NCBI GenBank assembly: GCA_016180645.1 | Contig: JACPAV010000020.1 | Location: 54,818-118,817, forward strand | Reading direction: 5' to 3' | Length of the DNA stretch: 64,000 nt | Source of the DNA: Nitrospirota bacterium | GTDB lineage: Bacteria; JACPQY01 | Shown: piece after piece, positions 1-64,000 of the stretch | How positions within the stretch are numbered: position 1 is the first letter of the stretch | Layout: every line of letters begins with the position of its first letter | Made by a program: the position numbers and the translations under genes | Notes under the pieces: generated by a model | What the model was told of the DNA's origin: nothing | The model's input: the letters and a program-made list of their open reading frames with translations, nothing else | The model's database searches: none

Positions 1-3000
1 CTGCTCACGGCCACGGGGTTCGATTTGTTCACCGTCGTCCCGTCCCCAAGCTGACCGAAGAGATTGTACCCCCAGCACTTCACCGTGCCGTCGGAAAGAA
101 GGGAACAGGTGTGAAGCCCGCCCCCCACGATGGCCACACCGCCCGACAGGCTGCTCACGGCCACGGGGGTCGACTTGTCGGCGGTCGTCCCGTCCCCGAG
201 TTGGCCAAAATTGTTGGCACCTCCGCCGCCCCAGCATTTCACCGTGCCGTCGGAAAGAAGCGAACAGGTGTGATTCTGGCCCCCGGACACGGCGACACCG
301 CCCGTGAGATTGCTCACGGCCACGGGGGTCGTCTTTTGCGCCCCCGTCCCGTCCCCAAGCTGACCGTAGAGATTGTATCCCCAGCATTTCATCGTGCCGT
401 CGGAAAGAAGGGAACAGGTGTGATTGCCGAGGTGGGCGGTGAGTCCTTCGCGCCACGGCCGGGCAGGGGCGCCGGAGGCAGTGCCTTCGTGGAGGCGCGG
501 AAGTTTCACGCCCATCGGGCTGGCGGGCATGGAGACGGTAACGCGAGTCGATTTGTCTACCGTCGTCCCGTCCCCAAGCTCACCGTAGAGATTGTTCCCC
601 CAGCATTTCACCGTCCCATCCGAGGCGAGGGCGCAGGTGTGGGAGTTCCCTCCCGCCACGGCAACCGCGCCCGAAAGGGCGGAAACGACGACCGGAGTCG
701 TCTTGTTCGCCGTCGTCCCGTCCCCAAGCTGACCATTGAGATTGTATCCCCAGCATTTCACCTTCCCATCCGAGGCGAGGGCGCAGGTGTGGTAGATCCC
801 TCCCGCCATGGCGACCGCGCCGGAAAGGGTGGAAACGGCCACCGGAGTCGTCTTGTCCGCCGTCGTCCCATCCCCAAGCCCGCCATACAAATTGCGGCCC
901 CAGCATTTCACCGTTCCATCCGAGGCGAGGGCGCAGGCGTGATAGTACCCTCCCGCCACGGCGACCGCGCCGGAAAGGGAGGTGACGGTCACGGGGGTCG
1001 ATTTATTGACCGTCGTCCCGTCCCCAAGCTGACCAGAGCCATTGTCACCCCAGCATTTCACCGTGCCGTCGGAAAGAAGGGAACAGGTGTGCCAGTTGCC
1101 CCCCGCGACGGCGACAGCCCCGCTCAGCGCGGACACGGCGATCGGGGTCGATTTGCCCACCGTCGTCCCGTCCCCTAGCCGACCGCTGCCATTGTACCCC
1201 CAGCATTTCACCGTGCCGTCGGATAGGAGGGAACAGGTGTGAATATTACCCCCCGCGACGGCGACAGCCCCGCTCAGCGTGGACACAGCGATGGGCGTCG
1301 TCTTATTCACCGTCGTCCCGTCCCCAAGCTGACCCTCGTTATTGTCCCCCCAGCACTTCACTTTGCCGTCGGAATGAAGGGAGCAGGTGTGATTGTAGCC
1401 CCCCGCAACGGCTACAGCCGCGCTCAGCGCGGACACAGCGACGGGGGTCGATTTATTGACCGTCGTCCCATCCCCAAGCTGACCACTGGAATTGTATCCC
1501 CAGCATTTCACCGCTCCACCGGAGGCGAGGACGCACGTGTGGTAGCCGAAGTGGGTCGTGACGACCTGCGCAATGCCGATGGTGGACCACGTGAGGGCGG
1601 ATTTTTCGACGGTGTTGGATTCGACGTTGAGGGCTTCATCGCGGGCGCGGACGCGGTAGTAGACTTTGGTTCCCTGCGTGAGCGAGCCGTCGTTGTACGT
1701 CGTCGCACCGGCCGAGGTTGTGAACGTCACGCTCCAGGTGGTGGTGCAGTAGTTGGGCGTGGTGGCGCGACAGATTTGGTACACGATCGCGCCGGAAGCG
1801 CTCACGGTGTCCGACGCCGCGCTCCATGCGAGATCAACGTTCGTTGCCGACGTTGCCGTGGCGGAGGTCAGCCCGCCGAACGTCGGCGGCGTGTTGTCGA
1901 ATGTGAACGCGTTCCCCGCGCCGGGCGTTTCGATGTTCGTCACGTTGTCGCTCGCCCGGGACTTGATCGTGTATGCGCTTCCACTGACCCACGTTGGAAG
2001 TGTGAAGGAAGAATTCCATGAGGTGGTCCCCGACGTGGCAAGCCACACAAGCCCCGCCTGCCATGCGGAAGTTCCATCCCAGTAGAAGCTGTCGGAATTC
2101 CTCTGAACGGAAAGCTGCACGGTGTTGATTCCGCTTCCGGCGCCATCCGCAGCCGTACCGGAAATGAGGGCCAGCGAACTTAGCTTCGCGTTGTTGGCGG
2201 GCGTTGTGATCGCGGACGACGGCGCCGCCGTATCCGGTTTGAAGCCGTCCGAGAACGCCCACGCGCCGAAATTGTTGACATTGTCCTTACCACGAACGCA
2301 GTGGTAGTAGGTCGTTCCATTCGTCAGCGCGAGTCCGGTGCGATTGATGTTCGTGGCCACCAGTTGCGTGGTGCCGGCCATGTCTCCGGTGCATGCGGTG
2401 GAACTGCTGATGTTCTGTTCATAGCCCGCCACTCCGCTACCGGCATCGCTGAATCCCGCCCAATTCGAGTCCGTTGCATTCGTAGCCGACTGAAAATCGA
2501 CATCCGCCCCCGTGCCGTCGTTCACCGTTCCCGCGGTGGGGCCCGCGGTATCCAATGTGATCGTATCGGAGACCGGCGAGCTGGGGTTTCCCGCGGCATC
2601 CGCGAACGTGGCATAGACCGTTTTGGTTCCATCGCCCGCCGCCAGGGTCCAAGCCTTCGAGGTGGAATAGGTTTCGAAGGACGAATAGGACGAATTGTCG
2701 TTCGAGAAGGACATGGACGTCGCTCCCGTAGCCGAGAGGGTGAGCGTGACGGAGGTGGTGCCGGCGTAGGCCGCACCGGCGTTGATCGAGTTCGTGCCGC
2801 CCGTGGGGGGGGTCTTGTCATTGGTTTTTGAGGTCACCGGGCTCTGATTCCCGGCCGCATCGCGGGCCACGATGTGGATCAGATCCGACGCATCCGACTG
2901 ATTGTCTCCAATACTGAAGGCGGTGAACGAGCCAGCGCCCGCGGCGGTGGACTGACCGATGAGCGCGGTGAGAAGGCCGTCCGAGAACACTTTGACGGTG

Positions 3001-4973
3001 CTGCCGCTTTCGACCGCGCCTGCGGAACCGGAAAGCTGGTCTGCCGTGCCCGGCAGATTCATGGTAACTGTGAGCTTCGTAGGGTCCGGCGCGGTGGGGG
3101 CTGTGGTGTCGGGAGGCGTACAAACAGCTCCCTCGTCCGTGAGGCCGTCGCAATCGTTGTCTTTTGAGTCGCAGATTTCTGTTGCGGGAGATCCGGCAAC
3201 GGCATCGCAGACCGTGCCGGCTCCGTCCGTTTTGCACACGTTCGTCCCCGCCCTCCCACATTCCCCGACACCCGCCGAGCACACCTGCCCTTTGTTCGTG
3301 AAGTCCTCGTCCGTTTTCGCGTCGCAGTCGTTGTCGGCGCCGTCGCAGGACTCGACGCCGGGCGACACCGTGGACGCGCAGGTAAGCGCTCCGGATACGC
3401 ATACTTGTTTGCCGGGCGCGCAGACGCCGGGTTGGGAGGAGGTACAGGAAGCGGAGGGGAGGTCTTCGTCTGTTTTGCCGTCGCAATCGTTGTCCTTGCC
3501 GTCGCAAACCTCGGCGGCGGGGACTGAGGGGAGAGCGGAGCAGCGGGTGCCCAAGCCATCGGGCTTGCAGATAACCGTTCCGCTGGCCTGGCAGGCACCC
3601 ACGCCAGCGGTGCAAGGTTGGCCGAGGGAGGCCCCCCCACCCACACCCTCCCCCGCCAAGGGGGAGGGGGCAATTATGAAGTCCTCGTCGATGAGCTGAT
3701 CGCAGTCGTTGTCTTTGCCGTCGCAGATTTCGGCGGAAGGGGCGCACGCGGGCAGGACGGTGAAAGTGACGGTCGCGGGCGTGGAATCTTTGTTGCCCAG
3801 CGCGTCGCTCGCGGCTACGTTCAATGTGTAGGACCCGTCCTTCGACAATCCGCCTGAGGCGGACAGGACGAATGGGGTGGAGCACGGTTTGGGCTCGAAC
3901 GATTCGGGGCCTGTGAGGGAGCAACGGAATGTGCATGACGCCTCGTTGCACGCGAACGCGAAGGTGTACGGGTCGTTCGACGTGCGACGTTCGACGTTCG
4001 ACGACACCACCGTCTCCGGTGGTGTGAGGTCCATTTCCTTGATCTCGATCTTGACCGCTGCCGGCGGCGTGACGCCCGCGGCCTTGAAGTCTTCCTTCAC
4101 CTTCGTTTCCAGCTTCGTCGCGAGCGACTGGAAGGCCGCTTGCGCCTGCTCCTGCGTCGGCTTGGCCTGGGACGTTGCATCGGAAGCAATCTGAACGGCC
4201 TGGTCGAGCGTGATCTTCTTGGCTCCCTCAAGGGCCGGCGTGGCCAGAACCGTGGCCACTTCCACCAAGGTGGAGACTCCATTCCCATCCAGATCGGGAA
4301 GATCCACGTCGTTGAGGGCGATGGAGGTCTCCTCGATTTGGATCTCGAAGGAGACCGAGCCTGAAGGCTCGGCTACGGAACCTGCGGAAGGTTGACCTGC
4401 GGAGCCTGAAGGCTCCGCTACGGGAGGAGGAACCTTCATCTTCACGGTCGTCCTGACCTCGACGAGCGGGACATCCTGGTGCCGGCCGGGACGGACCCGC
4501 GTGCGGAAGGTGTTCTCGCCATCACGGGCGGCTTTCTTGGGTAGAAAGAAAGTGACCTCAAACGCAAAGGCAAGCTCGCCCTCTTCTGCCTGGCGACGCG
4601 CCGCCCCCCTGACACCGCCCCTCACGCCTCCGCGGACACCGGATGCCTCCGCCGCCCGGATGCCTCCTTGAACATCACCGCGCACTCCGCCCCGGATGCC
4701 CCCGCGGATCCCCTCGGCCACCAACTCGTCGTTGACCAGGATGTCCGCCACCACCTCATCCTGCTCGGCCACACCGTTCAGGGCCGCAGCGACCTCGGTG
4801 GAAAGAGGCACGGAAACCGCCATCGGAACGGCGTCCTCAACAGCCGCATCAAGCGTGGCAGATTGCTCGGTTTTTCTCAGGCAAGACGATAGGATTGCTG
4901 ACACAACAAGGAAACAAATCCCCCGTGCGAACAGGCGGTCCCTTCGCTCTGGTCTTCCCGCCCTCCCGTGCAT
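1..4973 (-). CDS. RCC1-repeat surface lipoprotein, copy 1 (3' end beyond window)
   Basis: The minus frame is open from 4973 to the window edge (about 1657 codons), so the C-terminus is missing. The N-terminus has an Arg-rich start, a hydrophobic stretch (ICFLVVSAILSSC) and a lipobox-like Cys, suggesting an exported lipoprotein. An Ala/Gly/Arg-rich region with RGGVRGG repeats follows, then a domain shared with the copy at 58886-63352. Four MopE-like CDGxDNDCD motifs lie at about 3150-3730, then Ig-like and fibronectin-like domains, then at least ten RCC1 repeats (HTCSLLSDGTVKCWG; QLGDGTT) at 1-1560. RCC1 repeats form beta-propellers; a binding or adhesion role on the cell surface is inferred. 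In-frame palindromic insertions are visible at 3634-3672 and as a tandem GCCTGAAGGCTC pair at 4359-4421. The ATG at 4973 is preferred because a 1-nt indel relative to copy 2 lies upstream of it. Confidence 0.85.
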   Translation of the reverse strand, partial: MHGRAGRPERRDRLFARGICFLVVSAILSSCLRKTEQSATLDAAVEDAVPMAVSVPLSTEVAAALNGVAEQDEVVADILVNDELVAEGIRGGIRGGVRGDVQGGIRAAEASGVRGGVRGGVRGAARRQAEEGELAFAFEVTFFLPKKAARDGENTFRTRVRPGRHQDVPLVEVRTTVKMKVPPPVAEPSGSAGQPSAGSVAEPSGSVSFEIQIEETSIALNDVDLPDLDGNGVSTLVEVATVLATPALEGAKKITLDQAVQIASDATSQAKPTQEQAQAAFQSLATKLETKVKEDFKAAGVTPPAAVKIEIKEMDLTPPETVVSSNVERRTSNDPYTFAFACNEASCTFRCSLTGPESFEPKPCSTPFVLSASGGLSKDGSYTLNVAASDALGNKDSTPATVTFTVLPACAPSAEICDGKDNDCDQLIDEDFIIAPSPLAGEGVGGGASLGQPCTAGVGACQASGTVICKPDGLGTRCSALPSVPAAEVCDGKDNDCDGKTDEDLPSASCTSSQPGVCAPGKQVCVSGALTCASTVSPGVESCDGADNDCDAKTDEDFTNKGQVCSAGVGECGRAGTNVCKTDGAGTVCDAVAGSPATEICDSKDNDCDGLTDEGAVCTPPDTTAPTAPDPTKLTVTMNLPGTADQLSGSAGAVESGSTVKVFSDGLLTALIGQSTAAGAGSFTAFSIGDNQSDASDLIHIVARDAAGNQSPVTSKTNDKTPPTGGTNSINAGAAYAGTTSVTLTLSATGATSMSFSNDNSSYSSFETYSTSKAWTLAAGDGTKTVYATFADAAGNPSSPVSDTITLDTAGPTAGTVNDGTGADVDFQSATNATDSNWAGFSDAGSGVAGYEQNISSSTACTGDMAGTTQLVATNINRTGLALTNGTTYYHCVRGKDNVNNFGAWAFSDGFKPDTAAPSSAITTPANNAKLSSLALISGTAADGAGSGINTVQLSVQRNSDSFYWDGTSAWQAGLVWLATSGTTSWNSSFTLPTWVSGSAYTIKSRASDNVTNIETPGAGNAFTFDNTPPTFGGLTSATATSATNVDLAWSAASDTVSASGAIVYQICRATTPNYCTTTWSVTFTTSAGATTYNDGSLTQGTKVYYRVRARDEALNVESNTVEKSALTWSTIGIAQVVTTHFGYHTCVLASGGAVKCWGYNSSGQLGDGTTVNKSTPVAVSALSAAVAVAGGYNHTCSLHSDGKVKCWGDNNEGQLGDGTTVNKTTPIAVSTLSGAVAVAGGNIHTCSLLSDGTVKCWGYNGSGRLGDGTTVGKSTPIAVSALSGAVAVAGGNWHTCSLLSDGTVKCWGDNGSGQLGDGTTVNKSTPVTVTSLSGAVAVAGGYYHACALASDGTVKCWGRNLYGGLGDGTTADKTTPVAVSTLSGAVAMAGGIYHTCALASDGKVKCWGYNLNGQLGDGTTANKTTPVVVSALSGAVAVAGGNSHTCALASDGTVKCWGNNLYGELGDGTTVDKSTRVTVSMPASPMGVKLPRLHEGTASGAPARPWREGLTAHLGNHTCSLLSDGTMKCWGYNLYGQLGDGTGAQKTTPVAVSNLTGGVAVSGGQNHTCSLLSDGTVKCWGGGGANNFGQLGDGTTADKSTPVAVSSLSGGVAIVGGGLHTCSLLSDGTVKCWGYNLFGQLGDGTTVNKSNPVAVS

Positions 4974-5142
4974 TCCGTCTACTCTACGCCTGCCGGCCCA
5001 TAGGTCAAGCATGCCAGCCAGGACGGTGCGGTACTCGGCTCCAGAGCCGAGCCACGAAGGTGAGGCATACTTGGCCGAGTGCCCCGGGGGCCGATTCCAT
5101 GTGGGTTGGGGCCGAACAAACCGGTCATGCAGAATGGGGGCG
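4891..5142. repeat. 252-bp direct repeat, left copy
   Basis: This segment is almost identical to 63270-63522. It covers the first ~80 bases of the lipoprotein coding region, the promoter and about 170 upstream bases. Differences are a few substitutions near 4926-4950, one at 5117 and one missing base at about 5040. Similarity stops abruptly at 5142, where recombinase-specific sequence begins. Confidence 0.9.
4981..5008 (-). promoter_or_regulatory. Candidate sigma70-type promoter of lipoprotein copy 1
   Basis: Read on the minus strand, TTGACC (5003-5008) is separated by 16 nt from TAGAGT (4981-4986). The -10 ends only seven bases before the ATG at 4973, so a transcript from here would be nearly leaderless. 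The same arrangement occurs in front of copy 2. Confidence 0.4.
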
Positions 5143-6692
5143 CAACCGTGGCTCAAAGAAAGATCACCTATGGGAATGATATGGCGGATGGTGATGCGAC
5201 GTCCTTTGACGATCACGCGGTCCACCAGGAGGCGCAGGATGTTCACCTTTTGCTCGAAGCTCGGATTCTGAAGAGCCTTGACAACTTCCTCGCACAAGCC
5301 TTTCACGCCTTCGATCAAGTGTAGCTGTTTCCGTTCCTCTTGGCGACGCGCTTCGAGCTCGGCGAGACGGGTTCGCAGGTGCGTCTTCTGATGGGCGATC
5401 CGCTCTTTTCTTTCTTTGAGCCGGTCCATCTCGATCTGGCCGCTCTGGTACGCATCGAGCAGTCTCTCCTCCTCCTTCTCCAGCATCCGGAGCCGGATGT
5501 CGATGCGATTGTGTTCGCGCTCTTCGACCGTCTGGTGCATGGGGTCCGGGAGGCCCTGGGCCGCGTACTGAAGGATGAGATCCGGTCGGCTCAGGATCTT
5601 TTGGAGGGACTGCCACACGATCCGCTCGACGGGATCGGCCGGCACCCCGGGGGCCTTGCATCGATCGGGACGGTCCAGGGGATACCTCGCCGGGCAGAGG
5701 TAGAGATGCTGATCTCCGGTGCTGGGGTGGCCCACCAAGCGGCGCCCACACCCACCACAGATGAGCAGGCTCTTGAGGAGATAGGCGTGCTGGGTGTTGT
5801 GCCGCCGGGAGAACCGAGAATGCTTGTCGAGTCGCTCCTGCGCCTCCTGCCAGGTCTTCTCGTCCACGATCGCCGGACAGGGCACCGCGATCCACTCTTC
5901 CTTCGGGCGATGCGTTCGGCCCCGTTTGAGACCCGGCCGGATGTCCTTCCATCCCTGCCGGCCGATCGGATGCACTCGGTCCGAGAACGTCTCGCGGTTG
6001 GCATACCGCCGCCCCTTGTAGCACTCCTTCCGAAGCACGGTGGAAACATACCCCGACGACCAGTACCCCGGACCTTTGCGCATGGGCATGCGGCGTTCAT
6101 TGAGGCGCCGGGCGATCTCGCGGGTGTTCAAATCCTGTTCCACCAACCCCGTGTACATCAACCGCACGGCTTCGGCTTCCGCCTCATGGATCTTGATCGC
6201 CCCGCCGATGCCGTCGTCGCTTTTTCGGATAAAGGCGTACCCAAAGGGGGCCCGACCGCCCGTGATCCGACCCTGCTTGGCCGCCAAGATGAGGGTACGT
6301 TCATACTGTGCGAACACCCCTTGCATCTGGAGAAGCATCTGGTCCTCCGGCCGGTCCGAGTACCGATGGTTCAGGAAAACCACTTCAACTCCGGCCTTCT
6401 TGAACTCATCCAAGAGGACCATCTGGACCACGAAGTCGCGGGCCAACCGGTCCGGCTGATAGACGTAGAGGAGTTCCATCCTCCCCTCGTGGATGTCGTC
6501 GCGAAGCCGCTCCAAGGCCGGGCGGTGGAGCACCGTTCCGCTCTGGTTCACATCCACATACTCGCGTTCGGACTCCACCTCGTTGCCATCGGCCTTCGCC
6601 CGCTCCCGCAGGGCATCGACCTGACTCTCAATCGTGTGACTCTCGTCCTCCGGACGAGGCGAAATCCGGGCGTACAAGGCGCTAATCTTCAT
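5005..6692 (-). CDS. Large serine recombinase, no stop codon before the downstream lipoprotein
   Basis: Site-specific DNA recombinase of the large serine family, expected to integrate or excise the element. The start ATG at 6692 has the SD CAGGAGG. Resolvase catalytic domain: ARIS with candidate nucleophile Ser11, IESQ at 21-24 and DRLAR at 81-85. A recombinase domain (GRAPFGY) follows, then a zinc ribbon (ICGGCGRRL, with later Cys) at about residues 305-350, a coiled coil rich in Glu/Arg/Lys, and the usual C-terminal part ending IRHIIPIG near 5160. The frame then continues open through the repeat and is in phase with the lipoprotein ATG at 4973 (1719 nt apart). With the extra base present in the right repeat copy, the frame would stop at TGA 5005-5007; I use that as the presumed ancestral end. 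The missing base may be a mutation or an assembly error. Confidence 0.88.
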
Positions 6693-6900
6693 CGTATCCT
6701 CCTGAGGCTTTGAGCAGGGGTTCCGTCTCGACGCATCTTCCCGTCATCGACGGATCGTTCGTTTTCCTCCGGTTCATCCCAGGAGGGGAGCGCAAAATCC
6801 GATAGGCCCGCCTCAAATACGCCTCCGCCTCGCGGTGCCGGATCTCTTCCCATTCCATCTCCCACGCAGTCTCCTTCTTCCTTGACGCGATCCGAGGCAT
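6682..6900 (-). CDS. Small protein encoded upstream of the recombinase
   Basis: A 72-residue protein, highly charged with a predicted helix around WEEIRHREAEAYLRRAYRIL. SD GGAGG lies 8 nt before the ATG at 6900. Its TAG overlaps the recombinase start by 11 nt, so the two are probably translationally coupled. The position suggests a recombination accessory or a regulator, but no family was recognised. Confidence 0.55.
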   Translation of the reverse strand: MPRIASRKKETAWEMEWEEIRHREAEAYLRRAYRILRSPPGMNRRKTNDPSMTGRCVETEPLLKASGGYDED

Positions 6901-7347
6901 GGAACACTCCTCCCGCCCCCCCGAACCCTCACCTCTTCCTTTTCTTCTGTGAGTCGGTCAGGGGAAGGGGAAGATTCGGCGGGCGTTCGTTTCAGGCGCG
7001 GGGGGAGAAACTTCTTCTGATACAAAAGGGGGTAGATACAGCCCCGCGCTCCTTCACGAAGAGATCGCCTCCAACGGTAAGCGATGTGATGCCGACACTG
7101 GCACACATCCCAATAAGGCGCTTTACATTTGTTCGGCGGGAAAACCAACTTCTGAGGATGCTTGAAGATCTCGAACTCGATATAGGTTTTTATTGAGCTA
7201 AGATTGGGGGCGTAATCCGCACAAACTCGGAATTCGAGGGCCTCCCGGCCTGTAGGACCCGTTTGCAGCGTTTCCGCAGTTCTCAGGATGTCGACCCATT
7301 ACGCTCAGTGTGTCATGCGACCGATCTTGTACCAGTTCCCACCCACG
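6901..7347. other. Intergenic region between recombinase unit and membrane protease
   Basis: No convincing gene. A minus frame from about 7280 down to 6813 is open and reads plausibly protein-like (PPNKCKAPYWDVCQCRHH around 7100-7140), but its only start is a TTG without SD, so it may be a gene remnant. The stretch 7130-7215 is more AT-rich than its surroundings. Confidence 0.35.
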
Positions 7348-8361
7348 TCAGAATTTCAGCGTGAACTGGAATCGGAGGGGATTATTCAAGGGGTCAACCA
7401 GGAATAGGGTGGTGCCGACCGCGATGTTGTACCAGAAGTGTGCGGCCACGACAGGCGCAAGACGGTGTGAGCGCTTGTCGAAGAGGAGTCCCAGGTAGAG
7501 TCCCCCAAGAGTGCCGTTCAGAAAGCGATCCGTTTTTTCCGTGGACGTGCCTGAGGGGAGGGTGTGGGCGAATCCAAAGAGGGCGGAGGCGAGGAGTATG
7601 CCCGGCCAACGACCGGTACTGTCCTGAAGTTCTTCCTGAACCATACCTCGCCAGAAAGCCTCCTCGGCCGCAGCCGTCATGATGGACCCCGAGACAAGTT
7701 CGCTTCCGTAGAGGGCTGTGCCGGAAGATTTGGAGAACGTATGGTCGGCGCGTTCGATGGTCCTGATGTCGTCGTAACGAGAGGCGCGGCGCGTGAGCGC
7801 TTCGATCGTGGTGGCGGAGGAAGCGAGGATCCATCCGAAGTGGACCCAAGGGTCGCTGAGTGTGGTGGGTGAGAAGGGGGCAAGAAGGAGCCGCCCCTCG
7901 GAGGGCGGAGCGTTGGCCAGGCCGTTTGTGCGGGACTGTCTGAATGAATGCCGGGCGGCAAGATAGGTCGTGGCGATGCTGAGCTGGTAGGTTTTCTCGG
8001 CCAAGTGGTAGGCGATGTTTTGATCGGCATATGAATAGTCGGTGGCGGAGCGATCAAGGATGTAGCCTGTCGCGACGAGCGCTGCGGGAGCCGCGGAATA
8101 CGCTGCGGCTCGGGAGTAGTCGCCAAGGTATGCGTGCCCTGCGCCGGGAATCAAAGACAGGAGCATTGCACGAGACATGCTGCGATTCGCGGGGCCGTCG
8201 ACGTAGGCCGGGTCGACCGTCCTGGTCGCTTCCGGCACCGCTTCGGCATCCTGCCGGCGGGAAGGATCTGCCAGGGAGAGCCGGGGGCCGGGGGAGCAAA
8301 GGATACCGGTGATGAACGCGGTCGTTGTGACGATCAATCGACAGCGCTGTTGGGGGGCCAT
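7348..8361 (-). CDS. CPBP family intramembrane metalloprotease with N-terminal DUF5683-like segment
   Basis: 337 residues from the ATG at 8361. A signal-like N-terminus (LIVTTTAFITGIL) is followed by a segment resembling DUF5683 (LLSLIPGAGHAYLGDY) and several hydrophobic helices. CPBP motifs are present: AEEAFWRG (EExxxR), FGFAHTL (FxxxH) and HFWYN (HxxxN), the metal-binding and catalytic set of this CAAX-prenyl-protease-like family. The substrate is unknown; bacterial members handle prenylated or bacteriocin-related peptides. Repeat B1 is read in frame just after the signal region (PSRRQDAEAVPEATR). An upstream extension to 8514 is open but lacks an SD. Confidence 0.75.
   Translation of the reverse strand: MAPQQRCRLIVTTTAFITGILCSPGPRLSLADPSRRQDAEAVPEATRTVDPAYVDGPANRSMSRAMLLSLIPGAGHAYLGDYSRAAAYSAAPAALVATGYILDRSATDYSYADQNIAYHLAEKTYQLSIATTYLAARHSFRQSRTNGLANAPPSEGRLLLAPFSPTTLSDPWVHFGWILASSATTIEALTRRASRYDDIRTIERADHTFSKSSGTALYGSELVSGSIMTAAAEEAFWRGMVQEELQDSTGRWPGILLASALFGFAHTLPSGTSTEKTDRFLNGTLGGLYLGLLFDKRSHRLAPVVAAHFWYNIAVGTTLFLVDPLNNPLRFQFTLKF
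8206..8266. repeat. Repeat family B, copy 1
   Basis: The core CTTCCGGCACCGCTTCGGC plus flanks match 13310-13370 and 39724-39862. It lies in frame inside the CPBP protease gene. Confidence 0.7.
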
Positions 8362-8498
8362 AGGCTTTATGGAGAATTTATCACAGAAGATGGTCGCGGA
8401 GTTGAGCCGACAGGGAACGGAATGGATGGTAGCTGGGCCGGTGCCGGGGATTGGGTGAGCTACAATAGAGGCATGTTGGCGCATAGAAAAGGTGGCGC

Positions 8499-9380
8499 AT
8501 GATGAAGCAGGCATTGGTGAGCCCCTTTGGATTCGTGTGGCTGTGGCTACGGGTAGGCTTTATCCGGGCGGCGGCGATCCAGGTGTTTCTTCTGGTGTTG
8601 GCGGGGTTTGTTGCTGCGATGGGTCTATGGATGTTTACGGGGCAGTGGCTCTGGACGCGCCTTGGTATTCCGGCTGCGATTCAGGTGGGGATTGCGGCTT
8701 CTGGATGTGGTGCGATCGTTGTCGGATTCTATCCGAGGACGGCGAAGAGGGTTTGGCTTGTATTCTCCTCGGTAGTGGGCTCATGGGCGGTGCGCAGGGG
8801 TGAAGGGTTTGCAGTCGAACGTTCGGTGGTGTGCGTGGGGATGGTGATCGCCGCGCTGGCATTCTTGTCCTTCTACCGGATTGAGTGGGGCCGGAGTGGA
8901 GGGGCCAAGTGTGGGGTGGTCAATAGCGTAGCAAGACTCGCGGGAGAAGGAGATGAACGGGAAAGGTGCGGCCTGTCGGTTGAGGCGCTAGGAACCTGGG
9001 CTGATCAGCGAAGCCTCATGGGAATGGGGTGGCATGGAGCTGTGCGGTGTGTGTCGAGGCCTTGGATTGGTTCGAAAGTGGCGTGGGTGAGTGACCATTT
9101 TAGTGCAACGGATGGAGCGGCGAACTCTTGGAATTGGATGCGCCAGGCGGAGGAAAAGTATGGAACGGGTTGGTGTGGCCGGGTGTTTGGCGCGTGGGGG
9201 GCTGGAGCTGGAGCTTTGTTTGGTCTGTTCCTCATAGGGATTGGGTGGTGGGTTGCAGTCGTTCGGGTAAGGTTCAGGAGGCACCGGAAATCAGGCATGG
9301 GTCGGGCTGGCTACATGAATGTTGCATGCGTTTCGGGAATTGATACAGGTCCCGGAGGGATTTGTCGCTACCTGCGCTAG
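8499..9380 (+). CDS. Membrane protein of unknown function
   Basis: 293 residues. Hydrophobic segments are visible at about residues 13-50, 55-78, 110-128 and 235-260, with a ~100-residue probably extracytoplasmic part between the last two. SD AAGGTGG precedes the ATG pair at 8499/8502. The last ~15 codons run into the GAATTATCTCAGGT-type repeat cluster (the degenerate copy at 9337-9350 is coding), so the natural C-terminus may have been altered. No family was recognised. It is divergent from the protease gene, with about 137 bp between their starts. Confidence 0.55.
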   Translation: MMKQALVSPFGFVWLWLRVGFIRAAAIQVFLLVLAGFVAAMGLWMFTGQWLWTRLGIPAAIQVGIAASGCGAIVVGFYPRTAKRVWLVFSSVVGSWAVRRGEGFAVERSVVCVGMVIAALAFLSFYRIEWGRSGGAKCGVVNSVARLAGEGDERERCGLSVEALGTWADQRSLMGMGWHGAVRCVSRPWIGSKVAWVSDHFSATDGAANSWNWMRQAEEKYGTGWCGRVFGAWGAGAGALFGLFLIGIGWWVAVVRVRFRRHRKSGMGRAGYMNVACVSGIDTGPGGICRYLR

Positions 9381-9560
9381 TCCCCCGAATTATCTCAGGT
9401 CCCGGATGGAATTATCTCAGGTTAGCTCAGATTGGTTTTGTTACCCTGAGATAATTCCGGAATTATCTCAGGTGCCCGAGGGAATTATCTCAGGTTGGCT
9501 TTGTTGCGAAGTTTCGGGCGGTTAGTGAATTATCTCAGGGGGGATATTTATCTCATTTGA
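9337..9560. repeat. Iteron-like cluster of GAATTATCTCAGGT motifs
   Basis: Direct copies start at 9387, 9409, 9460, 9482 and 9527; an inverted copy spans 9444-9457; degenerate copies lie at 9337 and about 9547. Two pairs are 22 bp apart (9387/9409 and 9460/9482), about two helical turns. The inverted and direct copies at 9445-9472 form a perfect 28-bp palindrome centred on CCGG. Such arrays are typical of replication-initiator iterons or multi-site operators. The cluster precedes the whole plus-strand gene array. Confidence 0.8.
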
Positions 9561-9589
9561 TCGTATTTTTGCCCCGACATTAGGAACAG

Positions 9590-9610
9590 GGCGCCGCCTT
9601 TGGCGGCGCC
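9590..9610. terminator. GC-rich hairpin
   Basis: GGCGCCGCC-TTT-GGCGGCGCC is a perfect 9-bp stem with a 3-nt loop. No U-run follows, so a rho-independent terminator is only one possibility; it could also be a protein-binding or attenuation site. Confidence 0.4.
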
Positions 9611-9927
9611 GAAGAGGGGAAAAGGAACAGAGAAACAGAGGAAAAGAGCGGCAGTTTTGCGCGCGTGAGACTGGGAGGAACAGGGGGGGGAGAGGGGACA
9701 GAGGAACAGCTACCCCACCCACTCACCCTTTTGAGGGTGAGGGAGGGGACTAATACCTATACGGCAAGGAGGAGCAATGGGACGGAAGAGATAGGAACAC
9801 GGGGCGTGGGGCTATCGATGAACGCGGGGGGGACGGACAAGGAGGGGGTGGGCGCGGATCAGGGAGAACATGAAGAAGGGCTTTCCACCTTCAGTGTGAA
9901 AGCCCAACAAGGGGAAGGAGGAACGAA
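9611..9927. other. Leader region of the long plus-strand gene array
   Basis: Purine-rich and without a convincing gene. It holds a CTCACCC/GGGTGAG inverted repeat (about 9720-9741, the common CACCC-type palindrome) and an 8-bp GGGCTTTC/GAAAGCCC hairpin at 9878-9905, 22 bp before the first gene. A short frame (ATG 9819 to 9931) overlaps the next start by ATGA and could encode a leader peptide. Confidence 0.35.
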
Positions 9928-10311
9928 ATGAGAAAGTACGAGCTCTCGGTTTCCGAGGACCGTTACGGGGATCAGCACTGCATTGGCTTGGTTATTCGCA
10001 ACCGGGTGAACCACCAGCTGGTGGTGATATCCGGTTCTCGGCGAAAGCGAGGTGACCTGTGGATCTCGGTGAGTGCGTCGCCCGCGTCGCTTCTTGCGGT
10101 GAAGACGGCGTCAAGTCTGGAGACGTCGAAGAATGGGTACGAGGAGGGGATGTGCCGGTTCGAGTTCAGGGGGACGGTGGATCCACGGGCGAAGAAGTTT
10201 CGCCATGCGGTGCTGTTTGTGGCGCGGAAGCTTCTCGGTCTTGAGGGGGTTCAGCCAAGTGTCCGGAGTGGGCGGATGGTGACGGCGGAGCCGGCGCTGC
10301 GCGCCGCCTAA
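9928..10311 (+). CDS. Hypothetical protein, first gene of the plus-strand array
   Basis: 127 residues with SD AAGGAGG before the ATG. Beta-rich, with positively charged stretches; no recognised family. Only 9 bp separate it from the HAD-like gene, so they are probably co-transcribed. Confidence 0.6.
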   Translation: MRKYELSVSEDRYGDQHCIGLVIRNRVNHQLVVISGSRRKRGDLWISVSASPASLLAVKTASSLETSKNGYEEGMCRFEFRGTVDPRAKKFRHAVLFVARKLLGLEGVQPSVRSGRMVTAEPALRAA

Positions 10312-10320
10312 GGGGTTTGG

Positions 10321-10791
10321 ATGTCGAGGCGTCCTGTTTTGTATCTCGACATCGATGGGGTGATCCTGACCGAGGAGAAGGGTGGTGACGAACGTATCAG
10401 GCCCGGTGTCGCGGAGTTCCTGACGTGGGCGACGGCGCACATGGAGGTCATTCTGCTGACGTGCTGGCAGGAGAAGGAGATCCGCGGGAAGCTTGCGCCG
10501 CGTCTTGAGGCTTTGGGTGTTTCGACGGGCGACATTGGGGTGGCGCCGTGGGGTGTGTTGAAGACGGATGCCATGGATTTCTCGCGGACGTGGTTCAGGG
10601 TTGACGACCACGTAGAGCCAGCGGAGTGGACCGTTGTTGAGGGACACGGCGCGGCAGACCGGATGATCGTGGTGGATGCCACGGACGACGAGCAGCTGGC
10701 GCGTGCGTTCGACAGGGTGCGCGTGGGCGTGGAAATTGAAGTGCGTGGCGGCGTGGAAGGACACGCGAGAACTGCTGTAGCCCTTGGCTAG
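10321..10791 (+). CDS. HAD-like hydrolase
   Basis: 156 residues. Motif I DIDGVIL near the N-terminus (LYLDIDGVI) gives the nucleophile/acid aspartate pair; motif II is probably ILLTCW; a late VDATDDEQ may supply motif IV acids. The size and the RPGVAEFLTWA segment fit small phosphatases such as the HAD domains of RNA-repair or tRNA-processing enzymes, but the substrate cannot be read from the sequence. The stop is followed directly by the structured-RNA candidate at 10792. Confidence 0.7.
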   Translation: MSRRPVLYLDIDGVILTEEKGGDERIRPGVAEFLTWATAHMEVILLTCWQEKEIRGKLAPRLEALGVSTGDIGVAPWGVLKTDAMDFSRTWFRVDDHVEPAEWTVVEGHGAADRMIVVDATDDEQLARAFDRVRVGVEIEVRGGVEGHARTAVALG

Positions 10792-10998
10792 GTGTGAGCA
10801 GTCCCGAGATCTGAAACCGAGGGGAGCCGGTATCAAGGCCGGTCCGCGCATGAGGGTTTGGAGCGGGTGGCCGCGTGGAAGGACATGCTGAGGCCTCCAA
10901 CGAGGTCGAAACCCCGCTAAGCCCGAGGGTAAGCGCCTGTGAAAGTATCGGGCACTGAACAATGGACGAACCCGTATCAAGCCGGGTCCAGCCGCTCC
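10792..10998 (+). ncRNA. Candidate structured RNA of unassigned class
   Basis: No open frame fits this gap. Two hairpins share almost the same 8-nt loop but have different, compensating stems: GCCGG-TATCAAGG-CCGGT (10826-10843) and ACCCG-TATCAAGC-CGGGT (10970-10987), both flanked by GA and CC. Further pairings: GGAGCGG (10859-10865) with CCGCTCC (10992-10998), GCCCGA (10921-10926) with TCGGGC (10948-10953), and GGGTTT (10853-10858) with AAACCC (10909-10914). A G-U pair in the first stem becomes a mismatch on the opposite strand, which favours plus-strand transcription. A GTGTG start recalls group II introns and the hairpins recall HEARO/omega-type RNAs, but neither class can be confirmed. Confidence 0.45.
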
Positions 10999-11016
10999 AT
11001 AAATTACATCGAGCCT

Positions 11017-11301
11017 TCATTCCTCCTGGAAAGTGAATCCCACCCACCGCGCGAATGCCGGGGGCGCGTCTGCCGAGAGGTGGATGCGTCCCCGAGGCAT
11101 TCCTTGGGAGACGGGTAGGGCGGTGAAGGAGGAGGCCTGTTCGAAGGCCGTGCACTGCCGAAAGTCTAACGAGAGAAGGACGGTCATGACCAAGGGGCAT
11201 TGAAGCGTGTCCGCGCGTCCCCTGGGAGTCACCAGCGCGCAAGGTGAGACGATCGCGATAGGGTTTTCGGACCCCGATTGTTTCCCAGCTTCGAGAATCA
11301 C
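11017..11301 (-). CDS. Hypothetical minus-strand protein
   Basis: 94 residues from a GTG at 11301. Balanced amino-acid composition (for example VMTVLLSLDFRQCTAFE), unlike typical shadow frames in this DNA, and no other frame here looks better. No family was recognised. It converges on the RNA candidate. It could be the remnant of a longer gene because a stop lies just upstream of the start. Confidence 0.35.
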   Translation of the reverse strand: MILEAGKQSGSENPIAIVSPCALVTPRGRADTLQCPLVMTVLLSLDFRQCTAFEQASSFTALPVSQGMPRGRIHLSADAPPAFARWVGFTFQEE

Positions 11302-11414
11302 GACGGTCTGCTACGCCTCGATTGGGACGAAGGGGTCGAGGTGGGGCAGGCCGATTCGTTTCATGTTTGGGGTCCGCTTCGGGGGGGCCAACTGCTTTCA
11401 CTGGAGGGTGCGTC

Positions 11415-11570
11415 ATGCGGAGAAGTTGGTTGTTCCGTTTCTTGCGCCGGCAGTGGGCGCGCGTGGAATGGCTGGTGATCGGCGTGGAAGTGTGGATGTT
11501 GGCCCGACCGATGGAAAGGAGACGTCATGTGCACGTGTGGACACGAGCGGGGCGAGCACAGCCCGCTTGA
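11415..11570 (+). CDS. Small basic protein
   Basis: 51 residues, rich in Arg and Trp (MRRSWLFRFLRRQWARVEW), with SD GGAGGG before the ATG. It overlaps the next gene in another frame. Possibly a membrane-associated amphipathic peptide; function unknown. Confidence 0.4.
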   Translation: MRRSWLFRFLRRQWARVEWLVIGVEVWMLARPMERRRHVHVWTRAGRAQPA

Positions 11571-11643
11571 GGGCTGGTGCTGGGTGATGGGGTGTCCATG
11601 CGGCGTCTTTCTGTCGATGTGGGCCGGAGTGGAGTGGGCGTGA
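11527..11643 (+). CDS. Tiny CxCGH zinc-binding protein
   Basis: 38 residues starting MCTCGHERGEH and later CWVMGCPCGVF: a CxC-G-H...H...C...CxC arrangement fit for one zinc ion. SD AAAGGAG is 5 nt from the ATG. It resembles the N-terminus of the protein at 17844 (MCVCGHERHEH), so the window has two members of this small family. The stop overlaps the next start (TGATG). Confidence 0.5.
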   Translation: MCTCGHERGEHSPLEGWCWVMGCPCGVFLSMWAGVEWA

Positions 11644-11846
11644 TGGGAGCGAGGGTTGAGCGATACGACGGGAGCCGGTTCTGGGCCGTGTATGACGCGG
11701 CGGGAGAGCTCGTATGCGTGACCGTGTACAAGAAGGGGGCGCTGGAGGTGGCGCGGCGGCTGGGGAGCCCCGAAATGGTCGGGGGGCAGGGGCGGGTTCC
11801 AAGCGTGGGCGGTGAACTGGAGGAGGTGAACAATGGCGGACATTGA
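11643..11846 (+). CDS. Hypothetical protein
   Basis: 67 residues, starting in a TGATG overlap with the preceding gene (MGARVERYDGSRFWAVYD). Reads like a small beta domain; no family recognised. It overlaps the next gene by 14 nt. Confidence 0.5.
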   Translation: MGARVERYDGSRFWAVYDAAGELVCVTVYKKGALEVARRLGSPEMVGGQGRVPSVGGELEEVNNGGH

Positions 11847-12090
11847 GGATGCATCAGCTGAGATGGGGAGTGCGCTCAGTTCGCTGTGTCAAGCCCTGTC
11901 GAACTGGGAGAAGGCCACCGGGACAAGGTCGGTGGTCGTACTGCGTGCGCAGGGGGGGCGCACCCTGCGTCTCTTGGATGGAAAGGCGGTCAACCTGAAG
12001 ACGATCAGCGATGAGGAGCTGTTTGAGTTGGTTCAGCCGCGAGGATCATCGACCGGTGACCGAACGGGATCGCAGGAGGGCGCTGAATGA
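11833..12090 (+). CDS. Hypothetical protein
   Basis: 85 residues. A helical N-terminal half is followed by RTLRLLDGKAVNLKTISDEE, which looks like a small beta-hairpin plus helix. SD GGAGGTG precedes the ATG. The stop overlaps the macro-domain start by ATGA. Confidence 0.55.
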   Translation: MADIEDASAEMGSALSSLCQALSNWEKATGTRSVVVLRAQGGRTLRLLDGKAVNLKTISDEELFELVQPRGSSTGDRTGSQEGAE

Positions 12091-12683
12091 TTGAAGTTGT
12101 TGGCGACCTGTTCGACCAGGAGGCGGACGCCATCTGTCTGACGACCAACGGGTTTGTGAAGGCGAACGGCGAAGCGGTGATGGGGCGCGGCTGCGCCAAG
12201 CAGGCGGCGGATCTCTGGCCGGAACTGCCAGGGATGCTGGGTTCGCGCATTCAGAAGGAGGGGGTGCGGGTTACGCTCCTATCTGAGCAGGTTGTAGGCA
12301 CGCCTGGAGGCGTGCTGGGCAGGTTCCGGACGCCGTACCACGTCGTGGCATTTCCCGTGAAGCCTGACCGGTGGATGAGCACAGGTTCGAATGTCGTGAG
12401 CCACCTGCGTAGTCGCTTCCATCGGGGAGCGATGGTGCCGGGGTGGGCACTCAAGGCGCTGCCGAGTCTGATCGATCAATCGGCAAAGCAGCTCCGAAGC
12501 CTCACGGAGGTGATGGGGTGGCGGCGGGTGGTGTTGCCGAGACCCGGTTGCGGAGCAGGGGAACTCGGGTGGGAGGAAGTTCGACAGATTCTCAACCGAC
12601 ACCTGGATGATCGGTTCGAGTCGATTACGTTCGGTGGCAACGGGAGAAACGGGAAGTCAGATGGCGCAGCGGCTGTACTGTGA
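12087..12683 (+). CDS. Macro domain protein
   Basis: 198 residues. The start IEVVGDLFDQEADAICLTTN matches macro domains, which bind or hydrolyse ADP-ribose derivatives: a GDLF strand-loop, then the conserved Asn in TTNG, a MGRGCAKQA glycine loop and a late GCGAGELGW loop. Possible roles are removal of ADP-ribose from proteins or nucleic acid, or handling NAD-derived products; the substrate is not shown. It overlaps both neighbours and is probably coupled to them. Confidence 0.8.
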   Translation: MIEVVGDLFDQEADAICLTTNGFVKANGEAVMGRGCAKQAADLWPELPGMLGSRIQKEGVRVTLLSEQVVGTPGGVLGRFRTPYHVVAFPVKPDRWMSTGSNVVSHLRSRFHRGAMVPGWALKALPSLIDQSAKQLRSLTEVMGWRRVVLPRPGCGAGELGWEEVRQILNRHLDDRFESITFGGNGRNGKSDGAAAVL

Positions 12684-13065
12684 CGGGAGCTGCCTCGGGA
12701 ATCCGGGTGGACCGATGGGGATCGGGATCGTTGTGGTCGACAGGCGCCCTTCCCGGCTCTCCGAGATATCGGAGTCCTACCCGGAGGGAACGAACAACCT
12801 GGCGGAGCTTCTGGCGCTGCACAAAGCAGCGGAAATCGCGCCTCGCGGGTCCGAGATTTACACCGACTCCGACTGGGCGCGGGGCGTTGTCACACTGGCA
12901 TGGAAGGTGAAATCACACGCGGGTCTCGTCAGCGAGACCCGGCGGCTGGTCATGGAGAAACAGCTCGTGGTGAAGCGTGTACCCGGGCACAGCGGAAATA
13001 CGTTCAACGATCGCGCGGACTTCCTCGCGCGGGAGGCCGCGGAGTCGCAAAAGAGGGCGGCGTAG
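12661..13065 (+). CDS. Ribonuclease HI family protein
   Basis: 134 residues. Catalytic acids are visible: Asp8 (YCDGSC), Glu49 (NNLAELLAL), Asp69 (YTDSD) and Asp120 (NDRADFLA), with His110 in GHSGN. It would cleave RNA in RNA-DNA hybrids, for instance primers during replication of the element. The ATG at 12661 is chosen because the domain begins at once; it overlaps the macro gene by 23 nt. Confidence 0.9.
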   Translation: MAQRLYCDGSCLGNPGGPMGIGIVVVDRRPSRLSEISESYPEGTNNLAELLALHKAAEIAPRGSEIYTDSDWARGVVTLAWKVKSHAGLVSETRRLVMEKQLVVKRVPGHSGNTFNDRADFLAREAAESQKRAA

Positions 13066-13069
13066 ACAG

Positions 13070-13160
13070 GAGCAATGAGTCCTGAGCAATGAGCAATGAG
13101 TTTCGGAGAGGAAGGAATGGGTCTCTTCACTCGTTGCCCGTTGCTCGGCACTCGTTGCTT
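13070..13160. repeat. Imperfect inverted repeat with GAGCAATGAG arms
   Basis: The left arm 13070-13100 repeats GCAATGAG three times; the right arm 13130-13160 carries its complement (CTCGTTGC three times). The transcript would form a long imperfect hairpin between the RNase H gene and the next start. Confidence 0.65.
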
Positions 13161-13181
13161 TCTCATAAGGAGGAGTAAGCG

Positions 13182-13880
13182 ATGGAGGCACTGGCGCGTG
13201 ACTTGGTGCGGTTGACCGTCGGAGTCGCGGCGGAAGCGGCCGCGGTATCGGTGGTCGGACTCAGGTTCGCGCGGACGAAGCTGTCCGAGCGGGCGAGGCG
13301 TAGCAAGGAGGCCGGGTCGGCCATCCTGGCCGCTTCCGGCACCGCTTCCGCGTCCTGCGGGCGGAAGGCGGGGCTTCCGGCCGTGCGAGCGTCGGGGGCA
13401 TCCGCGATGGACGCCGAGGGAAAGTGGCGCCGGATCGAAAGTGAGGCCCGAGCAGGCAGGCGCGGCGAACGTGCCGATCCGCGCCGGACAACGAGTGCGG
13501 GGAACGAGTGGGAACGCAAAACGGAGGTTACGCTGATGAAAGTCGCATGTGCGATTCTGTTGGAGGTCTTCCTATTGGCGTCCGTGGTGTGGATGTACAA
13601 CGCGACCATGCCGGAGTACGGACAGACGGGGGCTATCGTGGCGTGCAGCGTGCACGGGCTCCTTGTTGTGCCGTCAACGACGCTGGCCATCATATGGCTG
13701 GTGCGCGAGCGGGGGCGGCGCCCGGGGGGAGGCGGCGGGCGTCGGGGTCCGAGGACCGAGCCGTCCCTTTCGCTCCGCTCCAGGGACGACGAGATGAAAA
13801 ACCATGGGAGCCTTGCGTCGAGGCCGGAGCGGGCGGCGGGCGACAATGTCCTTGCGTTCGAACGACTGACCGGAACGTAG
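13182..13880 (+). CDS. Membrane protein with two embedded repeats
   Basis: 232 residues if read from 13182 (SD AAGGAGGAG). An internal in-frame ATG at 13536 also has a good SD (GGAGG, 9 nt spacing) and begins MKVACAILLEVFLLASVVW, so a separate 114-residue membrane protein may start there. Two hydrophobic helices lie at about residues 119-140 and 148-172. Repeat B2 (13310-13370) and repeat A1 (13761-13820) are both read in frame. No family recognised; the region between the repeats looks poorly conserved in kind. Confidence 0.45.
   Translation: MEALARDLVRLTVGVAAEAAAVSVVGLRFARTKLSERARRSKEAGSAILAASGTASASCGRKAGLPAVRASGASAMDAEGKWRRIESEARAGRRGERADPRRTTSAGNEWERKTEVTLMKVACAILLEVFLLASVVWMYNATMPEYGQTGAIVACSVHGLLVVPSTTLAIIWLVRERGRRPGGGGGRRGPRTEPSLSLRSRDDEMKNHGSLASRPERAAGDNVLAFERLTGT
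13310..13370. repeat. Repeat family B, copy 2
   Basis: GGCCGGGTCGGCCATCCTGG followed by the CTTCCGGCACCGCTTCCGC core. It matches 8206-8266 and the ends of 39724-39862. Confidence 0.75.
13761..13820. repeat. Repeat family A, copy 1
   Basis: CGCTCCGCTCCAGGGACGAC, then GAGATGAAAAACCATGGG, then CCTTGCGTCG. Read in frame as a DDEMKNH-type peptide. Confidence 0.8.
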
Positions 13881-14009
13881 GCCGAAGACGACGAGGACCT
13901 CGGGCGCGAGAAGCGAGCGCACGAGCGCGGTAAAGCTTCAAACAAGTCAGTCGGCTGCATGGCGGCCGATGAACAGACCGACGAACATCGGAGAAAGGAG
14001 GTGATGTCT

Positions 14010-14390
14010 ATGTTGATGGTATCGGGTACTGGGAGACTCACGGCGAAGCCGGAGCTTCGTTACAGCGGGGCGGGCAAGGCCGTCGCGACGTTTCGCGTCG
14101 CGGTGAACGAGCTGATTCCCGGCAAGAAGGACCCCGTCGCGAGCTTTTTCAACGTGGTCAGTTTCGGCAAAGCGGCCGAGCGACACGCCGAAAAGATCGA
14201 GAAGGGCCAACTGGTCGAGGTGCACGGGCGTCTGCGTGAGAACCGGTACGTGAAGGACGGGCAGAAGCGCAGCCGAGTCGAGATCGTGGCGCTAAGCGTC
14301 ATGCGTCTCTCGAAAAACGGCAACGGCAATGGCAACGGCCACACGGCCGAGCCGCCCACGGAACAGGATCTTCCGGTCGAGCCGGAGTAG
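14010..14390 (+). CDS. ssb: Single-stranded DNA-binding protein
   Basis: 126 residues with an OB-fold: SGTGRLTAKPELRYSGAG, ATFRVAVNE, FFNVVSFGKAAE and VHGRLRENRYVKDG are typical SSB strands. It protects ssDNA during replication and repair. The ATG at 14010 sits 8 nt from the SD AAGGAGG; the ATG at 14004 would be too close. The C-terminus is NGNGNGNG followed by EQDLPVEPE and lacks the acidic DDDIPF tip that normally recruits partner proteins. That tip appears instead on the protein at 15090. Confidence 0.93.
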   Translation: MLMVSGTGRLTAKPELRYSGAGKAVATFRVAVNELIPGKKDPVASFFNVVSFGKAAERHAEKIEKGQLVEVHGRLRENRYVKDGQKRSRVEIVALSVMRLSKNGNGNGNGHTAEPPTEQDLPVEPE

Positions 14391-14402
14391 TCGCAGAAGG
14401 TA

Positions 14403-14427
14403 GGGGGTCTCTCGATAAGGGACCCCC
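14403..14427 (+). terminator. Candidate terminator after ssb
   Basis: GGGGGTC and GACCCCC form a 7-bp stem around an 11-nt loop, starting 13 nt after the ssb stop. Only a weak T-containing tail follows. Confidence 0.5.
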
Positions 14428-14439
14428 CCTTCCGCTTCC

Positions 14440-14612
14440 AGCCTTCGCAGCCGCTGCTTCGGCGGAGTAGGCCCGCTCCAGGGACGATCCCCTTCGCTCC
14501 GCTTCGGCCCCCTCCGGGGACGGTGATTGGAAGGGCATGGGGATCGGCACCGGGACGACGACAGGAATCGATATGGGATCTTCGCGTCGCGAGATGAAAT
14601 GTCATGGGGTCC
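14440..14612. repeat. Compound repeat: family D copy 1 and a split family A copy
   Basis: 14440-14474 carries CCAGCCTTCGCAGCCGCTGC and GGCGGAGTAGGC (family D, also at 15910-15950 and 29608-29645). 14473-14612 contains two partial A units (CGCTCC...GGGACG, and GAGATGAAATGTCATGGGG with CCTTGCATCG) separated by unrelated bases. I see no gene between 14391 and 14728. Confidence 0.65.
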
Positions 14613-14728
14613 TTGCATCGCCCGCCGGCGCCACCGACAGGGAGGCGGAGCCAAGCCAGATGCAAAGCAGCCGGTCCGGCAGGTAGGGGACATGGCTGTG
14701 ACCGGCAAGGAAATCAAGGGAGGAGACC

Positions 14729-15073
14729 ATGGGAGTACATGCGGACATCATCGTGATTGGTCCGTTCATCCACCTGAAAAAGGAGGGTGCTCTGGTCTAC
14801 GGCCCGGAGCGGTACAAGGATGTGCCGGAGAACGCGCTCGTTATCGGGGCGGTTGCCGTAGCGGCGACATCGGAAGAATCCAGGCTCCTGGCCAGGATCT
14901 CGAATGTTGAGCCGTGGGACTTGGGGAACCATCGGGTGCTGCACCCGAGTGCGCCGCAAGCTGGGGAGCAGCATGAGGCGATCGGAGACGATGAGGCGCG
15001 GGTCGTCTACCACAGAATTCGGCGACTGGCCGGCAACCCGAAAACGGTGATGTGGTTCCGGCCGAGCGGGTAG
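14729..15073 (+). CDS. Hypothetical protein
   Basis: 114 residues (MGVHADIIVIGPFIHLKKEG), with SD GGGAGG before the ATG. The beginning resembles small phage proteins that mimic a cytosolic enzyme subunit fold, but no family can be named. It is followed after 16 bp by the next gene. Confidence 0.6.
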   Translation: MGVHADIIVIGPFIHLKKEGALVYGPERYKDVPENALVIGAVAVAATSEESRLLARISNVEPWDLGNHRVLHPSAPQAGEQHEAIGDDEARVVYHRIRRLAGNPKTVMWFRPSG

Positions 15074-15089
15074 AGAGGAGGATCACGCA

Positions 15090-15902
15090 ATGCTGACGCT
15101 CAAGGGCTACGGTGACTGGCTCTGTGATCGCGCATGGCTCGTGACCCAGGGAAGGCCCACTTTGCGGGGTGCCGTCGATCGAATGGTCGTGCTCAACCGG
15201 CACGCGCGGAGATCCTGGGCGCTTCATGCGGGCCTCATCTACGAGCTCAAGCGCGACCTCATTGAACTTCTCTACCTGCAGGGTCATGCGACGTCCGTAG
15301 GGATGGATCGCCAGACGCTGAAATGTCGCCGATGCGGCGGGTCAGGCAAGTACTTCCATGAGAGCCCGTCGAACCGGAACTGCTCGACACCAGCCATATC
15401 AACAGAGTGTCCGGGGTGCAGGTGCTGGAATTGCAGGGGCGGGATCTACGCGGAGCACCTCCTGTATCGCTTTGTATTTCGCGTGGACGGTATGACGGTG
15501 GTGTGGCACCAACCCGTGAACCTTGTCCGGTTCCAAGTGAAGGTCACGGATCATGGGGTGAACGCCTATGAAGCGGGTCCCGAGAATATGGGGGCGCGGG
15601 CCATAGACGTGAGACGGGGGCTGCTGATCGTGGAAAAGTTTCTGTACCGTGCCTGCGGGGCAAAGCGCGGACGCGTGGTGGCGGCGGTATACGAGAGAGG
15701 CCGGCCGGTATGGGAGCGGCTGGAGTCATGGGTCTGGGGCATCAAGGAAAGAATTTATCGCCTCTCAGTTTCCATCGGCAGGCGCATGGGAGGGTGGGGG
15801 AGAGATACAGCCCAGGATCCCACCACCTGCCACCAGGTCAAAGACCTGCCTTCCGGTCCGCCTGAGGCGGACAGGTGGTGGGATGATGAGATCCCCTTCT
15901 AG
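15090..15902 (+). CDS. Zinc-finger protein ending in an SSB-like DDEIPF tip
   Basis: 270 residues. A DnaJ-like zinc-binding region (CRRCGGSGKYF ... CPGCRCWNCRGG) lies at about residues 78-117. The rest is unrecognised, with an Arg-rich C-terminal part. The last residues WWDDEIPF copy the acidic tip normally found on SSB; the WWDD part is encoded by palindromic repeat C1. If exposed, it could compete for or replace SSB-tail contacts; this is inference. SD AGAGGAG lies before the ATG. Confidence 0.6.
   Translation: MLTLKGYGDWLCDRAWLVTQGRPTLRGAVDRMVVLNRHARRSWALHAGLIYELKRDLIELLYLQGHATSVGMDRQTLKCRRCGGSGKYFHESPSNRNCSTPAISTECPGCRCWNCRGGIYAEHLLYRFVFRVDGMTVVWHQPVNLVRFQVKVTDHGVNAYEAGPENMGARAIDVRRGLLIVEKFLYRACGAKRGRVVAAVYERGRPVWERLESWVWGIKERIYRLSVSIGRRMGGWGRDTAQDPTTCHQVKDLPSGPPEADRWWDDEIPF
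15816..15886. repeat. Repeat family C (palindromic), copy 1
   Basis: GATCCCACCACCTG on the left and CAGGTGGTGGGATGAT on the right form the terminal inverted arms of a ~70-bp unit. It lies in the last codons of the preceding gene. Confidence 0.8.
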
Positions 15903-15909
15903 GGCTGGG

Positions 15910-15950
15910 GGAGCCTACTCCGCAGAAGCATCCGCTTCTGCTGCGAAGGT
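15910..15950. repeat. Repeat family D, copy 2 (inverted)
   Basis: GCCTACTCCGCAGAAG ... CTGCGAAGGTTGG is the reverse complement of the D consensus, with an extended centre. Intergenic. Confidence 0.6.
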
Positions 15951-16021
15951 TGGAACGTGTAGGGGCATCAAGCGGTCAAATCGATGGTCGCCCAGAAAAT
16001 TACAGTGAAGGAGGTCGCATT

Positions 16022-16600
16022 ATGTTGACAGGAACAGTGCTCGCCGTCGAGGGCCAGGTGACGGCGGGAAGCGTGAAACAGCAGGACATCCTGCTCCGAG
16101 ACGAAAAGGGGACCAAACGCCGGCTCCGGCTCGTGGGTACGAAGGCGTTCGGGAAGACACTGGAAGGCCAAACCATCAAGGCCGACGGGTTCAAGGTGGT
16201 GGAGGGCCGGATCCTGATGGGTCCGGGCGGAAAACTGACCCTGATCCACGGCGGGAAGGACAGCGTCGGGGCAAGCGCCAAGCCGGAGCAGCCGAAGGCT
16301 CCCGAGGCGCCGCGGCGATCCCCGCTGGAAAAGGCGTTCGAAGTGATGGACACCTGCACCGAAGAGGCCCGAAAACTCCTCGGGGAGATGCAGGTCACCA
16401 CGGGGACGCTCGTATCCATGGGGATCACGATGGCGATCTACGCGTTCAAACACCGATCGAGCGGGAGGACCGCACAGGAGCTCATGAAGGAATCCCTCGA
16501 CAGGGCCAAGACCCTCGCCGCGAAGTACTCCCTGTGCGATGATGACGTCGTGAAGCTTGCGGACAGCGCCTTCGTGACGGTTACGAGAAATCCCGGGTAG
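16022..16600 (+). CDS. Hypothetical protein with OB-like N-terminus and helical C-terminus
   Basis: 192 residues; SD AAGGAGG is 8 nt from the ATG at 16022. Residues 1-75 are beta-rich (GTVLAVEGQVTAGSVKQQDI ... LEGQTIKADGFKV), reminiscent of an OB-like barrel, then a Pro/Ala linker, then about 100 helical residues. An ssDNA or RNA binder is conceivable from its place near ssb, but no family was recognised. Confidence 0.6.
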   Translation: MLTGTVLAVEGQVTAGSVKQQDILLRDEKGTKRRLRLVGTKAFGKTLEGQTIKADGFKVVEGRILMGPGGKLTLIHGGKDSVGASAKPEQPKAPEAPRRSPLEKAFEVMDTCTEEARKLLGEMQVTTGTLVSMGITMAIYAFKHRSSGRTAQELMKESLDRAKTLAAKYSLCDDDVVKLADSAFVTVTRNPG

Positions 16601-16689
16601 GACGGGACTCGGGAAGAGACTCGTCCGGAGTGCGGGGACGCACGCCGGGGTCAGTCACATTTTGTGTTCGGTCCCATGGAAGGGGCCGG

Positions 16690-16850
16690 GCACGCCCCGC
16701 ACCAATCCTTGCGACCATCCATTCTTGGGCGAGGTGTGCAGCCGACCAGGCGGCTCTATGCTCTGCGAAGCGCTACGCATAGCAGAGTCGCCTTCCCACT
16801 GTCCGCTTGGGAAAGGTATTCGTCGGGATTGGTGCGGGGCACGCACCTTC
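16690..16850. mobile_element. MITE-like element F, copy 1
   Basis: The ends GCCCCGCACCAATCC and GGATTGGTGCGGGGC are terminal inverted repeats of at least 15 bp. The interior (CATCCATTCTTGGGCGAGG; CTTCCCACTGTCCGCTTGGG) is nearly identical, in opposite orientation, to 54427-54545. This copy has a further ~35-bp palindromic insertion (CTCTGCG...GCAGAG family) at about 16752-16790. No transposase is present, so it would be non-autonomous. Confidence 0.75.
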
Positions 16851-16905
16851 CAAACGTGAGCCGGCGTCCCGTGGGAACCACTTCCTGTGGGACCGGTCGC
16901 AGGTT

Positions 16906-17211
16906 CTAGCCGGCGCGCTGGATGCGGCGAATCAGCATGAAAGCCCGGGCGATACAGATCAGATGCCAGGCCTGAAGGTACGAGGTCACTCCGTACACCA
17001 CGAGCCAGGAAGCGAAGGGGAGATGGAGCGCCTTGCCGAAATAAAGCTTTGCGCCGAGGCCGGCGACGACGATGCAAAAGAGCGCCAGCATAGAGGAGAG
17101 AAGGTCGCCACCACGCGCGAGGACCAGTCGGCGGTCGGCGCGGGCGAGACGGGGCGGGACTCCCCACATCTGGAAGCCTGAGAGGATCAGCCGGTCGATC
17201 TGTTTACGCAT
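16906..17211 (-). CDS. Small membrane protein on the minus strand
   Basis: 101 residues from the ATG at 17211 (a GTG at 17226 would add five). Two hydrophobic helices: about LLSSMLALFCIVVAGLGAKL and FASWLVVYGVTSYL. Basic ends. It is one of very few minus-strand genes inside the plus-strand array and lies next to the MITE-like element, so it may be separate cargo. No family recognised. Confidence 0.45.
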   Translation of the reverse strand: MRKQIDRLILSGFQMWGVPPRLARADRRLVLARGGDLLSSMLALFCIVVAGLGAKLYFGKALHLPFASWLVVYGVTSYLQAWHLICIARAFMLIRRIQRAG

Positions 17212-17360
17212 GCCGAAAGTATACACCTTGGACGACGAGTCCGGCTTCCAAGCCTGGAAAAGGGCCTGTCCAGTGGCACGCGGGATACGCGATTCCCCCG
17301 CGTGAATCCCTCCCCCAGGGGAAAGGGAAAGGACGAGAGTCAGCCGCGCAGAAGATCACT

Positions 17361-17460
17361 CAATCCGTTGCACTCAAAGGGTCACGTGAACGGCACAGGG
17401 AAGCATAGGACCGGCTCGAAAGGCGCACGTCTCACACTAAGCGGTGCAGAAGCCGAGGGA
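17361..17460. repeat. Repeat family G, copy 1
   Basis: Blocks CGTTGCACTCAAAGGGTCAC and AAGGCGCACGTCTCACACTA plus AGCGGTGCAGAAGCC recur in the same order at 18031-18155. It sits just upstream of the STAS-like gene. Confidence 0.6.
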
Positions 17461-17488
17461 CGTGGAGCGGTGGGAAGAAGGAGGACAA

Positions 17489-17863
17489 GTGGCTGAAAAG
17501 GTGAGTTCCGAAACGGAGGAGCCGGTACGCGTGAGGATTTACGACCTCGTGCAGGGACCCCTGTGCGTGTCGGCCCGAGACGGAGACCGGGTGTGCGATC
17601 GAATCATTCCCCTGCTTCGTCAGGGCCGGAAAGTCGTGCTCTCGTTCGATCAGATCGAAACGGTCATCGCGGCGTTCCTCAATGCGGCGATCGGCCGACT
17701 CTATGGAGAGTTCCAGGGAGAGGACATCCGCAAGCTGCTCTCGGTCGAAGAGATGCAACCGGAGGACCTCCAGACGCTGAAACTCGTCGTGGAGAACGCG
17801 AAGGCCTACTTCAAGCAGCGTGGGGCGTCAGCGGAGGCCGGGGATGTGCGTCTGCGGTCATGA
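17489..17863 (+). CDS. STAS-like (DUF4325) protein
   Basis: 124 residues from a GTG at 17489, SD AGGAGG. Segments GPLCVSARDGDRV, KVVLSFDQIETV and AAFLNAAIGRLYGEF match the STAS-like DUF4325 family, often found with ATPases or in defence/regulatory gene pairs. STAS folds usually bind partner proteins, commonly anti-sigma-like kinases. A GHKL ATPase (40162) exists in this window but is far away. The leader AAGAAGGAGGAC before GTGGCTGAAAAGGTG is repeated before the gene at 19016. Confidence 0.75.
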   Translation: MAEKVSSETEEPVRVRIYDLVQGPLCVSARDGDRVCDRIIPLLRQGRKVVLSFDQIETVIAAFLNAAIGRLYGEFQGEDIRKLLSVEEMQPEDLQTLKLVVENAKAYFKQRGASAEAGDVRLRS

Positions 17864-18188
17864 GCGGCATGAGCACGGACGGGAGGACCTGGTCTGCATG
17901 ATCTGCCAGCCGGGAGAATGCGACGGCTACCGTCCGGACATGAGCCTGTACCCGGATCGGGGCGATCTCATCGAGAAGATGGCGACGGGGGGAATACAGG
18001 ATGGCGGTCAGGCGGGGAGGAGAACACTCTATCTGTTGCAGCCAAAAGGTCACGCAAACGGGATGGGCCTGCCCGCGCCGTTGCGGCAGGCGGGGGAGGA
18101 CCAGACCGCCTGGGAAGGCGCACGTCTGACACTAAGCGCTCCAGAAGCAGGGCGGCCCGGTCGTGTCCTGATTACACGGAAAACGTGA
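17844..18188 (+). CDS. CxCGH zinc-binding protein extended by repeat G
   Basis: 114 residues from the ATG at 17844 (SD GGAGG). The N-terminus MCVCGHERHEHGREDLVCMI with a following CQPGEC is a compact zinc site of the CxCGHxxxxH type, as at 11527. The second half (KGHANGMG ... EGARLTLS) is encoded by repeat G2 and is probably not part of the ancestral protein. The stop overlaps the next GTG. Confidence 0.5.
   Translation: MCVCGHERHEHGREDLVCMICQPGECDGYRPDMSLYPDRGDLIEKMATGGIQDGGQAGRRTLYLLQPKGHANGMGLPAPLRQAGEDQTAWEGARLTLSAPEAGRPGRVLITRKT
18031..18155. repeat. Repeat family G, copy 2
   Basis: Shares ordered blocks with 17361-17460 (TTGCAGCCAAAAGGTCACG; AAGGCGCACGTCTGACACTA) and has an extra GC-rich hairpin in the middle (GCCTGCCCGCGCCGTTGCGG and CAGGCGGG). 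Confidence 0.6.
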
Positions 18189-18952
18189 AGCATATTGTCA
18201 GCTTTTCCGGTGGCGTCGGATCGTGGGCGGCGGCAAAGCGAGTTGCGGTGCAGTATGGGACGAAGGACCTTACCCTTCTGTTCGCTGACGTACTCATGGA
18301 GGACGAGGACCTTTACCGTTTCATTGCTGAGGCCGCCGGAAATGTCGGGGGCACACTCATCCGCTTGACGGAAGGTCGCGATCCATGGACGGTATTCTTC
18401 GATCAGCGTTTTCTGGGGAATAGCCGTGTAGATCCGTGTTCGAAGATTCTCAAGCGCAGAATGTTGGACAGGTGGCGCGATGCCCATGTCAACCCGGCGG
18501 AGGACATCTGCTACATCGGCATCGACTGGTCGGAGGCTCATCGCCTGGACAGATTGCGCAAACGCTGTGCGCCGTTTCGGTATGAAGCACCCCTGTGTGA
18601 GGCACCGTATTTGACCAAAACGCAGATGCTGGACCTCTTGAAAATCGAAGGCATCAAACCGCCCCGGCTTTATGAGATGGGTTTTCCCCATAATAATTGC
18701 GGTGGGTTTTGCGTCAAGGCGGGTCAGGCGCAATTCCGGCGCCTCTTGACAGTGCTGCCGGAACGCTACGCTTTCCACGAGAAGCGCGAGCAGGAGATCA
18801 GAGCCTTTCTGCAGAAGAACGTGTCTATTCTCAGGGATCGACGCGGCGGAAAGTCCGAGCCGCTGACACTGAAGGATTTCCGGGAACGAGTCGAGCGAGA
18901 CGCAGAAGTCGGCGACGCATTCGAGTCGGGCGGATTCGGGTGTGTGGGATGA
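18185..18952 (+). CDS. PP-loop (PAPS reductase-like) protein 1
   Basis: 255 residues from a GTG at 18185. The nucleotide-binding PP-loop SFSGGVGSWAAAKR is at residues 5-18, followed by LLFADVLMEDEDLYRF as in PAPS reductase/DndC-like enzymes that activate a substrate by adenylation. A later DPCSKILKRR and CGGFCVKAGQAQF supply Cys residues that could bind metal or carry sulfur. Phage- and plasmid-encoded members are linked to nucleic-acid modification or sulfur chemistry; the actual substrate is unknown. A second, divergent member lies at 42143. Confidence 0.75.
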   Translation: MKHIVSFSGGVGSWAAAKRVAVQYGTKDLTLLFADVLMEDEDLYRFIAEAAGNVGGTLIRLTEGRDPWTVFFDQRFLGNSRVDPCSKILKRRMLDRWRDAHVNPAEDICYIGIDWSEAHRLDRLRKRCAPFRYEAPLCEAPYLTKTQMLDLLKIEGIKPPRLYEMGFPHNNCGGFCVKAGQAQFRRLLTVLPERYAFHEKREQEIRAFLQKNVSILRDRRGGKSEPLTLKDFRERVERDAEVGDAFESGGFGCVG

Positions 18953-19015
18953 AATGCCATTTTGAGATTCGAACAGGACCGAGCGGCCCGGAGCGGTCGC
19001 CAAGAAGGAGGACCA

Positions 19016-19549
19016 GTGGCTGAAAAGGTGCTGACCAAAGGGGAGCTCGCAGCCGTGATCCCATTTGAAGAAATGGACAGCGCATTCACCGTCTTCAAGA
19101 CCATGGATGAAAAGGGTCTCTTCGGGGTACCGGTCATTTTCGACCAGGACGAACAGCGGCTGAGTATCTACCGGGCCACGGCGGAAGCACCCGACGCCGG
19201 CTCAAGGGGAACGGGCTTGGCATCCCCGGCCAAGCCGGTCGGCAGCTACCTGGCCAAGATCTCCACGCGGGATATCGTCGAAAAGGTCCGCCGGCGAATG
19301 GAGGAGGGCGGGCATTTCGTGTTCGATGTCCCGATCGGGGAACTCGGCCGGTGCATGGACGGGTTCGCTTTCCTGATGCCGAAAGAGGGCCGCTACTTCC
19401 GGTTCGGAATCCGGCCGATGGACATGGAGTTCCACGTCGTCGGGGTCCAGGGCCAGGAAATCCAGCCGAGCGATCGGTCCTGGTGGCAGGACGTGTCCAG
19501 CGACCCCTTCGGAAAGCTTGACCACCTGCGCCGGCCGAAGGCGGCGTAG
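19016..19549 (+). CDS. Hypothetical protein
   Basis: 177 residues from a GTG at 19016 with SD AGGAGG. Mixed alpha/beta composition (TRDIVEKVRRRMEEGGHFVF; FRFGIRPMDMEFHVVGV). No recognised family. Its start region duplicates that of the STAS-like gene at 17489 (VAEKV). Confidence 0.6.
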   Translation: MAEKVLTKGELAAVIPFEEMDSAFTVFKTMDEKGLFGVPVIFDQDEQRLSIYRATAEAPDAGSRGTGLASPAKPVGSYLAKISTRDIVEKVRRRMEEGGHFVFDVPIGELGRCMDGFAFLMPKEGRYFRFGIRPMDMEFHVVGVQGQEIQPSDRSWWQDVSSDPFGKLDHLRRPKAA

Positions 19550-19565
19550 GAAGAGGGGGGATCGG

Positions 19566-20933
19566 ATGCCGTCCCCTCCGCTTCGCTCCACGGACGACGA
19601 CATGAAGAATCATAGGGTCCTTGCGTCGCGCCGGGCGTTCATCCCACCACCTGCAACAGGCGCGGATGCGCCTCGTTCCGAGGCGGTTGCAGGTGGTGGG
19701 ATCATTCGCGGGAGCAACAGCCGGCTCGAACGGTACGATGACTGCCCGAGCTGGTTCAAGATGCAGTACCTGGACAAGATCCCGGCGCCCACAGTGACCC
19801 CGCTCGTCGTCGGCATCGAGTTCCACGCGTTCGCGGAGACCTACGTCAGGCACTGCATTGAAGCGGGCGTGGAATCGGACTTCGATTGGGGAACGGCCAA
19901 GGCCCTCGAGTTCGGCAGGAACCTCCACGAGGATGAAGCGGAGGACGCAGCCCGGATCATCGGGCGATTCATCCGGGACTACCGGGTCGAAAACCCGGCG
20001 GACCACGTCGGCGTGGAGCTGGGAGCAGCCTTCGACCGGGACTGGTGCGAGGTGCCGTGGGACGACCGGCGAAAGGTGTACTTCCGATTCAGACTGGACC
20101 ACGTCCTTTGGGAACGGACGGTGGGGGGCGACGAGATGGAGGGGGAAGACAGCGGAAGCCGAACGCTTGTGATCGAAGATTTCAAAAGCGACCGGGTCAT
20201 CGAACGCCATCAGACGGTCGGGAGTTCCAAACAGCTGAAGAGGTACGCGCTGGCCGCGGCGCTCATGTGGCCGGAGAGCATCGGCCCGGAAATCCGGGTC
20301 CGGCTCTTCTACGCGCGGTTCGGGGCGCGGCGCCAGGCCGTGATCCCGGCGGCCGAGCTCCCCTCCATCCGCGATGAAATCGACGCCCGCATGGCGGAGA
20401 TCCAGGCCGAGCGCAAATGGGAGCCCAAGGCGGGAGCCCACTGCGCGTTCTGCTCGTACCCGACGCGGTGCAAACTCTTCGGCGAAATCTGGGGGTGGGG
20501 ACCGCTCGCCCTCGGGACGAGGGGGGACGCGGAAGACGCCGCGAGGCAGCTCATGTTCATCCGAGGACTCGAAAAATCCTACACGGAGCGGCTGAGGGCC
20601 TGGGCCGGCGCCAACGGAGACATGGACCTCGGAGACGGGTCGCATCTGGGGCTCGTTCCGATCAACAAGGTGGTCCTCAATGAAAGCGACAAGGTGGTCG
20701 AGGTCCTGAAAGGCCTCGGCGTCGGCGAAGAAGGCTGCCGGAAGGCCCTCAAGAGCACGCAGGCCGGGATCGAAGCGGCCCTCCGAACCCTCGGCCGGGG
20801 CAAGGCAAAGGATCTCCTGCCGGAGGTCCTGGAAAAGGCCGGGACGAAAGATACGCAGATCCGGTTCCAACGGTACAAGGATCCGGAGGCCGAGGCGAAG
20901 GCGGCAGCTGCCGCGGAGGGGGAGGCCGCATGA
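19566..20933 (+). CDS. RecB/Cas4-like PD-(D/E)XK nuclease
   Basis: 455 residues from the ATG at 19566. Nuclease core: FRFRLDHVLWE and later VIEDFKSDRV (D...DxK) fit the PD-(D/E)XK active site. One Cys near the start (RYDDCPSWFKM) and three in CAFCSYPTRC near residue 300 match the iron-sulfur cluster of Cas4/AddB/RecB-type nucleases (PDDEXK_1). Expected role: exonucleolytic DNA end processing in replication or recombination of the element. The first ~45 residues come from repeats A3 and C2, so the original start may have been nearer GSNSRLERYDDC; no better ATG with SD is present there. Confidence 0.85.
   Translation: MPSPPLRSTDDDMKNHRVLASRRAFIPPPATGADAPRSEAVAGGGIIRGSNSRLERYDDCPSWFKMQYLDKIPAPTVTPLVVGIEFHAFAETYVRHCIEAGVESDFDWGTAKALEFGRNLHEDEAEDAARIIGRFIRDYRVENPADHVGVELGAAFDRDWCEVPWDDRRKVYFRFRLDHVLWERTVGGDEMEGEDSGSRTLVIEDFKSDRVIERHQTVGSSKQLKRYALAAALMWPESIGPEIRVRLFYARFGARRQAVIPAAELPSIRDEIDARMAEIQAERKWEPKAGAHCAFCSYPTRCKLFGEIWGWGPLALGTRGDAEDAARQLMFIRGLEKSYTERLRAWAGANGDMDLGDGSHLGLVPINKVVLNESDKVVEVLKGLGVGEEGCRKALKSTQAGIEAALRTLGRGKAKDLLPEVLEKAGTKDTQIRFQRYKDPEAEAKAAAAAEGEAA
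19567..19629. repeat. Repeat family A, copy 3
   Basis: CCGTCCCCTCCGCTTCGCTC, CACGGACGACGACATGAAGA and TCCTTGCGTCG. It encodes the presumed first residues of the nuclease at 19566 and is followed 10 bp later by repeat C2. Confidence 0.8.
19640..19703. repeat. Repeat family C (palindromic), copy 2
   Basis: ATCCCACCACCTGCAAC and GTTGCAGGTGGTGGGAT form the arms. It lies inside the N-terminal codons of the nuclease gene. Confidence 0.8.
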
Positions 20934-21006
20934 TCCCACCACCTGAAACCGACCCGGAACGGGTCCGCCGCAGGCGGATTCCGCGCCCCTTTCAAGTGGT
21001 GGGATG
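20930..21006. repeat. Repeat family C (palindromic), copy 3
   Basis: ATGATCCCACCACCTGAAAC and TTTCAAGTGGTGGGAT arms. Its ATGATCC end contains the stop TGA of the nuclease gene. Confidence 0.8.
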
Positions 21007-21366
21007 ACGGGGGGTCATTTCGGCCCACGCGCGTAGCCACGCCGGCGCGTCAGGGAACTGCATCCATTGCAGTAAACGGGTCAGACGCACGAAAGGGCCC
21101 TTCGGCAAGCTCAGGACCTCATAAGGCCCTGAGTCAATCGAAGGGTGAAGCGATGACACAGGTGAAATTGCAAATCAGGAGTCTCCAGTAGATTCACGGC
21201 GGCGGGCGGCGTGTCAGCGCCGGGGTATTGACGACGGTCCCTTCGGGGGCGCCCGTGAGCGCGTTCTGAACAGCGCGATTGGAATGGAGCCGGGTGGGGA
21301 ATCCGGCCCCGCCGCGTGAATCTGCTTGGCGGTGTGGTTGACGGGCAGGGGACGGGGTGATAAGTT
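21007..21366. other. Gene-poor stretch
   Basis: No convincing coding frame on either strand. It contains a CCCTTCGGCAAGCTCAGGAC unit, related to the common CTTCGACAAGCTCAGG palindrome, and a CTCAGG...CCCTGAG pairing at about 21108-21132. Confidence 0.4.
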
Positions 21367-21489
21367 ATGAACATGGATACTGCATCGCTGGCAATGAGTG
21401 TATTCTTTCTGATCGTGCTCGGCTTCTGCGGCTTTGCGGTCGTTATGGGCCGCCAGTACGAGCGCCAGCAGAAGCAGCGGCTTCAGTAG
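21367..21489 (+). CDS. 40-residue single-pass membrane protein
   Basis: The frame begins MNMDTASLAMSVFFLIVLGF: a short N-tail, one hydrophobic helix to about residue 27, then a charged Gln/Arg-rich tail (GRQYERQQKQRLQ). Two ATGs occur; the SD is weak. Small single-helix proteins of this form are often regulators of membrane partners or toxins; nothing more can be said. Confidence 0.4.
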   Translation: MNMDTASLAMSVFFLIVLGFCGFAVVMGRQYERQQKQRLQ

Positions 21490-21577
21490 TCGTCAGGCCG
21501 CAAATTCTCGTTCGCGCTTCCCCCTCCCGGTCTTGTTCTCCTCGGACGCCTCAGATTGAAAGGGCAACGCTCGTAAA

Positions 21578-22018
21578 ATGAGGGTACGCGACACCAAGGT
21601 ACAGCACCCATTTGGTGAAGAGGAGACTCAGTGCCCTTCCTGTCGTCAGAGGCCTGAAATTGTCTCGTGCGGAACGGTCGTGCTTGCCGAGTCAGGCAAG
21701 ACGGTGTGGACGGCGTTTTATGAATGTCCGTCCGGGCACCGGTGGACACCGCACATGGTGATCATCCAGCTGGAGAGTGGCCGTAAGCCGCGCGGGGACG
21801 TGAGCGAAACAGGTTGCCTGAGGCTGGATTGGTATCAGCGACCAGATGGGCGCTGGAACGCCGATTGTCAGTGTGGATCGACACTCGCGGGATTTCTGCT
21901 GGATTCGCGGGCCGGGGCCGAGAAGGATCACATGACAGACATGGAGAAAGAGCGGGAAAACCGTCCCCATGATCATCCTGCTTGCGGTCGGACCAAGGCG
22001 ACGAAAAGGAGAACATGA
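21578..22018 (+). CDS. Zinc-ribbon protein, hypothetical
   Basis: 146 residues. Cys pairs in TQCPSCRQRP and YECPSGHRWTPH suggest a zinc ribbon at residues 18-60; a second CQCG site lies near residue 110. No clear SD. The ATGA at 22015 couples it to the next gene. Function unknown. Confidence 0.55.
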   Translation: MRVRDTKVQHPFGEEETQCPSCRQRPEIVSCGTVVLAESGKTVWTAFYECPSGHRWTPHMVIIQLESGRKPRGDVSETGCLRLDWYQRPDGRWNADCQCGSTLAGFLLDSRAGAEKDHMTDMEKERENRPHDHPACGRTKATKRRT

Positions 22019-22257
22019 CCCCTGACCAACTGAAGGCCATCCGAGTGAAAGCGATGCGGCATGAGCCCGTTCAAGAAAAGGACGTCATCGCGCTCTGCGA
22101 CGCCCTTGAATCGGCGTGGCTAGAGCGGGATAAACTCATCGAGGAAGAGACCGAAGGGAATGACCGGCCGATCGAGGAGCTGCTTGATGCCTTGCTGAGA
22201 TGCGACCGGCCGGAGGATCGGGCGGCTCTTGGATGTCGCCTGCCGTTAAGGGCCTGA
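22015..22257 (+). CDS. Small acidic helical protein
   Basis: 80 residues, SD AAGGAG. Predicted helical throughout (MTPDQLKAIRVKAMRHEPVQ ... DVIALCDALESAWLERDKLI). Such short helical proteins are frequent in phage and plasmid arrays. Start and stop overlap both neighbours. Confidence 0.55.
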   Translation: MTPDQLKAIRVKAMRHEPVQEKDVIALCDALESAWLERDKLIEEETEGNDRPIEELLDALLRCDRPEDRAALGCRLPLRA

Positions 22258-22484
22258 TGGACCAGCACGAAATTCAACGTCATGTGTGCATCCGACCCGA
22301 CGGCGTGATCGAGTACCAGTCGATTCTTGATCGCGGGACATGGACGGAAGACGAGAAGGACCGAATCCTCACGCTGGTGGAGGATTACATCATGAACGAT
22401 GAGGGTGCCGAGACCATAGACTGGCCTGGGGTGTGGCGGGAATACGAGAGCGGGGCCTGTGGCGCAAATGGAGGAAATACATGA
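22257..22484 (+). CDS. Hypothetical protein
   Basis: 75 residues starting in a TGATG overlap (MDQHEIQRHVCIRPDGVIEY). No family recognised. The stop overlaps the next start by ATGA. Confidence 0.55.
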   Translation: MDQHEIQRHVCIRPDGVIEYQSILDRGTWTEDEKDRILTLVEDYIMNDEGAETIDWPGVWREYESGACGANGGNT

Positions 22485-22744
22485 AGCAACACAAGGCGGT
22501 AAAGGTGCTGAGTCTGCTGCTCAAGGGGCGCAGCGTCGAGAGCGGTGGACGTACGTGGGCGATGGGCGAGGACCACAGCCTGGGAGTCATCGGCAAAGAC
22601 ATGACCACCGGAGAGGAATGCGTCCTGCGGGTCGATCTCAACATCAGGGGATTCGTTGAGCTATGCGAAACGATTCCGGACGACAAGCTATTTGTCATGG
22701 GGGCCGAGCAGGTTCTGACGGAGCTTCATGCAGGCCGGAGGTAA
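22481..22744 (+). CDS. Hypothetical protein
   Basis: 87 residues from the ATG at 22481, SD GGAGG. Mixed strands and helices (LLLKGRSVESGGRTWAMGED). No family recognised. Part of the tightly packed 21578-22744 run. Confidence 0.55.
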   Translation: MKQHKAVKVLSLLLKGRSVESGGRTWAMGEDHSLGVIGKDMTTGEECVLRVDLNIRGFVELCETIPDDKLFVMGAEQVLTELHAGRR

Positions 22745-22802
22745 ACCTGGGGCCGCCCGGAGCACACGACCTGGAGGGGGAAGAAAGGACGGCGGGGAAA
22801 GG

Positions 22803-23000
22803 GTGGTTCTATGCCGTTACCATCCAAGGCGCAAGGCGGTGAAACGCGCTATCAGGTGGGTGGAGACGAGTTCGGTGCATGCCTACCCGATGGATCTGGG
22901 TCCAAGATGCCGTGAATGCGTGAGCCGAGCGGAGAGAGAGAAGCCGTGGCTCGTTATCGACTATCGCCATCTGAAGGAGCCAATGCCAAGGGCCTACTGA
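22803..23000 (+). CDS. Small Cys-containing protein
   Basis: 65 residues if started at the GTG at 22803 (VVLCRYHPRRKAVKRAIRW); an upstream ATG at 22728 overlaps the preceding gene and adds a low-complexity stretch. Cys and His in CRYH and CRECVSRAE may bind zinc. Function unknown. Confidence 0.45.
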   Translation: MVLCRYHPRRKAVKRAIRWVETSSVHAYPMDLGPRCRECVSRAEREKPWLVIDYRHLKEPMPRAY

Positions 23001-23093
23001 TCACGGTCAGGAGGGGGACCTGGTGAGGACGGGATGGCGCGGCCGAGCGAGGCCGTGGGAAAGCACCATACAAGTACTACGAAAGGAGAACCC

Positions 23094-23303
23094 ATGGGTT
23101 CCTGGGAAGAGACGGGGAAAGACATCGGAAGGGAGGCCGTGCGGGGAGCGGGAGTCTTCGTGACGGTGAACGTGCCGGCCCTCCTGGGAAAGCTATTCAA
23201 GAGACTGGGACGGAAAGTGGAAGGGCGAGAGCCCGTACGAGGAAAGCCCCCAGCCCCGGCCGACCCAAGGCCTCCGGGAGGAGAGCCACGCTTCCTGGCG
23301 TAG
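23094..23303 (+). CDS. Small hypothetical protein
   Basis: 69 residues with SD AAAGGAG. An amphipathic first half (GREAVRGAGVFVTVNVPALL) is followed by a basic, Pro-rich tail. No family recognised. Confidence 0.5.
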   Translation: MGSWEETGKDIGREAVRGAGVFVTVNVPALLGKLFKRLGRKVEGREPVRGKPPAPADPRPPGGEPRFLA

Positions 23304-23320
23304 ACCGAGAAAGGAATTCA

Positions 23321-23815
23321 CTGGTCGTCTGCACGATCAGTGTACCCGCGAGGGAGTCGGGAGGGTTCGATCGGGAGTCCGCGGTTCGGAGGGGCATTCG
23401 TTCACAGATGGCCCAAACCATGGTCTCGATGACCATCTCGAAGGGGATCACGGGATTGGGACTCGGCCCGGAAACCGATTTTGCGGAGCTGTGCATGGAG
23501 ATGAAGGTCCCGTTCGTCGCGGCCATCGCTTACGATGGATGGGAGAGAGACTGGCCGGAAGAATCGCGCAAGCACTACTGGGACCTCCTGGAGAAAGCGG
23601 AGGACGTGGTCTTCGTCTGCGGGCGAGGCTACGGACCGTGGAAGATCCCCCAACGAAATAAGTGGATCATCGGGCAGGCGGAAGCTCTGATCGCCGTCTG
23701 GAATGAAAGAGCCGGACTCGTGGGGGAGTGTGTGAAAGCCGCGGTGGGAAATGGGCTGCGGGTGAAAATCATCGATCCAAGATGGTACGGCCGCGAGGGC
23801 CAACAAGCGGCATGA
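23321..23815 (+). CDS. SLOG-family protein (YspA/YpsA-like), CTG start candidate
   Basis: About 164 residues. The part GLGLGPETDFAELC ... VPFVAAIAYDGWERDWPEES ... YGPWKIPQRNKWIIGQAEAL ... IAVWNE ... KIIDP follows the order of SLOG Rossmann-fold proteins (DUF1273/YspA), proposed to bind nucleotides or nucleotide-derived ligands. The first ATG (23408) would cut off an open, protein-like extension (VVCTISVPARES ... FDRESAVRRGIRSQ). A CTG at 23321 is 5 nt from AAAGGA, so near-cognate initiation is suggested. Confidence 0.6.
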   Translation: MVVCTISVPARESGGFDRESAVRRGIRSQMAQTMVSMTISKGITGLGLGPETDFAELCMEMKVPFVAAIAYDGWERDWPEESRKHYWDLLEKAEDVVFVCGRGYGPWKIPQRNKWIIGQAEALIAVWNERAGLVGECVKAAVGNGLRVKIIDPRWYGREGQQAA

Positions 23816-23877
23816 TCCCCCCACATGAATCCGACGCGAAAAATGGGGCCGGCTCGGCCGTTTCAGGTGGTGCGATC
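23812..23877. repeat. Repeat family C (palindromic), copy 4
   Basis: ATGATCCCCCCACATGAATC and GTTTCAGGTGGTGCGATC, degenerate arms. It supplies both the preceding stop and the next start. Confidence 0.7.
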
Positions 23878-24354
23878 AACGGGGGTGAAGCTTCCCGGGA
23901 CGCGCGCCGCCCGGTTCTGTATGAGCTGTTGGTGGAAGTCGAGTCACGCCTGTCGTCGGTCTTCAGACGGCGAGGATACCTGAAGCCGGAGGACTGCGCG
24001 CAGAAGGCGGCCGGGGTCCTCGTGCTGATAGCGCAGTACGGAGCGGGGGATGCGCTGGGGGGATCGCTCTTAATGCGGTTCAATCCGAGCAACATCCCGA
24101 CACTTTGGGTCTGGCTCCGGGGAAGAAAACAAGGACTTGTGAAAGACGTGCCTCAATCCATCGATGGGATGCTCAAGTGTCTTCGCTGGAGAACCGGCGA
24201 CATGGAGGTGGACTATGTGATCGAGGAACTGGAAAAACTTTCAGCCTCAGGCGGGACGTACAAGGTGTTCGAGACCGAGGGCTGGGGGCCACTGACGGAG
24301 TATCTGCGAGAACACATTCTCGGGGCATTCAGCTGGGATGAACCGCTGTTGTGA
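23812..24354 (+). CDS. Hypothetical protein starting inside repeat C4
   Basis: 180 residues from an ATG at 23812 that overlaps the preceding stop (ATGA). The first ~22 residues are encoded by palindrome C4. The remainder is mostly helical (RRPVLYELLVEVESRLSSVF; EDCAQKAAGVLVLIAQYGAG). No family recognised. Confidence 0.55.
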   Translation: MIPPHESDAKNGAGSAVSGGAINGGEASRDARRPVLYELLVEVESRLSSVFRRRGYLKPEDCAQKAAGVLVLIAQYGAGDALGGSLLMRFNPSNIPTLWVWLRGRKQGLVKDVPQSIDGMLKCLRWRTGDMEVDYVIEELEKLSASGGTYKVFETEGWGPLTEYLREHILGAFSWDEPLL

Positions 24355-24399
24355 GACGCGAAGGCTCGCGTGGCGATCAAGACAGAAGGAGCGGAGGCG

Positions 24400-24633
24400 A
24401 TGATCCTGGAGTTCTCACAAAATGGGTACATCCGCAGAGAGTTTGAAATCACGGACACGCCCTCCGCACGGGAGCTGGTGAACACCCTGAACCACAAGAC
24501 CCTGGGGCGGGGCGGGTGGTACTGGCGTTCCTATCGACATTCGCCGTGGGATGGATCGAGTGAATGGACCATGAGAGACATCGCGGGTTGCGTCAGGAAA
24601 GAGGCCCCTCGGGGCGACAGGAGGTTCGATTGA
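24400..24633 (+). CDS. Small hypothetical protein
   Basis: 77 residues from the ATG at 24400 (purine-rich SD GGAGCGGAGG). FSQNGYIRREFEITDTPSAR suggests a beta-hairpin and helix. The stop overlaps the next TTG start. Confidence 0.5.
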   Translation: MILEFSQNGYIRREFEITDTPSARELVNTLNHKTLGRGGWYWRSYRHSPWDGSSEWTMRDIAGCVRKEAPRGDRRFD

Positions 24634-25043
24634 GCACCACGGAGTCCAAGACACCAGAGACGGGCGCGGACAAGGAAGCCATGCAACACCAGTGCGAGAA
24701 TTGCGATCGATTGCTGTCGGACAGGCAGGTGGTCCCTCCCGTTGGGATCCGGGACTATTTCGACCGGGTTTCACCGGGCGAGATCTCCCCGTCCGGCGAG
24801 TGCATGGCGTGCGGGGCGCTCACCCATCTCACGGAGCCGGTCGGCCCCGTAAAGACTCTGGTGGATGCCGCACGGTGGGCGGAGGACCGCCTGGCCTCGC
24901 TGGTTGACTCGACGTCGCCCGAGAACTACGCGAGCGATTCAGAAGCGTATGAGAATGATGTGAAGGCTCTTGGCAAGCTGCGATGCGCGCTCCGGCAGTT
25001 CGAGAAACAGACAGGGGACACCCCATGCCCACCATCGTCCTAA
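24630..25043 (+). CDS. Rubredoxin-like zinc protein, paralogue 1
   Basis: 137 residues from a TTG at 24630 (SD AGGAGG, 5 nt). HQCENCDRLLSDRQVVP and SGECMACGALTHLTE give a four-Cys zinc knuckle pair; the C-terminal half is helical. It is a clear paralogue of 28028-28417 (same CENC...PSGECxxCGAxTHLxE order), 3.4 kb away. Similar knuckles serve as protein- or nucleic-acid-binding adaptors. Confidence 0.6.
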   Translation: MSTTESKTPETGADKEAMQHQCENCDRLLSDRQVVPPVGIRDYFDRVSPGEISPSGECMACGALTHLTEPVGPVKTLVDAARWAEDRLASLVDSTSPENYASDSEAYENDVKALGKLRCALRQFEKQTGDTPCPPSS

Positions 25044-25534
25044 GGACTACGTCCACCGACGAACACTTCAACGGCGACTGCGACTACGGCGCGGTTGAAA
25101 TGGCCACACCCCTCGTGACCCTGTGCCTGCGCAGGATCGGGAGGCTCCGCAAAGCCAAGAAGGGTGATCCCGATCTGTTCGAAATGTACTATTGGGATCA
25201 GAGCGTCGTGTTCTTCTCGTGGAGCGATGACCTTATTGAACGCGAGGACACAGAGTTTGAGGACGAGGTGGACAGGGTGCTGGCGGATCAGGGAGTGTAC
25301 GTGTCGAGGACCCGCATCCAGATCCCGGAGCAGCACATCCAGCGGGTCGAGTGCGTGCAGATGGTGGTACGCGATGACGCGGTGGCGTGGACGGCCATCC
25401 CGAAACACTCGGACGTGTACGTTACGACCCACGAAATCAGCGTGCAGCAGCTCCGCGAGATGGCGGCCGCAGGGGGGAGCGTGGCCGAGGCCCAGGGGCG
25501 AAGTTCGGGCACGGCCGCGGCGGAGGTGCGATGA
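25025..25534 (+). CDS. Hypothetical protein
   Basis: 169 residues from the ATG at 25025. Beta-rich (MPTIVLRTTSTDEHFNGDCD; RIQIPEQHIQRVECVQMVV), acidic middle. No family recognised. Its stop overlaps the next ATG. Confidence 0.55.
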   Translation: MPTIVLRTTSTDEHFNGDCDYGAVEMATPLVTLCLRRIGRLRKAKKGDPDLFEMYYWDQSVVFFSWSDDLIEREDTEFEDEVDRVLADQGVYVSRTRIQIPEQHIQRVECVQMVVRDDAVAWTAIPKHSDVYVTTHEISVQQLREMAAAGGSVAEAQGRSSGTAAAEVR

Positions 25535-25782
25535 AGCTCGTATTCGCGGATCGAGACTCGAAGCTCTGGAACGAGGCGTGGGCCTCCCTGGGGGCCACGT
25601 CGGAACCGAACCCGGAATCGGGGGAGGACTGGCAGTACATGGGGACAGCCGAAGCGGAAGACGGACATTGGTACCATGAGTTTCGGCACCGTGACCATCC
25701 CGTGACGGGGACGAGGGAGTATCGGCGATATCGCTCGTTCTATCCGGAGTTGGCGGCAAGCCTCACGCCGGTGGGGGCGTGA
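25531..25782 (+). CDS. Small hypothetical protein
   Basis: 83 residues (MKLVFADRDSKLWNEAWASL), aromatic- and His-rich in the middle (GHWYHEFRHRDHPVTG). ATGA overlaps on both sides. No family recognised. Confidence 0.5.
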   Translation: MKLVFADRDSKLWNEAWASLGATSEPNPESGEDWQYMGTAEAEDGHWYHEFRHRDHPVTGTREYRRYRSFYPELAASLTPVGA

Positions 25783-26207
25783 TGTCGACGAAAGCCGCGC
25801 CCCTGGTCCTACCGGATCCGCTGTTTACCCGAGAGCCTTGGAAGATTCGCCGAAGCGAGGCGGGTGGGTTCTACTGCCAGGGGGATCTCAACAGCGGGTC
25901 AGTCGAGATGGTCTTCCACACCGGGGACATCCGCCAGGCAGACGCGCGCCTGATTGAAGCTGCCCCGAAACTCTACCGGGCGTGCGTGCTGGCCCTCGAG
26001 GTCATCCGCCGCGAGCGACTGGAGGGCTACAACGGCGAAGACGAATTCGTGGATCCGGATGGCGTTCTCGGAATCGGCGATGTGCTCAAGGGAGCGATTG
26101 GCTCGGTGCATCGATCAAACCATAGCGGGGACACCACGGAGGTGACGCAACAACGGACCCTTGAGAGACCGGGATTCGGATTCGATAAGGAACGGCGGGA
26201 ACGATGA
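25782..26207 (+). CDS. Phage-type hypothetical protein with ARLIEAAPKLYRA motif
   Basis: 141 residues from the ATG at 25782. The segment DARLIEAAPKLYRACVLALE is the characteristic helix of a loose family of small phage and prophage proteins. The N-terminal part probably forms strands (REPWKIRRSEAGGFYCQGD). It supports a mobile origin but gives no function. Confidence 0.6.
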   Translation: MSTKAAPLVLPDPLFTREPWKIRRSEAGGFYCQGDLNSGSVEMVFHTGDIRQADARLIEAAPKLYRACVLALEVIRRERLEGYNGEDEFVDPDGVLGIGDVLKGAIGSVHRSNHSGDTTEVTQQRTLERPGFGFDKERRER

Positions 26208-26422
26208 ACAAGGCGGCGAACCTTCGCGAGCGACTGCGAAGATACGAAGACGAACTGGCGCGAAGTCGGGCGCAGTGGCGGTGGGGGGAGACGCGACGGT
26301 TTCAGTCCAGCAGCAGAAAGCTCGCGCGAAGGGCGTGGCTCATCGACCACATTTCGTGCATCAAGGTGGAACTTCGCCGCCTGGAAAAAGAACCTGAGGG
26401 CCCGGAACAGATCGGCCGCTGA
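26204..26422 (+). CDS. Small basic coiled-coil protein
   Basis: 72 residues, almost entirely helical and basic (ANLRERLRRYEDELARSRAQ; KVELRRLEKEPEGPEQ). ATGA overlap with the gene before. Possibly a nucleic-acid-associated structural peptide. Confidence 0.5.
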   Translation: MNKAANLRERLRRYEDELARSRAQWRWGETRRFQSSSRKLARRAWLIDHISCIKVELRRLEKEPEGPEQIGR

Positions 26423-26464
26423 GGATAGCGGCCGGCAGAGCCAGGTCGCGGGGCGCAAAGAGTG

Positions 26465-26803
26465 ATGGACAAGTCCGATCCTGCAAGGGAAACGCTTCCC
26501 GAAGTGATCACGGATACGCAAGGCCGCACGGTCGCAAGCCGGATCCAGACCCCATTCGGCGAAGCCTGGGTCACCAAAGACCGCGGAACGGCGCTCAAGG
26601 CCGGTCTCGTAGGAACGGACAAGAAGACACAGCTCCCCGTATATTACATTTCAGACGATGAGGCTTTGTTCGTGAAAGACCTGAGCGAAGCCGGCAGGGC
26701 GAAGTACCACCTGTTCAAGACGATTTTCGATTCCCCCGCCGGGGCAGGCGATCCTCAACCCCTGAACACGCAGTCAGGCCCACCCAAAGAGCCCAAGAAG
26801 TAG
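26465..26803 (+). CDS. Hypothetical protein
   Basis: 112 residues from the ATG at 26465; a GTG one codon earlier is possible. Beta-rich centre (TVASRIQTPFGEAWVTKDRG; LPVYYISDDEALFVKDL), Pro-rich tail. No family recognised. Confidence 0.55.
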   Translation: MDKSDPARETLPEVITDTQGRTVASRIQTPFGEAWVTKDRGTALKAGLVGTDKKTQLPVYYISDDEALFVKDLSEAGRAKYHLFKTIFDSPAGAGDPQPLNTQSGPPKEPKK

Positions 26804-26952
26804 ATCATTCAATCCCCCCTGGGGAAGAAGAACAAGCCGCATCGAGAACGGAGAAGCCGACCTTGATTGATATGGATCAAGAGTCGCCGACCGAACATAT
26901 GCGCTGCCAAGCCCCGAAGAACTTCAACGGACCACCACGAAACGAGGAAGCA

Positions 26953-27354
26953 ATGAACGACCAAGAGGCATCCGCGAGCGAGGTATTCGGCCCGGTCATC
27001 TGCTCATATACTAGGGCGCAGGCGTTGGAAGACGGCGTCCTTGTGGACGTGAGCGAAACCGCGAAAGAAGCCGGGATCCGATACCCCGTAGCTCTCACGC
27101 GAGCCGTCTGGGGAAAGTATGTGGAAATCCCACCCGGTGTGACGGGCCAGGACGAAAAGGGAAGACTGTGGGACGTCCTATGGATGCTGCGGTGGCAGAT
27201 GCGGCGAGCCAATGGATCGACATGTCTTTTCAAGCTTCATGTCCGTAGCGACAACAGGGAGGTCACACCCCCGCTCGTCACGCTCAAAGCGATCTGCAGT
27301 CCAGGCGATACGCCCGAACCCGTCATCACGATCATGCTGCCGAACGAAGACTAG
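26953..27354 (+). CDS. DUF6573 family protein
   Basis: 133 residues from the ATG at 26953. FGPVICSYTRAQALEDGVLV followed by DVSETAKEAGIRYPVALTRA is the signature of DUF6573, a small family common on plasmids and integrative elements. Its biochemical role is not established. An open upstream extension to 26863 lacks an SD. Confidence 0.8.
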   Translation: MNDQEASASEVFGPVICSYTRAQALEDGVLVDVSETAKEAGIRYPVALTRAVWGKYVEIPPGVTGQDEKGRLWDVLWMLRWQMRRANGSTCLFKLHVRSDNREVTPPLVTLKAICSPGDTPEPVITIMLPNED

Positions 27355-27444
27355 CTCCGCCGGCAGGATGCCGAAGCGGTGCCGGCGGCGCCCCGTCCCC
27401 ATGGGAATTCATCTCGCCGTCCCCGGAGCGGAGCGAAGGGGGAA
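27354..27444. repeat. Repeat families B (copy 4) and A (copy 4), both inverted
   Basis: 27354-27390 is the reverse complement of the B core (CCGGCAGGATGCCGAAGCGG); 27401-27444 is that of family A (GGGAATTCATCTCGCCGTCC, then CCGGAGCGGAGCGAAGGGGG). Intergenic. Confidence 0.7.
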
Positions 27445-27453
27445 GCGGCCAGG

Positions 27454-27527
27454 CCGTGGTCCATGCCGCGCCGTCCTGGGCGCGGCGACATTGCACGGCC
27501 CCGTACCTTCCCTGGCACGGGGATGGC
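27454..27527. repeat. Repeat family E, copy 1
   Basis: CCATGCCGCGCCGTCCTGGG, CGCGGCGACATTGCACGGCC and CCGTACCTTCCCTGGCACGG match 57691-57765 in order. Two small hairpins are possible. Intergenic, between the DUF6573 gene and the next gene. Confidence 0.6.
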
Positions 27528-27629
27528 CGACCCGGCCCACCGGCAGGAAATCGGTGCATTGGAAGTCAAACGAACAAGAAAGGAACGGATGACGATGGCA
27601 GCAAACCGCGAAAACAAGGGAGTTACGCG

Positions 27630-28058
27630 ATGAAGACAGCGGCGAGAAGGCTGGGGACGGTGCTCGTCGGGCTCCTTTCCTGGACATGGACGGAGATTCG
27701 GACCTGGCAATTCAGGCGTTGCGCCTTTCGGCTCGACCGGTTCATGGCGGGCGGACCTCTTCGGCTGGACATGGCGGAGTGGAAGCAGTTCGAGGCGGCG
27801 CAAGAAGGGGTCCGGGGACTCGTCAGCGAAATGAGTGCCATGGGCCTCCAAGGCCTGAAGGAACGGGCCATGATCCGACGGGCGACGCGCAAACACATAA
27901 TGAAAATCAAGCCGAACGTTCCCCTGGGCGTACGGATCGAGTGTCTTTGGACGGGGCTGCGCGCAAAGGCGAGCTCGTGGTGGCGGAACGTCCTGGAAGA
28001 GGGTGAACAGTGGAGAAGGGGAAAGCAATGGGATCAACCAAACGTCCAGGAAGAGTGA
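27630..28058 (+). CDS. Hypothetical basic protein with hydrophobic N-terminus
   Basis: 142 residues from the ATG at 27630. MKTAARRLGTVLVGLLSWTW could be a signal anchor or amphipathic helix; the rest is helical and basic (GLQGLKERAMIRRATRKHIM). No family recognised. It overlaps the next gene by 31 nt. Confidence 0.5.
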   Translation: MKTAARRLGTVLVGLLSWTWTEIRTWQFRRCAFRLDRFMAGGPLRLDMAEWKQFEAAQEGVRGLVSEMSAMGLQGLKERAMIRRATRKHIMKIKPNVPLGVRIECLWTGLRAKASSWWRNVLEEGEQWRRGKQWDQPNVQEE

Positions 28059-28417
28059 AGCGGATTCAGGCCCGCTCGAAAGCCGGCAGCCGGCGGCGAC
28101 GGCACCAGTGCGAGAACTGCGGACGCCGGCTGACGGACGCGGGGATCATTCCTCTGCGTGAAATGTCCGGACTTACGGAGCGGCTCTCCGCCGGGGAAAT
28201 CGTGCCTTCAGGGGAGTGCCGGAGGTGCGGAGCCGTAACGCACCTGGTGGAGAGCCCGATCAACGACCTTGTTAAGGCCGCCCGCGAGGGTCTTTACCAC
28301 CTGGAAGGTGTTTACGACACCACGTCCGATGAAGACTACGGGGGGCGATCGCAAGTGCGCCAGAGCGACCTCCGGACGATTCAAATGCTGCGCCGGGCGC
28401 TGGGACATTTCGCGTAG
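28028..28417 (+). CDS. Rubredoxin-like zinc protein, paralogue 2
   Basis: 129 residues from the ATG at 28028 (a GTG at 28010 is the alternative). A basic N-tail precedes HQCENCGRRLTDAGIIPLRE and SGECRRCGAVTHLVES, then a helical domain. Paralogue of 24630-25043. The stop is 6 bp before the methyltransferase start, so the two are probably co-expressed. Confidence 0.6.
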   Translation: MGSTKRPGRVKRIQARSKAGSRRRRHQCENCGRRLTDAGIIPLREMSGLTERLSAGEIVPSGECRRCGAVTHLVESPINDLVKAAREGLYHLEGVYDTTSDEDYGGRSQVRQSDLRTIQMLRRALGHFA

Positions 28418-28423
28418 CAGGAT

Positions 28424-30139
28424 ATGGCGAAGGAGCGGGTCATTTACGCCGCGGACCTCTTCTGCGGCGCCGGCGGGACCTCGACGGGTCTGGCGCTGGC
28501 CTGCCGTCAGCTCGGCGTGGAGATCGACCTCCTGGCGATCAATCACTGGGACACGGCCATCGAAACCCACCGGACGAATCATCCATGGGCCAGGCACCTC
28601 CACTCACGACTCCAGGACGTCGACCCCAAGAAAGTCGTCCCCAGCGGGCGACTCCATCTCCTGGTCGCCAGTCCCGAGTGCACGCACCACAGCCGGGCCA
28701 GAGGCGGCCGGCCGGTCAACGACCAGCTGCGCGCGTCCGGGTGGCTCGTCCTCAAGTGGCTTCAGGAACTCTATGTCGAGAACGTCCTCATCGAGAACGT
28801 CACGGAGTTCAGGGAATGGGGGCCGCTGGGCGCGGATGGACGGCCCCTCAAGGGCCAGAAAGGAGAGACCTACCGGGCTTTCCTGAACGCCATCCGGTCG
28901 CTCGGATATCGGGTCGAAGAAGGGGTGCTCAATGCCGCCGATTATGGAGATGCGACGACGCGGGAGCGGCTGTTCATCCTGGGGCGGCGTCCGGCACACA
29001 AACGGATCGAGTGGCCGGTCCCCACGCACTCGCGAGAAAAGACAAAAGGGCTCTTCGGGACGCTGAAGCCCTGGCGTCCGGCGAAGGACATCATCGACTG
29101 GTCCCTACCGGGGGAGTCGATTTTCAGGCGGAAAAGACCGCTGTCGGCGAAGACCCTGGCGCGCATTGAAGCCGGACTCAGGAAATTCGGCGGGAAGGCG
29201 GCGGAGCCTTTCCTCGTGCTCCTGCGGGGAACGAGCAAGACACGCAGCGTGAAGCTGCCCTTGCCGACGATCACGGCCGGAGGCGGACACGTAGGTGTTG
29301 TTCAGCCCTTCCTGCTGGCCATCGATCACCACGGTGGAAACGGCCAACAGGTGAGAGACGTAAAGGATCCGGTTGCCGCGATCACCACCAAAGCGCGCAT
29401 CGCGCTGTGCGAGCCGTTCATTCTGTCGCACCGGACGTTCAAGAACGAGGCGGTGGATTCGATCCATCGGCCGCTACGAACGCTCGTCGGCACGGGCCGG
29501 GACATCAAGGTGGTACAGCCTTTTGTGATCTCGGCGGGAGGTCCTGAAGGACAGGGACGGAAGCCGAAGAGCGTCGGAGAGCCTCTCAGCACCGTTCTCA
29601 CGGAAAACCGATCCAGCCTTCGCAGCCGCTACGGCGGAGTAGGCAGGGCGCTCGTCCAGCCCTTCATCGTTGAAGTCGGGCACGGCGGAGCCGATAGCCA
29701 CCGGGCCCACTCGGCCGAGGCCCCACTGGGGACGGTCACCGCAGTAAACCACTACGGGGTGGTGGATCCCCATCTGATCAAATTCTACAAGGACGCGAAA
29801 ACGCAGAACCAGCCGGTGACACGACCACTCGACACGATTACCACACGGGACCGGTTCGGACTCGTCCATCCCCTCCTTGGGGAGGGCAAGGATGGAACGC
29901 GCTACGCGATCGACATCCTGTTCCGGATGCTGAGGCCGGGCGAACTTGCGGCGGCCATGGGATTCGGCAGGGACTACCGATTCAGCGGCACCCAGAGCGC
30001 CCAGGTGCGGCAGATCGGCAACGCGGTACCGGTGAAACTGGCCATGAACCTTTGCCTCTCGCTCCTCAGCGAGGTCGCCGCGCGAATGGAAGCCGGCGGG
30101 AAAGAGACGAAAGAACAAGATGCGAAACAGGCAGCGTGA
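28424..30139 (+). CDS. DNA (cytosine-5) methyltransferase, phage-type
   Basis: 571 residues. Motif I DLFCGAGGTSTGLA (11-24) binds SAM; motif IV ASPECTHHSRA carries the catalytic Cys (SPEC instead of the usual PCQ context, about residue 84); ENV (about 124) is motif VI; GDATTRERLFILGRR is motif VIII; QIGNAVPVKLA (about 529) is motif X. A long target-recognition region has at least five QPF/EPF-type internal repeats, a layout seen in phage Dcm-like enzymes. Likely role: self-modification of element DNA against host restriction; no cognate endonuclease was seen. A family D repeat is read in frame at 29608-29645 (SSLRSRYGGVGRA). Confidence 0.92.
   Translation: MAKERVIYAADLFCGAGGTSTGLALACRQLGVEIDLLAINHWDTAIETHRTNHPWARHLHSRLQDVDPKKVVPSGRLHLLVASPECTHHSRARGGRPVNDQLRASGWLVLKWLQELYVENVLIENVTEFREWGPLGADGRPLKGQKGETYRAFLNAIRSLGYRVEEGVLNAADYGDATTRERLFILGRRPAHKRIEWPVPTHSREKTKGLFGTLKPWRPAKDIIDWSLPGESIFRRKRPLSAKTLARIEAGLRKFGGKAAEPFLVLLRGTSKTRSVKLPLPTITAGGGHVGVVQPFLLAIDHHGGNGQQVRDVKDPVAAITTKARIALCEPFILSHRTFKNEAVDSIHRPLRTLVGTGRDIKVVQPFVISAGGPEGQGRKPKSVGEPLSTVLTENRSSLRSRYGGVGRALVQPFIVEVGHGGADSHRAHSAEAPLGTVTAVNHYGVVDPHLIKFYKDAKTQNQPVTRPLDTITTRDRFGLVHPLLGEGKDGTRYAIDILFRMLRPGELAAAMGFGRDYRFSGTQSAQVRQIGNAVPVKLAMNLCLSLLSEVAARMEAGGKETKEQDAKQAA
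29608..29645. repeat. Repeat family D, copy 3
   Basis: CCAGCCTTCGCAGCCGCTAC then GGCGGAGTAGGC, in frame inside the methyltransferase target-recognition region. Confidence 0.7.
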
Positions 30140-30315
30140 TTCGGATCGAAATGAACCGGACACGAGAGAGACGAGCGCGTGCGAGCGCCTGCCGTGCAAC
30201 ATGCGGCCCATCCGTGGGCCTCTTCCTCTCACGGTACTGCGCCATCCTTGGCTGGTGCCCACTGGCGCGCCTTGCCGGGCATGGTAAAATGAGCTTCGTG
30301 ACTGCTTCGGAGACC

Positions 30316-30528
30316 ATGACGAGAATCGCTCGGGACCCGCACATCTGCGGTGGCTCACCTTGCGTCAAGGGTACCCGCATCCCCGTGTCTGTGATCCTCT
30401 CACACTTGGCGGCAGGAGAGAGTTTGGATGAACTCCTTGGCGGATTTCAGGGTTTGACCCGTGAGGACGTTTACGCCTGCCTGGCCTACGCCGCCATGAG
30501 CCTTTCCGATCAGCAGGCCACGCCTTGA
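30316..30528 (+). CDS. DUF433 antitoxin-like protein
   Basis: 70 residues from the ATG at 30316; an ATG at 30289 is possible but overlaps a TAAAAT -10-like box. RIARDPHICGGSPCVKGTRI then PVSVILSHLAAGESLDELL is the DUF433 signature with its C-terminal helix-turn-helix. DUF433 proteins pair with DUF5615 PIN-like proteins, here the next gene, as a VapBC-like unit and probably repress their own promoter. Confidence 0.85.
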   Translation: MTRIARDPHICGGSPCVKGTRIPVSVILSHLAAGESLDELLGGFQGLTREDVYACLAYAAMSLSDQQATP

Positions 30529-30564
30529 CGCCCGCCTGCCGGCGGATCATGTGCCACCTCCCAC

Positions 30565-30909
30565 GTGAAGTTCTTCGTTGACGAAAACGTCTCACGAGAT
30601 GCCGTTGAGGTCCTGCGTTTTTTCGGTCATGACGTCACCTATGTGAATGAGACGGCCGACCGGGGCCGCCCTGACACTTGGGTGTTTGAGAGGGCCCAGA
30701 AGGAGGGAAGGCTGATCGTGACTCGAGACCGTGCTCTGGCGGGAAAGTGCAAGAGTGGATCAACCGGCGGCATCTTGATTGCCGAGGGCAATCTGACTCG
30801 CGAGGAGGAAGCCCGTTTGGTTCGGAAATATCTTTCTGTCTCCGACCCTGGGCACATTCGAGGCAAACTGGTCGTTCTCGTACCGGGAAAAGCTCCAGAG
30901 TATCTGTAG
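30565..30909 (+). CDS. DUF5615 PIN-like toxin
   Basis: 114 residues from a GTG at 30565. KFFVDENVSRDAVEVLR gives the N-terminal DEN acid pair; later GRLIVTRDRAL supplies the RD motif of PIN-like DUF5615 proteins, presumed ribonucleases. With the DUF433 gene it forms a toxin-antitoxin-type pair, inserted behind the methyltransferase. Confidence 0.85.
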   Translation: MKFFVDENVSRDAVEVLRFFGHDVTYVNETADRGRPDTWVFERAQKEGRLIVTRDRALAGKCKSGSTGGILIAEGNLTREEEARLVRKYLSVSDPGHIRGKLVVLVPGKAPEYL

Positions 30910-31000
30910 GATCAACGGGGCCGATTGCCCCGGCCGGCGCAAGCTCTTCAATCTCTGACGGGGCGCTTCACGTCCCTGGTTTCCCCTTTTGTCTCCATGA

Positions 31001-31038
31001 TTCCGGCGTCCCGTTCGGAGGTGAACGGGACGCCGGAA
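31001..31038. repeat. Perfect 16-bp inverted repeat
   Basis: TTCCGGCGTCCCGTTC (31001-31016) and GAACGGGACGCCGGAA (31023-31038) around the loop GGAGGT. It ends exactly where the copy of the methyltransferase 3' end begins. Confidence 0.85.
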
Positions 31039-31085
31039 GATGAACCTTTGCCTATCGCTCCTCACCGAGGTCGCCGTGCGGATGA
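31039..31085 (+). pseudogene. Duplicated 3' end of the methyltransferase gene
   Basis: ATGAACCTTTGCCTATCGCT and CCTCACCGAGGTCGCCGTGC correspond to 30047-30091 (MNLCLSLLSEVAAR) with about five substitutions. The toxin-antitoxin pair lies between the two copies. Nothing else was recognised from 31086 to 31187. Confidence 0.75.
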
Positions 31086-31187
31086 CGGGCGAAGAGGGAG
31101 ACCCAGGCCACGACGGGGCTCGCCTCGCCGCGTAGGTAGACCCGGAGCGGAAATGTCAGGTGGCGCGTAGGGCTGGCTCGGGCTCGT

Positions 31188-31265
31188 GATCCCACCACCT
31201 GAAACCGGCCCAGAGGGCCGAGAAGACCTAACCGCCTTCGGCGGTGTTTCAGGTGGTGGGATGAT
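31188..31265. repeat. Repeat family C (palindromic), copy 5
   Basis: GATCCCACCACCTGAAAC and GTTTCAGGTGGTGGGATGAT arms; the only copy not touching a coding frame. Confidence 0.85.
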
Positions 31266-31301
31266 GCCGATGAACGACGGAGCATTTCCTGAAACGGAGG
31301 G

Positions 31302-31886
31302 ATGATGGAAACAGGAACCAGGGCAAGACGGGAAGGCGACTCGTGGGTGATTCGAAGGAACGGCGAAATGGCCGGGGTGCTGCCGGGAGGGTCTTCCGAA
31401 CAACACATCCTATTTTGCATGAAGCTCGCGGGAAGCGGGCGTCCCATCATCCAGGAGAGTCATCCGGCGGAAACCCTGGCCGAATTGCGGGAGCGGACGG
31501 GATACGGGTTCTGTTCCGGGCCGAACTACTGGTTCGGGATGGCCCTGGAGAGGGGCGAGTGGGACGAGTACGGCGATTTCGCGCGTTGCCTGGAATCCGG
31601 CCGCAGTTACCTCTACGGGAATAGCGTGTCGCCCGAAGCGATGGCCAGGAAGAAAACGGCGCTCACGCGAGAGTTCGCGCTGGCGGCGCGTTTCTGTTTC
31701 GACCATCCGGACGTTGAACTGTCGCTTGAAATCCGAAGCGGGCGCTCGGGCAACATCGTGAGGGATTATCGGATCCGGCGGCGCGGCGAATACGTCGAAA
31801 TCGAGCTCCCGCACCATGACGCCGGGGGCGAGCGGGGCTGGATCACGCGCGACTGCAAATACAGGCATCTCGTCAACGTGGACTGA
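31302..31886 (+). CDS. Hypothetical protein
   Basis: 194 residues (MM start; SD GGAGGG). Mixed content with Cys and aromatic residues (GYGFCSGPNYWFGMALERGE; ARFCFDHPDVELSLEIRSG). No recognised family. First of a run of closely spaced genes to 34387. Confidence 0.6.
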   Translation: MMETGTRARREGDSWVIRRNGEMAGVLPGGSSEQHILFCMKLAGSGRPIIQESHPAETLAELRERTGYGFCSGPNYWFGMALERGEWDEYGDFARCLESGRSYLYGNSVSPEAMARKKTALTREFALAARFCFDHPDVELSLEIRSGRSGNIVRDYRIRRRGEYVEIELPHHDAGGERGWITRDCKYRHLVNVD

Positions 31887-31925
31887 AACCGAAACGAAAT
31901 GCGCATGAATTCCAAAGGAGGCGTT

Positions 31926-32255
31926 ATGCCGGACGTACTGACCGAGGAAGAAAAGGCCGTGGCCCGTGTTGGCAAAAAGCTCGAAGCCATCAAATTGTTT
32001 CGGGCGCGCACGGGAAGCAATTTGACCATCGCAAAAGAAGCCGTAGAAGTGTTCCAGCGCGAACACGGATACGCCGAACCGGGCGGGGAATACGTCCGAA
32101 GGTTCGGAACTTTCAATTGTCGCTTCGAGGATGAAATCAACGCCGAAATTGAGGCCGGGTCGAAATTCCTGGGAGTCCATTCGATTCAAGTCCAAAAGAT
32201 CGGCGGAACGGATACGGAACTGCTGGTGCATTTTCAACGACCTTGCGGCCGATAG
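31926..32255 (+). CDS. Protein with ribosomal L7/L12-C-terminal-like helix pair
   Basis: 109 residues; SD AAAGGAGG. The segment KLEAIKLFRARTGSNLTIAK EAVE resembles the C-terminal domain of L7/L12 (KxxRxxTGLxLxxAKxxVE), a motif reused in many small bacterial and phage proteins. The rest is unrecognised. Function unknown. Confidence 0.55.
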   Translation: MPDVLTEEEKAVARVGKKLEAIKLFRARTGSNLTIAKEAVEVFQREHGYAEPGGEYVRRFGTFNCRFEDEINAEIEAGSKFLGVHSIQVQKIGGTDTELLVHFQRPCGR

Positions 32256-32264
32256 AGGGCTGCC

Positions 32265-32537
32265 ATGAGCGCAAAAGAAGAAGTCATTTGTGAGGCGCGC
32301 AATGCCGCACATGTCACCGAAGATGCAGAAGGGGTCAATAAGGGTTTCGTGGATGACGCCGACCGTCATCTTTTGGAGCTTCTTCTGATCCGGGAAAACG
32401 AGGCTATGGAAAGGGGACAGGTCGCCGACTCCGTGATTCGAAAGATCCTGGAGTCCGGGTTGGAATGTTTCCGCCGGCATCTGCCGGGAAATATCCGGGC
32501 CGGAGAGCGCGGGGACACGGCGCAGGAGACGACATGA
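32265..32537 (+). CDS. Small acidic helical protein
   Basis: 90 residues (MSAKEEVICEARNAAHVTED). Predicted helical; no family recognised. The stop overlaps the next start by ATGA. Confidence 0.5.
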   Translation: MSAKEEVICEARNAAHVTEDAEGVNKGFVDDADRHLLELLLIRENEAMERGQVADSVIRKILESGLECFRRHLPGNIRAGERGDTAQETT

Positions 32538-33070
32538 AAAACATCGAACGAAGCACGGGGACACCGATTCGCGTGAACGGGCTCCCCACCGGGTTTCTTG
32601 CCGGGGGCGGTTATTCAGGATGCACGGACAAACTGGACCGAACGGTCCAAGCGGCGGCCGAACTGCTCACGCGCGAATTCGGATGCAAGATTCAAATCCG
32701 GTTCAATTCCGACCGGGAAAGCGGCGGGGCCTTTATCGAACCGCCGCCGGCGGGCGAGTTGGGAATTTGCGCGGGCTATTTGCTCGTGCCCCCGAAAGGA
32801 ATGAGCCGGGGAAAATGGATGGGCCTTCCCATCGGAACATGGCGCGAGGTCGGACGCAAACGGTTTTACGTGGCGTCCAACGTCGGAGTGGGGATGCTTC
32901 GAAATCCTCTGATGGCCGATAAGGGATACGTTAAGGACGAGACGGATCACCGCTATTCCTACCGATTCCACCGCAATATCGCGGGTGCGCTTGTGTGGAT
33001 TCTCGAACACGTGGATCGGGCCACATGGACGACACTGCACACAACCGGGAAGGAGGAGATCAATGGCTGA
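32534..33070 (+). CDS. Hypothetical protein
   Basis: 178 residues from the ATG at 32534. Alpha/beta composition (AAAELLTREFGCKIQIRFNS; NIAGALVWILEHVDRATW). No family recognised. It overlaps both neighbours. Confidence 0.55.
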   Translation: MKNIERSTGTPIRVNGLPTGFLAGGGYSGCTDKLDRTVQAAAELLTREFGCKIQIRFNSDRESGGAFIEPPPAGELGICAGYLLVPPKGMSRGKWMGLPIGTWREVGRKRFYVASNVGVGMLRNPLMADKGYVKDETDHRYSYRFHRNIAGALVWILEHVDRATWTTLHTTGKEEING

Positions 33071-33344
33071 CGCCTTCCCCGGCCGTATCAGTCATGAAAA
33101 GTCGGCGGCAAGCAACGTACTGACCCATACCCCGTACCGATTCTTGTATCAGACGACACCGCGCATCGGCGGTCCCGGCTGGGCCTACGGGTGGGTGTCC
33201 TATCAGAATCCTTCCGGTCTGCCGGGCCTTGTTCGATCTTTGGAAAGAGAATCCCGGCGGTTGGGAAATGAATGCCGGTTCCGGGCCGACGAAGTGCATT
33301 CGGAAGATTTCGACCATCCGGACAATAAGAGGGGAGGACAATGA
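33063..33344 (+). CDS. Hypothetical protein
   Basis: 93 residues from the ATG at 33063; SD AGGAGGAG. Aromatic-rich centre (PYRFLYQTTPRIGGPGWAYG). ATGA overlap with the next gene. No family recognised. Confidence 0.5.
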   Translation: MADAFPGRISHEKSAASNVLTHTPYRFLYQTTPRIGGPGWAYGWVSYQNPSGLPGLVRSLERESRRLGNECRFRADEVHSEDFDHPDNKRGGQ

Positions 33345-33661
33345 AACCGACCAAAAAGGAAAAAGCCTGGCTCAAGAAGGTGCAGGCTCTCACCGACGAA
33401 TGCCCGGCCTGCGGGGGATCCGGTCGGGCGGAGGAAACGGTTGAAAACGAGAATCCTTGTCCGGTGTGCGCGCCCGTGCGGATTGCCGTCCATCGAATCA
33501 GGAAGCTGGACAAGCCGCTCGAATCTTTCTCGCTCTACAGCGACGATGACGACGTGGTTCTTTTCGATACCGAGCGAGCGGCGTCGAGAGCAAAGGCCCG
33601 ATGGGAAAAGGCCGCAGCAAACCACGTTCGGGGTCCTTATCGGCATTTCGGTCGAATCTAA
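33341..33661 (+). CDS. Small zinc-binding protein
   Basis: 106 residues. CPACGGSGRAEE and CPVCAPVRIA form a DnaJ-like CxxCGGSG...CxxC zinc site at residues 22-46, followed by a helical basic tail. Function unknown. Confidence 0.55.
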   Translation: MKPTKKEKAWLKKVQALTDECPACGGSGRAEETVENENPCPVCAPVRIAVHRIRKLDKPLESFSLYSDDDDVVLFDTERAASRAKARWEKAAANHVRGPYRHFGRI

Positions 33662-33676
33662 CCGAAAGGAGAAAAA

Positions 33677-34387
33677 ATGATTCTCACTCAACGCGCATTC
33701 GACAGCCTCTCCCTCGCCATCGGGCGGGTGGCACAAGCCCTGGACGCGCCGACCTATCGGCCGGCCTTCCTGATTCCGAGCTCGGTCTACGCGCTGACGG
33801 ACCTGGCGCTCAAGTCGGGTTATCCGGAGTACCACGACAAGGTTCACGTCGCAGACGGGGAAAACCACGTGGCGTTCACGGTGACGAACGGCAACGCCAT
33901 GGTACGCGTGACGTTCCCGCGCGAGACCGTGGAGGAATATCCAATGTTCGACGGCGTACCGGCAACCACGCTCGATTCCGAAGCAGTGCTTCCCGTCGAT
34001 ACGTTGAGGGCGTTCCTCAAGACCGCCAAGGATGGCCCCAGAAGCCTCCCGATCCTGAGGAAGGTCGCCTGCGCAATCAACGGCGACATCACCTTCGCCC
34101 ACACGGACTTGACCACACCCAAGGTGGTCAAGGTACCCAAGTCCGACAAGAAGTTCCCCGTTGTGGACAAATGCATTCCCAGGAAGAAGCCCGTTTTCAG
34201 CATCCACCTCAATCCGATCCTGCTGGTTGAAACGCTTCAAGTCATGGTGAAGACGCTATCGGAGCGGCCCGTTCAACCCTGTTTCACGTTCGAGTTCTAC
34301 GGCGAAGAGCAGCCCGTCCTCATCAAGGCAAAGAGCCTGGATTCAGAGACCACGGAACTGGGACTCGTGATGCCGATGCGCGACTGA
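33677..34387 (+). CDS. Divergent sliding-clamp-like protein
   Basis: 236 residues; SD AAAGGAG. The C-terminal half (FSIHLNPILLVETLQVMVK ... PVLIKAKSL ... LGLVMPMRD) follows the last domain of DNA polymerase III beta, including the closing MPMR peptide. At two thirds of the usual ~370 residues, one clamp domain may be absent or unrecognisable. It may be an alternative clamp or a clamp-like regulator beside the full-length DnaN at 54727. Confidence 0.6.
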   Translation: MILTQRAFDSLSLAIGRVAQALDAPTYRPAFLIPSSVYALTDLALKSGYPEYHDKVHVADGENHVAFTVTNGNAMVRVTFPRETVEEYPMFDGVPATTLDSEAVLPVDTLRAFLKTAKDGPRSLPILRKVACAINGDITFAHTDLTTPKVVKVPKSDKKFPVVDKCIPRKKPVFSIHLNPILLVETLQVMVKTLSERPVQPCFTFEFYGEEQPVLIKAKSLDSETTELGLVMPMRD

Positions 34388-34396
34388 TCATTCCAG

Positions 34397-34786
34397 ATGA
34401 ACGAGGGTATGGAAAGCGTCACGAACAGACCGGCAGGGCAAGCCGAAGAGGCAAGAGGGCCGCACGGCCTTCATCCGAGGAACAAGGAGAAGAGACCTAT
34501 CCTGAAAGAAGCCGCAAGCATAGGGCAGTCCATCGTAGAGGAGGATTTTCGGTGGAGCTTGCAATCCAGCCGAGGATCGATTCGGCGTTCGGCCCATAGA
34601 CTCATGGAGCACATGCTGCAAGGAGCCGAATTCGAGGAGGTGTGGAAGGAGTACGCCCGCCTTTTCTGGACGGATGCGATCGACCCGCCGGTACAGAGCG
34701 CCGTGAAGGAAGGACTGAAAGCGTACTGCGCAGGGCACAATCCCGCAGCCTATGGGGGAATATCTCACCCGGAGCAGGGATCATGA
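34397..34786 (+). CDS. Hypothetical helical protein
   Basis: 129 residues. After a low-complexity N-terminus the sequence is helical (EAASIGQSIVEEDFRWSLQS; LMEHMLQGAEFEEVWKEYAR). No family recognised. ATGA overlap with the next gene. Confidence 0.5.
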   Translation: MNEGMESVTNRPAGQAEEARGPHGLHPRNKEKRPILKEAASIGQSIVEEDFRWSLQSSRGSIRRSAHRLMEHMLQGAEFEEVWKEYARLFWTDAIDPPVQSAVKEGLKAYCAGHNPAAYGGISHPEQGS

Positions 34787-34989
34787 GACAACAAGGCGTG
34801 ATCGGCGGCCCGCACAGGCGGCCCGCCGGAAGAAGGCAAAGAGAACAGACAGCGGAGAAGTTGCGGCGCGCCCTCAAGGCATTCATGGCCGAGTATGACG
34901 CGCCAGGCCGGGAAAATAGAAAAGAGATCAGGCTTGGACGCGCAGCCCTGGCCGGGACCAGGAAGCGGCAGAAGCACAACCGGAAATGA
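34783..34989 (+). CDS. Small very basic protein
   Basis: 68 residues from the ATG at 34783, with over a quarter Arg/Lys (RRPAGRRQREQTAEKLRRAL). Probably nucleic-acid or membrane associated. The next start follows 7 bp later. Confidence 0.45.
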   Translation: MRQQGVIGGPHRRPAGRRQREQTAEKLRRALKAFMAEYDAPGRENRKEIRLGRAALAGTRKRQKHNRK

Positions 34990-34996
34990 GACCCCG

Positions 34997-35362
34997 ATGA
35001 AAAGGATCCGACCCATCGTCAATCCAGACCTTCGACGCGCGCTGGAGGCATTCAAGGACCGCCCCGGAGGGGACGGGCGCTACGTTGCCGCGTACTGGGA
35101 GCCCAACGGGGATGAACTATGCCTGGACAACGGGAGGCGGCTCGAATGCGGCCTCTCGGACAACTGGGCGTGGCTTCGATTCCTGCGGGACCCGGCAAAC
35201 CGGTACGAGCTTGAGAAGGTACAACTTGGTAACAGCGAGCACACGGCCAATGACTGGGTCGTGTTCGACCTGAAGACGAACGTCGTCTTCGTCGCCGATG
35301 CCGGAGGAGCAAAGGCATTCGTGCGCCGCCCCCTTCGCTACGCTCCGGGGACGGCGATATGA
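34997..35362 (+). CDS. Hypothetical protein ending in repeat A
   Basis: 121 residues from the ATG at 34997 (RPIVNPDLRRALEAFKDRPG; WVVFDLKTNVVFVADAGG). No family recognised. The last ~10 codons and the stop lie in repeat A5, so the original C-terminus is probably replaced. Confidence 0.5.
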   Translation: MKRIRPIVNPDLRRALEAFKDRPGGDGRYVAAYWEPNGDELCLDNGRRLECGLSDNWAWLRFLRDPANRYELEKVQLGNSEHTANDWVVFDLKTNVVFVADAGGAKAFVRRPLRYAPGTAI

Positions 35363-35385
35363 AAAATCATGGGATCCATGCGCCG
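35327..35385. repeat. Repeat family A, copy 5
   Basis: CCCCCTTCGCTACGCTCCGG, GGACGGCGATATGAAAAATC and ATGGGATCCATGCGCCGCC. It spans the end of the preceding gene. Confidence 0.75.
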
Positions 35386-35453
35386 CCAGTGGGCGCACTG
35401 AAATCAGATGGAAGAAAGCACTGCCGACAGGGCAGCAGGAAGGAGACCTCAAG

Positions 35454-36239
35454 ATGAAAGACCAGGAAACACAGGTTGAAGCCCGCACGGGCGAGGAACC
35501 GGAAAAGCCAACCGATGCATCCCCAGTCGGTGGGGAATCATCGCCCCATACGCCGGGCACTGGGGATGATGAGTCGAATCGCGACGAGACCGCCACGCCG
35601 GTGGACCCGTCCTGCGCAGTCCTTCCTTCGCCCGCCGAAGCGGGCTTCGCGAAGGCGGGAGCTGCTACGGAGGGGGAAACGACGGAGACAGAAAAAGACA
35701 AGGCTGAGACGGACACGGACGATGAGCCCGCTGACGACGTACCATCCCCGGCCGCGGCGGCCGGCGGCGAGGCGCAGGCACTGCCAGAAGGCGAGCGAAC
35801 CGGAAGGGAAGTCATCCCCTCCGCTGCGCTCCACGAACGAGGAGATGAAGAATCACGGGGGCCTTGCGTCGTCGTGACGCTTCAGTTTGCGGACCAAGGC
35901 GTCTTGATGGTGGTCTCGTCAACACTGGCCGGGGCGCCCGTCCTGGGACCGCGCAAGGTCCGGGCGGAGGACATGGGTGAGACACTACGGAGCGTTGTGG
36001 CGGGTTACCGACTCGACCTGGAGAAATTCAGGCTCGAGAAGAAAGCCAAAGAGGAAAAACAGGCCCGAAGGATCAAGACGAACACGGCTTCACGTGCCGG
36101 CATCACACCCAGTGCGCCGGCGACGAAAGCGGCGGTGCATACGGCCGGCCAGGCCACGGCTGGAACGCCCCCCGTGACAGGATCTCCAGAGAACGGGCCG
36201 CCTGCCGGGACAAAATCGGGTCAGCCGAGCCTCTTCTGA
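35454..36239 (+). CDS. PRTRC system protein E-like, with clamp-binding-like C-terminus
   Basis: 261 residues from the ATG at 35454 (SD AAGGAGA). The first ~130 residues are acidic, low complexity and include repeat A6 in frame. The conserved part (VTLQFADQGVLMVVSSTLAG ... MGETLRSVVAGYRLDLEKFR) is a small core followed by a coiled helix, as in PRTRC protein E; position directly before protein C supports this. The last residues GQPSLF match the QxxLF peptide that docks onto beta clamps. A function for protein E is not established. Confidence 0.6.
   Translation: MKDQETQVEARTGEEPEKPTDASPVGGESSPHTPGTGDDESNRDETATPVDPSCAVLPSPAEAGFAKAGAATEGETTETEKDKAETDTDDEPADDVPSPAAAAGGEAQALPEGERTGREVIPSAALHERGDEESRGPCVVVTLQFADQGVLMVVSSTLAGAPVLGPRKVRAEDMGETLRSVVAGYRLDLEKFRLEKKAKEEKQARRIKTNTASRAGITPSAPATKAAVHTAGQATAGTPPVTGSPENGPPAGTKSGQPSLF
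35811..35873. repeat. Repeat family A, copy 6
   Basis: TCCCCTCCGCTGCGCTCCAC, GAACGAGGAGATGAAGAATC and GGGGGCCTTGCGTCGTCG. In frame within the protein E-like gene. Confidence 0.8.
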
Positions 36240-36285
36240 GAGGACAACGAACCCATCCGGAAGAAAAGGAATACAGGAGCACAAG

Positions 36286-36540
36286 ATGGAAACACCACAA
36301 GAAGGCAAGACCAAAGAAGCACCCCCATCCCAGGGACAATTGGAAATGAGGAAACGGGTGTTCGTCTACGACGGCAAGCGATTCCCCGATCCGGATCCCG
36401 GCGCAAGCATCACGCAGGTGCGGGACGTCCTGCGCGGGGCGTTTCCGGAGCTGGCCGAGGCGGAGACGCAAACCAACACCCTGGCGGACGGCACGGAGGA
36501 GATCACCTTCCGGAAAGTCGCGGGACGAAAAGGCCGCTAG
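36286..36540 (+). CDS. PRTRC system protein C (prokaryotic ubiquitin-like)
   Basis: 84 residues. The core RKRVFVYDGKRFPDPDPGA ... TQVRDVLRGAFPELAEAE ... GTEEITFRKVAGRKG matches PRTRC protein C, which corresponds to the Prok_Ub (ubiquitin-like beta-grasp) family. It probably is the small modifier or substrate handled by the E1/E2/JAB proteins encoded at 37574-40123. It ends KGR, not in a bare Gly-Gly, so maturation or a different attachment chemistry would be needed for conjugation. Confidence 0.85.
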   Translation: METPQEGKTKEAPPSQGQLEMRKRVFVYDGKRFPDPDPGASITQVRDVLRGAFPELAEAETQTNTLADGTEEITFRKVAGRKGR

Positions 36541-36565
36541 AAGCCGTCGTTCGGCGGCAGCGGCC

Positions 36566-36814
36566 ATGGCGAAAACGGGGGCGATCAGCCGGATCCTGAA
36601 CGGACTCATCAAGGTCCCGGCCGACCCCATGAGCGAACAGGTGTGGGAGTTCCTCAGAATGGAGCCCTCGGCAGGAGAGCTGATCAAGCGGGGCGATGAA
36701 ATCCTGCAAGCCGTCCGAACGCTCGAAAGGCGAGTAGGGGGCGTGGAGGCCATCATCAAGCGAATCCAATGCACTCGGGCCATTCCTTCGAAAACAACGC
36801 CGCCAGGCCTGTAA
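36566..36814 (+). CDS. Small protein between PRTRC C and F
   Basis: 82 residues (SRILNGLIKVPADPMSEQVW ... AVRTLERRVGGVEAIIKRI), helical. Not a recognised PRTRC component. Its C-terminus overlaps the start of the next gene by 46 nt, unless that gene starts further downstream. Confidence 0.5.
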   Translation: MAKTGAISRILNGLIKVPADPMSEQVWEFLRMEPSAGELIKRGDEILQAVRTLERRVGGVEAIIKRIQCTRAIPSKTTPPGL

Positions 36815-37617
36815 GTCTATCGGCCATCCGGGGACTCCTTCTCGCCGGCACCCACCGGCTGAGGTACAGCTGGATGGCAGAACAGCTCGAGTCCCTTCTT
36901 GAGGTAAAGAACTTCCTGCTGGCCGCGCAGCGCCACCTGCCGGCCCGGGCCGAGTACCTGGGAAACGTGCTGCGGCAAAGAGGAGCGCTCAGCTGCTTCC
37001 TGGAGTTCTTGAACGCCCTCAGGGAGGAGGACGTTCTCCCCATACCGGACTACATGGGCGAAGAGGCGGATGAGATCACGACGACGATCCCCCTCAACGT
37101 CATGGGGATCCATTACGACTCGCTTCCGGACTTCGGGAAAGCCGCGTGCCTGGCGGCGGCGATGTGTAGCGACGACCCGTCGTTCCTCGGTCCTCTCCAT
37201 GACGCCGCCTGCGTTCCCCTGCGAGAGGAATTCTGCGTCTGGGGCGGAGTCTGCTCAGGGCAAGAAGACCTCAAATGGCTGCGAGGCGTCAAAGCCGGGC
37301 GGCAGTGGAGACATCTCCCAAGCCTCCTCACCTGGGTGCTCAAGAAGGGCGGGAACGCGTTTGTCGACTACTCCGATGAGGAGTTCTGCGAGATGGGGGA
37401 GCCGAACTGGGACGACATCGATCACGTGGTGAAGGAGTACGCCCGCGCCAGGAGCATTCTCGGCCGCGCGACCTGGATGCGCGACCGTGTGGATGAAGGA
37501 GGAGCGCCCCGCCTCAAGGAAATGGCCTGCATCCTTGAAACGGGGATGAACAACTTTCTGAAGGGACGATTTCATGACAACCGGCAGCTCACTCTTTGGC
37601 CTCATCCCGGACATTGA
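36769..37617 (+). CDS. PRTRC system protein F-like
   Basis: 282 residues from the ATG at 36769; an internal ATG near 36873 (MAEQLESLLEV) is the alternative. Cys- and Trp-rich central region (PLREEFCVWGGVCSGQEDLK). Assignment rests on gene order (E, C, F, B, A, ThiF) and size rather than on a motif. The tail RQLTLWPHPGH has a QLTLW peptide resembling clamp-binding QLxLF motifs. It overlaps protein B by 44 nt. Confidence 0.55.
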   Translation: MHSGHSFENNAARPVSLSAIRGLLLAGTHRLRYSWMAEQLESLLEVKNFLLAAQRHLPARAEYLGNVLRQRGALSCFLEFLNALREEDVLPIPDYMGEEADEITTTIPLNVMGIHYDSLPDFGKAACLAAAMCSDDPSFLGPLHDAACVPLREEFCVWGGVCSGQEDLKWLRGVKAGRQWRHLPSLLTWVLKKGGNAFVDYSDEEFCEMGEPNWDDIDHVVKEYARARSILGRATWMRDRVDEGGAPRLKEMACILETGMNNFLKGRFHDNRQLTLWPHPGH

Positions 37618-38272
37618 GCACGCGGCTCAGGAACTGCGGGCCCGGATCGACGTCTACGACGAATCGATCCACGTGGCCGTCCGGTCCGAGCGGGGAATCC
37701 GCCGTATGGAAGTCGCACCGGAAGATCTGGCGCACGCCTTCCAGGGAATCGCGCTCACAAGCGGAATCCTGCCCAAGGGCACGGTCTTCTGGGCATCGCG
37801 AGGGACCGGGACCCGAATCGGCGTCGAAATCCCACCGGGCCGCCGGGACGTCACGTGGCGGGAAAGTAGCGGGCGGATCCGGTCGGGTAGGATTCCATAT
37901 CCCCGACTTCTATTTATCGGAGAGGAGCGGTCCTACCGTCTCTACGCCCTCAAGAGCACACCACTGGAAAGGTCCACCGTCCTTTGGGAGGCGCCTTTCC
38001 CGAACATCTACGCCGACGGAAGGATCTGCCGGGGAACAGCGCCCTTCCCGGACGCGCATCCGCAAACGATGATGAAAGCCTTCGACGTCTTCATGGAGAG
38101 CGAGTTCAACGCGGACCTGTCGGGAAGGCGTTGCCATTCCTACCCGGAAGACGTCCGACGACTTTGGGAGGGAATACGAGGTCGAAGGCGCTTCCCGGAA
38201 ATCCAGTTGATCAAGACGCACCTGACGCTGGGAGACCTGATCGGAAAGGACCATGGACCCGACTTGCGATAG
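37574..38272 (+). CDS. PRTRC system protein B (Prok-E2 family D)
   Basis: 232 residues. The stretch APFPNIYADGRICRGTA at about residue 141 is the E2-like core with the candidate catalytic Cys in RICRG, as in PRTRC protein B/Prok-E2_D. Expected to accept the activated ubiquitin-like protein from the ThiF E1. It overlaps genes on both sides. Confidence 0.85.
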   Translation: MTTGSSLFGLIPDIEHAAQELRARIDVYDESIHVAVRSERGIRRMEVAPEDLAHAFQGIALTSGILPKGTVFWASRGTGTRIGVEIPPGRRDVTWRESSGRIRSGRIPYPRLLFIGEERSYRLYALKSTPLERSTVLWEAPFPNIYADGRICRGTAPFPDAHPQTMMKAFDVFMESEFNADLSGRRCHSYPEDVRRLWEGIRGRRRFPEIQLIKTHLTLGDLIGKDHGPDLR

Positions 38273-39059
38273 CCAAACTCGAGCATGGCTCAGAAGCTTG
38301 GTGGACTACCACGTCTACACGGGAGAGTCGCTGCCGCCCGTTGCAAGCCTGGCGGGATACGACTACGTGCTGGCGGGAAACGGCCTCTTCAAGAGGGCAC
38401 AGAACGCGCTCCTATCGGCGACCATCCGGACGGCCGCGTTCAAAGCGCCGCTCCTTCCCACCTTGGAGGAAAGCCTGTCGCTGACGCATGGAAGAGTTCC
38501 CGGAAGGCTCATGGGACTGGCACTCAAGGAGAGCCGAGAAATGGCGGAGGAGATGTCGCCGCGCGAGACACTCTTCTTGATCCGGTACGATCCAGAGGCG
38601 CAGACGTATACCCTCGAGCATCCCGAGACGGAGGTTGGCACGTTCGCCGGCGTGGAGTACAGGGTTGAGGATCCCACAAACATTCTGGTCGACCTTCACA
38701 GCCACCACAATATGGCGGCCTGGTTCTCCGAAACGGACGACCGCGACGAGCAGGGACTACGAGTGTACGGAGTACTGGGACGAGTCGGCACACGGCCGGA
38801 GCTGGCGCTGCGAGTGGGCATCTACGGACACCATGGTGCGATTCGAGCAGAAGACGTTTTCGATGGCGTAACGTCACTCGTGGAAGAGGACGGGGGATCC
38901 GAGCCGCGCGATCTGAAAGAGGAAGCCGGGAAAGGAGATCCGACCTCCCGGGATCCCGACACGGAGGGAACACTGGTCCTTACGGGGAAAACCGCACAGG
39001 GACTATTCGAGCAGCTCAGAAGGTGCTGGGAAGCCCTGACCCCACGAGGACGAAGATGA
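38253..39059 (+). CDS. PRTRC system protein A (JAB/MPN metallopeptidase)
   Basis: 268 residues. The JAB zinc motif is LVDLHSHHNMAAWFSETDDRD at about residues 144-164 (HxH, then S and D). JAB peptidases cleave isopeptide bonds or trim ubiquitin-like precursors, so this gene product probably processes the protein C modifier. An N-terminal ~120-residue domain is unrecognised. The ATGA overlap couples it to ThiF. Confidence 0.85.
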   Translation: MDPTCDSQTRAWLRSLVDYHVYTGESLPPVASLAGYDYVLAGNGLFKRAQNALLSATIRTAAFKAPLLPTLEESLSLTHGRVPGRLMGLALKESREMAEEMSPRETLFLIRYDPEAQTYTLEHPETEVGTFAGVEYRVEDPTNILVDLHSHHNMAAWFSETDDRDEQGLRVYGVLGRVGTRPELALRVGIYGHHGAIRAEDVFDGVTSLVEEDGGSEPRDLKEEAGKGDPTSRDPDTEGTLVLTGKTAQGLFEQLRRCWEALTPRGRR

Positions 39060-40123
39060 AAAGAGGGGGACAGGTCATCGTCCCCTCCGCTCCGCTCCAC
39101 GGACGACGAGATGAAAAATCATGGGGGCGTTGCGTCGACTTTTCGCCTCTCTGGAGAATGGTCTTCAACACACGAGCAGAGTTTTCGATTCTCCACGTGG
39201 GCTGCGGTGGAACAGGCAGTTTCCTCTCCGGAAGCCTGGCGAGACTCGCCCATACGGCGAGGAGAACAGGACTAACCCTCGACGTCGTATTCATCGACCC
39301 GGACACGGTCACGGAAGCAAACGTAGGACGCCAAAACTTCTGCCCCGCCGACGTGGGGCGTCCAAAGGCAGAGGCTCTGTCGGAGCGGTACAACCGGGCG
39401 TACGGGTGGAACAGCACGGCGGTGGTCGAACACTTCAAGGTGTGGGCAAACGACCATAAAGCCAATCGACACATCGGGGGACTCGTTGTCGGCTGTGTAG
39501 ACACGGCGGCCGCGCGCCGGGAAATCGCGGAGTGGATCCAAGGAGCATGGGGGGGATGGTTCTGGCTGGACCTCGGCAACCACCGGCTGTCGGGACAGGT
39601 GCTTTTCGGAAACTTGGCGCGCAAAATCGGTCCCCCCGATCGAGTGGAAGGAGTTCGACTCCTGAAAGGTCTGCCGCTTCCCTCCTTTCAACACCCCGAT
39701 TTGCTACAGGACGAGCCGCAAGAGGCCGGGTCGGCCATCCTAGCCGCTCCCGCCTTCGCGACTCGTGCTACGCAGCGAAGCCCTGCTTCGCAGAGTGGCA
39801 AGCCCGCTACGGCGGGCGAAGGAAGGTCCGGCACCGCTTCCGCGTCCTGCGGGCGGAGCGACACACCGACGTCCTGCGCCGCGCGCATCGAGCGAGGCGA
39901 ACAGGGGCTGTTCGTCAACCAAATGGCCGCGGCCGTAGGGGCGGAGTACCTGTACGACATGCTGGTCACGGGGGAGATGAGGCGCTTCGCCACATACTTC
40001 GACCTCGAAAGCGGTTCGATGAGATCGCTCGCGACAACTGAGGCCAACCTTCGGCGGTTCAGCCGCCGGGAGAGAAAGCAGGACGGCAGCAAAGCGACCC
40101 CACTTCAGGCAGCCGCCGCATAG
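39056..40123 (+). CDS. PRTRC system ThiF protein (E1-like)
   Basis: 355 residues from the ATG at 39056. The nucleotide-binding loop HVGCGGTGSFLSG is at about residue 46; VVFIDPDTVTEANVGRQNF is the metal/adenylate-binding region; VVGCVDTAAARREI continues the Rossmann fold. A candidate catalytic Cys is in TSCAARIERGEQGLFVNQ near residue 273. Two foreign segments are read in frame: repeat A7 in the N-terminus (about residues 8-28) and a composite B3/palindrome block (39724-39862) immediately before the catalytic-Cys segment. Role: adenylation and transfer of the ubiquitin-like protein to the E2-like protein B. Confidence 0.88.
   Translation: MKRGGQVIVPSAPLHGRRDEKSWGRCVDFSPLWRMVFNTRAEFSILHVGCGGTGSFLSGSLARLAHTARRTGLTLDVVFIDPDTVTEANVGRQNFCPADVGRPKAEALSERYNRAYGWNSTAVVEHFKVWANDHKANRHIGGLVVGCVDTAAARREIAEWIQGAWGGWFWLDLGNHRLSGQVLFGNLARKIGPPDRVEGVRLLKGLPLPSFQHPDLLQDEPQEAGSAILAAPAFATRATQRSPASQSGKPATAGEGRSGTASASCGRSDTPTSCAARIERGEQGLFVNQMAAAVGAEYLYDMLVTGEMRRFATYFDLESGSMRSLATTEANLRRFSRRERKQDGSKATPLQAAAA
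39077..39138. repeat. Repeat family A, copy 7
   Basis: CATCGTCCCCTCCGCTCCGC, TCCACGGACGACGAGATGAA and AAATCATGGGGGCGTTGCGT. In frame in the ThiF N-terminus. Confidence 0.85.
39724..39862. repeat. Repeat family B, copy 3, interrupted by other palindromes
   Basis: The B left half (GGCCGGGTCGGCCATCCTAG) and right half (GTCCGGCACCGCTTCCGCGT) are separated by ~70 bp of CTTCGCGACTCGTGCTACGC and GCCCGCTACGGCGGGCG palindromes. The whole block is an in-frame insertion in ThiF. Confidence 0.8.
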
Positions 40124-40161
40124 CCGGCGGCACACCCATCACACGAAAGGACAGGACAATC

Positions 40162-42024
40162 ATGCCAGAGATTTGCGCGTCAGTGGATCCCAACATCATC
40201 AGGGAACTTCCACGGTTTTTCGGCAGCTGGGTCTGCGCCCTCGGGGAACTCCTGCAGAACGCCTACCGTGCGGGGGCAGGGAAAGTCGATATGATGGTCG
40301 ACAAGACCTCAGGGCTCCTGTCGATCACGGACGACGGCGCGGGCATGGAAGAACCGGGAGTCCTTCTCCGGGCGGGAGCCAGCGGCTGGAATGGCACCGT
40401 GGTGGATCCTGCAGGGCTGGGATTTTTCGCCCACCTGGCCTTCGTCACGCAGACGTGCGTTACATCGGGACGCCCGGGGCGACGATGGCGTCTAACTCTG
40501 ACGCCGGAGATCCTAAGCGGAGGGCCGGCGACCTGGGAGAACGTGACTGCGACGGAAGCGCAGAGCGGCACGCGAATCGAGCTCACGCTGAAACCCGGAG
40601 CGATCGCACTCAAGGACGAAGAGGTTGAGGAAACCGTCCGATCGGCACGAGCCTACTACCCCTTCAGGCTCACACTGAACGGACGGGTCATCGAGCCCCG
40701 GAGCCGGTTCCAACCGCTGCTCACCGTAGAAACGCCGGCGGGACCGGCCAAGATCGGTCCGCGACCGGGAGCGTACCGAGGCGGATTCCATGCCGTATGG
40801 GAACACCGCGTGATCGGATCGGAGATCGGCGGATCCTCCGCCTTTCAGAACGGGATGCAGGCGGCCGCGAAGAAGTGCCGAAGACCCATGCTTGCGAAGG
40901 AACTCATGTGTCTGCATTGGGAGTGGTTTGTAAGTCCCGACTGCGGGGTGAGGCCCAGGCTTCCGGAGAGGAGCGAGCTGATCGACAACGAAGCCCTGAA
41001 GAACGCCTGCGGGTCTCTCCTTGATGCCGTCGTCACCATCGTTGAAAAGGCGATCACGGGGGCCGGTGACCTGCCCGACAAAATCGGGGCAATGGACGAC
41101 GATCTGTGCAAGCAGCTGGGCGGCGGACTGCTACCCAAGGAACTGATAACCGGCATCTGGCACACCATCTGGGAGGAGCTCATACCTGGGTACGTCAGGG
41201 TAAGCTGGAATAATCCCACGGACTTCGAGTGCTGGTACCGGGAAAACAACGGGATCATGGTCCGGCGATTGGGAAGGTATTTCTATACGCGCAGGGCCGT
41301 CCTGACCAGCTCGTCCGACCTGGAGCAGACACTGAACCTCCTGGGACACGATACGTCGTTCATACCCGGGGCCGTGAGCCCCAGGGTCATCATCAGGGGG
41401 CTGAGGCAATCGAACGAAAGCCCCGATGTGGCCTTGGCGGAGTCGATCGAGGTGGAAGGAATCGGGTCGATTCCGTTCATCCTGAAAGACGTCGAGGAAG
41501 AGCGTGCCGAAGCGCCGTACGCCGAGGACGAGTCTGGGAGACCCTTGGAGGTGGAGAAGCTCATCGTGTACGCAGGCAGCCCGGAAGAGTTTATCCGGGT
41601 GCTCGAAGGGGGCGACGAACGGTTTTCAAACGCGTTCTTTCTCGCCCGGCACTACTTGGGGGACGAGTGGGAATGGTGCGACGTCGATGGCGAGGACGTC
41701 TCCATAAGTCACGGTACGATCCGCGAGGAACTGATCGAACAGGTGACCAAAGGATTCCGTGCTGATCGGCTCCAGGCCACCGAGCGGTATTTCAAGACGA
41801 ATGCCGCAGTGGACCGGGTACGAACGGTTCGGGAGGACCTGAGCGCGGCCACGAAGGAAATCGCGCATCCGTTCATGTCCGACAAGCGCGAGATCGAGGA
41901 CTTGCTCGAAACGGCGGCGACTAATCTTAGGAAGGCCGAAAGACTCGTCCTCAAGGAATGCACAAGACTCAGGAAGGAAGCCGGGATGGCCTCCTCAGAG
42001 GAGGCGGGCGGCGTGCCGGCCTAA
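40162..42024 (+). CDS. GHKL (Hsp90/MutL/histidine-kinase-like) ATPase
   Basis: 620 residues; SD AAAGGAC. Bergerat fold: N-box LGELLQNAYRAGAGK with Glu29 and Asn33; G1 box DDGAGM at 57-62; a lid-like GASGWNGTVVDPAGLGFFAH at about 72-91. No kinase phospho-acceptor or receiver domain is visible, so a MutL- or Hsp90-like mechanical ATPase is more likely than a sensor kinase. The large C-terminal part is unrecognised. It follows ThiF by 38 bp and may belong functionally to the PRTRC cassette. Confidence 0.8.
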   Translation: MPEICASVDPNIIRELPRFFGSWVCALGELLQNAYRAGAGKVDMMVDKTSGLLSITDDGAGMEEPGVLLRAGASGWNGTVVDPAGLGFFAHLAFVTQTCVTSGRPGRRWRLTLTPEILSGGPATWENVTATEAQSGTRIELTLKPGAIALKDEEVEETVRSARAYYPFRLTLNGRVIEPRSRFQPLLTVETPAGPAKIGPRPGAYRGGFHAVWEHRVIGSEIGGSSAFQNGMQAAAKKCRRPMLAKELMCLHWEWFVSPDCGVRPRLPERSELIDNEALKNACGSLLDAVVTIVEKAITGAGDLPDKIGAMDDDLCKQLGGGLLPKELITGIWHTIWEELIPGYVRVSWNNPTDFECWYRENNGIMVRRLGRYFYTRRAVLTSSSDLEQTLNLLGHDTSFIPGAVSPRVIIRGLRQSNESPDVALAESIEVEGIGSIPFILKDVEEERAEAPYAEDESGRPLEVEKLIVYAGSPEEFIRVLEGGDERFSNAFFLARHYLGDEWEWCDVDGEDVSISHGTIREELIEQVTKGFRADRLQATERYFKTNAAVDRVRTVREDLSAATKEIAHPFMSDKREIEDLLETAATNLRKAERLVLKECTRLRKEAGMASSEEAGGVPA

Positions 42025-42142
42025 GAGGCCGGTAGCGCGAGCTCGGAACAGGTCCAAGAAGAAAACAAATGCCGGCGGCAAGCCGATGGGCCGCGGGACA
42101 TGAGACGGAGGAACCACGCGAAACGGACGAGGAAGAGGCCCC

Positions 42143-42916
42143 CTGATCGTAGCCTTCGGAGGAGGCGTGAACTCGACGGCGATGCTGATCGAGATGCACG
42201 CCCGGGACATCCGCCCGGACCTCATCCTATTTGCGGACACCGGCGGCGAGCGGCCTGAGACATACGCCCACATCATCGACTTCAATGAATGGCTGACAGA
42301 CCACGACTTGCCCGGCATCCAGGTCGTCCGGGCCGTCCGGCGAAACGGCAAGACGCACACGCTCGAGGAGAGCTGTCTGAGACTGAGGCAGCTCCCGTCG
42401 CTGGCGTTCGGCGGGCACTCCTGTTCGCTGCGGTTCAAGAAGGAGCCGCAAGACAAGTACGTCAACCACTGGCGGCCGGCCGAGGAGGCGTGGCGCAGGG
42501 GCTCCCGGTGCATCAAGGCCATCGGGTACGACGCCGGCGAGACGCGCAGGACGTTCCGTGTCCCGGAAGACGATCGGAAATACGAATGGTGGCACCCGCT
42601 CGTGGAATGGGGACTCGGACGGAGCGAGTGCATAGAGATCATCGCACGGGCGGGCATCCCGGTACCGAGAAAGAGTTCGTGCTTCTTCTGCCCGGCCATG
42701 AAGAAACCGGAAATCCTGGGTCTCAAGGAGGAACACCCGGATCTCCTGCGAAGGGCGCTCGATGTGGAGCGCACATGGCAGGAGAGCGACCATGAAAAGA
42801 AGAGCACCCGCGGCCTCGGACGCCGGTTCGCATGGAGCGAGTTCATGGCGGCGGTAGAGGCAAGAAACAGGACGCGAGGACTCTGGGAGGAAAAGGAACT
42901 GCGGGCTGCCGCATGA
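42143..42916 (+). CDS. PP-loop (PAPS reductase-like) protein 2, CTG start candidate
   Basis: 257 residues if started at CTG 42143. The PP-loop IVAFGGGVNSTAML and following LILFADTGGERPETY are standard PAPS reductase-family features. Later GGHSCSLRFKKEPQ and SSCFFCPAMKKPEI supply Cys residues for a metal or Fe-S site. The first standard start (GTG 42167) would remove half of the PP-loop; upstream to the stop at 42101 there is no ATG, GTG or TTG. AGGAAGAGG lies 4-9 nt before the CTG. Function probably in nucleotide- or sulfur-based modification. Confidence 0.75.
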   Translation: MIVAFGGGVNSTAMLIEMHARDIRPDLILFADTGGERPETYAHIIDFNEWLTDHDLPGIQVVRAVRRNGKTHTLEESCLRLRQLPSLAFGGHSCSLRFKKEPQDKYVNHWRPAEEAWRRGSRCIKAIGYDAGETRRTFRVPEDDRKYEWWHPLVEWGLGRSECIEIIARAGIPVPRKSSCFFCPAMKKPEILGLKEEHPDLLRRALDVERTWQESDHEKKSTRGLGRRFAWSEFMAAVEARNRTRGLWEEKELRAAA

Positions 42917-42955
42917 TGGACGCGGGAGGGTAAGCAAGGAGATGAGCCGGCGAAC

Positions 42956-43708
42956 ATGAGGGTACACACGCAAAGCGGCGGGCAAATGGCGCTCCTGTGG
43001 GGTGCCGATGGAAACCGCGCCCCCTGCACTTCCCCCTCCGTAGCAGCTACTGCGGAGGACGGGTCGCTCCGGGGACGAAGAGTGGAATCAGCTTACAGTC
43101 CTTGCGCCGCGCCAGTCGTTTCCGCGCCTATCCTGACAAGTGAGCCGTCTGGATACGGAAGGAACGGGGCGCAGGAGCCCGTGCGAAAGCTCCTCCGGGA
43201 AATCCACGTGCGCTTCGAAGAGAGGAAGAACTGTGAGTTTGTCGACCCCGGGCGAGTCCTTTCGTCAAAGGACGCGTACACGGCCGTCAAAGCGCTTGCC
43301 ACATGGGACCGCGAAGCCCTGGTCACTCTGTTTCTCAGCAGCCGGTGCGACGTCATCGGCTACGAGATCAGCGGCGTAGGCGGAATCAACGCGTGCGGGG
43401 TCCGAGTGAACGGGCTCCTCCGAAGCGCGGTCCAATGCGGTGCAGCGAGCCTCATTGTCTGCCACAACCATCCGTCCGGAGACCCCCAGCCGAGCGAAGA
43501 GGATCGGAAAGTGACCGTTCAGATACGGGATGCGTCCAAGATTCTTGAGCTGACGCTTCTCGACCATATCATCATCGGGCACGACAAACATTTCAGCTTC
43601 GCAACGGAGACGGAGCTCCTCAAGACGGACAACAGACTTCAGCGAAGAGCTCGCCGGAGAAACAGGCCACGAAGGGCGTCCTGGTCGGTAGGGCCGCTCG
43701 GACTGTAA
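42956..43708 (+). CDS. radC: RadC family JAB-domain protein
   Basis: 250 residues. CHNHPSGDPQPSEEDRKVT (about 165-183) is the RadC/JAB HxHP...S..D motif, followed by LELTLLDHIIIGHDKHFSF. RadC-like proteins are common on plasmids and phages; their biochemical role in DNA repair is not firmly established. The N-terminal ~60 residues contain repeat A8 in frame and are probably not ancestral. It is the second JAB protein of the window. Confidence 0.88.
   Translation: MRVHTQSGGQMALLWGADGNRAPCTSPSVAATAEDGSLRGRRVESAYSPCAAPVVSAPILTSEPSGYGRNGAQEPVRKLLREIHVRFEERKNCEFVDPGRVLSSKDAYTAVKALATWDREALVTLFLSSRCDVIGYEISGVGGINACGVRVNGLLRSAVQCGAASLIVCHNHPSGDPQPSEEDRKVTVQIRDASKILELTLLDHIIIGHDKHFSFATETELLKTDNRLQRRARRRNRPRRASWSVGPLGL
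43035..43112. repeat. Repeat family A, copy 8 (diverged)
   Basis: TCCCCCTCCGTAGCAGCTAC, GGGTCGCTCCGGGGACGAAG and CAGTCCTTGCGCCGCGCC. In frame in the radC N-terminus, fused to a TAGCAGCTACTGCGGAG palindrome. Confidence 0.6.
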
Positions 43709-43745
43709 GGAAAAAGAGAGCAGACGCATTTCACGGGAGAACCAC

Positions 43746-44288
43746 ATGACGGGGTATTCATGCAAACTCGACATCACACTGGGCGGGATTACGCCACGGG
43801 AGGAGGGCTGGCTTAGAAAAGAGCTTGAACCACGCCCCCTTCGCTCCGCTCCGGGGACGATGAAAGGAATTGCCATCGGGTCGTTACATCGTGTGGAGGC
43901 AGATCGCGGGTTCCGCCGGAAATGCGGAACCCAGTGCTGCGCCTGGCCGCCCTTCTGGTGGTCCCTCGTGACAAGCTCGACGGTCGCCGCCAGGAAAGGA
44001 CGGCAGAACAAGGTCCTTCGGGTCCAGTGCGATCGAAGCTGCGCCATCCTGCCCCTCTGTCGGCTGATTCAACGTTTTCTAAAGGACTTCCGCCCAAAGG
44101 AGTGCTTCGGGTTTGGGTGGTCGCACAACATAGTAGAGCTGGCAGGAGATGCGCCGGGCGGTGGGGCCGCCTTCATCACGCCCCGGCGAATCGCATACAT
44201 CAACACGGCGGGCTGGCTGCGAGTGCGAAAGGAAGCCTTCGCAAAACAGACGGATCGAACTGACAAGCGAAAGGCAGGTGTTTCGTGA
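43746..44288 (+). CDS. Hypothetical protein interrupted by repeat insertions
   Basis: 180 residues. The ends look coherent (LDITLGGITPREEGWLRKEL; FLKDFRPKECFGFGWSHNI), while residues about 28-105 are an in-frame block made of repeat A9 and a GGGTTCCGC/GCGGAACCC hairpin (43908-43932). No family recognised. Confidence 0.45.
   Translation: MTGYSCKLDITLGGITPREEGWLRKELEPRPLRSAPGTMKGIAIGSLHRVEADRGFRRKCGTQCCAWPPFWWSLVTSSTVAARKGRQNKVLRVQCDRSCAILPLCRLIQRFLKDFRPKECFGFGWSHNIVELAGDAPGGGAAFITPRRIAYINTAGWLRVRKEAFAKQTDRTDKRKAGVS
43833..43892. repeat. Repeat family A, copy 9
   Basis: CACGCCCCCTTCGCTCCGCT, CCGGGGACGATGAAAGGAAT and CGGGTCGTTACATCG. In frame in the preceding hypothetical gene. Confidence 0.75.
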
Positions 44289-44704
44289 GCGATCGGTGCC
44301 GTTTCGAAATCGAGCTGCGTGAGGAGGACCTCGAAGTCGCGGAGAAGATCCTGGATACGGAGCTTGACGTCATCGAGAAAAGATCAGGTCTCGGCGGCAC
44401 AATCGTGCGAGCGGTGGATGAGTCGGCGGACGTTGGCCATTACCACGGACGGGACCGACTCGCAAAGACCGGCATGGTCTACCGGGGCCACCACGGACCC
44501 GGAAATGAATTCGGGGCATGCGCATTCGTCGGGTTTGGAGGCCGCGACCACGACGTGCCTGTCGACCACAACGGCACCCCCATTGTGACGGTTGGCCGGA
44601 ATGGCAGGCCGCTAAAAAAGGATCTCGCGCTGATCAGGGACTACGAGACGGCGTTGAGGCGTGCAGCAGAGACCCTGGATGGTCACGATTCGAGAAAAGA
44701 GTGA
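44285..44704 (+). CDS. Hypothetical protein with duplicated 3' end
   Basis: 139 residues from a GTG at 44285 that overlaps the upstream stop. His-rich middle (DVGHYHGRDRLAK; YRGHHGPGNEFG; GGRDHDVPVDHNG) could bind metal. The last part LIRDYETALRRAAETLDG is encoded by a 64-bp segment that recurs exactly at 46421-46484. Confidence 0.6.
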   Translation: MSDRCRFEIELREEDLEVAEKILDTELDVIEKRSGLGGTIVRAVDESADVGHYHGRDRLAKTGMVYRGHHGPGNEFGACAFVGFGGRDHDVPVDHNGTPIVTVGRNGRPLKKDLALIRDYETALRRAAETLDGHDSRKE

Positions 44705-44866
44705 GACGCACCAGCGGCGGCAGGGAAACGCTCGATTACTCGATGTCACAGTGCCATGGAGGGCAGAGCATGGAAGACGGCGTCGGCGGTCAGCAAGCCG
44801 CATAAGATGAGCAAGGCGCCGCCGGCGAGTCATCGAACCGTCCAATCAAGCGGGGAGGGAAGCAGC

Positions 44867-45145
44867 ATGAAAATAAACCGTCCAGGTGTCATTGAGCTTG
44901 GGACGTTGGGCATCCGGATCGATCTCAGCAACGGGGGCGCCGGGACGATTCGTTCCGATCTACATGAACCCCAGCCCGATGCGTGGAGCCCGGAGGAGAG
45001 GGAGAGATGGCTCCGTTACGACGGGGCCATGCATGCGATCGAATCGTTGGTCCTCGCCCATGCCTGCGCGGGCGTAGACGTGATGGATGCCGCCTACATC
45101 GAGGGGATCGAGACGGCGGTTGAAGCGTGCTCAAACGTGTCATGA
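44867..45145 (+). CDS. Hypothetical protein
   Basis: 92 residues from the ATG at 44867 (SD GGGAGGG). GVIELGTLGIRIDLSNGGAG then an acidic helical half. No family recognised. It lies within the segment bordered by the 64-bp duplication. Confidence 0.55.
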   Translation: MKINRPGVIELGTLGIRIDLSNGGAGTIRSDLHEPQPDAWSPEERERWLRYDGAMHAIESLVLAHACAGVDVMDAAYIEGIETAVEACSNVS

Positions 45146-45468
45146 ACCGCAGGCGGTCGGGGGCATGATTCGCAAGGCGTCGCGGAGCAGTGCGGTCACC
45201 GCGCCGCAGCTTGACGATGGTGGGCGCCTTCGGCGTCGTTTGATCCGGAGGACGTGCCTACGAAATTGCGTCCGTCCAAACCCAAGCGGGCAAAAGGTAC
45301 GTATCGGTGTTGGCCTACAGCGCTCGGGGCCGGATCATCAGGCAGTTCCTCACCGATGCGGATGCCGCACGCGAAATCGGCACGATGTTGCCGCGGGTGG
45401 ATGGCGGTCCGCCCGCTGCGGCAGCGATGACATTCCCCCATGAGCGGAGTATCCTTGGGAAAGGAACG
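45146..45468. other. Leader region of the MNT gene
   Basis: No gene supported. An open frame from 45307 continues in phase into the MNT gene but lacks an SD and a domain match. GC-rich inverted segments near 45180-45245. Confidence 0.35.
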
Positions 45469-45834
45469 ATGAAGAGGAAAAGCCAATCTGTGAACGGAAA
45501 TATCCGCAAAATGGTTCGCCGGATCGTCGCGCAATTCCGTCCGGAACAGGTCTACCTGTTCGGATCTCGTGCGCGAGGGAGCGCAAAAAAGGACAGCGAC
45601 GCGGACCTGTTGGTGGTCATGCCGGTGAATGGGTCGAAGCGAGAGAAGCGAATCCAGATCGGGGTGGCTCTTCACGACATCCCGATGGCGGTTGATGTGG
45701 TTGTGGTAACACCGCAAGAGATGGAAAAATGGAAAGACATTCCGGCCATGATCCCCAGGGTTGCTCTCAAGGAAGGGAAGCTCCTGTATGCCCGAGCCTG
45801 CCTTAATCCGTCGGCAAGGGGTTTGATCGCGTAG
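45469..45834 (+). CDS. MNT-type nucleotidyltransferase (toxin-antitoxin partner)
   Basis: 121 residues from the ATG at 45469 (SD AAAGGAACG). GSRARGSAKKDSDADLLVV is the minimal nucleotidyltransferase GSxxxG...DxD motif and VDVVVVTPQEME gives the third acid. MNT proteins partner HEPN proteins, AMPylating and thereby neutralising them. The C-terminus (ACLNPSARGLIA) runs into a palindromic repeat and may be truncated. Confidence 0.85.
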   Translation: MKRKSQSVNGNIRKMVRRIVAQFRPEQVYLFGSRARGSAKKDSDADLLVVMPVNGSKREKRIQIGVALHDIPMAVDVVVVTPQEMEKWKDIPAMIPRVALKEGKLLYARACLNPSARGLIA

Positions 45835-45892
45835 GGGCGAGCTTGCTCGCCCTCTTGGCGGGCCGCCAAGGCAGCCCCTACGCGGCCCACCC
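45830..45892. repeat. GTAGGGGCGAGC-type palindrome
   Basis: GTAGGGGCGAGCTTGCTCGC and AGGCAGCCCCTACGC enclose a GGCGGGCCGCC centre; a member of a palindrome family widespread in GC-rich bacterial genomes. A related GGCGGGCAAGCCCGCCCCTA unit is in frame at about 61915-61935 in lipoprotein copy 2. Confidence 0.65.
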
Positions 45893-45939
45893 AACGGGTG
45901 AGCCGGTTTCCCTCGGCAGCCGGGCGTTGTCTACGGATT

Positions 45940-46284
45940 AGGGGCCTGATGCCCTTCTTGAAATCGTGCGGCCTTGGGTGCAGAAGGCGGAGAACGATCT
46001 CAAAACGCGGCCCTGACGTTGCGCTCCGAAGAAGACTGCCCGACCGACACCGCCTGCTTTCATGTTCAGCAGTGTGTCGAGAAATACATCAAGGCCTTCC
46101 TGACGCTACGAGTGATTGACTTCCCGAAGGTGCATGACCTGAAACAGATCATTGCGATCTTGCCCGGTGATTGCAGAATTCCTTTCACGGTGGAGGAACT
46201 GCGACGTTTGACCGACTATGCCACGATGCGTCGCCGGGCGAAAGCCTGAGCGCCGAGAGACTGTTCGAGATTATCTCCAGGTAG
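45940..46284 (+). pseudogene. HEPN-domain gene broken by two frameshifts
   Basis: EIVRPWVQKAENDLK is read in one frame to about 46010; AALTLRSEEDCPTDTACFHV then QQCVEKYIKAFLTLRVIDF continues in the next frame; SPGESLSAERLF follows in a third near 46240, ending at TAG 46282. All three parts are in HEPN order. One A appears lost from the AAAA run at about 46004. The partner toxin of the MNT gene is therefore probably inactive, unless the shifts are sequencing errors. Confidence 0.75.
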
Positions 46285-46301
46285 ATCCCCGACAAAGCCA
46301 T

Positions 46302-46411
46302 GGAGGCGGTTGACCGTCGTCCCGTCTGCCTGTGCGTCCCTGCATGCAGACAGGTCGCCCAGTTGGCCGTTACGGTTCCATCCCCAGCATTTGAGCGTTC
46401 CATCGGAGGCC
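46302..46411 (-). pseudogene. Fragment of an RCC1-repeat gene
   Basis: On the minus strand: ASDGTLKCWGWNRNGQLGDL, then after a ~28-bp palindromic insertion (CTGCCTGTGCG...TGCAGACAGG) DGTTVNRL. This is one RCC1 repeat, as in the flanking lipoproteins, stranded inside the element. Confidence 0.75.
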
Positions 46412-46420
46412 GCTCGAGCA

Positions 46421-46484
46421 GGATCTCGCGCTGATCAGGGACTACGAGACGGCGTTGAGGCGTGCAGCAGAGACCCTGGATGGT
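46421..46484 (+). repeat. Exact 64-bp copy of the 3' end of the gene at 44285
   Basis: Identical to 44620-44683, then diverging but still alignable for ~50 bp. Between 46285 and 46590 I see no gene, only the RCC1 fragment and this copy. Confidence 0.9.
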
Positions 46485-46590
46485 TCCGATTCAGCATCAG
46501 CGTAAAGCGTGCCACCAACGGCAGGCAAGCATCGGACACAAAGAAGACAGCAAACACTATGAAAAACCTTCCACAAGGAGCAAAGGCGAC

Positions 46591-47097
46591 ATGACCGTTG
46601 ACACGCCTCCCGACCGACTCCATCGCAGGAGGGTAGGGGTCCACACCCCCGAGCCCTGGGTGGCCCGAAAGATTCCGGAACAAAACCGAAAAGGGAGAGG
46701 CGCACGCCCGCTCCTGGACTACGCTTTTGAAGTCAACCCACAGGAGATGTATGCGAAACCGGACGGCTCGCCGGCGTTTGTCATCTGCCGAATCCCGTTC
46801 GGCTCGGGTGAGTACCTCTCAGACCAGGAGGAAGCCAATGCGCAGCGAATCGCCGCGTGTGTCAATGCGTGCAAGGGTCTCGACTCGAGGGCGCTCAGCG
46901 AAGGAAAGCTGGCGGAGGTGGTCAACGCGATGGACCGTGTTCTCGACTGCCTTCGGGTAAACGTGGGACTCGGAGACGCCCGGCTCATAGGTGAGGAAAC
47001 GCTGGAGAAAGCCCGTGAGGCCCTTGAGGCCCTGCGAGGCCCGGGGAGGGGACACTGGTGGAAAGCCGAGAGGGAGCGGGAAAGGAACGAGACATAA
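46591..47097 (+). CDS. Hypothetical protein with ANAQRIAACVNACKG motif
   Basis: 168 residues from the ATG at 46591. EEANAQRIAACVNACKGLDS is typical of small phage and plasmid proteins of unknown function; a helical region with AMDRVLDCLRVNVG follows. A basic N-terminus precedes it. Confidence 0.6.
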   Translation: MTVDTPPDRLHRRRVGVHTPEPWVARKIPEQNRKGRGARPLLDYAFEVNPQEMYAKPDGSPAFVICRIPFGSGEYLSDQEEANAQRIAACVNACKGLDSRALSEGKLAEVVNAMDRVLDCLRVNVGLGDARLIGEETLEKAREALEALRGPGRGHWWKAERERERNET

Positions 47098-47436
47098 ATG
47101 TCAACCGATGCGGACATGACGTCCGAGCCTGAGCGCACCCCCACGGACGCAACCAACAAACCGGATCTGCGAGAGTCCGTTATCCTCATGGAAAACATCA
47201 CAATTGAGTCAGAGGGGACGGACGGAAAAGGTTATGAGAAACTCATTCGCGGTGGAGAGACCGTCGGGTATCTCCTACGACTGAGAAGCGGCTGGGGCCT
47301 CCGGCACTACAGCGACAAAGGGGGATGGCGCCTGGAAACCAACCCCGCAAAAGCACTCCAGATCATTCGGGGGGAGCGCACACCAAAGAAGCATCCCGCC
47401 ACAACGTTGGCCCGCGCACCCGGACAGACCGAGTAG
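47098..47436 (+). CDS. Hypothetical protein
   Basis: 112 residues, directly abutting the preceding stop. YEKLIRGGETVGYLLRLRSG then WGLRHYSDKGGWRLETN suggests a small beta sheet. No family recognised. Confidence 0.55.
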   Translation: MSTDADMTSEPERTPTDATNKPDLRESVILMENITIESEGTDGKGYEKLIRGGETVGYLLRLRSGWGLRHYSDKGGWRLETNPAKALQIIRGERTPKKHPATTLARAPGQTE

Positions 47437-47539
47437 AAACAGAACAAGTCCACCCCCGTCCAGGCACACACCGTCAGGACGGATCCACCCCATGAAACCA
47501 AGAGCGAGAGACAGTTCAGCCAGGAACCGGAGAAACGAG

Positions 47540-48418
47540 ATGACACCAATAGCAGCAACCGCGGAGAGCACTTCAGAAGTCACACCTCCCGGAGACCAAC
47601 TCATTCTCATCGAGGTAAGGAAGAAGCAGGCTGCCATGCGGCGGGTCGCCGTGAGGGACATCGTCCTTTCCGGACCCGCGCCCGACGTAAAAAAGCTGGC
47701 CGACTCGATCGGTCGGGTCGGACTCCTCCAGGCGCCGACCCTTGAGGCCGCTGGCGACGGGCGCTACCGGGTTCGGGCGGGCCGCCGGCGCGTGTGGGCC
47801 CTTCGATCGCTTGGCTGGGAGATGATCGACGCAAGGGTTTACGACGAGGGGGACCTGAGCGAAGTGGAGCGCGTAGGGATTCTTCTCACGGAAAATGGGA
47901 ACCGATCTGAAAACCCCGTGGCTGAACTGGCAGCGATCGAGAGGCTTGTCGCCTCCGGACTTACGGCAAAGGGCATCGCGAAAAGCCTGGGGCAACCCAG
48001 CACATGGGTAAAAGCGCGGCTCGCCCTTCGAAACCTCTCACCCGACCTACGGAAGGCGCTTGAAACGGGGACGCTGACGCTGAGCACGGCCCTGCGCGCA
48101 GCGAGACTCAATAAAGAAGAGCAAGGCGCCCTGGTCGAGAAATGGCAGGAGGAAGGAGCAGAACGGATCAGCCTCGACGCCGTGGAGGCCATGAAAAAGA
48201 AGGAACCGGTGTCCGTTCCCCTCCGGATGTTCGCCACCGACCCGACCAAAGGAAACGAGCCGCTGGAGCGGGTGCGAAGAATCAAGGAGGGCCTACGGGA
48301 CCTTCTGAAGGAACTAAAGCACACGGGCAATGAAGGGGCCGCGAAACATGCGCAAGAAGCCTACGAGTGTCTTGGACGCCTGCGCGCGGCCCTCGAAACA
48401 AAGGAAGGAAAAGACTGA
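47540..48418 (+). CDS. parB: ParB-like partition protein
   Basis: 292 residues from the ATG at 47540. ParB/Srx-type N-terminal domain: KKLADSIGRVGLLQAPTLEA ... YRVRAGRRRVWALRSLGW; the ENGNRSENPVAELAAIERLV helix and the helix-turn-helix TAKGIAKSLGQPSTWVKARL follow. Likely segregates the element by binding a centromere site and may be the ParB of the PRTRC group, although it lies 7 kb from the cassette. No ParA was seen. The stop overlaps the next ATG. Confidence 0.88.
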   Translation: MTPIAATAESTSEVTPPGDQLILIEVRKKQAAMRRVAVRDIVLSGPAPDVKKLADSIGRVGLLQAPTLEAAGDGRYRVRAGRRRVWALRSLGWEMIDARVYDEGDLSEVERVGILLTENGNRSENPVAELAAIERLVASGLTAKGIAKSLGQPSTWVKARLALRNLSPDLRKALETGTLTLSTALRAARLNKEEQGALVEKWQEEGAERISLDAVEAMKKKEPVSVPLRMFATDPTKGNEPLERVRRIKEGLRDLLKELKHTGNEGAAKHAQEAYECLGRLRAALETKEGKD

Positions 48419-49146
48419 TGGCACGAGCACTGGCCGTCCCGCGCGGTTGCGGGAGCCGAAAAGGGGGCGGCATTTACCTGGAAACGGGAATGAGCCCCTA
48501 CGGGACCCCCATCGAGGAACTCCTGATTGACCCACCGCTCAGCGAGAAAGACGGAGGGTCCCCCAATTGGTTCAGACCCCACCGGTCCCCCATCCTGTTC
48601 GAAAAGGACGGCGCCTGGCATGTCCTCATCTGGGTGGGAAAAGAGTTCTACGAGAGCGTCTGGGATTTCATTGAGGAGGTGCGAGTCGCCGGCGTCTCAC
48701 GCCGGGTACCGGAGCATCTCGATTTCTCCAAACTGACGGCGAAGTCGCGAATGTTCTTCGTCCACCCGACGGCTTGGACGAGGGCGGAGACCGAGTCGGA
48801 CCCGCTCTGCTTCTGTCCCAAGAAACTCCACTTCACCCTTCGACAGGAGCCCTCCTGTATCGGGGGATCGCTCTATCTGACGCCCCCCACGCTCGTGGAG
48901 AACAAGACCAAGTGGAGAGGTCTCCCGTGCGGCCACCGGTACAAGGTCTGCGGCCTGGCGCCCGGTGACGACCTGCCGGGTCTTGTCGAATTGATCGCCA
49001 AGATGCAGGTCGGACCGGGCATGTTCCTCCAGACTGCGATCACGGGGATCGCGCTCGTGCGCAAACACGACGGCTCGTTCGATCCGAAGGTCGCGGAACA
49101 TGTCCGCAAGGCGGAGCAGATCGAGGTGTTTGAAACGGACGCGTAG
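48418..49146 (+). CDS. Hypothetical protein with RGCGxRKGGGIYLE start
   Basis: 242 residues from the ATG at 48418. The N-terminal RGCGSRKGGGIYLETGMSPY, then PIEELLIDPPL, recalls a conserved but uncharacterised phage/plasmid family. Several Cys (DPLCFCPKKLHF; GLPCGHRYKVCG) could bind metal. Coupled to parB by the ATG overlap. Confidence 0.55.
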   Translation: MARALAVPRGCGSRKGGGIYLETGMSPYGTPIEELLIDPPLSEKDGGSPNWFRPHRSPILFEKDGAWHVLIWVGKEFYESVWDFIEEVRVAGVSRRVPEHLDFSKLTAKSRMFFVHPTAWTRAETESDPLCFCPKKLHFTLRQEPSCIGGSLYLTPPTLVENKTKWRGLPCGHRYKVCGLAPGDDLPGLVELIAKMQVGPGMFLQTAITGIALVRKHDGSFDPKVAEHVRKAEQIEVFETDA

Positions 49147-49195
49147 AGGCGAGCGGCCGTAGCCCGGGCGGCTGGAGCCGAACGAGAGGGACACG

Positions 49196-50161
49196 ATGGG
49201 AAGGACAACGAAGGCTTGGGTCTGGACGAAGGAAATGGATGCCTTGCTGAGAGAAGCCTACCGTGTGCGTCGAAGAGGGATAACCGCCAGGCTCGAAAGA
49301 GACCTCCACGTCTCAAGGCACTCCATCGGGAAACGGGCACGGCACCTGGGGCTGACGCGACCGGCCGAAGCGGCGTGGACCCCAGCGGAAACAAGGATCA
49401 TCGAAGAGCTGGGATACCTGAGCGTCTGGCCCCTGCAGAGAAGGCTCTTCAAGGAAACGGGCGTACTCCGATCGCTGGGCGCGATCGCCATGAAACGCAA
49501 GAGGATGAGGCTCCGAGGGGAATTCGGGGGATACACGTGGAGTCAGACCGCCGAAGGGCTGGGCGTAAGCCCCCATAAGGTCGCTCGCTGGTGCGAGGAA
49601 GGAAAACTGCGTTCCATCGTGAGGAACCCGGAGGCAAGCCATACGAGCGATGAGCGTCACTGGATCGAAGAGCGGGACCTGCGGTCCTTCATCATCGAGC
49701 ATCCCGAAGAGCTAAGACTCGGTACCGTTGACGCACCCTGGTTCATCTCGATCCTGACCAAGGATGGCGGTGCGACGGCAGGCCAGGTACGCCGGACCGA
49801 ACCCACGCGCAAGGATTTCACAGCGCAGACCACCGTCGTGCCGGCCCTGGCAGCGGAGCGGGCGGTCGCCGCCCTCGCAAGCCAGATTACGGAGACCTTG
49901 AAGGGGCGCGTGCCGGTCTATGTGTGGGCAAACATCACGGAAGAGATTCTCACGAGCGGAACGCTTCCGGCCGCTCGCCGGCGGCGGGTCATGGAGGACG
50001 ATACAAGCGAGGAAGCGGCATGGGTACGGGCGCTGGAAGCGCTGCACCGACTACGGGAGCCGCTCTCCAAGCTCGGGGCGCAGCGGCTCCAGAAGGTCCT
50101 CTCCCTCGTTCGACTCACCCTGGGGGGCGTCCAGCCGGAGTCGCTTCTCGAAGCGGCCTAG
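49196..50161 (+). CDS. DNA-binding protein with Myb/SANT-like and MerR-like HTH regions
   Basis: 321 residues. WTKEMDALLREAYRVRRRG and WTPAETRIIEELGYLSVWPL resemble two SANT/Myb-like helical repeats; YTWSQTAEGLGVSPHKVARW then CEEGKLRSI is an excisionase/MerR-type winged-helix motif. Likely a regulator or directionality factor of the element. The C-terminal half is helical and unrecognised. Confidence 0.65.
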   Translation: MGRTTKAWVWTKEMDALLREAYRVRRRGITARLERDLHVSRHSIGKRARHLGLTRPAEAAWTPAETRIIEELGYLSVWPLQRRLFKETGVLRSLGAIAMKRKRMRLRGEFGGYTWSQTAEGLGVSPHKVARWCEEGKLRSIVRNPEASHTSDERHWIEERDLRSFIIEHPEELRLGTVDAPWFISILTKDGGATAGQVRRTEPTRKDFTAQTTVVPALAAERAVAALASQITETLKGRVPVYVWANITEEILTSGTLPAARRRRVMEDDTSEEAAWVRALEALHRLREPLSKLGAQRLQKVLSLVRLTLGGVQPESLLEAA

Positions 50162-50281
50162 CAACACAGCCCAAGCAGCACCCACTGTTCCGCATCGCCG
50201 AGGACCGCAAGCCACCCACCCATTCGGGAGCAATGGGGACGTCGCGGCCGTGCCACAGACCATTCAAGAGGAAAACCCCAC

Positions 50282-50536
50282 ATGAAAAGAGAGAACGATC
50301 CCCTTCAAAACCTCGTCAGCGGCGCCCTCCGCGGAGAACCGGCCGCCGAGAGATATTTTCGGGAGCTGGGCGAGAAGGTCGCCCGCACCATTATGGGACC
50401 CGCAACGCGAGGGGTGCTGGGGACCCTCCAGCAGGACCTCGGAAACGAAGGACCCGCCGCAAACGATCTCTTATTCCGGGCCGCCGCAACGTTCGGCCTT
50501 ATCGAGGGCGGACGGATCCTGAGCGGGCAGCAGTAG
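50282..50536 (+). CDS. Small helical protein
   Basis: 84 residues (NDPLQNLVSGALRGEPAAER; LGEKVARTIMGPATRGVLG). No family recognised. The next gene starts 15 bp later. Confidence 0.5.
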   Translation: MKRENDPLQNLVSGALRGEPAAERYFRELGEKVARTIMGPATRGVLGTLQQDLGNEGPAANDLLFRAAATFGLIEGGRILSGQQ

Positions 50537-50551
50537 GACCGGAGGCCCAAG

Positions 50552-51301
50552 TTGAAGAACCTTACTGCCTCGGAGAGCACGGGGACGGAGCCCCACCCGG
50601 AGAAACAAGAGACTCGATCATTCCTAAGAATCGGCGGGGCGCACGTTTACGTGGCGGATATTCTCACCCAGCCGGCAGGCAACATACATACACTCGTGCT
50701 CGCGCGGTTCTACGGGGCACGCGAGGCCGTCAAGGCCGTGGCTTCCGGGCTATGGCTTCGAAAAGAGGTCTTCTTTTGTCGCGACGAGAATGCGGACGGG
50801 AAAGTCCTCGAGCAACTGGAGCAAGACCACTACATATCGACCGAGGAGGGCATCGCGAGGCTCCGGCTTGAACTTGACCTAAAGTACGAGCGAAGCCACT
50901 CCACCGTCCGGACGGGCGTCAGCATGATGACCCTCCTTCACCCTCAGGCGTGCGGACAGATTGCCGAAGAAAGGAGCTTCTACGTCATCGTTCCAAGAGG
51001 GGAGGACCCTCTGGGAGCCTTCGTTCGCGCCGCCAACCGGGCCGTCACCATACCCATTCCGAGTCACCTCGCCGGGCCCCTCTGGAAACGGATGCAGACA
51101 CAGAGAGACATCATCCCGCTACATGGGAGAGGACAGTTCGAAGGGTTCAGCGTCCGCACCACTCCCAGGATCAAGGAGGACGTCACGCGGATCGTCCGAG
51201 CGCAGGCGAAGGTCGTGAATATCGAAGACGCGCGACACGCCTCGAAAACTCCACCCCGAGCAAAGGGCCGCGGGGAGAGACCGATTCGCCAAGCGGCGTA
51301 A
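50552..51301 (+). CDS. Hypothetical protein
   Basis: 249 residues from a TTG at 50552 (SD GGAGG). Alpha/beta content (AHVYVADILTQPAGNIHTLV; ERSFYVIVPRGEDPLGAF) and a basic Pro-rich tail. No family recognised. It precedes the methyltransferase-helicase pair. Confidence 0.6.
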   Translation: MKNLTASESTGTEPHPEKQETRSFLRIGGAHVYVADILTQPAGNIHTLVLARFYGAREAVKAVASGLWLRKEVFFCRDENADGKVLEQLEQDHYISTEEGIARLRLELDLKYERSHSTVRTGVSMMTLLHPQACGQIAEERSFYVIVPRGEDPLGAFVRAANRAVTIPIPSHLAGPLWKRMQTQRDIIPLHGRGQFEGFSVRTTPRIKEDVTRIVRAQAKVVNIEDARHASKTPPRAKGRGERPIRQAA

Positions 51302-51336
51302 AACGCCGGCGGCCCTAGAACGAAAGGAGCAATCCC

Positions 51337-52338
51337 ATCCACGGAGAAGGACAGATTCGGCTCGGATTTTATCCCGCGCCCCCCAAAGTCGTGGAGGCGT
51401 TGCGGACAGCGGTCCACAATCCCGGGACCACGTTCGCAGCCCTGGATCCGTGCGCGGGAGAAGGAGCAGCGCTCGCAGGTCTGACCGGCGGAACCCGGGC
51501 CATCACGTACGGAATCGAACTTGATCAGGTGCGGGCGCGGCGCGCCGGCGAGAAGCTCCAGCACGTGCTCCACACGAGCCTGTTCGACACCTTCATCGAA
51601 CCCGGCAGCATCTCGCTCCTTCTTCTCAACCCGCCCTACGACGATGCCGGAGGCCGCCGGCTCGAGGAGCGATTCCTGCGACGGGCGTGGCCGGCACTGA
51701 AGCCAGAGGGGGTTCTCGTTTTCATTGTGCCGGAGATTCTCCTCAGAGACTACCAAGTACGCGTTGTTCTTGGATGCCGGTTCCACTCCATCAAGGCCTA
51801 CCGTTTTCCCGAGGGAGAGTACGAACGATTCCGGCAAATATTCGTCATCGGCAAGCTGAGGGCCGACCCGGATTGGCACAGGCGTGAGCACGACATCCCG
51901 ACCGAGCCCTTCGAGAGCTTGGGCAAACATCTTCGGGTTTCCGGACCCTGGAGCATTCCGTACGGAAAAGCGCTCTCAACCTTCACCTGCACGGAGGTCA
52001 GCGAAGATGACGTAAGGGCCGAGCTCGAAACGGGCACTTCGGCCCGGTGGCTCGCCGACAAACTGCGGGGAACCTTCGCGCAGATGGAACGACCCCTCAT
52101 GCCCCTCAAGAAAGGCCACATTGTGCAGCTCCTCCTGGGCGGATTTCTGGACAACACGGTGATCGAGCTTCCCGGAGAGAAAGGTCCCAGGCGGGTGGCC
52201 GTCAAGGGATTTTCCCAAAAGCACACGCATACGTTCGAAGACGAGGAGAAGGGCAAGACGATCATCCGGGAATACATGCAATGCGGAGTCAATATCCTTG
52301 ACCTCGCCACGGGACAAATCGAGGAGATGAGATTTTGA
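51337..52338 (+). CDS. DUF6094-type SAM-dependent methyltransferase, ATC start candidate
   Basis: 333 residues from ATC 51337, or 315 from GTG 51391. LDPCAGEGAALAGLT is the SAM-binding motif I; LLLNPPYDDAGG is the NPPY motif of N6-adenine/N4-cytosine DNA or RNA methylation. The upstream extension RLGFYPAPPKVVEAL is the conserved entry segment of this family, so the GTG start would be too late. SD AAAGGAG is 7 nt from the ATC. It overlaps the helicase gene (TTGA), suggesting a functional pair. Confidence 0.82.
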   Translation: MHGEGQIRLGFYPAPPKVVEALRTAVHNPGTTFAALDPCAGEGAALAGLTGGTRAITYGIELDQVRARRAGEKLQHVLHTSLFDTFIEPGSISLLLLNPPYDDAGGRRLEERFLRRAWPALKPEGVLVFIVPEILLRDYQVRVVLGCRFHSIKAYRFPEGEYERFRQIFVIGKLRADPDWHRREHDIPTEPFESLGKHLRVSGPWSIPYGKALSTFTCTEVSEDDVRAELETGTSARWLADKLRGTFAQMERPLMPLKKGHIVQLLLGGFLDNTVIELPGEKGPRRVAVKGFSQKHTHTFEDEEKGKTIIREYMQCGVNILDLATGQIEEMRF

Positions 52339-54698
52339 GCGCTGCCGTTGAAACCATCGGACAGGAAGGCCCATGGCCGGGACACACGCCCACGGGAGAA
52401 CCCAGCGCCGGAGAGGACGGTCCGGTCGAGGTAAGCGGAAGTTCCGCCCTCCGGTTTATTGAAGAGCACGGAGACCTTCTCCTTAACCGTGTTGTAGACG
52501 CCTACCCCCCACTGTACGGGGGCACGGTACCGCCCGCCGTGGCAAACCACGTGGCCGGGCTGAAACGAACGCCTTTCCCCGCGCAGCAGCACGCGATCGC
52601 GGCGCTGTGGACGAGGCTTGGGGAGGCCCACGGGGTCGACGCGCCTTTTGTCGGCGAGATGGGCGTGGGGAAAACCTTGTGTGCACTCGCCCAGGCCCAC
52701 ATCCTAATCCAGGAGCAGTTCGGCGGCCTGGGGCGGATTCTCGTCTTATGCCCATCCCACCTGCTCAGGAAATGGCAGAAGGAGGCGCAGGACACGATCC
52801 CCGCGTGCGAGACCTACATCCTTCGAACGCTCTCCGACATCGACCATGTGTTTCAAGGGAAACTGAACGGTACCCAGGTCCTTCTGTTATCCAAGGAGAC
52901 GGCCAAGTTGGGGATGCCACGGCATGCAACTTTCTGGCAAAGTCGATCCAAGAGGAACGGCGTCTTCTTCTGTCCCCACTGCGGAGCCGGTGAAATCACC
53001 TACCAGGACCCGAACCGCCCGCACACCGAGGACCGGGAGACCCATCCGCCCAATCCGGACTCGAAGAAATTCCCCTACTGCGCCGAGTGCGACGCACCCC
53101 TCTGGACCTGGACACGCCTGCCCGGGGGGAGGGCCCGGTACCCGCTGGCCGAATACATCGCACGGCGCCGGTACGGGATTCAAGTTTTCATTCCCGACGA
53201 AGTGCACCAGTTCAAGGGAGGCAACACGGCCCAAGGCGCGGCATTCTACCGGCTCTCGCGACAAGCGAAAAAGATGATCCTTGCGACAGGAACGATCGTC
53301 AACGGATACAGTTCCAGCCTCTTTTACCTGCTGTACCGAATCTCACCGGAGGTACGAAGGGAGTTCGGGTTCAATGAGGTCCAGCGATGGATCGAGCTGT
53401 ACGGTTGCACGGAGAAGATCATCCACCACGAGGAGGGAGACGCGGGCATCGTGACACGCAAGCACGCGGTGCGCGAGACCGTGCGGGAGAGGCCCGGCAT
53501 ATCGCCGCTCGTCTTCAGGTATCTGCTGAATCGGACCGTGTTTCTCTCGCTTCGGGACGTCCACGAGGCCCTTCCCGACTTCGAGGAACTCCCCGTCGCC
53601 GTACCGATGAGCGACTCCCAGAAGAAGCTCTACGAGGAGATCGAAACGGGCTTCAGGTACCTCCAAGGCCTCGACCGGGACCCAAAAAGCATGGGGCTCT
53701 TCCTGCAGGTACTTCTCTCCTGGCCCGACAACCCGTGGAAGTCGGAAGCCATCGTCAACCGGGAGATGAAAGAGGTCTATCATGTACCCGCCCTTGAAGG
53801 GACAAGCGAAAGCCGGGAGCTCCTTCCCAAAGAGGAAAAGCTTCTCGATGTAATCCGTACGGAAGCCCGCCAGCGGAGGAAAGTGTTTCTGTTTGCAACC
53901 TTCACGGGAGTACGAGACGTCCAGCCGCGGCTTGCGGAGGTCCTCACGCGAGCGGGTCTGCGCGTGACTACCCTACGGTCCGACACCGTGAAGGCGGAGG
54001 ATCGAATGGAATGGATCGAGCAGGCGTCGAAGTCGAGCGACGTGATCATTGCGAATCCCCGTCTTGTGGAAGTCGGTCTCGACCTGATCGACTTTCCAAC
54101 GCTGATCTACTACCAGTCCGAGTACAACCTGTACACCTTGAGACAATCCAGCCGCCGCTCCTGGAGGATCGGGCAGACCCGGCCCGTCAAAGTCTATTAC
54201 TTCTACTACACGAGGACCGCGCAGGAGAAAGCGACGGCTCTGAGCGGCAAGAAGCTCGCTGCCGCGCTGATGATCGACGGCGAGTCCATTCCGGAGCAGG
54301 GGCTGGCGGCCGGCGAAGGATCAAGCATCCTGTCGGAGCTCTCGGACGCGCTCATGAGAAATACGCAGCTCCCGGATATCCGCGAGATATTCGCGAAGTC
54401 CCGTGTCCAGGGAGGACTGAGCGCGCCCCGCACCAATCCCAGCGAATACCTTTCCCAAGCGGACAGTGGGAAGGCGATGCCGCCTGGTCGGCTGCACACC
54501 TCGCCCGAGAATGGATGGTCGCAAGGATTGGTGCGGGGCGCGTCGGCGGCCCTGCCTGCCGCGACGGCGCAGGCAGGGAACTCGGCCGAGACGGGAACCA
54601 AGGGCGCAGAGCAAAGCGCCATCAACCATGTCGGGACGGAAGAAGTACAGCCTCCCACACCCAAGGCCAATAAGCGGGGGCAGTTCCTGCTCTTCTGA
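52335..54698 (+). CDS. SNF2-type helicase/ATPase with zinc insert
   Basis: 787 residues from a TTG at 52335. Walker A GEMGVGKTLCALAQ at about 108; motif II PDEVHQF at about 287; between them a zinc-ribbon insert (CPHCGAG ... CAECDAPLW). C-terminal helicase lobe: FATFTGVRDVQPRLAEVLTR, NPRLVEVGLDL, SSRRSWRIGQTRPVKVYYF (motif VI with the RIGQ typical of SNF2). MITE-like element F2 is read in frame at about residues 698-736. The last residues GQFLLF resemble a clamp-binding peptide. Probable DNA translocase in replication or repair of the element. Confidence 0.9.
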   Translation: MSAAVETIGQEGPWPGHTPTGEPSAGEDGPVEVSGSSALRFIEEHGDLLLNRVVDAYPPLYGGTVPPAVANHVAGLKRTPFPAQQHAIAALWTRLGEAHGVDAPFVGEMGVGKTLCALAQAHILIQEQFGGLGRILVLCPSHLLRKWQKEAQDTIPACETYILRTLSDIDHVFQGKLNGTQVLLLSKETAKLGMPRHATFWQSRSKRNGVFFCPHCGAGEITYQDPNRPHTEDRETHPPNPDSKKFPYCAECDAPLWTWTRLPGGRARYPLAEYIARRRYGIQVFIPDEVHQFKGGNTAQGAAFYRLSRQAKKMILATGTIVNGYSSSLFYLLYRISPEVRREFGFNEVQRWIELYGCTEKIIHHEEGDAGIVTRKHAVRETVRERPGISPLVFRYLLNRTVFLSLRDVHEALPDFEELPVAVPMSDSQKKLYEEIETGFRYLQGLDRDPKSMGLFLQVLLSWPDNPWKSEAIVNREMKEVYHVPALEGTSESRELLPKEEKLLDVIRTEARQRRKVFLFATFTGVRDVQPRLAEVLTRAGLRVTTLRSDTVKAEDRMEWIEQASKSSDVIIANPRLVEVGLDLIDFPTLIYYQSEYNLYTLRQSSRRSWRIGQTRPVKVYYFYYTRTAQEKATALSGKKLAAALMIDGESIPEQGLAAGEGSSILSELSDALMRNTQLPDIREIFAKSRVQGGLSAPRTNPSEYLSQADSGKAMPPGRLHTSPENGWSQGLVRGASAALPAATAQAGNSAETGTKGAEQSAINHVGTEEVQPPTPKANKRGQFLLF
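54427..54545. mobile_element. MITE-like element F, copy 2
   Basis: GCGCCCCGCACCAATCC at the left and GGATTGGTGCGGGGCGCG at the right; the interior is the reverse complement of 16690-16850 without its 35-bp extra palindrome. It is fully open in the helicase frame. Confidence 0.85.
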
Positions 54699-54726
54699 AC
54701 ACCCCCATCGAAAGGAGACCCAACCC

Positions 54727-55875
54727 ATGCAGTTCGAAATCACACCCACAAGCTTCCTTACGGCCTCGGCGTTTGTCGCGGGGCTGTGCAAAGGCAGAAC
54801 GTCCAGCATGCCCGTCCTGAAGAACATGCTCATTCAATCAGCGGGGCCCGACCGGCTCGAAATAGCGGCCACGAACATCGAAACATTCGCCAAGGTGAGC
54901 GCCCCGGCCACCGTGGGCGCCGAGGGCAGCCTATGCGTCCCCGGAGACCTCATCATCGACATGATGCGGGAAGGAAAGCAGCTCAAAAGCCTCACGATGA
55001 AGGCACTCGAGAAGGGCCATGCCCGCGTGCATCTGGGCGACGCGGAGTATCAGATCGTGGGAATCGACCCGAACGACTACCCCAAGATGGAGGCGGCCCT
55101 CGGGGATACTCCCACGGCAAAGGCCGCGCTCCAGGGAGAAGCCCTCACCACACTCCTCAAGCGGATCTTACATTCAGCGCCACAAGACGCGTGCAACTCA
55201 GGGAGAGGCATCCTCCTCGAGTTCGAGAAAGGGCACATACGCGCCACGACAACCGACGGGCACAGACTTGCATCCGCGACGGCTGAAGCCGTGGTGGAGA
55301 TCCAGCCCGGACCGGAGGGAGCACAGAACATCATCCTTTCGACGGAGTCGGCGCGCAAACTTGCCGAACTGGGGGGAGCGACAATCGGCTGGGTGGAGAT
55401 CGTGGTCGGGAAAACAGCTCTCAAGGCCACCGCGGAGGGAAAAGACGGACTCAAGGTTACCGTTGGGACGAGGCTCATCGAGGGAACCTTTCCAAAATGG
55501 AGAGACGTCGTGCGCAAGACACATACGACGACGGTAACCGTCGAAAGGAACCATCTCAAATCGGGCCTTGAGCGGGCCTCGATTCTGGCCGGGCCCCTCA
55601 CCCAGGGGGCGCGGATGGAGTTCACTGAGAAGGGGTTGGAAGTCACGCTCAAGAACCCCGACGCCGGCGAGATGAGGGAATCCCTGGCCGCCTGGCAGAC
55701 GGGGCCGGACACCGCGATTACGGCAAACGTGGCCTATTTGCTCGACGCACTCGGCGGAGTGACGAATGATCAGGTGCAAATCGCGCTCGCCGGACCGGAG
55801 GGCGCTGTGGACATCCGGAATGCCGGCGACACGCAAGTCGGTTACGTCGCGCTCGTGATGCCGATGAGACAGTAG
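54727..55875 (+). CDS. dnaN: DNA polymerase III beta subunit (sliding clamp)
   Basis: 382 residues, full family length; SD AAAGGAGA. SMPVLKNMLIQSAGPDRLEI in domain 1, TTTDGHRLASATAEAV in domain 2 and the C-terminal GYVALVMPMRQ are DnaN hallmarks. An element-encoded clamp implies its own replication; proteins here with terminal QPSLF, QFLLF or QLTLW may dock to it. A second, shorter clamp-like protein is at 33677. Confidence 0.93.
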   Translation: MQFEITPTSFLTASAFVAGLCKGRTSSMPVLKNMLIQSAGPDRLEIAATNIETFAKVSAPATVGAEGSLCVPGDLIIDMMREGKQLKSLTMKALEKGHARVHLGDAEYQIVGIDPNDYPKMEAALGDTPTAKAALQGEALTTLLKRILHSAPQDACNSGRGILLEFEKGHIRATTTDGHRLASATAEAVVEIQPGPEGAQNIILSTESARKLAELGGATIGWVEIVVGKTALKATAEGKDGLKVTVGTRLIEGTFPKWRDVVRKTHTTTVTVERNHLKSGLERASILAGPLTQGARMEFTEKGLEVTLKNPDAGEMRESLAAWQTGPDTAITANVAYLLDALGGVTNDQVQIALAGPEGAVDIRNAGDTQVGYVALVMPMRQ

Positions 55876-55890
55876 GGAGGATACAAAGGA

Positions 55891-56697
55891 ATGGAGCAAG
55901 CAGCCAAGAACGAGGCAGCGAACAAACCGGCCACCCTTTCCCTTTGGGGCAGCGGGGACCCGGCAGCCGGGGCCGGCGCCGACCCGACAGTAGGCCCCCG
56001 TGCGGAAGGGGAGCGTGGGAAACCCCCGCTCGCTCTCAAACGCGGCGACATTTGGCCCGTGTTCACCGACCCTCAGCCCTGTTGCATCTGCAGCACGGGC
56101 GTAACACTCGAAGTCGAGAGGGCCTACGCATTGATCGACGGCAAGCCGGGATGGAAATACACCGCCAAAGGATGCTGCGGAAACTGCGGCGACAGCATTC
56201 GAAGAGATCTCCCCGAGATGACGGACGCGGCATTCGAGCCCCCCTACTGGGCAGGGGTCTTTCACGCGTACATCCTGGAGGAGATCTGGACTCCGGGTAC
56301 ACCCACAGTTCGGCAAGACTGCATTCGTCGGTACCTCCGCCACGAGCTTGGGGCAGGCGGTGAGGAAGCGGCTTTCCAAGCGGACCTCAAACACCTCGTG
56401 CCGCGCGATATATGGCCCAAGGTGAGCGACTTCTTCAGGCGGGTCGACCGGCGATGGGTCGTCCAAGACCCGGTCGGCGCGGCCGAGGTCATGACGCGCG
56501 AAGGCCGGTGGTGTTTCCAGGTCGAAAACGGTACGCCGCAGGAGGAACTGGCCGCTATTCTTGCCGCGCGGAGGAACGCGACGCACAGGCCGCCCCCTCC
56601 GCTTCACTCCGGCGGCGACGAGTTGAATCGCCATACGGTCCTTGCGTCGACCGTAGAAACGGCAACTTCGGAGGAGAAGAAAGACGAAGCCGCCTAA
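55891..56697 (+). CDS. Zinc-binding hypothetical protein ending in repeat A
   Basis: 268 residues; SD GGGAGG. CCICSTGVTLEVERAY and KGCCGNCGDSIRR give a four-to-six-Cys zinc site at about residues 64-107. TLSLWGSG near residue 16 faintly resembles a clamp-binding peptide. The C-terminal ~35 residues include repeat A10. The start of the primase overlaps its last codons. Confidence 0.6.
   Translation: MEQAAKNEAANKPATLSLWGSGDPAAGAGADPTVGPRAEGERGKPPLALKRGDIWPVFTDPQPCCICSTGVTLEVERAYALIDGKPGWKYTAKGCCGNCGDSIRRDLPEMTDAAFEPPYWAGVFHAYILEEIWTPGTPTVRQDCIRRYLRHELGAGGEEAAFQADLKHLVPRDIWPKVSDFFRRVDRRWVVQDPVGAAEVMTREGRWCFQVENGTPQEELAAILAARRNATHRPPPPLHSGGDELNRHTVLASTVETATSEEKKDEAA
56586..56650. repeat. Repeat family A, copy 10
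   Basis: GCCGCCCCCTCCGCTTCACT, CCGGCGGCGACGAGTTGAAT and CGGTCCTTGCGTCG. Read as PPPPLHSGGDELNRH in the preceding gene, the same frame as copies 1 and 3. Confidence 0.75.
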
Positions 56698-57763
56698 GAG
56701 CGACCTCGAGACCCTCAAGGCCGTCCCGATCCGGGACGTAGCGGCGCGGCTCGGCCTCCTGACGGCCAATGGCCGGCAGGCCCGGTGCTTTCGCGCGGAG
56801 AATCACAGCCACGGCGACCGGAGGCCGAGCCTGCACCTCCACGTCGGCAAGAACCGGTTCAAGTGTTTCGTCTGCCCGGAAACCTACGGAGACGTCATCG
56901 ACCTCGTCCGCCTGACAAGGGGTATCGATTTCGGGGAGGCCTGCGATTGGCTGAGGGGAGGCGGGTTTGCCGCCACGGCGATCAGACCCACACCCGAGAT
57001 CACTTCACACCCCGTGGATACAAAGGTCTACGAGGCGTTCTACAGCCTTCTCGACACAGGTCACGTCCTCCTCGACCGGTTCTGCGACGAACGGGGAATT
57101 TCCATTCAGGTGTGCAAAAAGGCCGGAACACGGGTCCTCGGGCAGTACGACTCCGTCCAAAACGCGCTTTTTCGGTGGTTCGGAGCCGAGCGGGTGAAGC
57201 GCGCGGGGCTTGCCAATCAGGCCGGCCACCTCATTTTCTACGCGCACCGGATCATCTTTCCCTGGAAAAACGAAAGCGGAACACCGACTTACTTCACCGC
57301 GCGCGCGGTCAAGGGGGTGAACGACGGCCCCAAAGAGCTTTGCCTCATTGGGACCACGCCGGTGCTTCCGTACAACGCGCCCACGGTAACGACGGGCCAG
57401 GACATCCACATTTGCGAAGGGAACATCGACGCGCTGACGCTTGAAGACATGGCGCTTCGAGCCGTGGCCACCGGCGGAACGGAAGGTCTCAGACGCTCAT
57501 GGATCGGCTGGCTCAAAAGCAAGCGAGTCAGCTCAGTGATTCCGGCCTACGACGCCGACAGCACGGGCCAGGCAAAGTCAAGGGAGGTCGAAGAACTTGC
57601 CAGGAAGGTCGGCCTCAAAGTGGGAAGACTCTTCCTGCCTACGGGCCACGACGTCAACAGCTACTTCGGAAAAGGCCCGACCAAAAAGGCCATGTTCCAT
57701 GTGGCCCGTCCTGGGCCACAACATATCATGGCCCCATACCCTCCGTGGCATGGGGCCGCCTGA
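56684..57763 (+). CDS. CHC2/TOPRIM DNA primase, ACG start candidate
   Basis: 359 residues from ACG 56684. CHC2-type zinc finger Cys35, His41, Cys61 and Cys64 (RCFRAENH ... FKCFVC); TOPRIM acids in HICEGNIDAL (about 242) and AYDADSTGQAK (about 288). It would make RNA primers for element replication. The first ATG/GTG/TTG in frame is GTG 57014, after the whole zinc domain, so a start upstream is required; GGAGGAG lies 7 nt before an ACG. The C-terminal ~25 residues (FHVARPGPQHIMAPYPPWHG) come from repeat E2. Confidence 0.85.
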   Translation, partial: TKPPKSDLETLKAVPIRDVAARLGLLTANGRQARCFRAENHSHGDRRPSLHLHVGKNRFKCFVCPETYGDVIDLVRLTRGIDFGEACDWLRGGGFAATAIRPTPEITSHPVDTKVYEAFYSLLDTGHVLLDRFCDERGISIQVCKKAGTRVLGQYDSVQNALFRWFGAERVKRAGLANQAGHLIFYAHRIIFPWKNESGTPTYFTARAVKGVNDGPKELCLIGTTPVLPYNAPTVTTGQDIHICEGNIDALTLEDMALRAVATGGTEGLRRSWIGWLKSKRVSSVIPAYDADSTGQAKSREVEELARKVGLKVGRLFLPTGHDVNSYFGKGPTKKAMFHVARPGPQHIMAPYPPWHGAA

Positions 57764-57765
57764 CC
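57691..57765. repeat. Repeat family E, copy 2
   Basis: CCATGTGGCCCGTCCTGGGC, CACAACATATCATGGCCCCA and TACCCTCCGTGGCATGGGGC match 27454-27527. It forms the 3' end of the primase gene. Confidence 0.6.
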
Positions 57766-57782
57766 CGGGAAGGAGAAACGCG

Positions 57783-58235
57783 ATGAGCGCATACATTGTC
57801 AGCCCGCATGAAATCAACTACCTCGTACAATCTGCTGGGTTGCTGGCAACCCAGCAACCGCCCCTGACGTGGGTCTGGGATGTCAACCGGTCCAACGGCT
57901 GCGTGAAATCCGGAACGCTTCATCCTGGGGACCGGGCTGCGCAGGAGCGAATCGGGCAACTCCTCCAGGTGGAGAACTTGAGATCCGTCGAGTACCGGTA
58001 CTCCCAGATCGAACCCCACAAGCCGGAAGAGTACACTCCCACACCCATCACTCTCAAGGAAAACCCCGTTCAGGTCATTAAGTCCTGCCACTACTACGAG
58101 TACCAGTCCTGTGAACACCCCGGGTGGGAGACCAGCGAGGCTTGTGCCTTCATTCAAGCTCTTGAAAAAGCCGCCATGCGGGCACTGCCTGGGTACAAAT
58201 CCGCCATCTGGGGTGCGCCGACTGCCAGTCAGTAG
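57783..58235 (+). CDS. Plasmid-type hypothetical protein, last gene of the array
   Basis: 150 residues from the ATG at 57783 (SD GAAGGAG). CHYYEYQSCEHPGWETSEAC then LEKAAMRALPGYKSAIWGAP matches a recurrent small-protein family of plasmids and integrative elements. No function is known. Confidence 0.7.
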   Translation: MSAYIVSPHEINYLVQSAGLLATQQPPLTWVWDVNRSNGCVKSGTLHPGDRAAQERIGQLLQVENLRSVEYRYSQIEPHKPEEYTPTPITLKENPVQVIKSCHYYEYQSCEHPGWETSEACAFIQALEKAAMRALPGYKSAIWGAPTASQ

Positions 58236-58579
58236 CGAAAAGAAGGTCTCCCGAACCTTGCACGCTCCCCGCCCAGAACATTCTCAGCAGTTGGATTCGG
58301 CTTGTGTAGACGTACGCCCAACCGCCGGCATATGGGGTGAAGTATCGCTTTTCTCAATTCGGACGTGATTCTCTCCTGGCGACGAGCGCATCACGCATAG
58401 TGTGCCAATGTCGTTTACGTTGACGTTCTTCGGAATGGCCTCAGCCCGAAGGGGCGGCTGTGGAGTCTCGCGGTCCGGGGAATTTATGGGAGATTTTGGA
58501 CTTGGGACGGGTGTGAGGCGGTTGACCGTGGTACCGCCTGGCCGCCTGCCGGCGGATCGCCGAGCTGGCCGTCAGGCGT
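58236..58579. other. Right boundary region with an RCC1-gene fragment
   Basis: No gene seen. 58510-58570 resembles the RCC1 genes (GAGGCGGTTGACCGT ... GCCGAGCTGGCCGT) and carries a CCGCCTGCCGGCGGAT palindrome where the fragment at 46302 also has a palindrome. The plus-strand array ends here and minus-strand host-type genes begin, so an element boundary is plausible. Confidence 0.5.
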
Positions 58580-58675
58580 TTACTTCGCGTAGCGAAGAAC
58601 TACGAATCCGAGCAGCAGGGTGCTCAACCATGCCCCCGCCATCGCAATCGAGAAACCGTTGATCAATCCTTCCAT
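58580..58675 (-). CDS. 31-residue membrane peptide
   Basis: MEGLINGFSIAMAGAWLSTL then LLGFVVLRYAK: one hydrophobic helix with a short charged tail. The ATG at 58675 lies inside the end of the upstream gene (13-nt overlap). Possibly a small subunit or regulator of a membrane complex. Confidence 0.45.
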   Translation of the reverse strand: MEGLINGFSIAMAGAWLSTLLLGFVVLRYAK

Positions 58676-58875
58676 CTTTTACTCAGGGTAACAGCGATTA
58701 CGCCGGCCGTCAACATCACCGCCAGACCGATGAGCATGGCCACAGCATACTGAGCTATGGAAACTTCCTTCCCGAGTACATAGGCCGCCGTTGGCGCGAT
58801 CACCATTCCTGCGAACGTGATCTCGATGATCCGAATGAACAGCTTGATGAATTCGATCCGGGCGTCCCGATTCAC
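58663..58875 (-). CDS. 70-residue two-helix membrane protein
   Basis: Starts at GTG 58875 (SD AGGTGG, 7 nt). Two hydrophobic helices (IEITFAGMVIAPTAAYVLG; AQYAVAMLIGLAVMLTAGVI) and a basic end KRWKD. It follows the lipoprotein stop by 10 nt and overlaps the 31-residue gene, so the three probably form one transcript. No family named. Confidence 0.6.
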   Translation of the reverse strand: MNRDARIEFIKLFIRIIEITFAGMVIAPTAAYVLGKEVSIAQYAVAMLIGLAVMLTAGVIAVTLSKRWKD

Positions 58876-58885
58876 AAGGCGCCAC

Positions 58886-61800
58886 CTATGGAAGGTTGGT
58901 GACCGGGACGGGGGCGGATTTGTTGGCGGTCGTCCCGTCGCCGAGTTGGCCGGAGGTATTCTGGCCCCAGCATTTGGCCGTTCCATCGGAGGCCAGCGCA
59001 CAGGTGTGATAGCCACCTCCCGTGACGGCGATGGCGCCCGTGAGCGTGGAGACGGCAACGGGAGTGGTCTTATTCGTGGTCGTCCCGTCGCCCAGTTGGC
59101 CGGACGGGTTGTTTCCCCAGCATTTGACCGTTCCATCGGCGGTCAGCGCACAGGTGTAATAGAAGCCTCCCGTGACGGTGATGGCGCCGGTGAGCGTGGA
59201 GACGGCGACGGGGGTGGTCTTCTGCGTGACCGTCCCGTCGCCCAGTTGACCGAGATCGTTGCGTCCCCAGCATTTGACGGTTCCATCGGATGCCAGCGCG
59301 CAAGTGTGAGAGTCACCTCCGGTGACGGCGACGGCGCCCGTGAGTGTGGAGACGGCGACGGGGGTGGTCTTATCCGTGGTCGTCCCGTCGCCCAGTTGGC
59401 CGGACGGGTTGTTTCCCCAGCATTTGACCGTTCCATCGGCGGCCAGCGCGCAGGTGTGATAGAAGCCTCCCGTGACGGCGATGGCGCCGGTGAGTGTGGA
59501 GACGGCGACGGGAGTGGTCTTATTCGTGGTCGTCCCGTCGCCCAGTCCGCCGTTACCGTTCAATCCCCAGCATTTGACCGTTCCATCGGCGGCCAGCGCG
59601 CAGGTGTGATAGCCACCTCCCGTGACGGCGATGGCGCCCGTGAGCGTGGAGACGGCGACGGGGGTGGTCTTCTGCGTGGTCGTCCCGTCGCCCAGAAAGC
59701 CGTAAAAGTTGTATCCCCAGCATTTGACCGTTCCATCGGCGGCCAGCGCGCAGGTGTGATTGTAGCCTCCCGTGATGCCTTCGCGGAAGGGGCGGGCGGG
59801 GGCGCCGGAGGCGGTGCCTTCGTGGAGGCGGGGGAGTTTCACGCCCATCGGGCCGGCGGGCATCAAGACGGCCACGGGCGTCCATTTTTCCACTCCCGTC
59901 CCATCCCCAAGCTGACCAGCATTGTTGTACCCCCAGCATTTGACCGTCCCGTCCGAAAGAAGCGCGCAGGTGTGCCAGCGGGCCCCCGCGATTGCCACGG
60001 CACCTGAGAGCGTGGAAACGGTAACGGGGGTGGTCTTGGCGGCGGTCGTCCCGTCGCCCAGTTGGCCGTAACCGTTCCACCCCCAGCACTTCACCGACCC
60101 ATCGGAGATGAGCGCGCAGGTGTGGCGGTCGCTCCCCGCCGTGATCGCCACGGCACCTGAGAGCGTGGAGACGGTGACGGGGGTGGTCTTATTCGTGCCC
60201 GTCCCGTCACCCAGTTGGTAGCCATTGTTAAGGCCCCAGCATTTCACCGTCCCGTCGGAGGCGAGGGCGCAGGTGTGGTACTCGCCGGCCGCGATCGCCA
60301 CGGCGCCTGAGAGCGTGGAGACGGCGACGGGGGTCGATTTATTCACCGTCGTCCCGTCCCCAAGCTGGCCAAAATTGGTGGTACTTCCGCCCCCCCAGCA
60401 TTTGACCGTTCCATCGGAGACCAGTGCGCAGGTGTGCCCGCTACCTACCGCCGCGGCGATGGCACCCGACAGGCTCGAAACGACCACGGGGGTCGATTTA
60501 TTCACGGTCGTCCCGTCCCCAAGCCCGCCATAAGCGTTGGCCCCCCAGCACTTCATCGTCCCGTCCGAAAGAAGCGCGCAGGTGCGACTGTCCCCCGCCG
60601 CCGCAGCGATGGCGCCCGAAAGGGTGGAGACGGCGACAGGAGTGAATTTATCCACCGTCGTCCCATCCCCAAGCTGACCGGAGCCATTGCTCCCCCAGCA
60701 CCTCACGGTCCCGTCCGAAAGAAGCGCGCAGGTGTCAGCGTTGTCCACCGCGATCGCCACGGCACCTGAGAGCGTGGAGACGGTGACGGGGATGGAGTTG
60801 TTGGCCGTCGTCCCGTTCCCAAGCTGGCCGCTATTATTGTACCCCCAGCACTTGACCGTTCCATCGGAGGCGAGGGCACAGGTGTGATAGCCGAGGTGGG
60901 TGCCGATGGCCTGGACGATGCCGATGGTGGACCACGTGCGGGCCGAGCGTTCCATGTTGTTCGTATCTGAATTCCCTGCTTCATCCCTTGAGCGAACAAC
61001 ATAGAAGTACCTGGTTCCTGGTGAGAGAGTTCCTGGTGAATAGGAGGTGGCGCCGGCGGTGGTGGTGTAGGTGGCGGTGAAGGTGGAGCAGTTGCCGGGG
61101 GTCGTTGTTTGGCAGATGTCGTAGACGAGGGAGGACGCAGGACTCACGGCGTCGGACGCGGGCGACCAAGAGAGATTGATCTGGGAGGCGGAGACGGCGG
61201 TGGCGGAGGCGAGGCCGGAGAACGTCGGGGCGCTCAGATCAATCGTCCACGTGACGGCGGCCCCACCCGCATTCCCCGCCGCATCGGTGGCGCTTACTTG
61301 GAACGCGTGGGAACCCGCGCTGAGACCGGAGTACACTTTCGGGGACGTACAGGCCTCGGTTGCCGCCGCATCCAATTTGCAGGTGAACGTCGCCCCCGCA
61401 TCGGTCGAACTGAACGTGAACGACGCCGACGTCGAGCCGCTGATGGCCGACGGCTGAGAGCTGATGGCTACCGCAGGCGCGGTCAGATCGACGGTCCATG
61501 TGTAAGCGGCGGGCGAGGCATCGGCGTTACCGGCGGCGTCTTTCGCGCGCACCTTGAAGGTATGCGAGCCGGCGACCAAACCCGTATACGCTTTCGGGGT
61601 TGTACAGGCGGCGAAACCGGCTGCATCCAGTTCGCATTCGAACACTGCGCTGGTATCGGGAGAGGTAAACGAGAAGCCGGCCACAGTCTGATTGCTGACC
61701 GCTGACGGCTGATTGCTGATAGCTGTTTCCGGCGGTGTCGTATCGATGGCCCACGTGTAGGTGGCCGGGGTCGCATCCTTGTTCCCGGCTTTGTCGAGGG

Positions 61801-63352
61801 CGTACACGGAGAAAGTGTGCGGCCCTTCGACGGCGCTCAGTGCGAACGGACTCGTACACACAGCAGGAGTACCCACATCCAACTGGCAGAAGAAGGTGCA
61901 AGCGGTCTGGGCGGGCAAGCCCGCCCCTACGGAATCGGAGCAGGTGAACTCGAATGTGGCAGAGGTCTTGTTGCTGAGATCTGACGGCTGAACGCTGATC
62001 GCTGTATTCGGCGGCGTCTTGTCGCAGTCGATCGCACACGAAGCTTCGGACTCGTTTGCTGAACAGATCTTGTCCCCGCATTTCGCGCAGTCGGCGGGAC
62101 ACGACTCGACGGTTTCTCCTCCGCCATCGGCGGACTCGCAAATCTTGTTGCCGCATTCGGCCTTGGGCAGGATCGTGAACGAGAGGATCACCGGAGTGAT
62201 GTCCGTGTTGCCGAGCGGGTCGGCGGCGCGGACGGCGAGCGTATGCGGCCCCTCCGGCAAGGGGAGAGAGGCCGTGTTCAGAGCGAACGGGCTGGGACAG
62301 GCGGTAAGCGGCTGGGCGTCGAGTTGACACCGGTAGTTGCACGCCGACTTGGTGCACGCGGCCGTGACCTTGATCTCCTCGCCGACCTTCGCCCGTGCCT
62401 TGTCCAACGTGGCTGTCGTGTCGGGTGGGGTCACGTCAATATTCTGGAGGTCGACTTTTACCGTGACGCCGGCGTCTTTCAGGTTCTTTTCGAGAGTCTT
62501 CCCGAGTTGTGTGAACGCGGCGACCACCTGTTCCTGCGTGGGGGCGCTGCTCGCATCGGCGGCAGCGGCCAGGGCCTGCTCGATGCTCCCCGTCGTCGCC
62601 TTCGCCGTGGCGACTTCGACAAGGCTGGAGATGCCGTCACCGTCGATGTCCGGCAGGATCACCTGGTTGAGCGGGATGGGTGTCTCTTCAATCTCGAAAG
62701 TGATGGCCGGGGCCGCGTCACCCGGCGCGCTCGGGTCAGGCGCGGCCTGAGGCTTGATCCTAACGGAAGCGGTGACTTCCACGAAGGGAACCTCCCGGTT
62801 CGTCCGCGATCGGACCCGGCTCCGCACGTCGTTCGCCCCGTCTCTGGCGGACGCCCGGGGCAGCCTGAACGTGAACTGGTAGACGAGCGTGTTTTCGTCG
62901 TCAGCGGACTGCCTCCGTGCTTCGACAGGCTCAGCACGAACGGGATCTCGCTCGCCCTGAGCTTGTCGAAGGGCCGCAGCCCGCACGCCTCCTTGCTCTC
63001 CCGCCCGGACCCCACCGCGGACGCCTCCTCGGACGCCGCCTTGCTCGGAGGCGCGAATGCCGCCTCGCACGCCGGCGCGAATTCCACCCCGCACGCCTTC
63101 GGCCACGATCTCATCGCCGAGATACACATCGACTTCGGCATCCTCTTCCACGCCCGTCAAGGCGGAGGCGACTTCCGGTGAAAGCGGGATGCCCACATCC
63201 AAAGGGATGCTCTCTGAGTCGTCGGCGGTTTGCTGGGCGGTCGTCTTGGTTTTCCGTACGCAAGAAAAGAGGATTGCTGACACAACAAGGAAACAAATCC
63301 CCCGCGCGAACAGGCGGTCCGTCCGTGCTGGTCTTCCCGCCCTCCCGTGCAT
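58886..63352 (-). CDS. RCC1-repeat surface lipoprotein, copy 2
   Basis: 1488 residues from the ATG at 63352. Signal peptide with lipobox-like FLVVSAILFSC; an acidic/RGGVRGG-rich region with an in-frame CTTCGACAGGCTCAG palindrome (62921-62979, LRQAQGERDPVRAEPVEA); a domain with calcium-binding-like DIDGDGISSLVEVATA; four Ig-like domains of ~85 residues (AGNADASPAAYTW type) at 61250-62250; a fibronectin-like domain (NLSWSPASDAV) ; then 13 RCC1 repeats in two blocks split by a Pro/Arg linker (about 59770-59870). Paralogue of 1-4973 but without the MopE motifs. Likely a secreted or outer-surface binding protein. Confidence 0.9.
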   Translation of the reverse strand: MHGRAGRPARTDRLFARGICFLVVSAILFSCVRKTKTTAQQTADDSESIPLDVGIPLSPEVASALTGVEEDAEVDVYLGDEIVAEGVRGGIRAGVRGGIRASEQGGVRGGVRGGVRAGEQGGVRAAALRQAQGERDPVRAEPVEARRQSADDENTLVYQFTFRLPRASARDGANDVRSRVRSRTNREVPFVEVTASVRIKPQAAPDPSAPGDAAPAITFEIEETPIPLNQVILPDIDGDGISSLVEVATAKATTGSIEQALAAAADASSAPTQEQVVAAFTQLGKTLEKNLKDAGVTVKVDLQNIDVTPPDTTATLDKARAKVGEEIKVTAACTKSACNYRCQLDAQPLTACPSPFALNTASLPLPEGPHTLAVRAADPLGNTDITPVILSFTILPKAECGNKICESADGGGETVESCPADCAKCGDKICSANESEASCAIDCDKTPPNTAISVQPSDLSNKTSATFEFTCSDSVGAGLPAQTACTFFCQLDVGTPAVCTSPFALSAVEGPHTFSVYALDKAGNKDATPATYTWAIDTTPPETAISNQPSAVSNQTVAGFSFTSPDTSAVFECELDAAGFAACTTPKAYTGLVAGSHTFKVRAKDAAGNADASPAAYTWTVDLTAPAVAISSQPSAISGSTSASFTFSSTDAGATFTCKLDAAATEACTSPKVYSGLSAGSHAFQVSATDAAGNAGGAAVTWTIDLSAPTFSGLASATAVSASQINLSWSPASDAVSPASSLVYDICQTTTPGNCSTFTATYTTTAGATSYSPGTLSPGTRYFYVVRSRDEAGNSDTNNMERSARTWSTIGIVQAIGTHLGYHTCALASDGTVKCWGYNNSGQLGNGTTANNSIPVTVSTLSGAVAIAVDNADTCALLSDGTVRCWGSNGSGQLGDGTTVDKFTPVAVSTLSGAIAAAAGDSRTCALLSDGTMKCWGANAYGGLGDGTTVNKSTPVVVSSLSGAIAAAVGSGHTCALVSDGTVKCWGGGSTTNFGQLGDGTTVNKSTPVAVSTLSGAVAIAAGEYHTCALASDGTVKCWGLNNGYQLGDGTGTNKTTPVTVSTLSGAVAITAGSDRHTCALISDGSVKCWGWNGYGQLGDGTTAAKTTPVTVSTLSGAVAIAGARWHTCALLSDGTVKCWGYNNAGQLGDGTGVEKWTPVAVLMPAGPMGVKLPRLHEGTASGAPARPFREGITGGYNHTCALAADGTVKCWGYNFYGFLGDGTTTQKTTPVAVSTLTGAIAVTGGGYHTCALAADGTVKCWGLNGNGGLGDGTTTNKTTPVAVSTLTGAIAVTGGFYHTCALAADGTVKCWGNNPSGQLGDGTTTDKTTPVAVSTLTGAVAVTGGDSHTCALASDGTVKCWGRNDLGQLGDGTVTQKTTPVAVSTLTGAITVTGGFYYTCALTADGTVKCWGNNPSGQLGDGTTTNKTTPVAVSTLTGAIAVTGGGYHTCALASDGTAKCWGQNTSGQLGDGTTANKSAPVPVTNLP
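62921..62979. repeat. CTTCGACAGGCTCAGC-type palindrome inside a lipoprotein gene
   Basis: CTTCGACAGGCTCAGCACGA and GCCCTGAGCTTGTCGAAGG are the arms of a palindrome common in many GC-rich genomes. Read in frame. Confidence 0.85.
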
Positions 63353-63522
63353 TCCGTCTACTCTACGCCTGCCGGCCCATAGGTCAAGCATGCCAGCCAG
63401 GACGGTGCGGTACTCGGCCTCCAGAGCCGAGCCACGAAGGTGAGGCATACTTGGCCGAGTGCCCCGGGGGCCGATTCCATGTGGGTTGGGGCCGAATAAA
63501 CCGGTCATGCAGAATGGGGGCG
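63270..63522. repeat. 253-bp direct repeat, right copy
   Basis: Nearly identical to 4891-5142; it includes the lipoprotein start and its upstream region. Similarity ends at AGAATGGGGGCG (63511-63522). Confidence 0.9.
63360..63387 (-). promoter_or_regulatory. Candidate promoter of lipoprotein copy 2
   Basis: TTGACC (63382-63387), 16-nt spacer, TAGAGT (63360-63365); the ATG is seven bases beyond the -10. Same as in front of copy 1. The rest of 63353-63698 shows no gene. Confidence 0.4.
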
Positions 63523-63698
63523 AAATCAGATGGAAATGTCGAGTTCGGCCACTGGAGGGCCAGCGGAGGCCACCGGCAGGGGTTTCGGGGCGTGCGCCAG
63601 GAGACATACTTACTGGGAGTGGGTCAAGACACTCCCGATTGACCAGATTCGTAAACCGGCCAACCCGGGCAGGAAGGGGGGAAGGTTCGGGGTGAAGT

Positions 63699-63923
63699 CT
63701 ACGCCGCAAGGCGTGACTTCTGGCCCGCGAGGGGATCGGAATACCGGAGTGCTTCTCGCGCGCTCATAACCTTGGTGGCGTCGAGGATCTCGATCTCGAC
63801 CGGTACCCCTCTCTTGTCCAAGTGGACGATCACCCCCTCAGCGATGTCCCTGGAGTCCACCGGCCGACCCTTGCCGAGCCGAATTGTCAATACATCAGCG
63901 GTCCTTGAATATGCGATCTTCAT
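63699..63923 (-). CDS. DUF2283 family protein
   Basis: 74 residues from the ATG at 63923 (88 from an upstream start at 63965). MKIAYSRTADVLTIRLGKG, then GVIVHLDKRGVPVEIEILD is the DUF2283 signature. Members usually follow a DUF4258 gene, as here, and are suspected antitoxin-like partners; this is not proven. Confidence 0.85.
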   Translation of the reverse strand: MKIAYSRTADVLTIRLGKGRPVDSRDIAEGVIVHLDKRGVPVEIEILDATKVMSAREALRYSDPLAGQKSRLAA

Positions 63924-64000
63924 ATCGTCCTCGTCCCTCAAAGTATCTTTTAGCATACGGAGCATAGGTTGTCACTACGACCACGAGTGGACCCTCGTAT
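63895..64000 (-). CDS. DUF4258 family protein, C-terminal part only
   Basis: The minus frame is open from the window edge to TGA 63895-63897: PLVVVVTTYAPYAKRYFEGR, typical of the DUF4258 C-terminus. It overlaps the DUF2283 start, forming the usual two-gene unit. Confidence 0.65.
   Translation of the reverse strand, partial: YEGPLVVVVTTYAPYAKRYFEGRGRYEDRIFKDR

Follow-up and report, generated by a model that had tools for sequence, protein, structure and literature searches.

A PRTRC-like cassette with an extra component on a mobile replicon, and its possible link to the replisome

Introduction

Gene cassettes of the PRTRC class, described by the NCBIfam models TIGR03734-TIGR03742, are carried by large mobile replicons such as pMOL28 of Cupriavidus metallidurans and present the genes for proteins E, C, F, B, A and ThiF in that order. 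Within the open-access literature that names PRTRC, judged by title and abstract, no functional study of these cassettes was found. A similar gene set was described as operon class 6d by Iyer et al. 2006 (PMC1779556). That paper gives it a ubiquitin-like protein (Ubl), a JAB peptidase, E1-like and E2-like enzymes and a helical protein, with a sporadic, mobile distribution; the Ubl is standalone, and the JAB, always adjacent, is proposed to process and remove it. Sliding clamps, in turn, are bound through the consensus QL[S/D]LF or QxxLF (PMC12309361), and proteins of mobile elements use C-terminal motifs of this kind (PMC4549789).

Gene content of the cassette

The window (the whole stretch of 64,000 nucleotides that was analysed) contains an E-C-T-F-B-A-ThiF cassette (Table 1). 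The order C-F-B-A-ThiF, complete or partial, is seen again in more than 100 loci, which excludes chance as its origin. The original prediction took this region for the PRTRC set in overlapping genes. The cassette, the overlaps of its plus-strand genes, the positions and the gene order all hold, as does the absence of a D gene: TIGR03739 has no match anywhere in the 4.7 Mb genome (E up to 10). However, the label "PRTRC set" is too simple, since only C and ThiF pass the PRTRC equivalog cut-offs, while B and A pass Pfam models alone, no model recognises E or F, and ParB falls short of its own. The cassette belongs to a type of its own, with T as an added component, rather than to textbook PRTRC. 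No integrase was found near it on its contig.

Table 1. Positions of the cassette and of other genes of the element in the window
Feature	Position	Strand	Description and basis
Single-stranded DNA-binding protein	13959..14390	+	phrog_44, 1.4e-31
Short divergent sliding-clamp-like protein	33677..34387	+	236 aa, ends VMPMRD; profile matches
E-C-T-F-B-A-ThiF cassette	within 35454-40123	+	overlapping genes
Protein E (named by position)	35454..36239	+	low-complexity; no profile match; C-terminal QPSLF (36222-36236)
Protein C	36286..36540	+	ubiquitin-like modifier; TIGR03738 and Prok_Ub above cut-off; tail survey
T	36566..36814	+	82-aa helical protein; hmmsearch, hhalign, structure model, distribution
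F-slot protein (F2 family)	36769..37617	+	helical; iterated HMM; structure model
Protein B	37574..38272	+	E2-like enzyme; Prok-E2_D; alignment
Protein A	38253..39059	+	JAB metallopeptidase; Prok-JAB, motif; TIGR03735 below cut-off
ThiF	39158..40123	+	E1-like adenylyltransferase; TIGR03736; alignment; ORF open from 39023
GHKL ATPase	40162..42024	+	HATPase_c_3
ParB-like partition protein, Noc/KorB type	47492..48418	+	7.4 kb past ThiF
SNF2-type helicase	52335..54698	+	ends QFLLF
Full-length DnaN sliding clamp	54466..55875	+	TIGR00663 148.4 bits (cut-off 137.65); Pfam beta-clamp domains
Toprim primase-like protein	57014..57763	+	

The homologies and catalytic residues of the enzymes are directly observed. 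Protein C scores 55.7 bits with TIGR03738 (cut-off 45.95) and 47.5 bits with Prok_Ub, also above cut-off. ThiF scores 157.6 bits with TIGR03736 (cut-off 144.75) and contains GCGGTG, CVD and a ..PTSC segment whose S-C is invariant in the alignment; its assignment as an E1-like PRTRC ThiF stands. A dispersed repeat occupies the sequence ahead of the ATG at 39158, which makes this ATG the probable start. Protein B is E2-like, as proposed (67.9 bits with Prok-E2_D, Pfam cut-off 25; PNIYADGRIC, in which all aligned sequences keep Asn144 and Cys152), but it is not a PRTRC B by TIGR03737 (62.8 bits, below the cut-off of 131.45). The account of class 6d calls a His downstream of the E2 Cys absolutely conserved (PMC1779556); the window's B lacks it at the aligned position, with FNAD where proteobacterial relatives have F[ST]H, and a His lies a few residues further on. 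In sequence searches of solved structures, B found none, C found nothing below 0.2, and ThiF matched NEDD8 E1 weakly (7e-4). Together, homology and active-site residues support a ubiquitin-like modifier pathway.

The comparison set consists of 244 cassettes, many of whose IMG/VR loci are fragmentary or redundant. A first viral scan with the window's ThiF as sole query found nothing, and a nine-sequence alignment was too diverse to serve as a scan query.

The F slot and the T component

The protein in the F slot belongs to a separate family, F2, which spans 61 loci by iterated HMM and has a conserved TGNxWLD..W and, near the C-terminus, RQLTLW. Among 54 F proteins, QLTLW recurs in just 1 besides the window's F, and it may have arisen by chance. 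No NCBIfam or Pfam model matches F, tblastn finds it in no plasmid, and a fold search of PDB and BFVD with its predicted structure (pLDDT 79) retrieves nothing at E up to 0.001. Homology to PRTRC_F was considered and rejected: hmmscan gives no match to TIGR03742, and the profile-profile probability against the canonical F alignment is 0.2%.

Between C and F lies the conserved T gene, which the original prediction does not mention. T is homologous to the helical tail domain that follows the Gly-x-Lys-Gly of C in relatives, by hmmsearch (tail matches down to 8.7e-15) and hhalign (E 1.1e-11). This domain is kept in 80 loci: 54 relatives have it fused to C, and 26 encode it separately. Fusion and fission are both seen directly. 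It occurs only with the F2 family (74 of 87 loci, versus 0 of 92 with canonical PRTRC-F and 0 of another 65). By these sequence comparisons, T is a detached homologue of the precursor tail domain fused to C in relatives. For its predicted structure (pLDDT 86), a fold search of BFVD alone retrieves nothing at E up to 0.001.

Protein A and the end of the modifier

Protein A carries the JAB motif HSHHNMAAWFSETD (H149, H151, S159, D162) and passes Prok-JAB (27 bits, cut-off 25). Thus, its naming as a JAB protein stands, whereas PRTRC A does not (TIGR03735, 71.3 bits, below the cut-off of 101.8). The window's C ends in G-R-K-G (36523-36534) followed by a single Arg. In the survey of 244, C stops exactly at GxKG in 59 of 59 cassettes that lack A and are otherwise intact, versus residues beyond GxKG in 168 of the 185 with A (more than 10 residues in 159). 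This association is a direct observation, and it supports, from sequence, a role for A as the maturation peptidase that trims C. No JAB motif was found near the cassette in the first 18 A-less cassettes. For 11 A-less loci and for L018, the search was widened to the complete record or genome and again found no PRTRC_A; three A-bearing controls all gave a match. The Anaerolineae pair L069/L074, A-less and with T as a separate ORF, falls inside a clade of A-bearing cassettes with fused C-tails.

A changes independently only 4 times on the tree, 2 of these on supported branches, and its losses fall mainly in a single large clade. Because of these few changes, a paired sign test is powerless here, and only a branch-length argument reaches p ~0.04. 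Furthermore, 17 cassettes with A have a tail-less C, so A must have a further role.

Protein E, the sliding clamp and neighbouring genes

Protein E has no NCBIfam match (E up to 10) and no Pfam match (E up to 1); it is placed by position, with no family assigned by homology. Its QPSLF end, absent from the original prediction, fits QxxLF with Pro at position 2. The motif is a short one. A clamp-type Q..LF end is present in 12 of 63 E clusters versus 17 of 1284 neighbours (1.3%; Fisher 1e-9), and the same motif inside E proteins occurs at 0.7% per equal stretch. The large proteobacterial E clusters end off consensus, in xxDL[FYL] or acidic residues. Near the cassette, 20 loci have DnaN and 52 have ParB. 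Enrichment and neighbours are observed, and the peptide signature of E suggests that the kit may dock on the replication sliding clamp. The hypothesis of coupling to replication of the element, put forward as an attractive idea in the original prediction, is strengthened by the E C-terminus and the clamp and ParB neighbours.

The clamp, primase, SSB and helicase named in that prediction are all located on the element. A further, short clamp-like gene that it did not list lies upstream of E and matches phrog_947, DNA polymerase processivity factor (2.4e-4), and the DnaN C-terminus (hhalign E 1.6e-4, prob 50%). The ParB-like gene does lie some 7 kb past ThiF, and it is not of PRTRC type (PRTRC_parB, TIGR03734, 29.1 bits against a cut-off of 278.6). 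A GHKL ATPase does follow the cassette directly, a position correctly called unusual. As a candidate cassette component, it was rejected: its family, with 95 plasmid records, is common on large plasmids, and it adjoins the cassette in only 3 of ~168 loci. It is probably an incidental local neighbour. A PAPS-reductase/SspD-like gene lies just downstream of the cassette, and another PAPS-reductase-like gene lies upstream.

Proposed mechanism and alternatives

For conjugation itself, cleavage of the tail, clamp binding and the targets, we infer the following course. A would trim the residue or residues behind the Gly-Arg-Lys-Gly of C; in relatives, the precursor's C-terminal tail is the counterpart of T, here a separate helical protein that is probably co-translated. 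ThiF would then adenylate the exposed Gly and take C onto its conserved Cys269 (residues counted from 39071; with a start at 39158 it is Cys240). C would be handed to Cys152 of B and on to target proteins, from which A may also remove it. The QPSLF of E may tether the machinery, or E itself, to a clamp, the candidates being the element's DnaN, the short clamp-like protein and the host's clamp. Given such a tether, the likely targets would be proteins located at the replication fork of the element or in its partition complex.

That the cassette is a Ubl-conjugation cassette of a mobile replicon, a second PRTRC-like type acting at the element's replisome, seems to us an evenly balanced proposition. 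Within it, the chemistry has good support, and the clamp link is put forward as a hypothesis. A more specific form is offered tentatively, as possible rather than probable: the system would dock on the sliding clamp and modify the clamp or its clients, as a functional counterpart, on plasmids and phages, of eukaryotic PCNA ubiquitylation and SUMOylation, with a JAB-matured Ubl-T precursor that is here split.

Alternatively, the cassette may serve in defence, tagging proteins of invading replicons against phages or competitors, as other bacterial Ubl systems are reported to do. An antiphage role is reported for the Ubl conjugation of type II CBASS, which counts for this idea. Protection from invasive replicons was proposed for these mobile operons in 2006 (PMC1779556), and ThiF partially matches PADLOC E1-E2 models. 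These matches, however, cover only a portion of the E1 domain (best 33.5 bits), with none for C, T, F, B or A, and the surroundings of the cassette are replication and partition genes of plasmids and phages, an isolated Mu-like phage included, rather than defence islands. We regard defence as rather unlikely.

Host takeover or counter-defence, in which host proteins are modified so that the element replicates or establishes itself more readily, could explain why IMG/VR contigs carry many of the nearest full-length relatives, why six loci have a terminase no more than 5 kb away, and why complete phage BgVeeders33 has the cassette. Nevertheless, the cassette is just as common on stable large plasmids, and the only sequence hint of a host target, possible docking on the host clamp, is common to the replisome reading. 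Takeover is judged unlikely.

It is distinctly improbable that the cassette is a decaying, repeat-riddled PRTRC copy in which common descent has by accident produced the tail-JAB association and the E motif. Dispersed repeats are indeed found within E, ahead of ThiF and, beside the catalytic Cys, within ThiF itself, and the clade bias of A loss fits this idea, but all frames are open, all catalytic residues are retained, T is conserved across its loci, and L069/L074 is an independent case. Finally, sulfur transfer by a ThiS/ThiF-like C-ThiF pair, prompted by the ThiF-family E1 and the flanking PAPS-reductase-like genes, is very improbable given an E2-like enzyme with a conserved Cys, a JAB peptidase, a C ending in GxKG rather than GG, and relatives that mostly have no adjacent PAPS-type genes.

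Comparison with known systems

Compared with PRTRC, the window shares the gene order, a C and a ThiF above the family cut-offs, and a large mobile replicon as carrier. It differs in B and A below the equivalog cut-offs, an unmatched E, an F of another family, the absence of D, a ParB that is neither PRTRC_parB nor adjacent, the extra T gene, and the GHKL gene next to it. Plasmid pSTJ1 of Sulfuricystis multivorans has a similar run (primase, dnaN, E, C, a small ORF, F, B, A, ThiF), with dnaN immediately before E, but its F is canonical (weak TIGR03742 match), its small ORF does not match T, and its ThiF is only 31-34% identical. The closest relative, Elusimicrobia MAG contig JAKFYJ010000039 (ThiF 39%), has the same C-T(split)-F2-B-A-ThiF layout; it differs in being a short contig, with a C that stops at GTKG and an E that ends in FAF rather than QxxLF. 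The QPSLF of E resembles, by its letters, the QxxLF at the extreme C-terminus of PolC and IS transposases, although E has no polymerase or transposase domain.

All five class 6d components are in the window's operon, where C has one residue beyond the conserved Gly. Unlike the class as described in the excerpted account (PMC1779556), the set surveyed here includes T-fused and T-split Ubl precursors, versions without a JAB, and a T-F2 subtype; a clamp link is not noted in that excerpt. The comparison yields three proposals: that the JAB trims after GxKG, that T is a detached tail tied to one F family, and that E reaches the clamp. The T component, the genomic evidence for JAB trimming and the clamp-type peptide signature are what the comparison adds to the known PRTRC class, and the clamp link, if true, would give a widespread bacterial ubiquitin-like system its first target site, in parallel with PCNA modification.

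Cassette genes and their products

The cassette genes of the original prediction are borne out, with open and overlapping frames on the + strand. In a profile scan, protein C (ubiquitin-like, Ubl) exceeds the cut-offs of TIGR03738 and Prok_Ub, and ThiF (E1-like) that of TIGR03736. Protein B (E2-like) lies over the Pfam cut-off for Prok-E2_D, but scores half of the TIGR03737 cut-off; likewise, protein A barely passes Prok-JAB in Pfam, but stays under the cut-off of TIGR03735. The assignment of proteins E and F to the PRTRC set fared worse, as neither has an NCBIfam match even at E 10. PRTRC_D has no match in the whole genome, in agreement with the D gene noted earlier as missing, and the predicted ParB gene is present but is Noc/KorB-like and far under the PRTRC_parB cut-off. 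E is named here by position; T and F2 are labels coined in this analysis.

Alignment reveals that ThiF retains G44xGGTG, D76, N84, R87, K99, and CVD142-144, and that S268-C269 is invariant (39071 numbering). Protein B retains Asn144 and Cys152, eight apart, in PNIYADGRIC; in eukaryotic E2s, Asn and Cys are likewise spaced by eight. The H-x-H..S..D motif of protein A is also kept. Homology and these residues make it highly probable that A would mature C, which ThiF would then activate and B transfer.

An in-frame insert of 40 residues, absent from every aligned relative, directly precedes the conserved catalytic Ser-Cys of ThiF and contains dispersed repeats with 17 genomic matches. Copies of a dispersed repeat some 60-80 bp long, which resembles the protein-coding palindromic elements of Rickettsia, are spread over the genome (42 matches) with a concentration on the window's contig (C20) and contig C25, and may mark the two as related replicons. 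One copy is in frame within protein E; another lies just before the probable ThiF start.

Features of the window, with positions
Feature	Position	Strand	Remarks
C5 cytosine methyltransferase, 571 aa	28424-30139		long insert splits two conserved parts
236-aa gene	33677-34387		upstream of E
60-80 bp repeat copies	39070-39150, 35812-35871, 35327-35373, 43833-43891
T, 82 aa	36566-36814		between C and F
ThiF insert	39755-39890
GHKL ATPase	40162-42024		plasmid-borne family, 95 plasmid records (Deinococcus, sphingomonads, others)
PAPS-reductase-fold protein	42128-42916		PADLOC SspD match 1.8e-15; RadC protein next
ParB-like gene	47492-48418
SNF2 helicase	52335-54698
1607-aa protein, RCC1 repeats and bacterial Ig-like domains	58886-63709	-	edge of + strand gene block

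Relatives and genomic setting

ThiF-based searches yielded 392 plasmid records, 13 phage records, 80 genome loci, and IMG/VR loci; the order C-F-B-A-ThiF, whole or partial, is the rule in about 168 loci. The nearest relative comes from L020, a short contig of an Elusimicrobia MAG, and the ThiF tree places it together with the window (support 77). The predicted replication genes are present in the window (a complete DnaN, the SNF2 helicase, a toprim protein, and SSB), and relatives have DnaN (20 loci), ParB-like genes (52), and a DnaA_N-domain protein (18, mostly downstream) nearby. Thus, the replication/partition setting is one that recurs in the class. Six loci have a terminase no more than 5 kb away, and in the isolate BgVeeders33, a Mu-like Burkholderia phage, the cassette adjoins full structural genes. 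No phage-type integrase was found on the window's contig.

The GHKL ATPase most likely just sits beside the cassette. Deinococcus proteolyticus plasmid pDEIPR02 (L018, 1-8000) carries a cassette without A in which F-B-ThiF is tandemly duplicated, and a GHKL gene of the same family about 2.5 kb downstream. The PAPS-reductase-fold gene beside the window's cassette is possibly related to DNA modification.

T and a second cassette type

T is read in a different frame from C, overlaps F by 46 bases, and is predicted to be helical by AlphaFold2 (pLDDT 86). Seven relatives have homologous small ORFs at this position, which share a PxPS..PPxGF-like end. Their profile matches C-terminal extensions of protein C (8.7e-15 in L028, 1.3e-11 in L135, 1.9e-10 in L039), and a profile-profile comparison of all C tails with the small proteins gives an E value of 1.1e-11 over 80 columns. 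T is joined to C in 54 loci and stands alone in 26, the window included. Like stand-alone T, the C tails of several loci (L030, L066, L075, and L008 among them) finish with [IV]PxGF or PPxGF; another C tail type, CPLLDEEVAFINALHARYC, occurs in phage cassettes with canonical F.

Among 244 scored cassettes, T accompanies the window's F family, F2, in 74 of 87, canonical PRTRC_F in 0 of 92, and neither F family in 0 of 65. Profile comparison detects no similarity between F2 and canonical PRTRC_F. Since T is confined to F2 cassettes and the F families are dissimilar, a second cassette type is recognized: C(+T), F2, B, A, ThiF. It is found in Cyanobacteria, Chloroflexi, Acidobacteria, one Elusimicrobia MAG, and many viral contigs.

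Protein A and the tail of protein C

Nearly all C proteins carry G-x-K-G near the C-terminal end. In a first set, C ends at this motif in 18/18 cassettes lacking A (with a one-letter variant in three). An extended survey covered 244 cassettes, each having C, B, and ThiF: all 59 without A have no residue past GxKG, while among the 185 with A the motif is followed by more than 10 residues in 159, by 1-10 in 9 (including the window, with a single Arg after GRKG), and by none in 17. The A-less order is E-C-F-B-ThiF, with B mostly abutting ThiF. PRTRC_A was not found in the whole records of twelve A-less cassettes (three controls gave matches); other Prok-JAB proteins are present in some of the genomes. 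Two Anaerolineae loci, L069 and L074, are nested in a clade (support 87) of cassettes that have both a C tail and A, yet lack A; their C ends at GRKG, and a stand-alone T-like ORF, matching the T profile in L074, lies directly behind C.

The tail-A association gives a Fisher value of 4e-18 on dereplicated rows, which are not independent because the tree shows just 4 changes of A, 2 of them on supported branches. A paired test on the tree cannot reach significance, with zero pairs in the wrong direction; a branch-length argument gives p of about 0.04. Genomic support for A as the putative maturation peptidase is good but not conclusive.

Protein E and the sliding clamp

The window's protein E ends in SGQPSLF-stop. 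Bacterial clamp-binding motifs follow the consensus QL[S/D]LF or QxxLF (PMC12309361), and mobile-element proteins use a C-terminal clamp-binding motif (PMC4549789). E proteins were collected as ORFs directly upstream of C, ParB excluded, giving 63 sequence clusters, a cluster being counted if at least half of its members carry the motif. Clamp-like ends (QISLF, QLSLF, QQSLF, QLTLF, and others) occur in 12/63 E clusters versus 17/1284 neighbouring ORFs (Fisher 1e-9); within E proteins, the rate is 0.7% per equal stretch. Other cassette, ParB, and DnaN proteins (>600) have no such end, save 2/54 F. Not every E carries the motif: proteobacterial E clusters end instead in xxDL[FYL] or acidic runs. 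RQLTLW near the C-terminal end of the window's F may be chance. The SNF2 helicase ends in QFLLF, which is clamp-binding-like. The 236-aa gene weakly matches the C-terminal part of clamps, and in pSTJ1 dnaN immediately precedes E.

Whether the cassette acts at the replisome through E we judge an even question. That the clamp or its clients are covalently modified is a doubtful further step. Roles in defence of the element or in host takeover are less likely alternatives.

Relation to known systems

JAB processing of such Ubls is already proposed in a 2006 paper (PMC1779556). The survey of tails, the form without JAB, and T seem not to have been described before in the open-access literature searched. 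Judged from its sequence, the cassette is of a kind already known (PRTRC / class 6d), of which the type with T and F2, together with a clamp-motif E, is a new variant.
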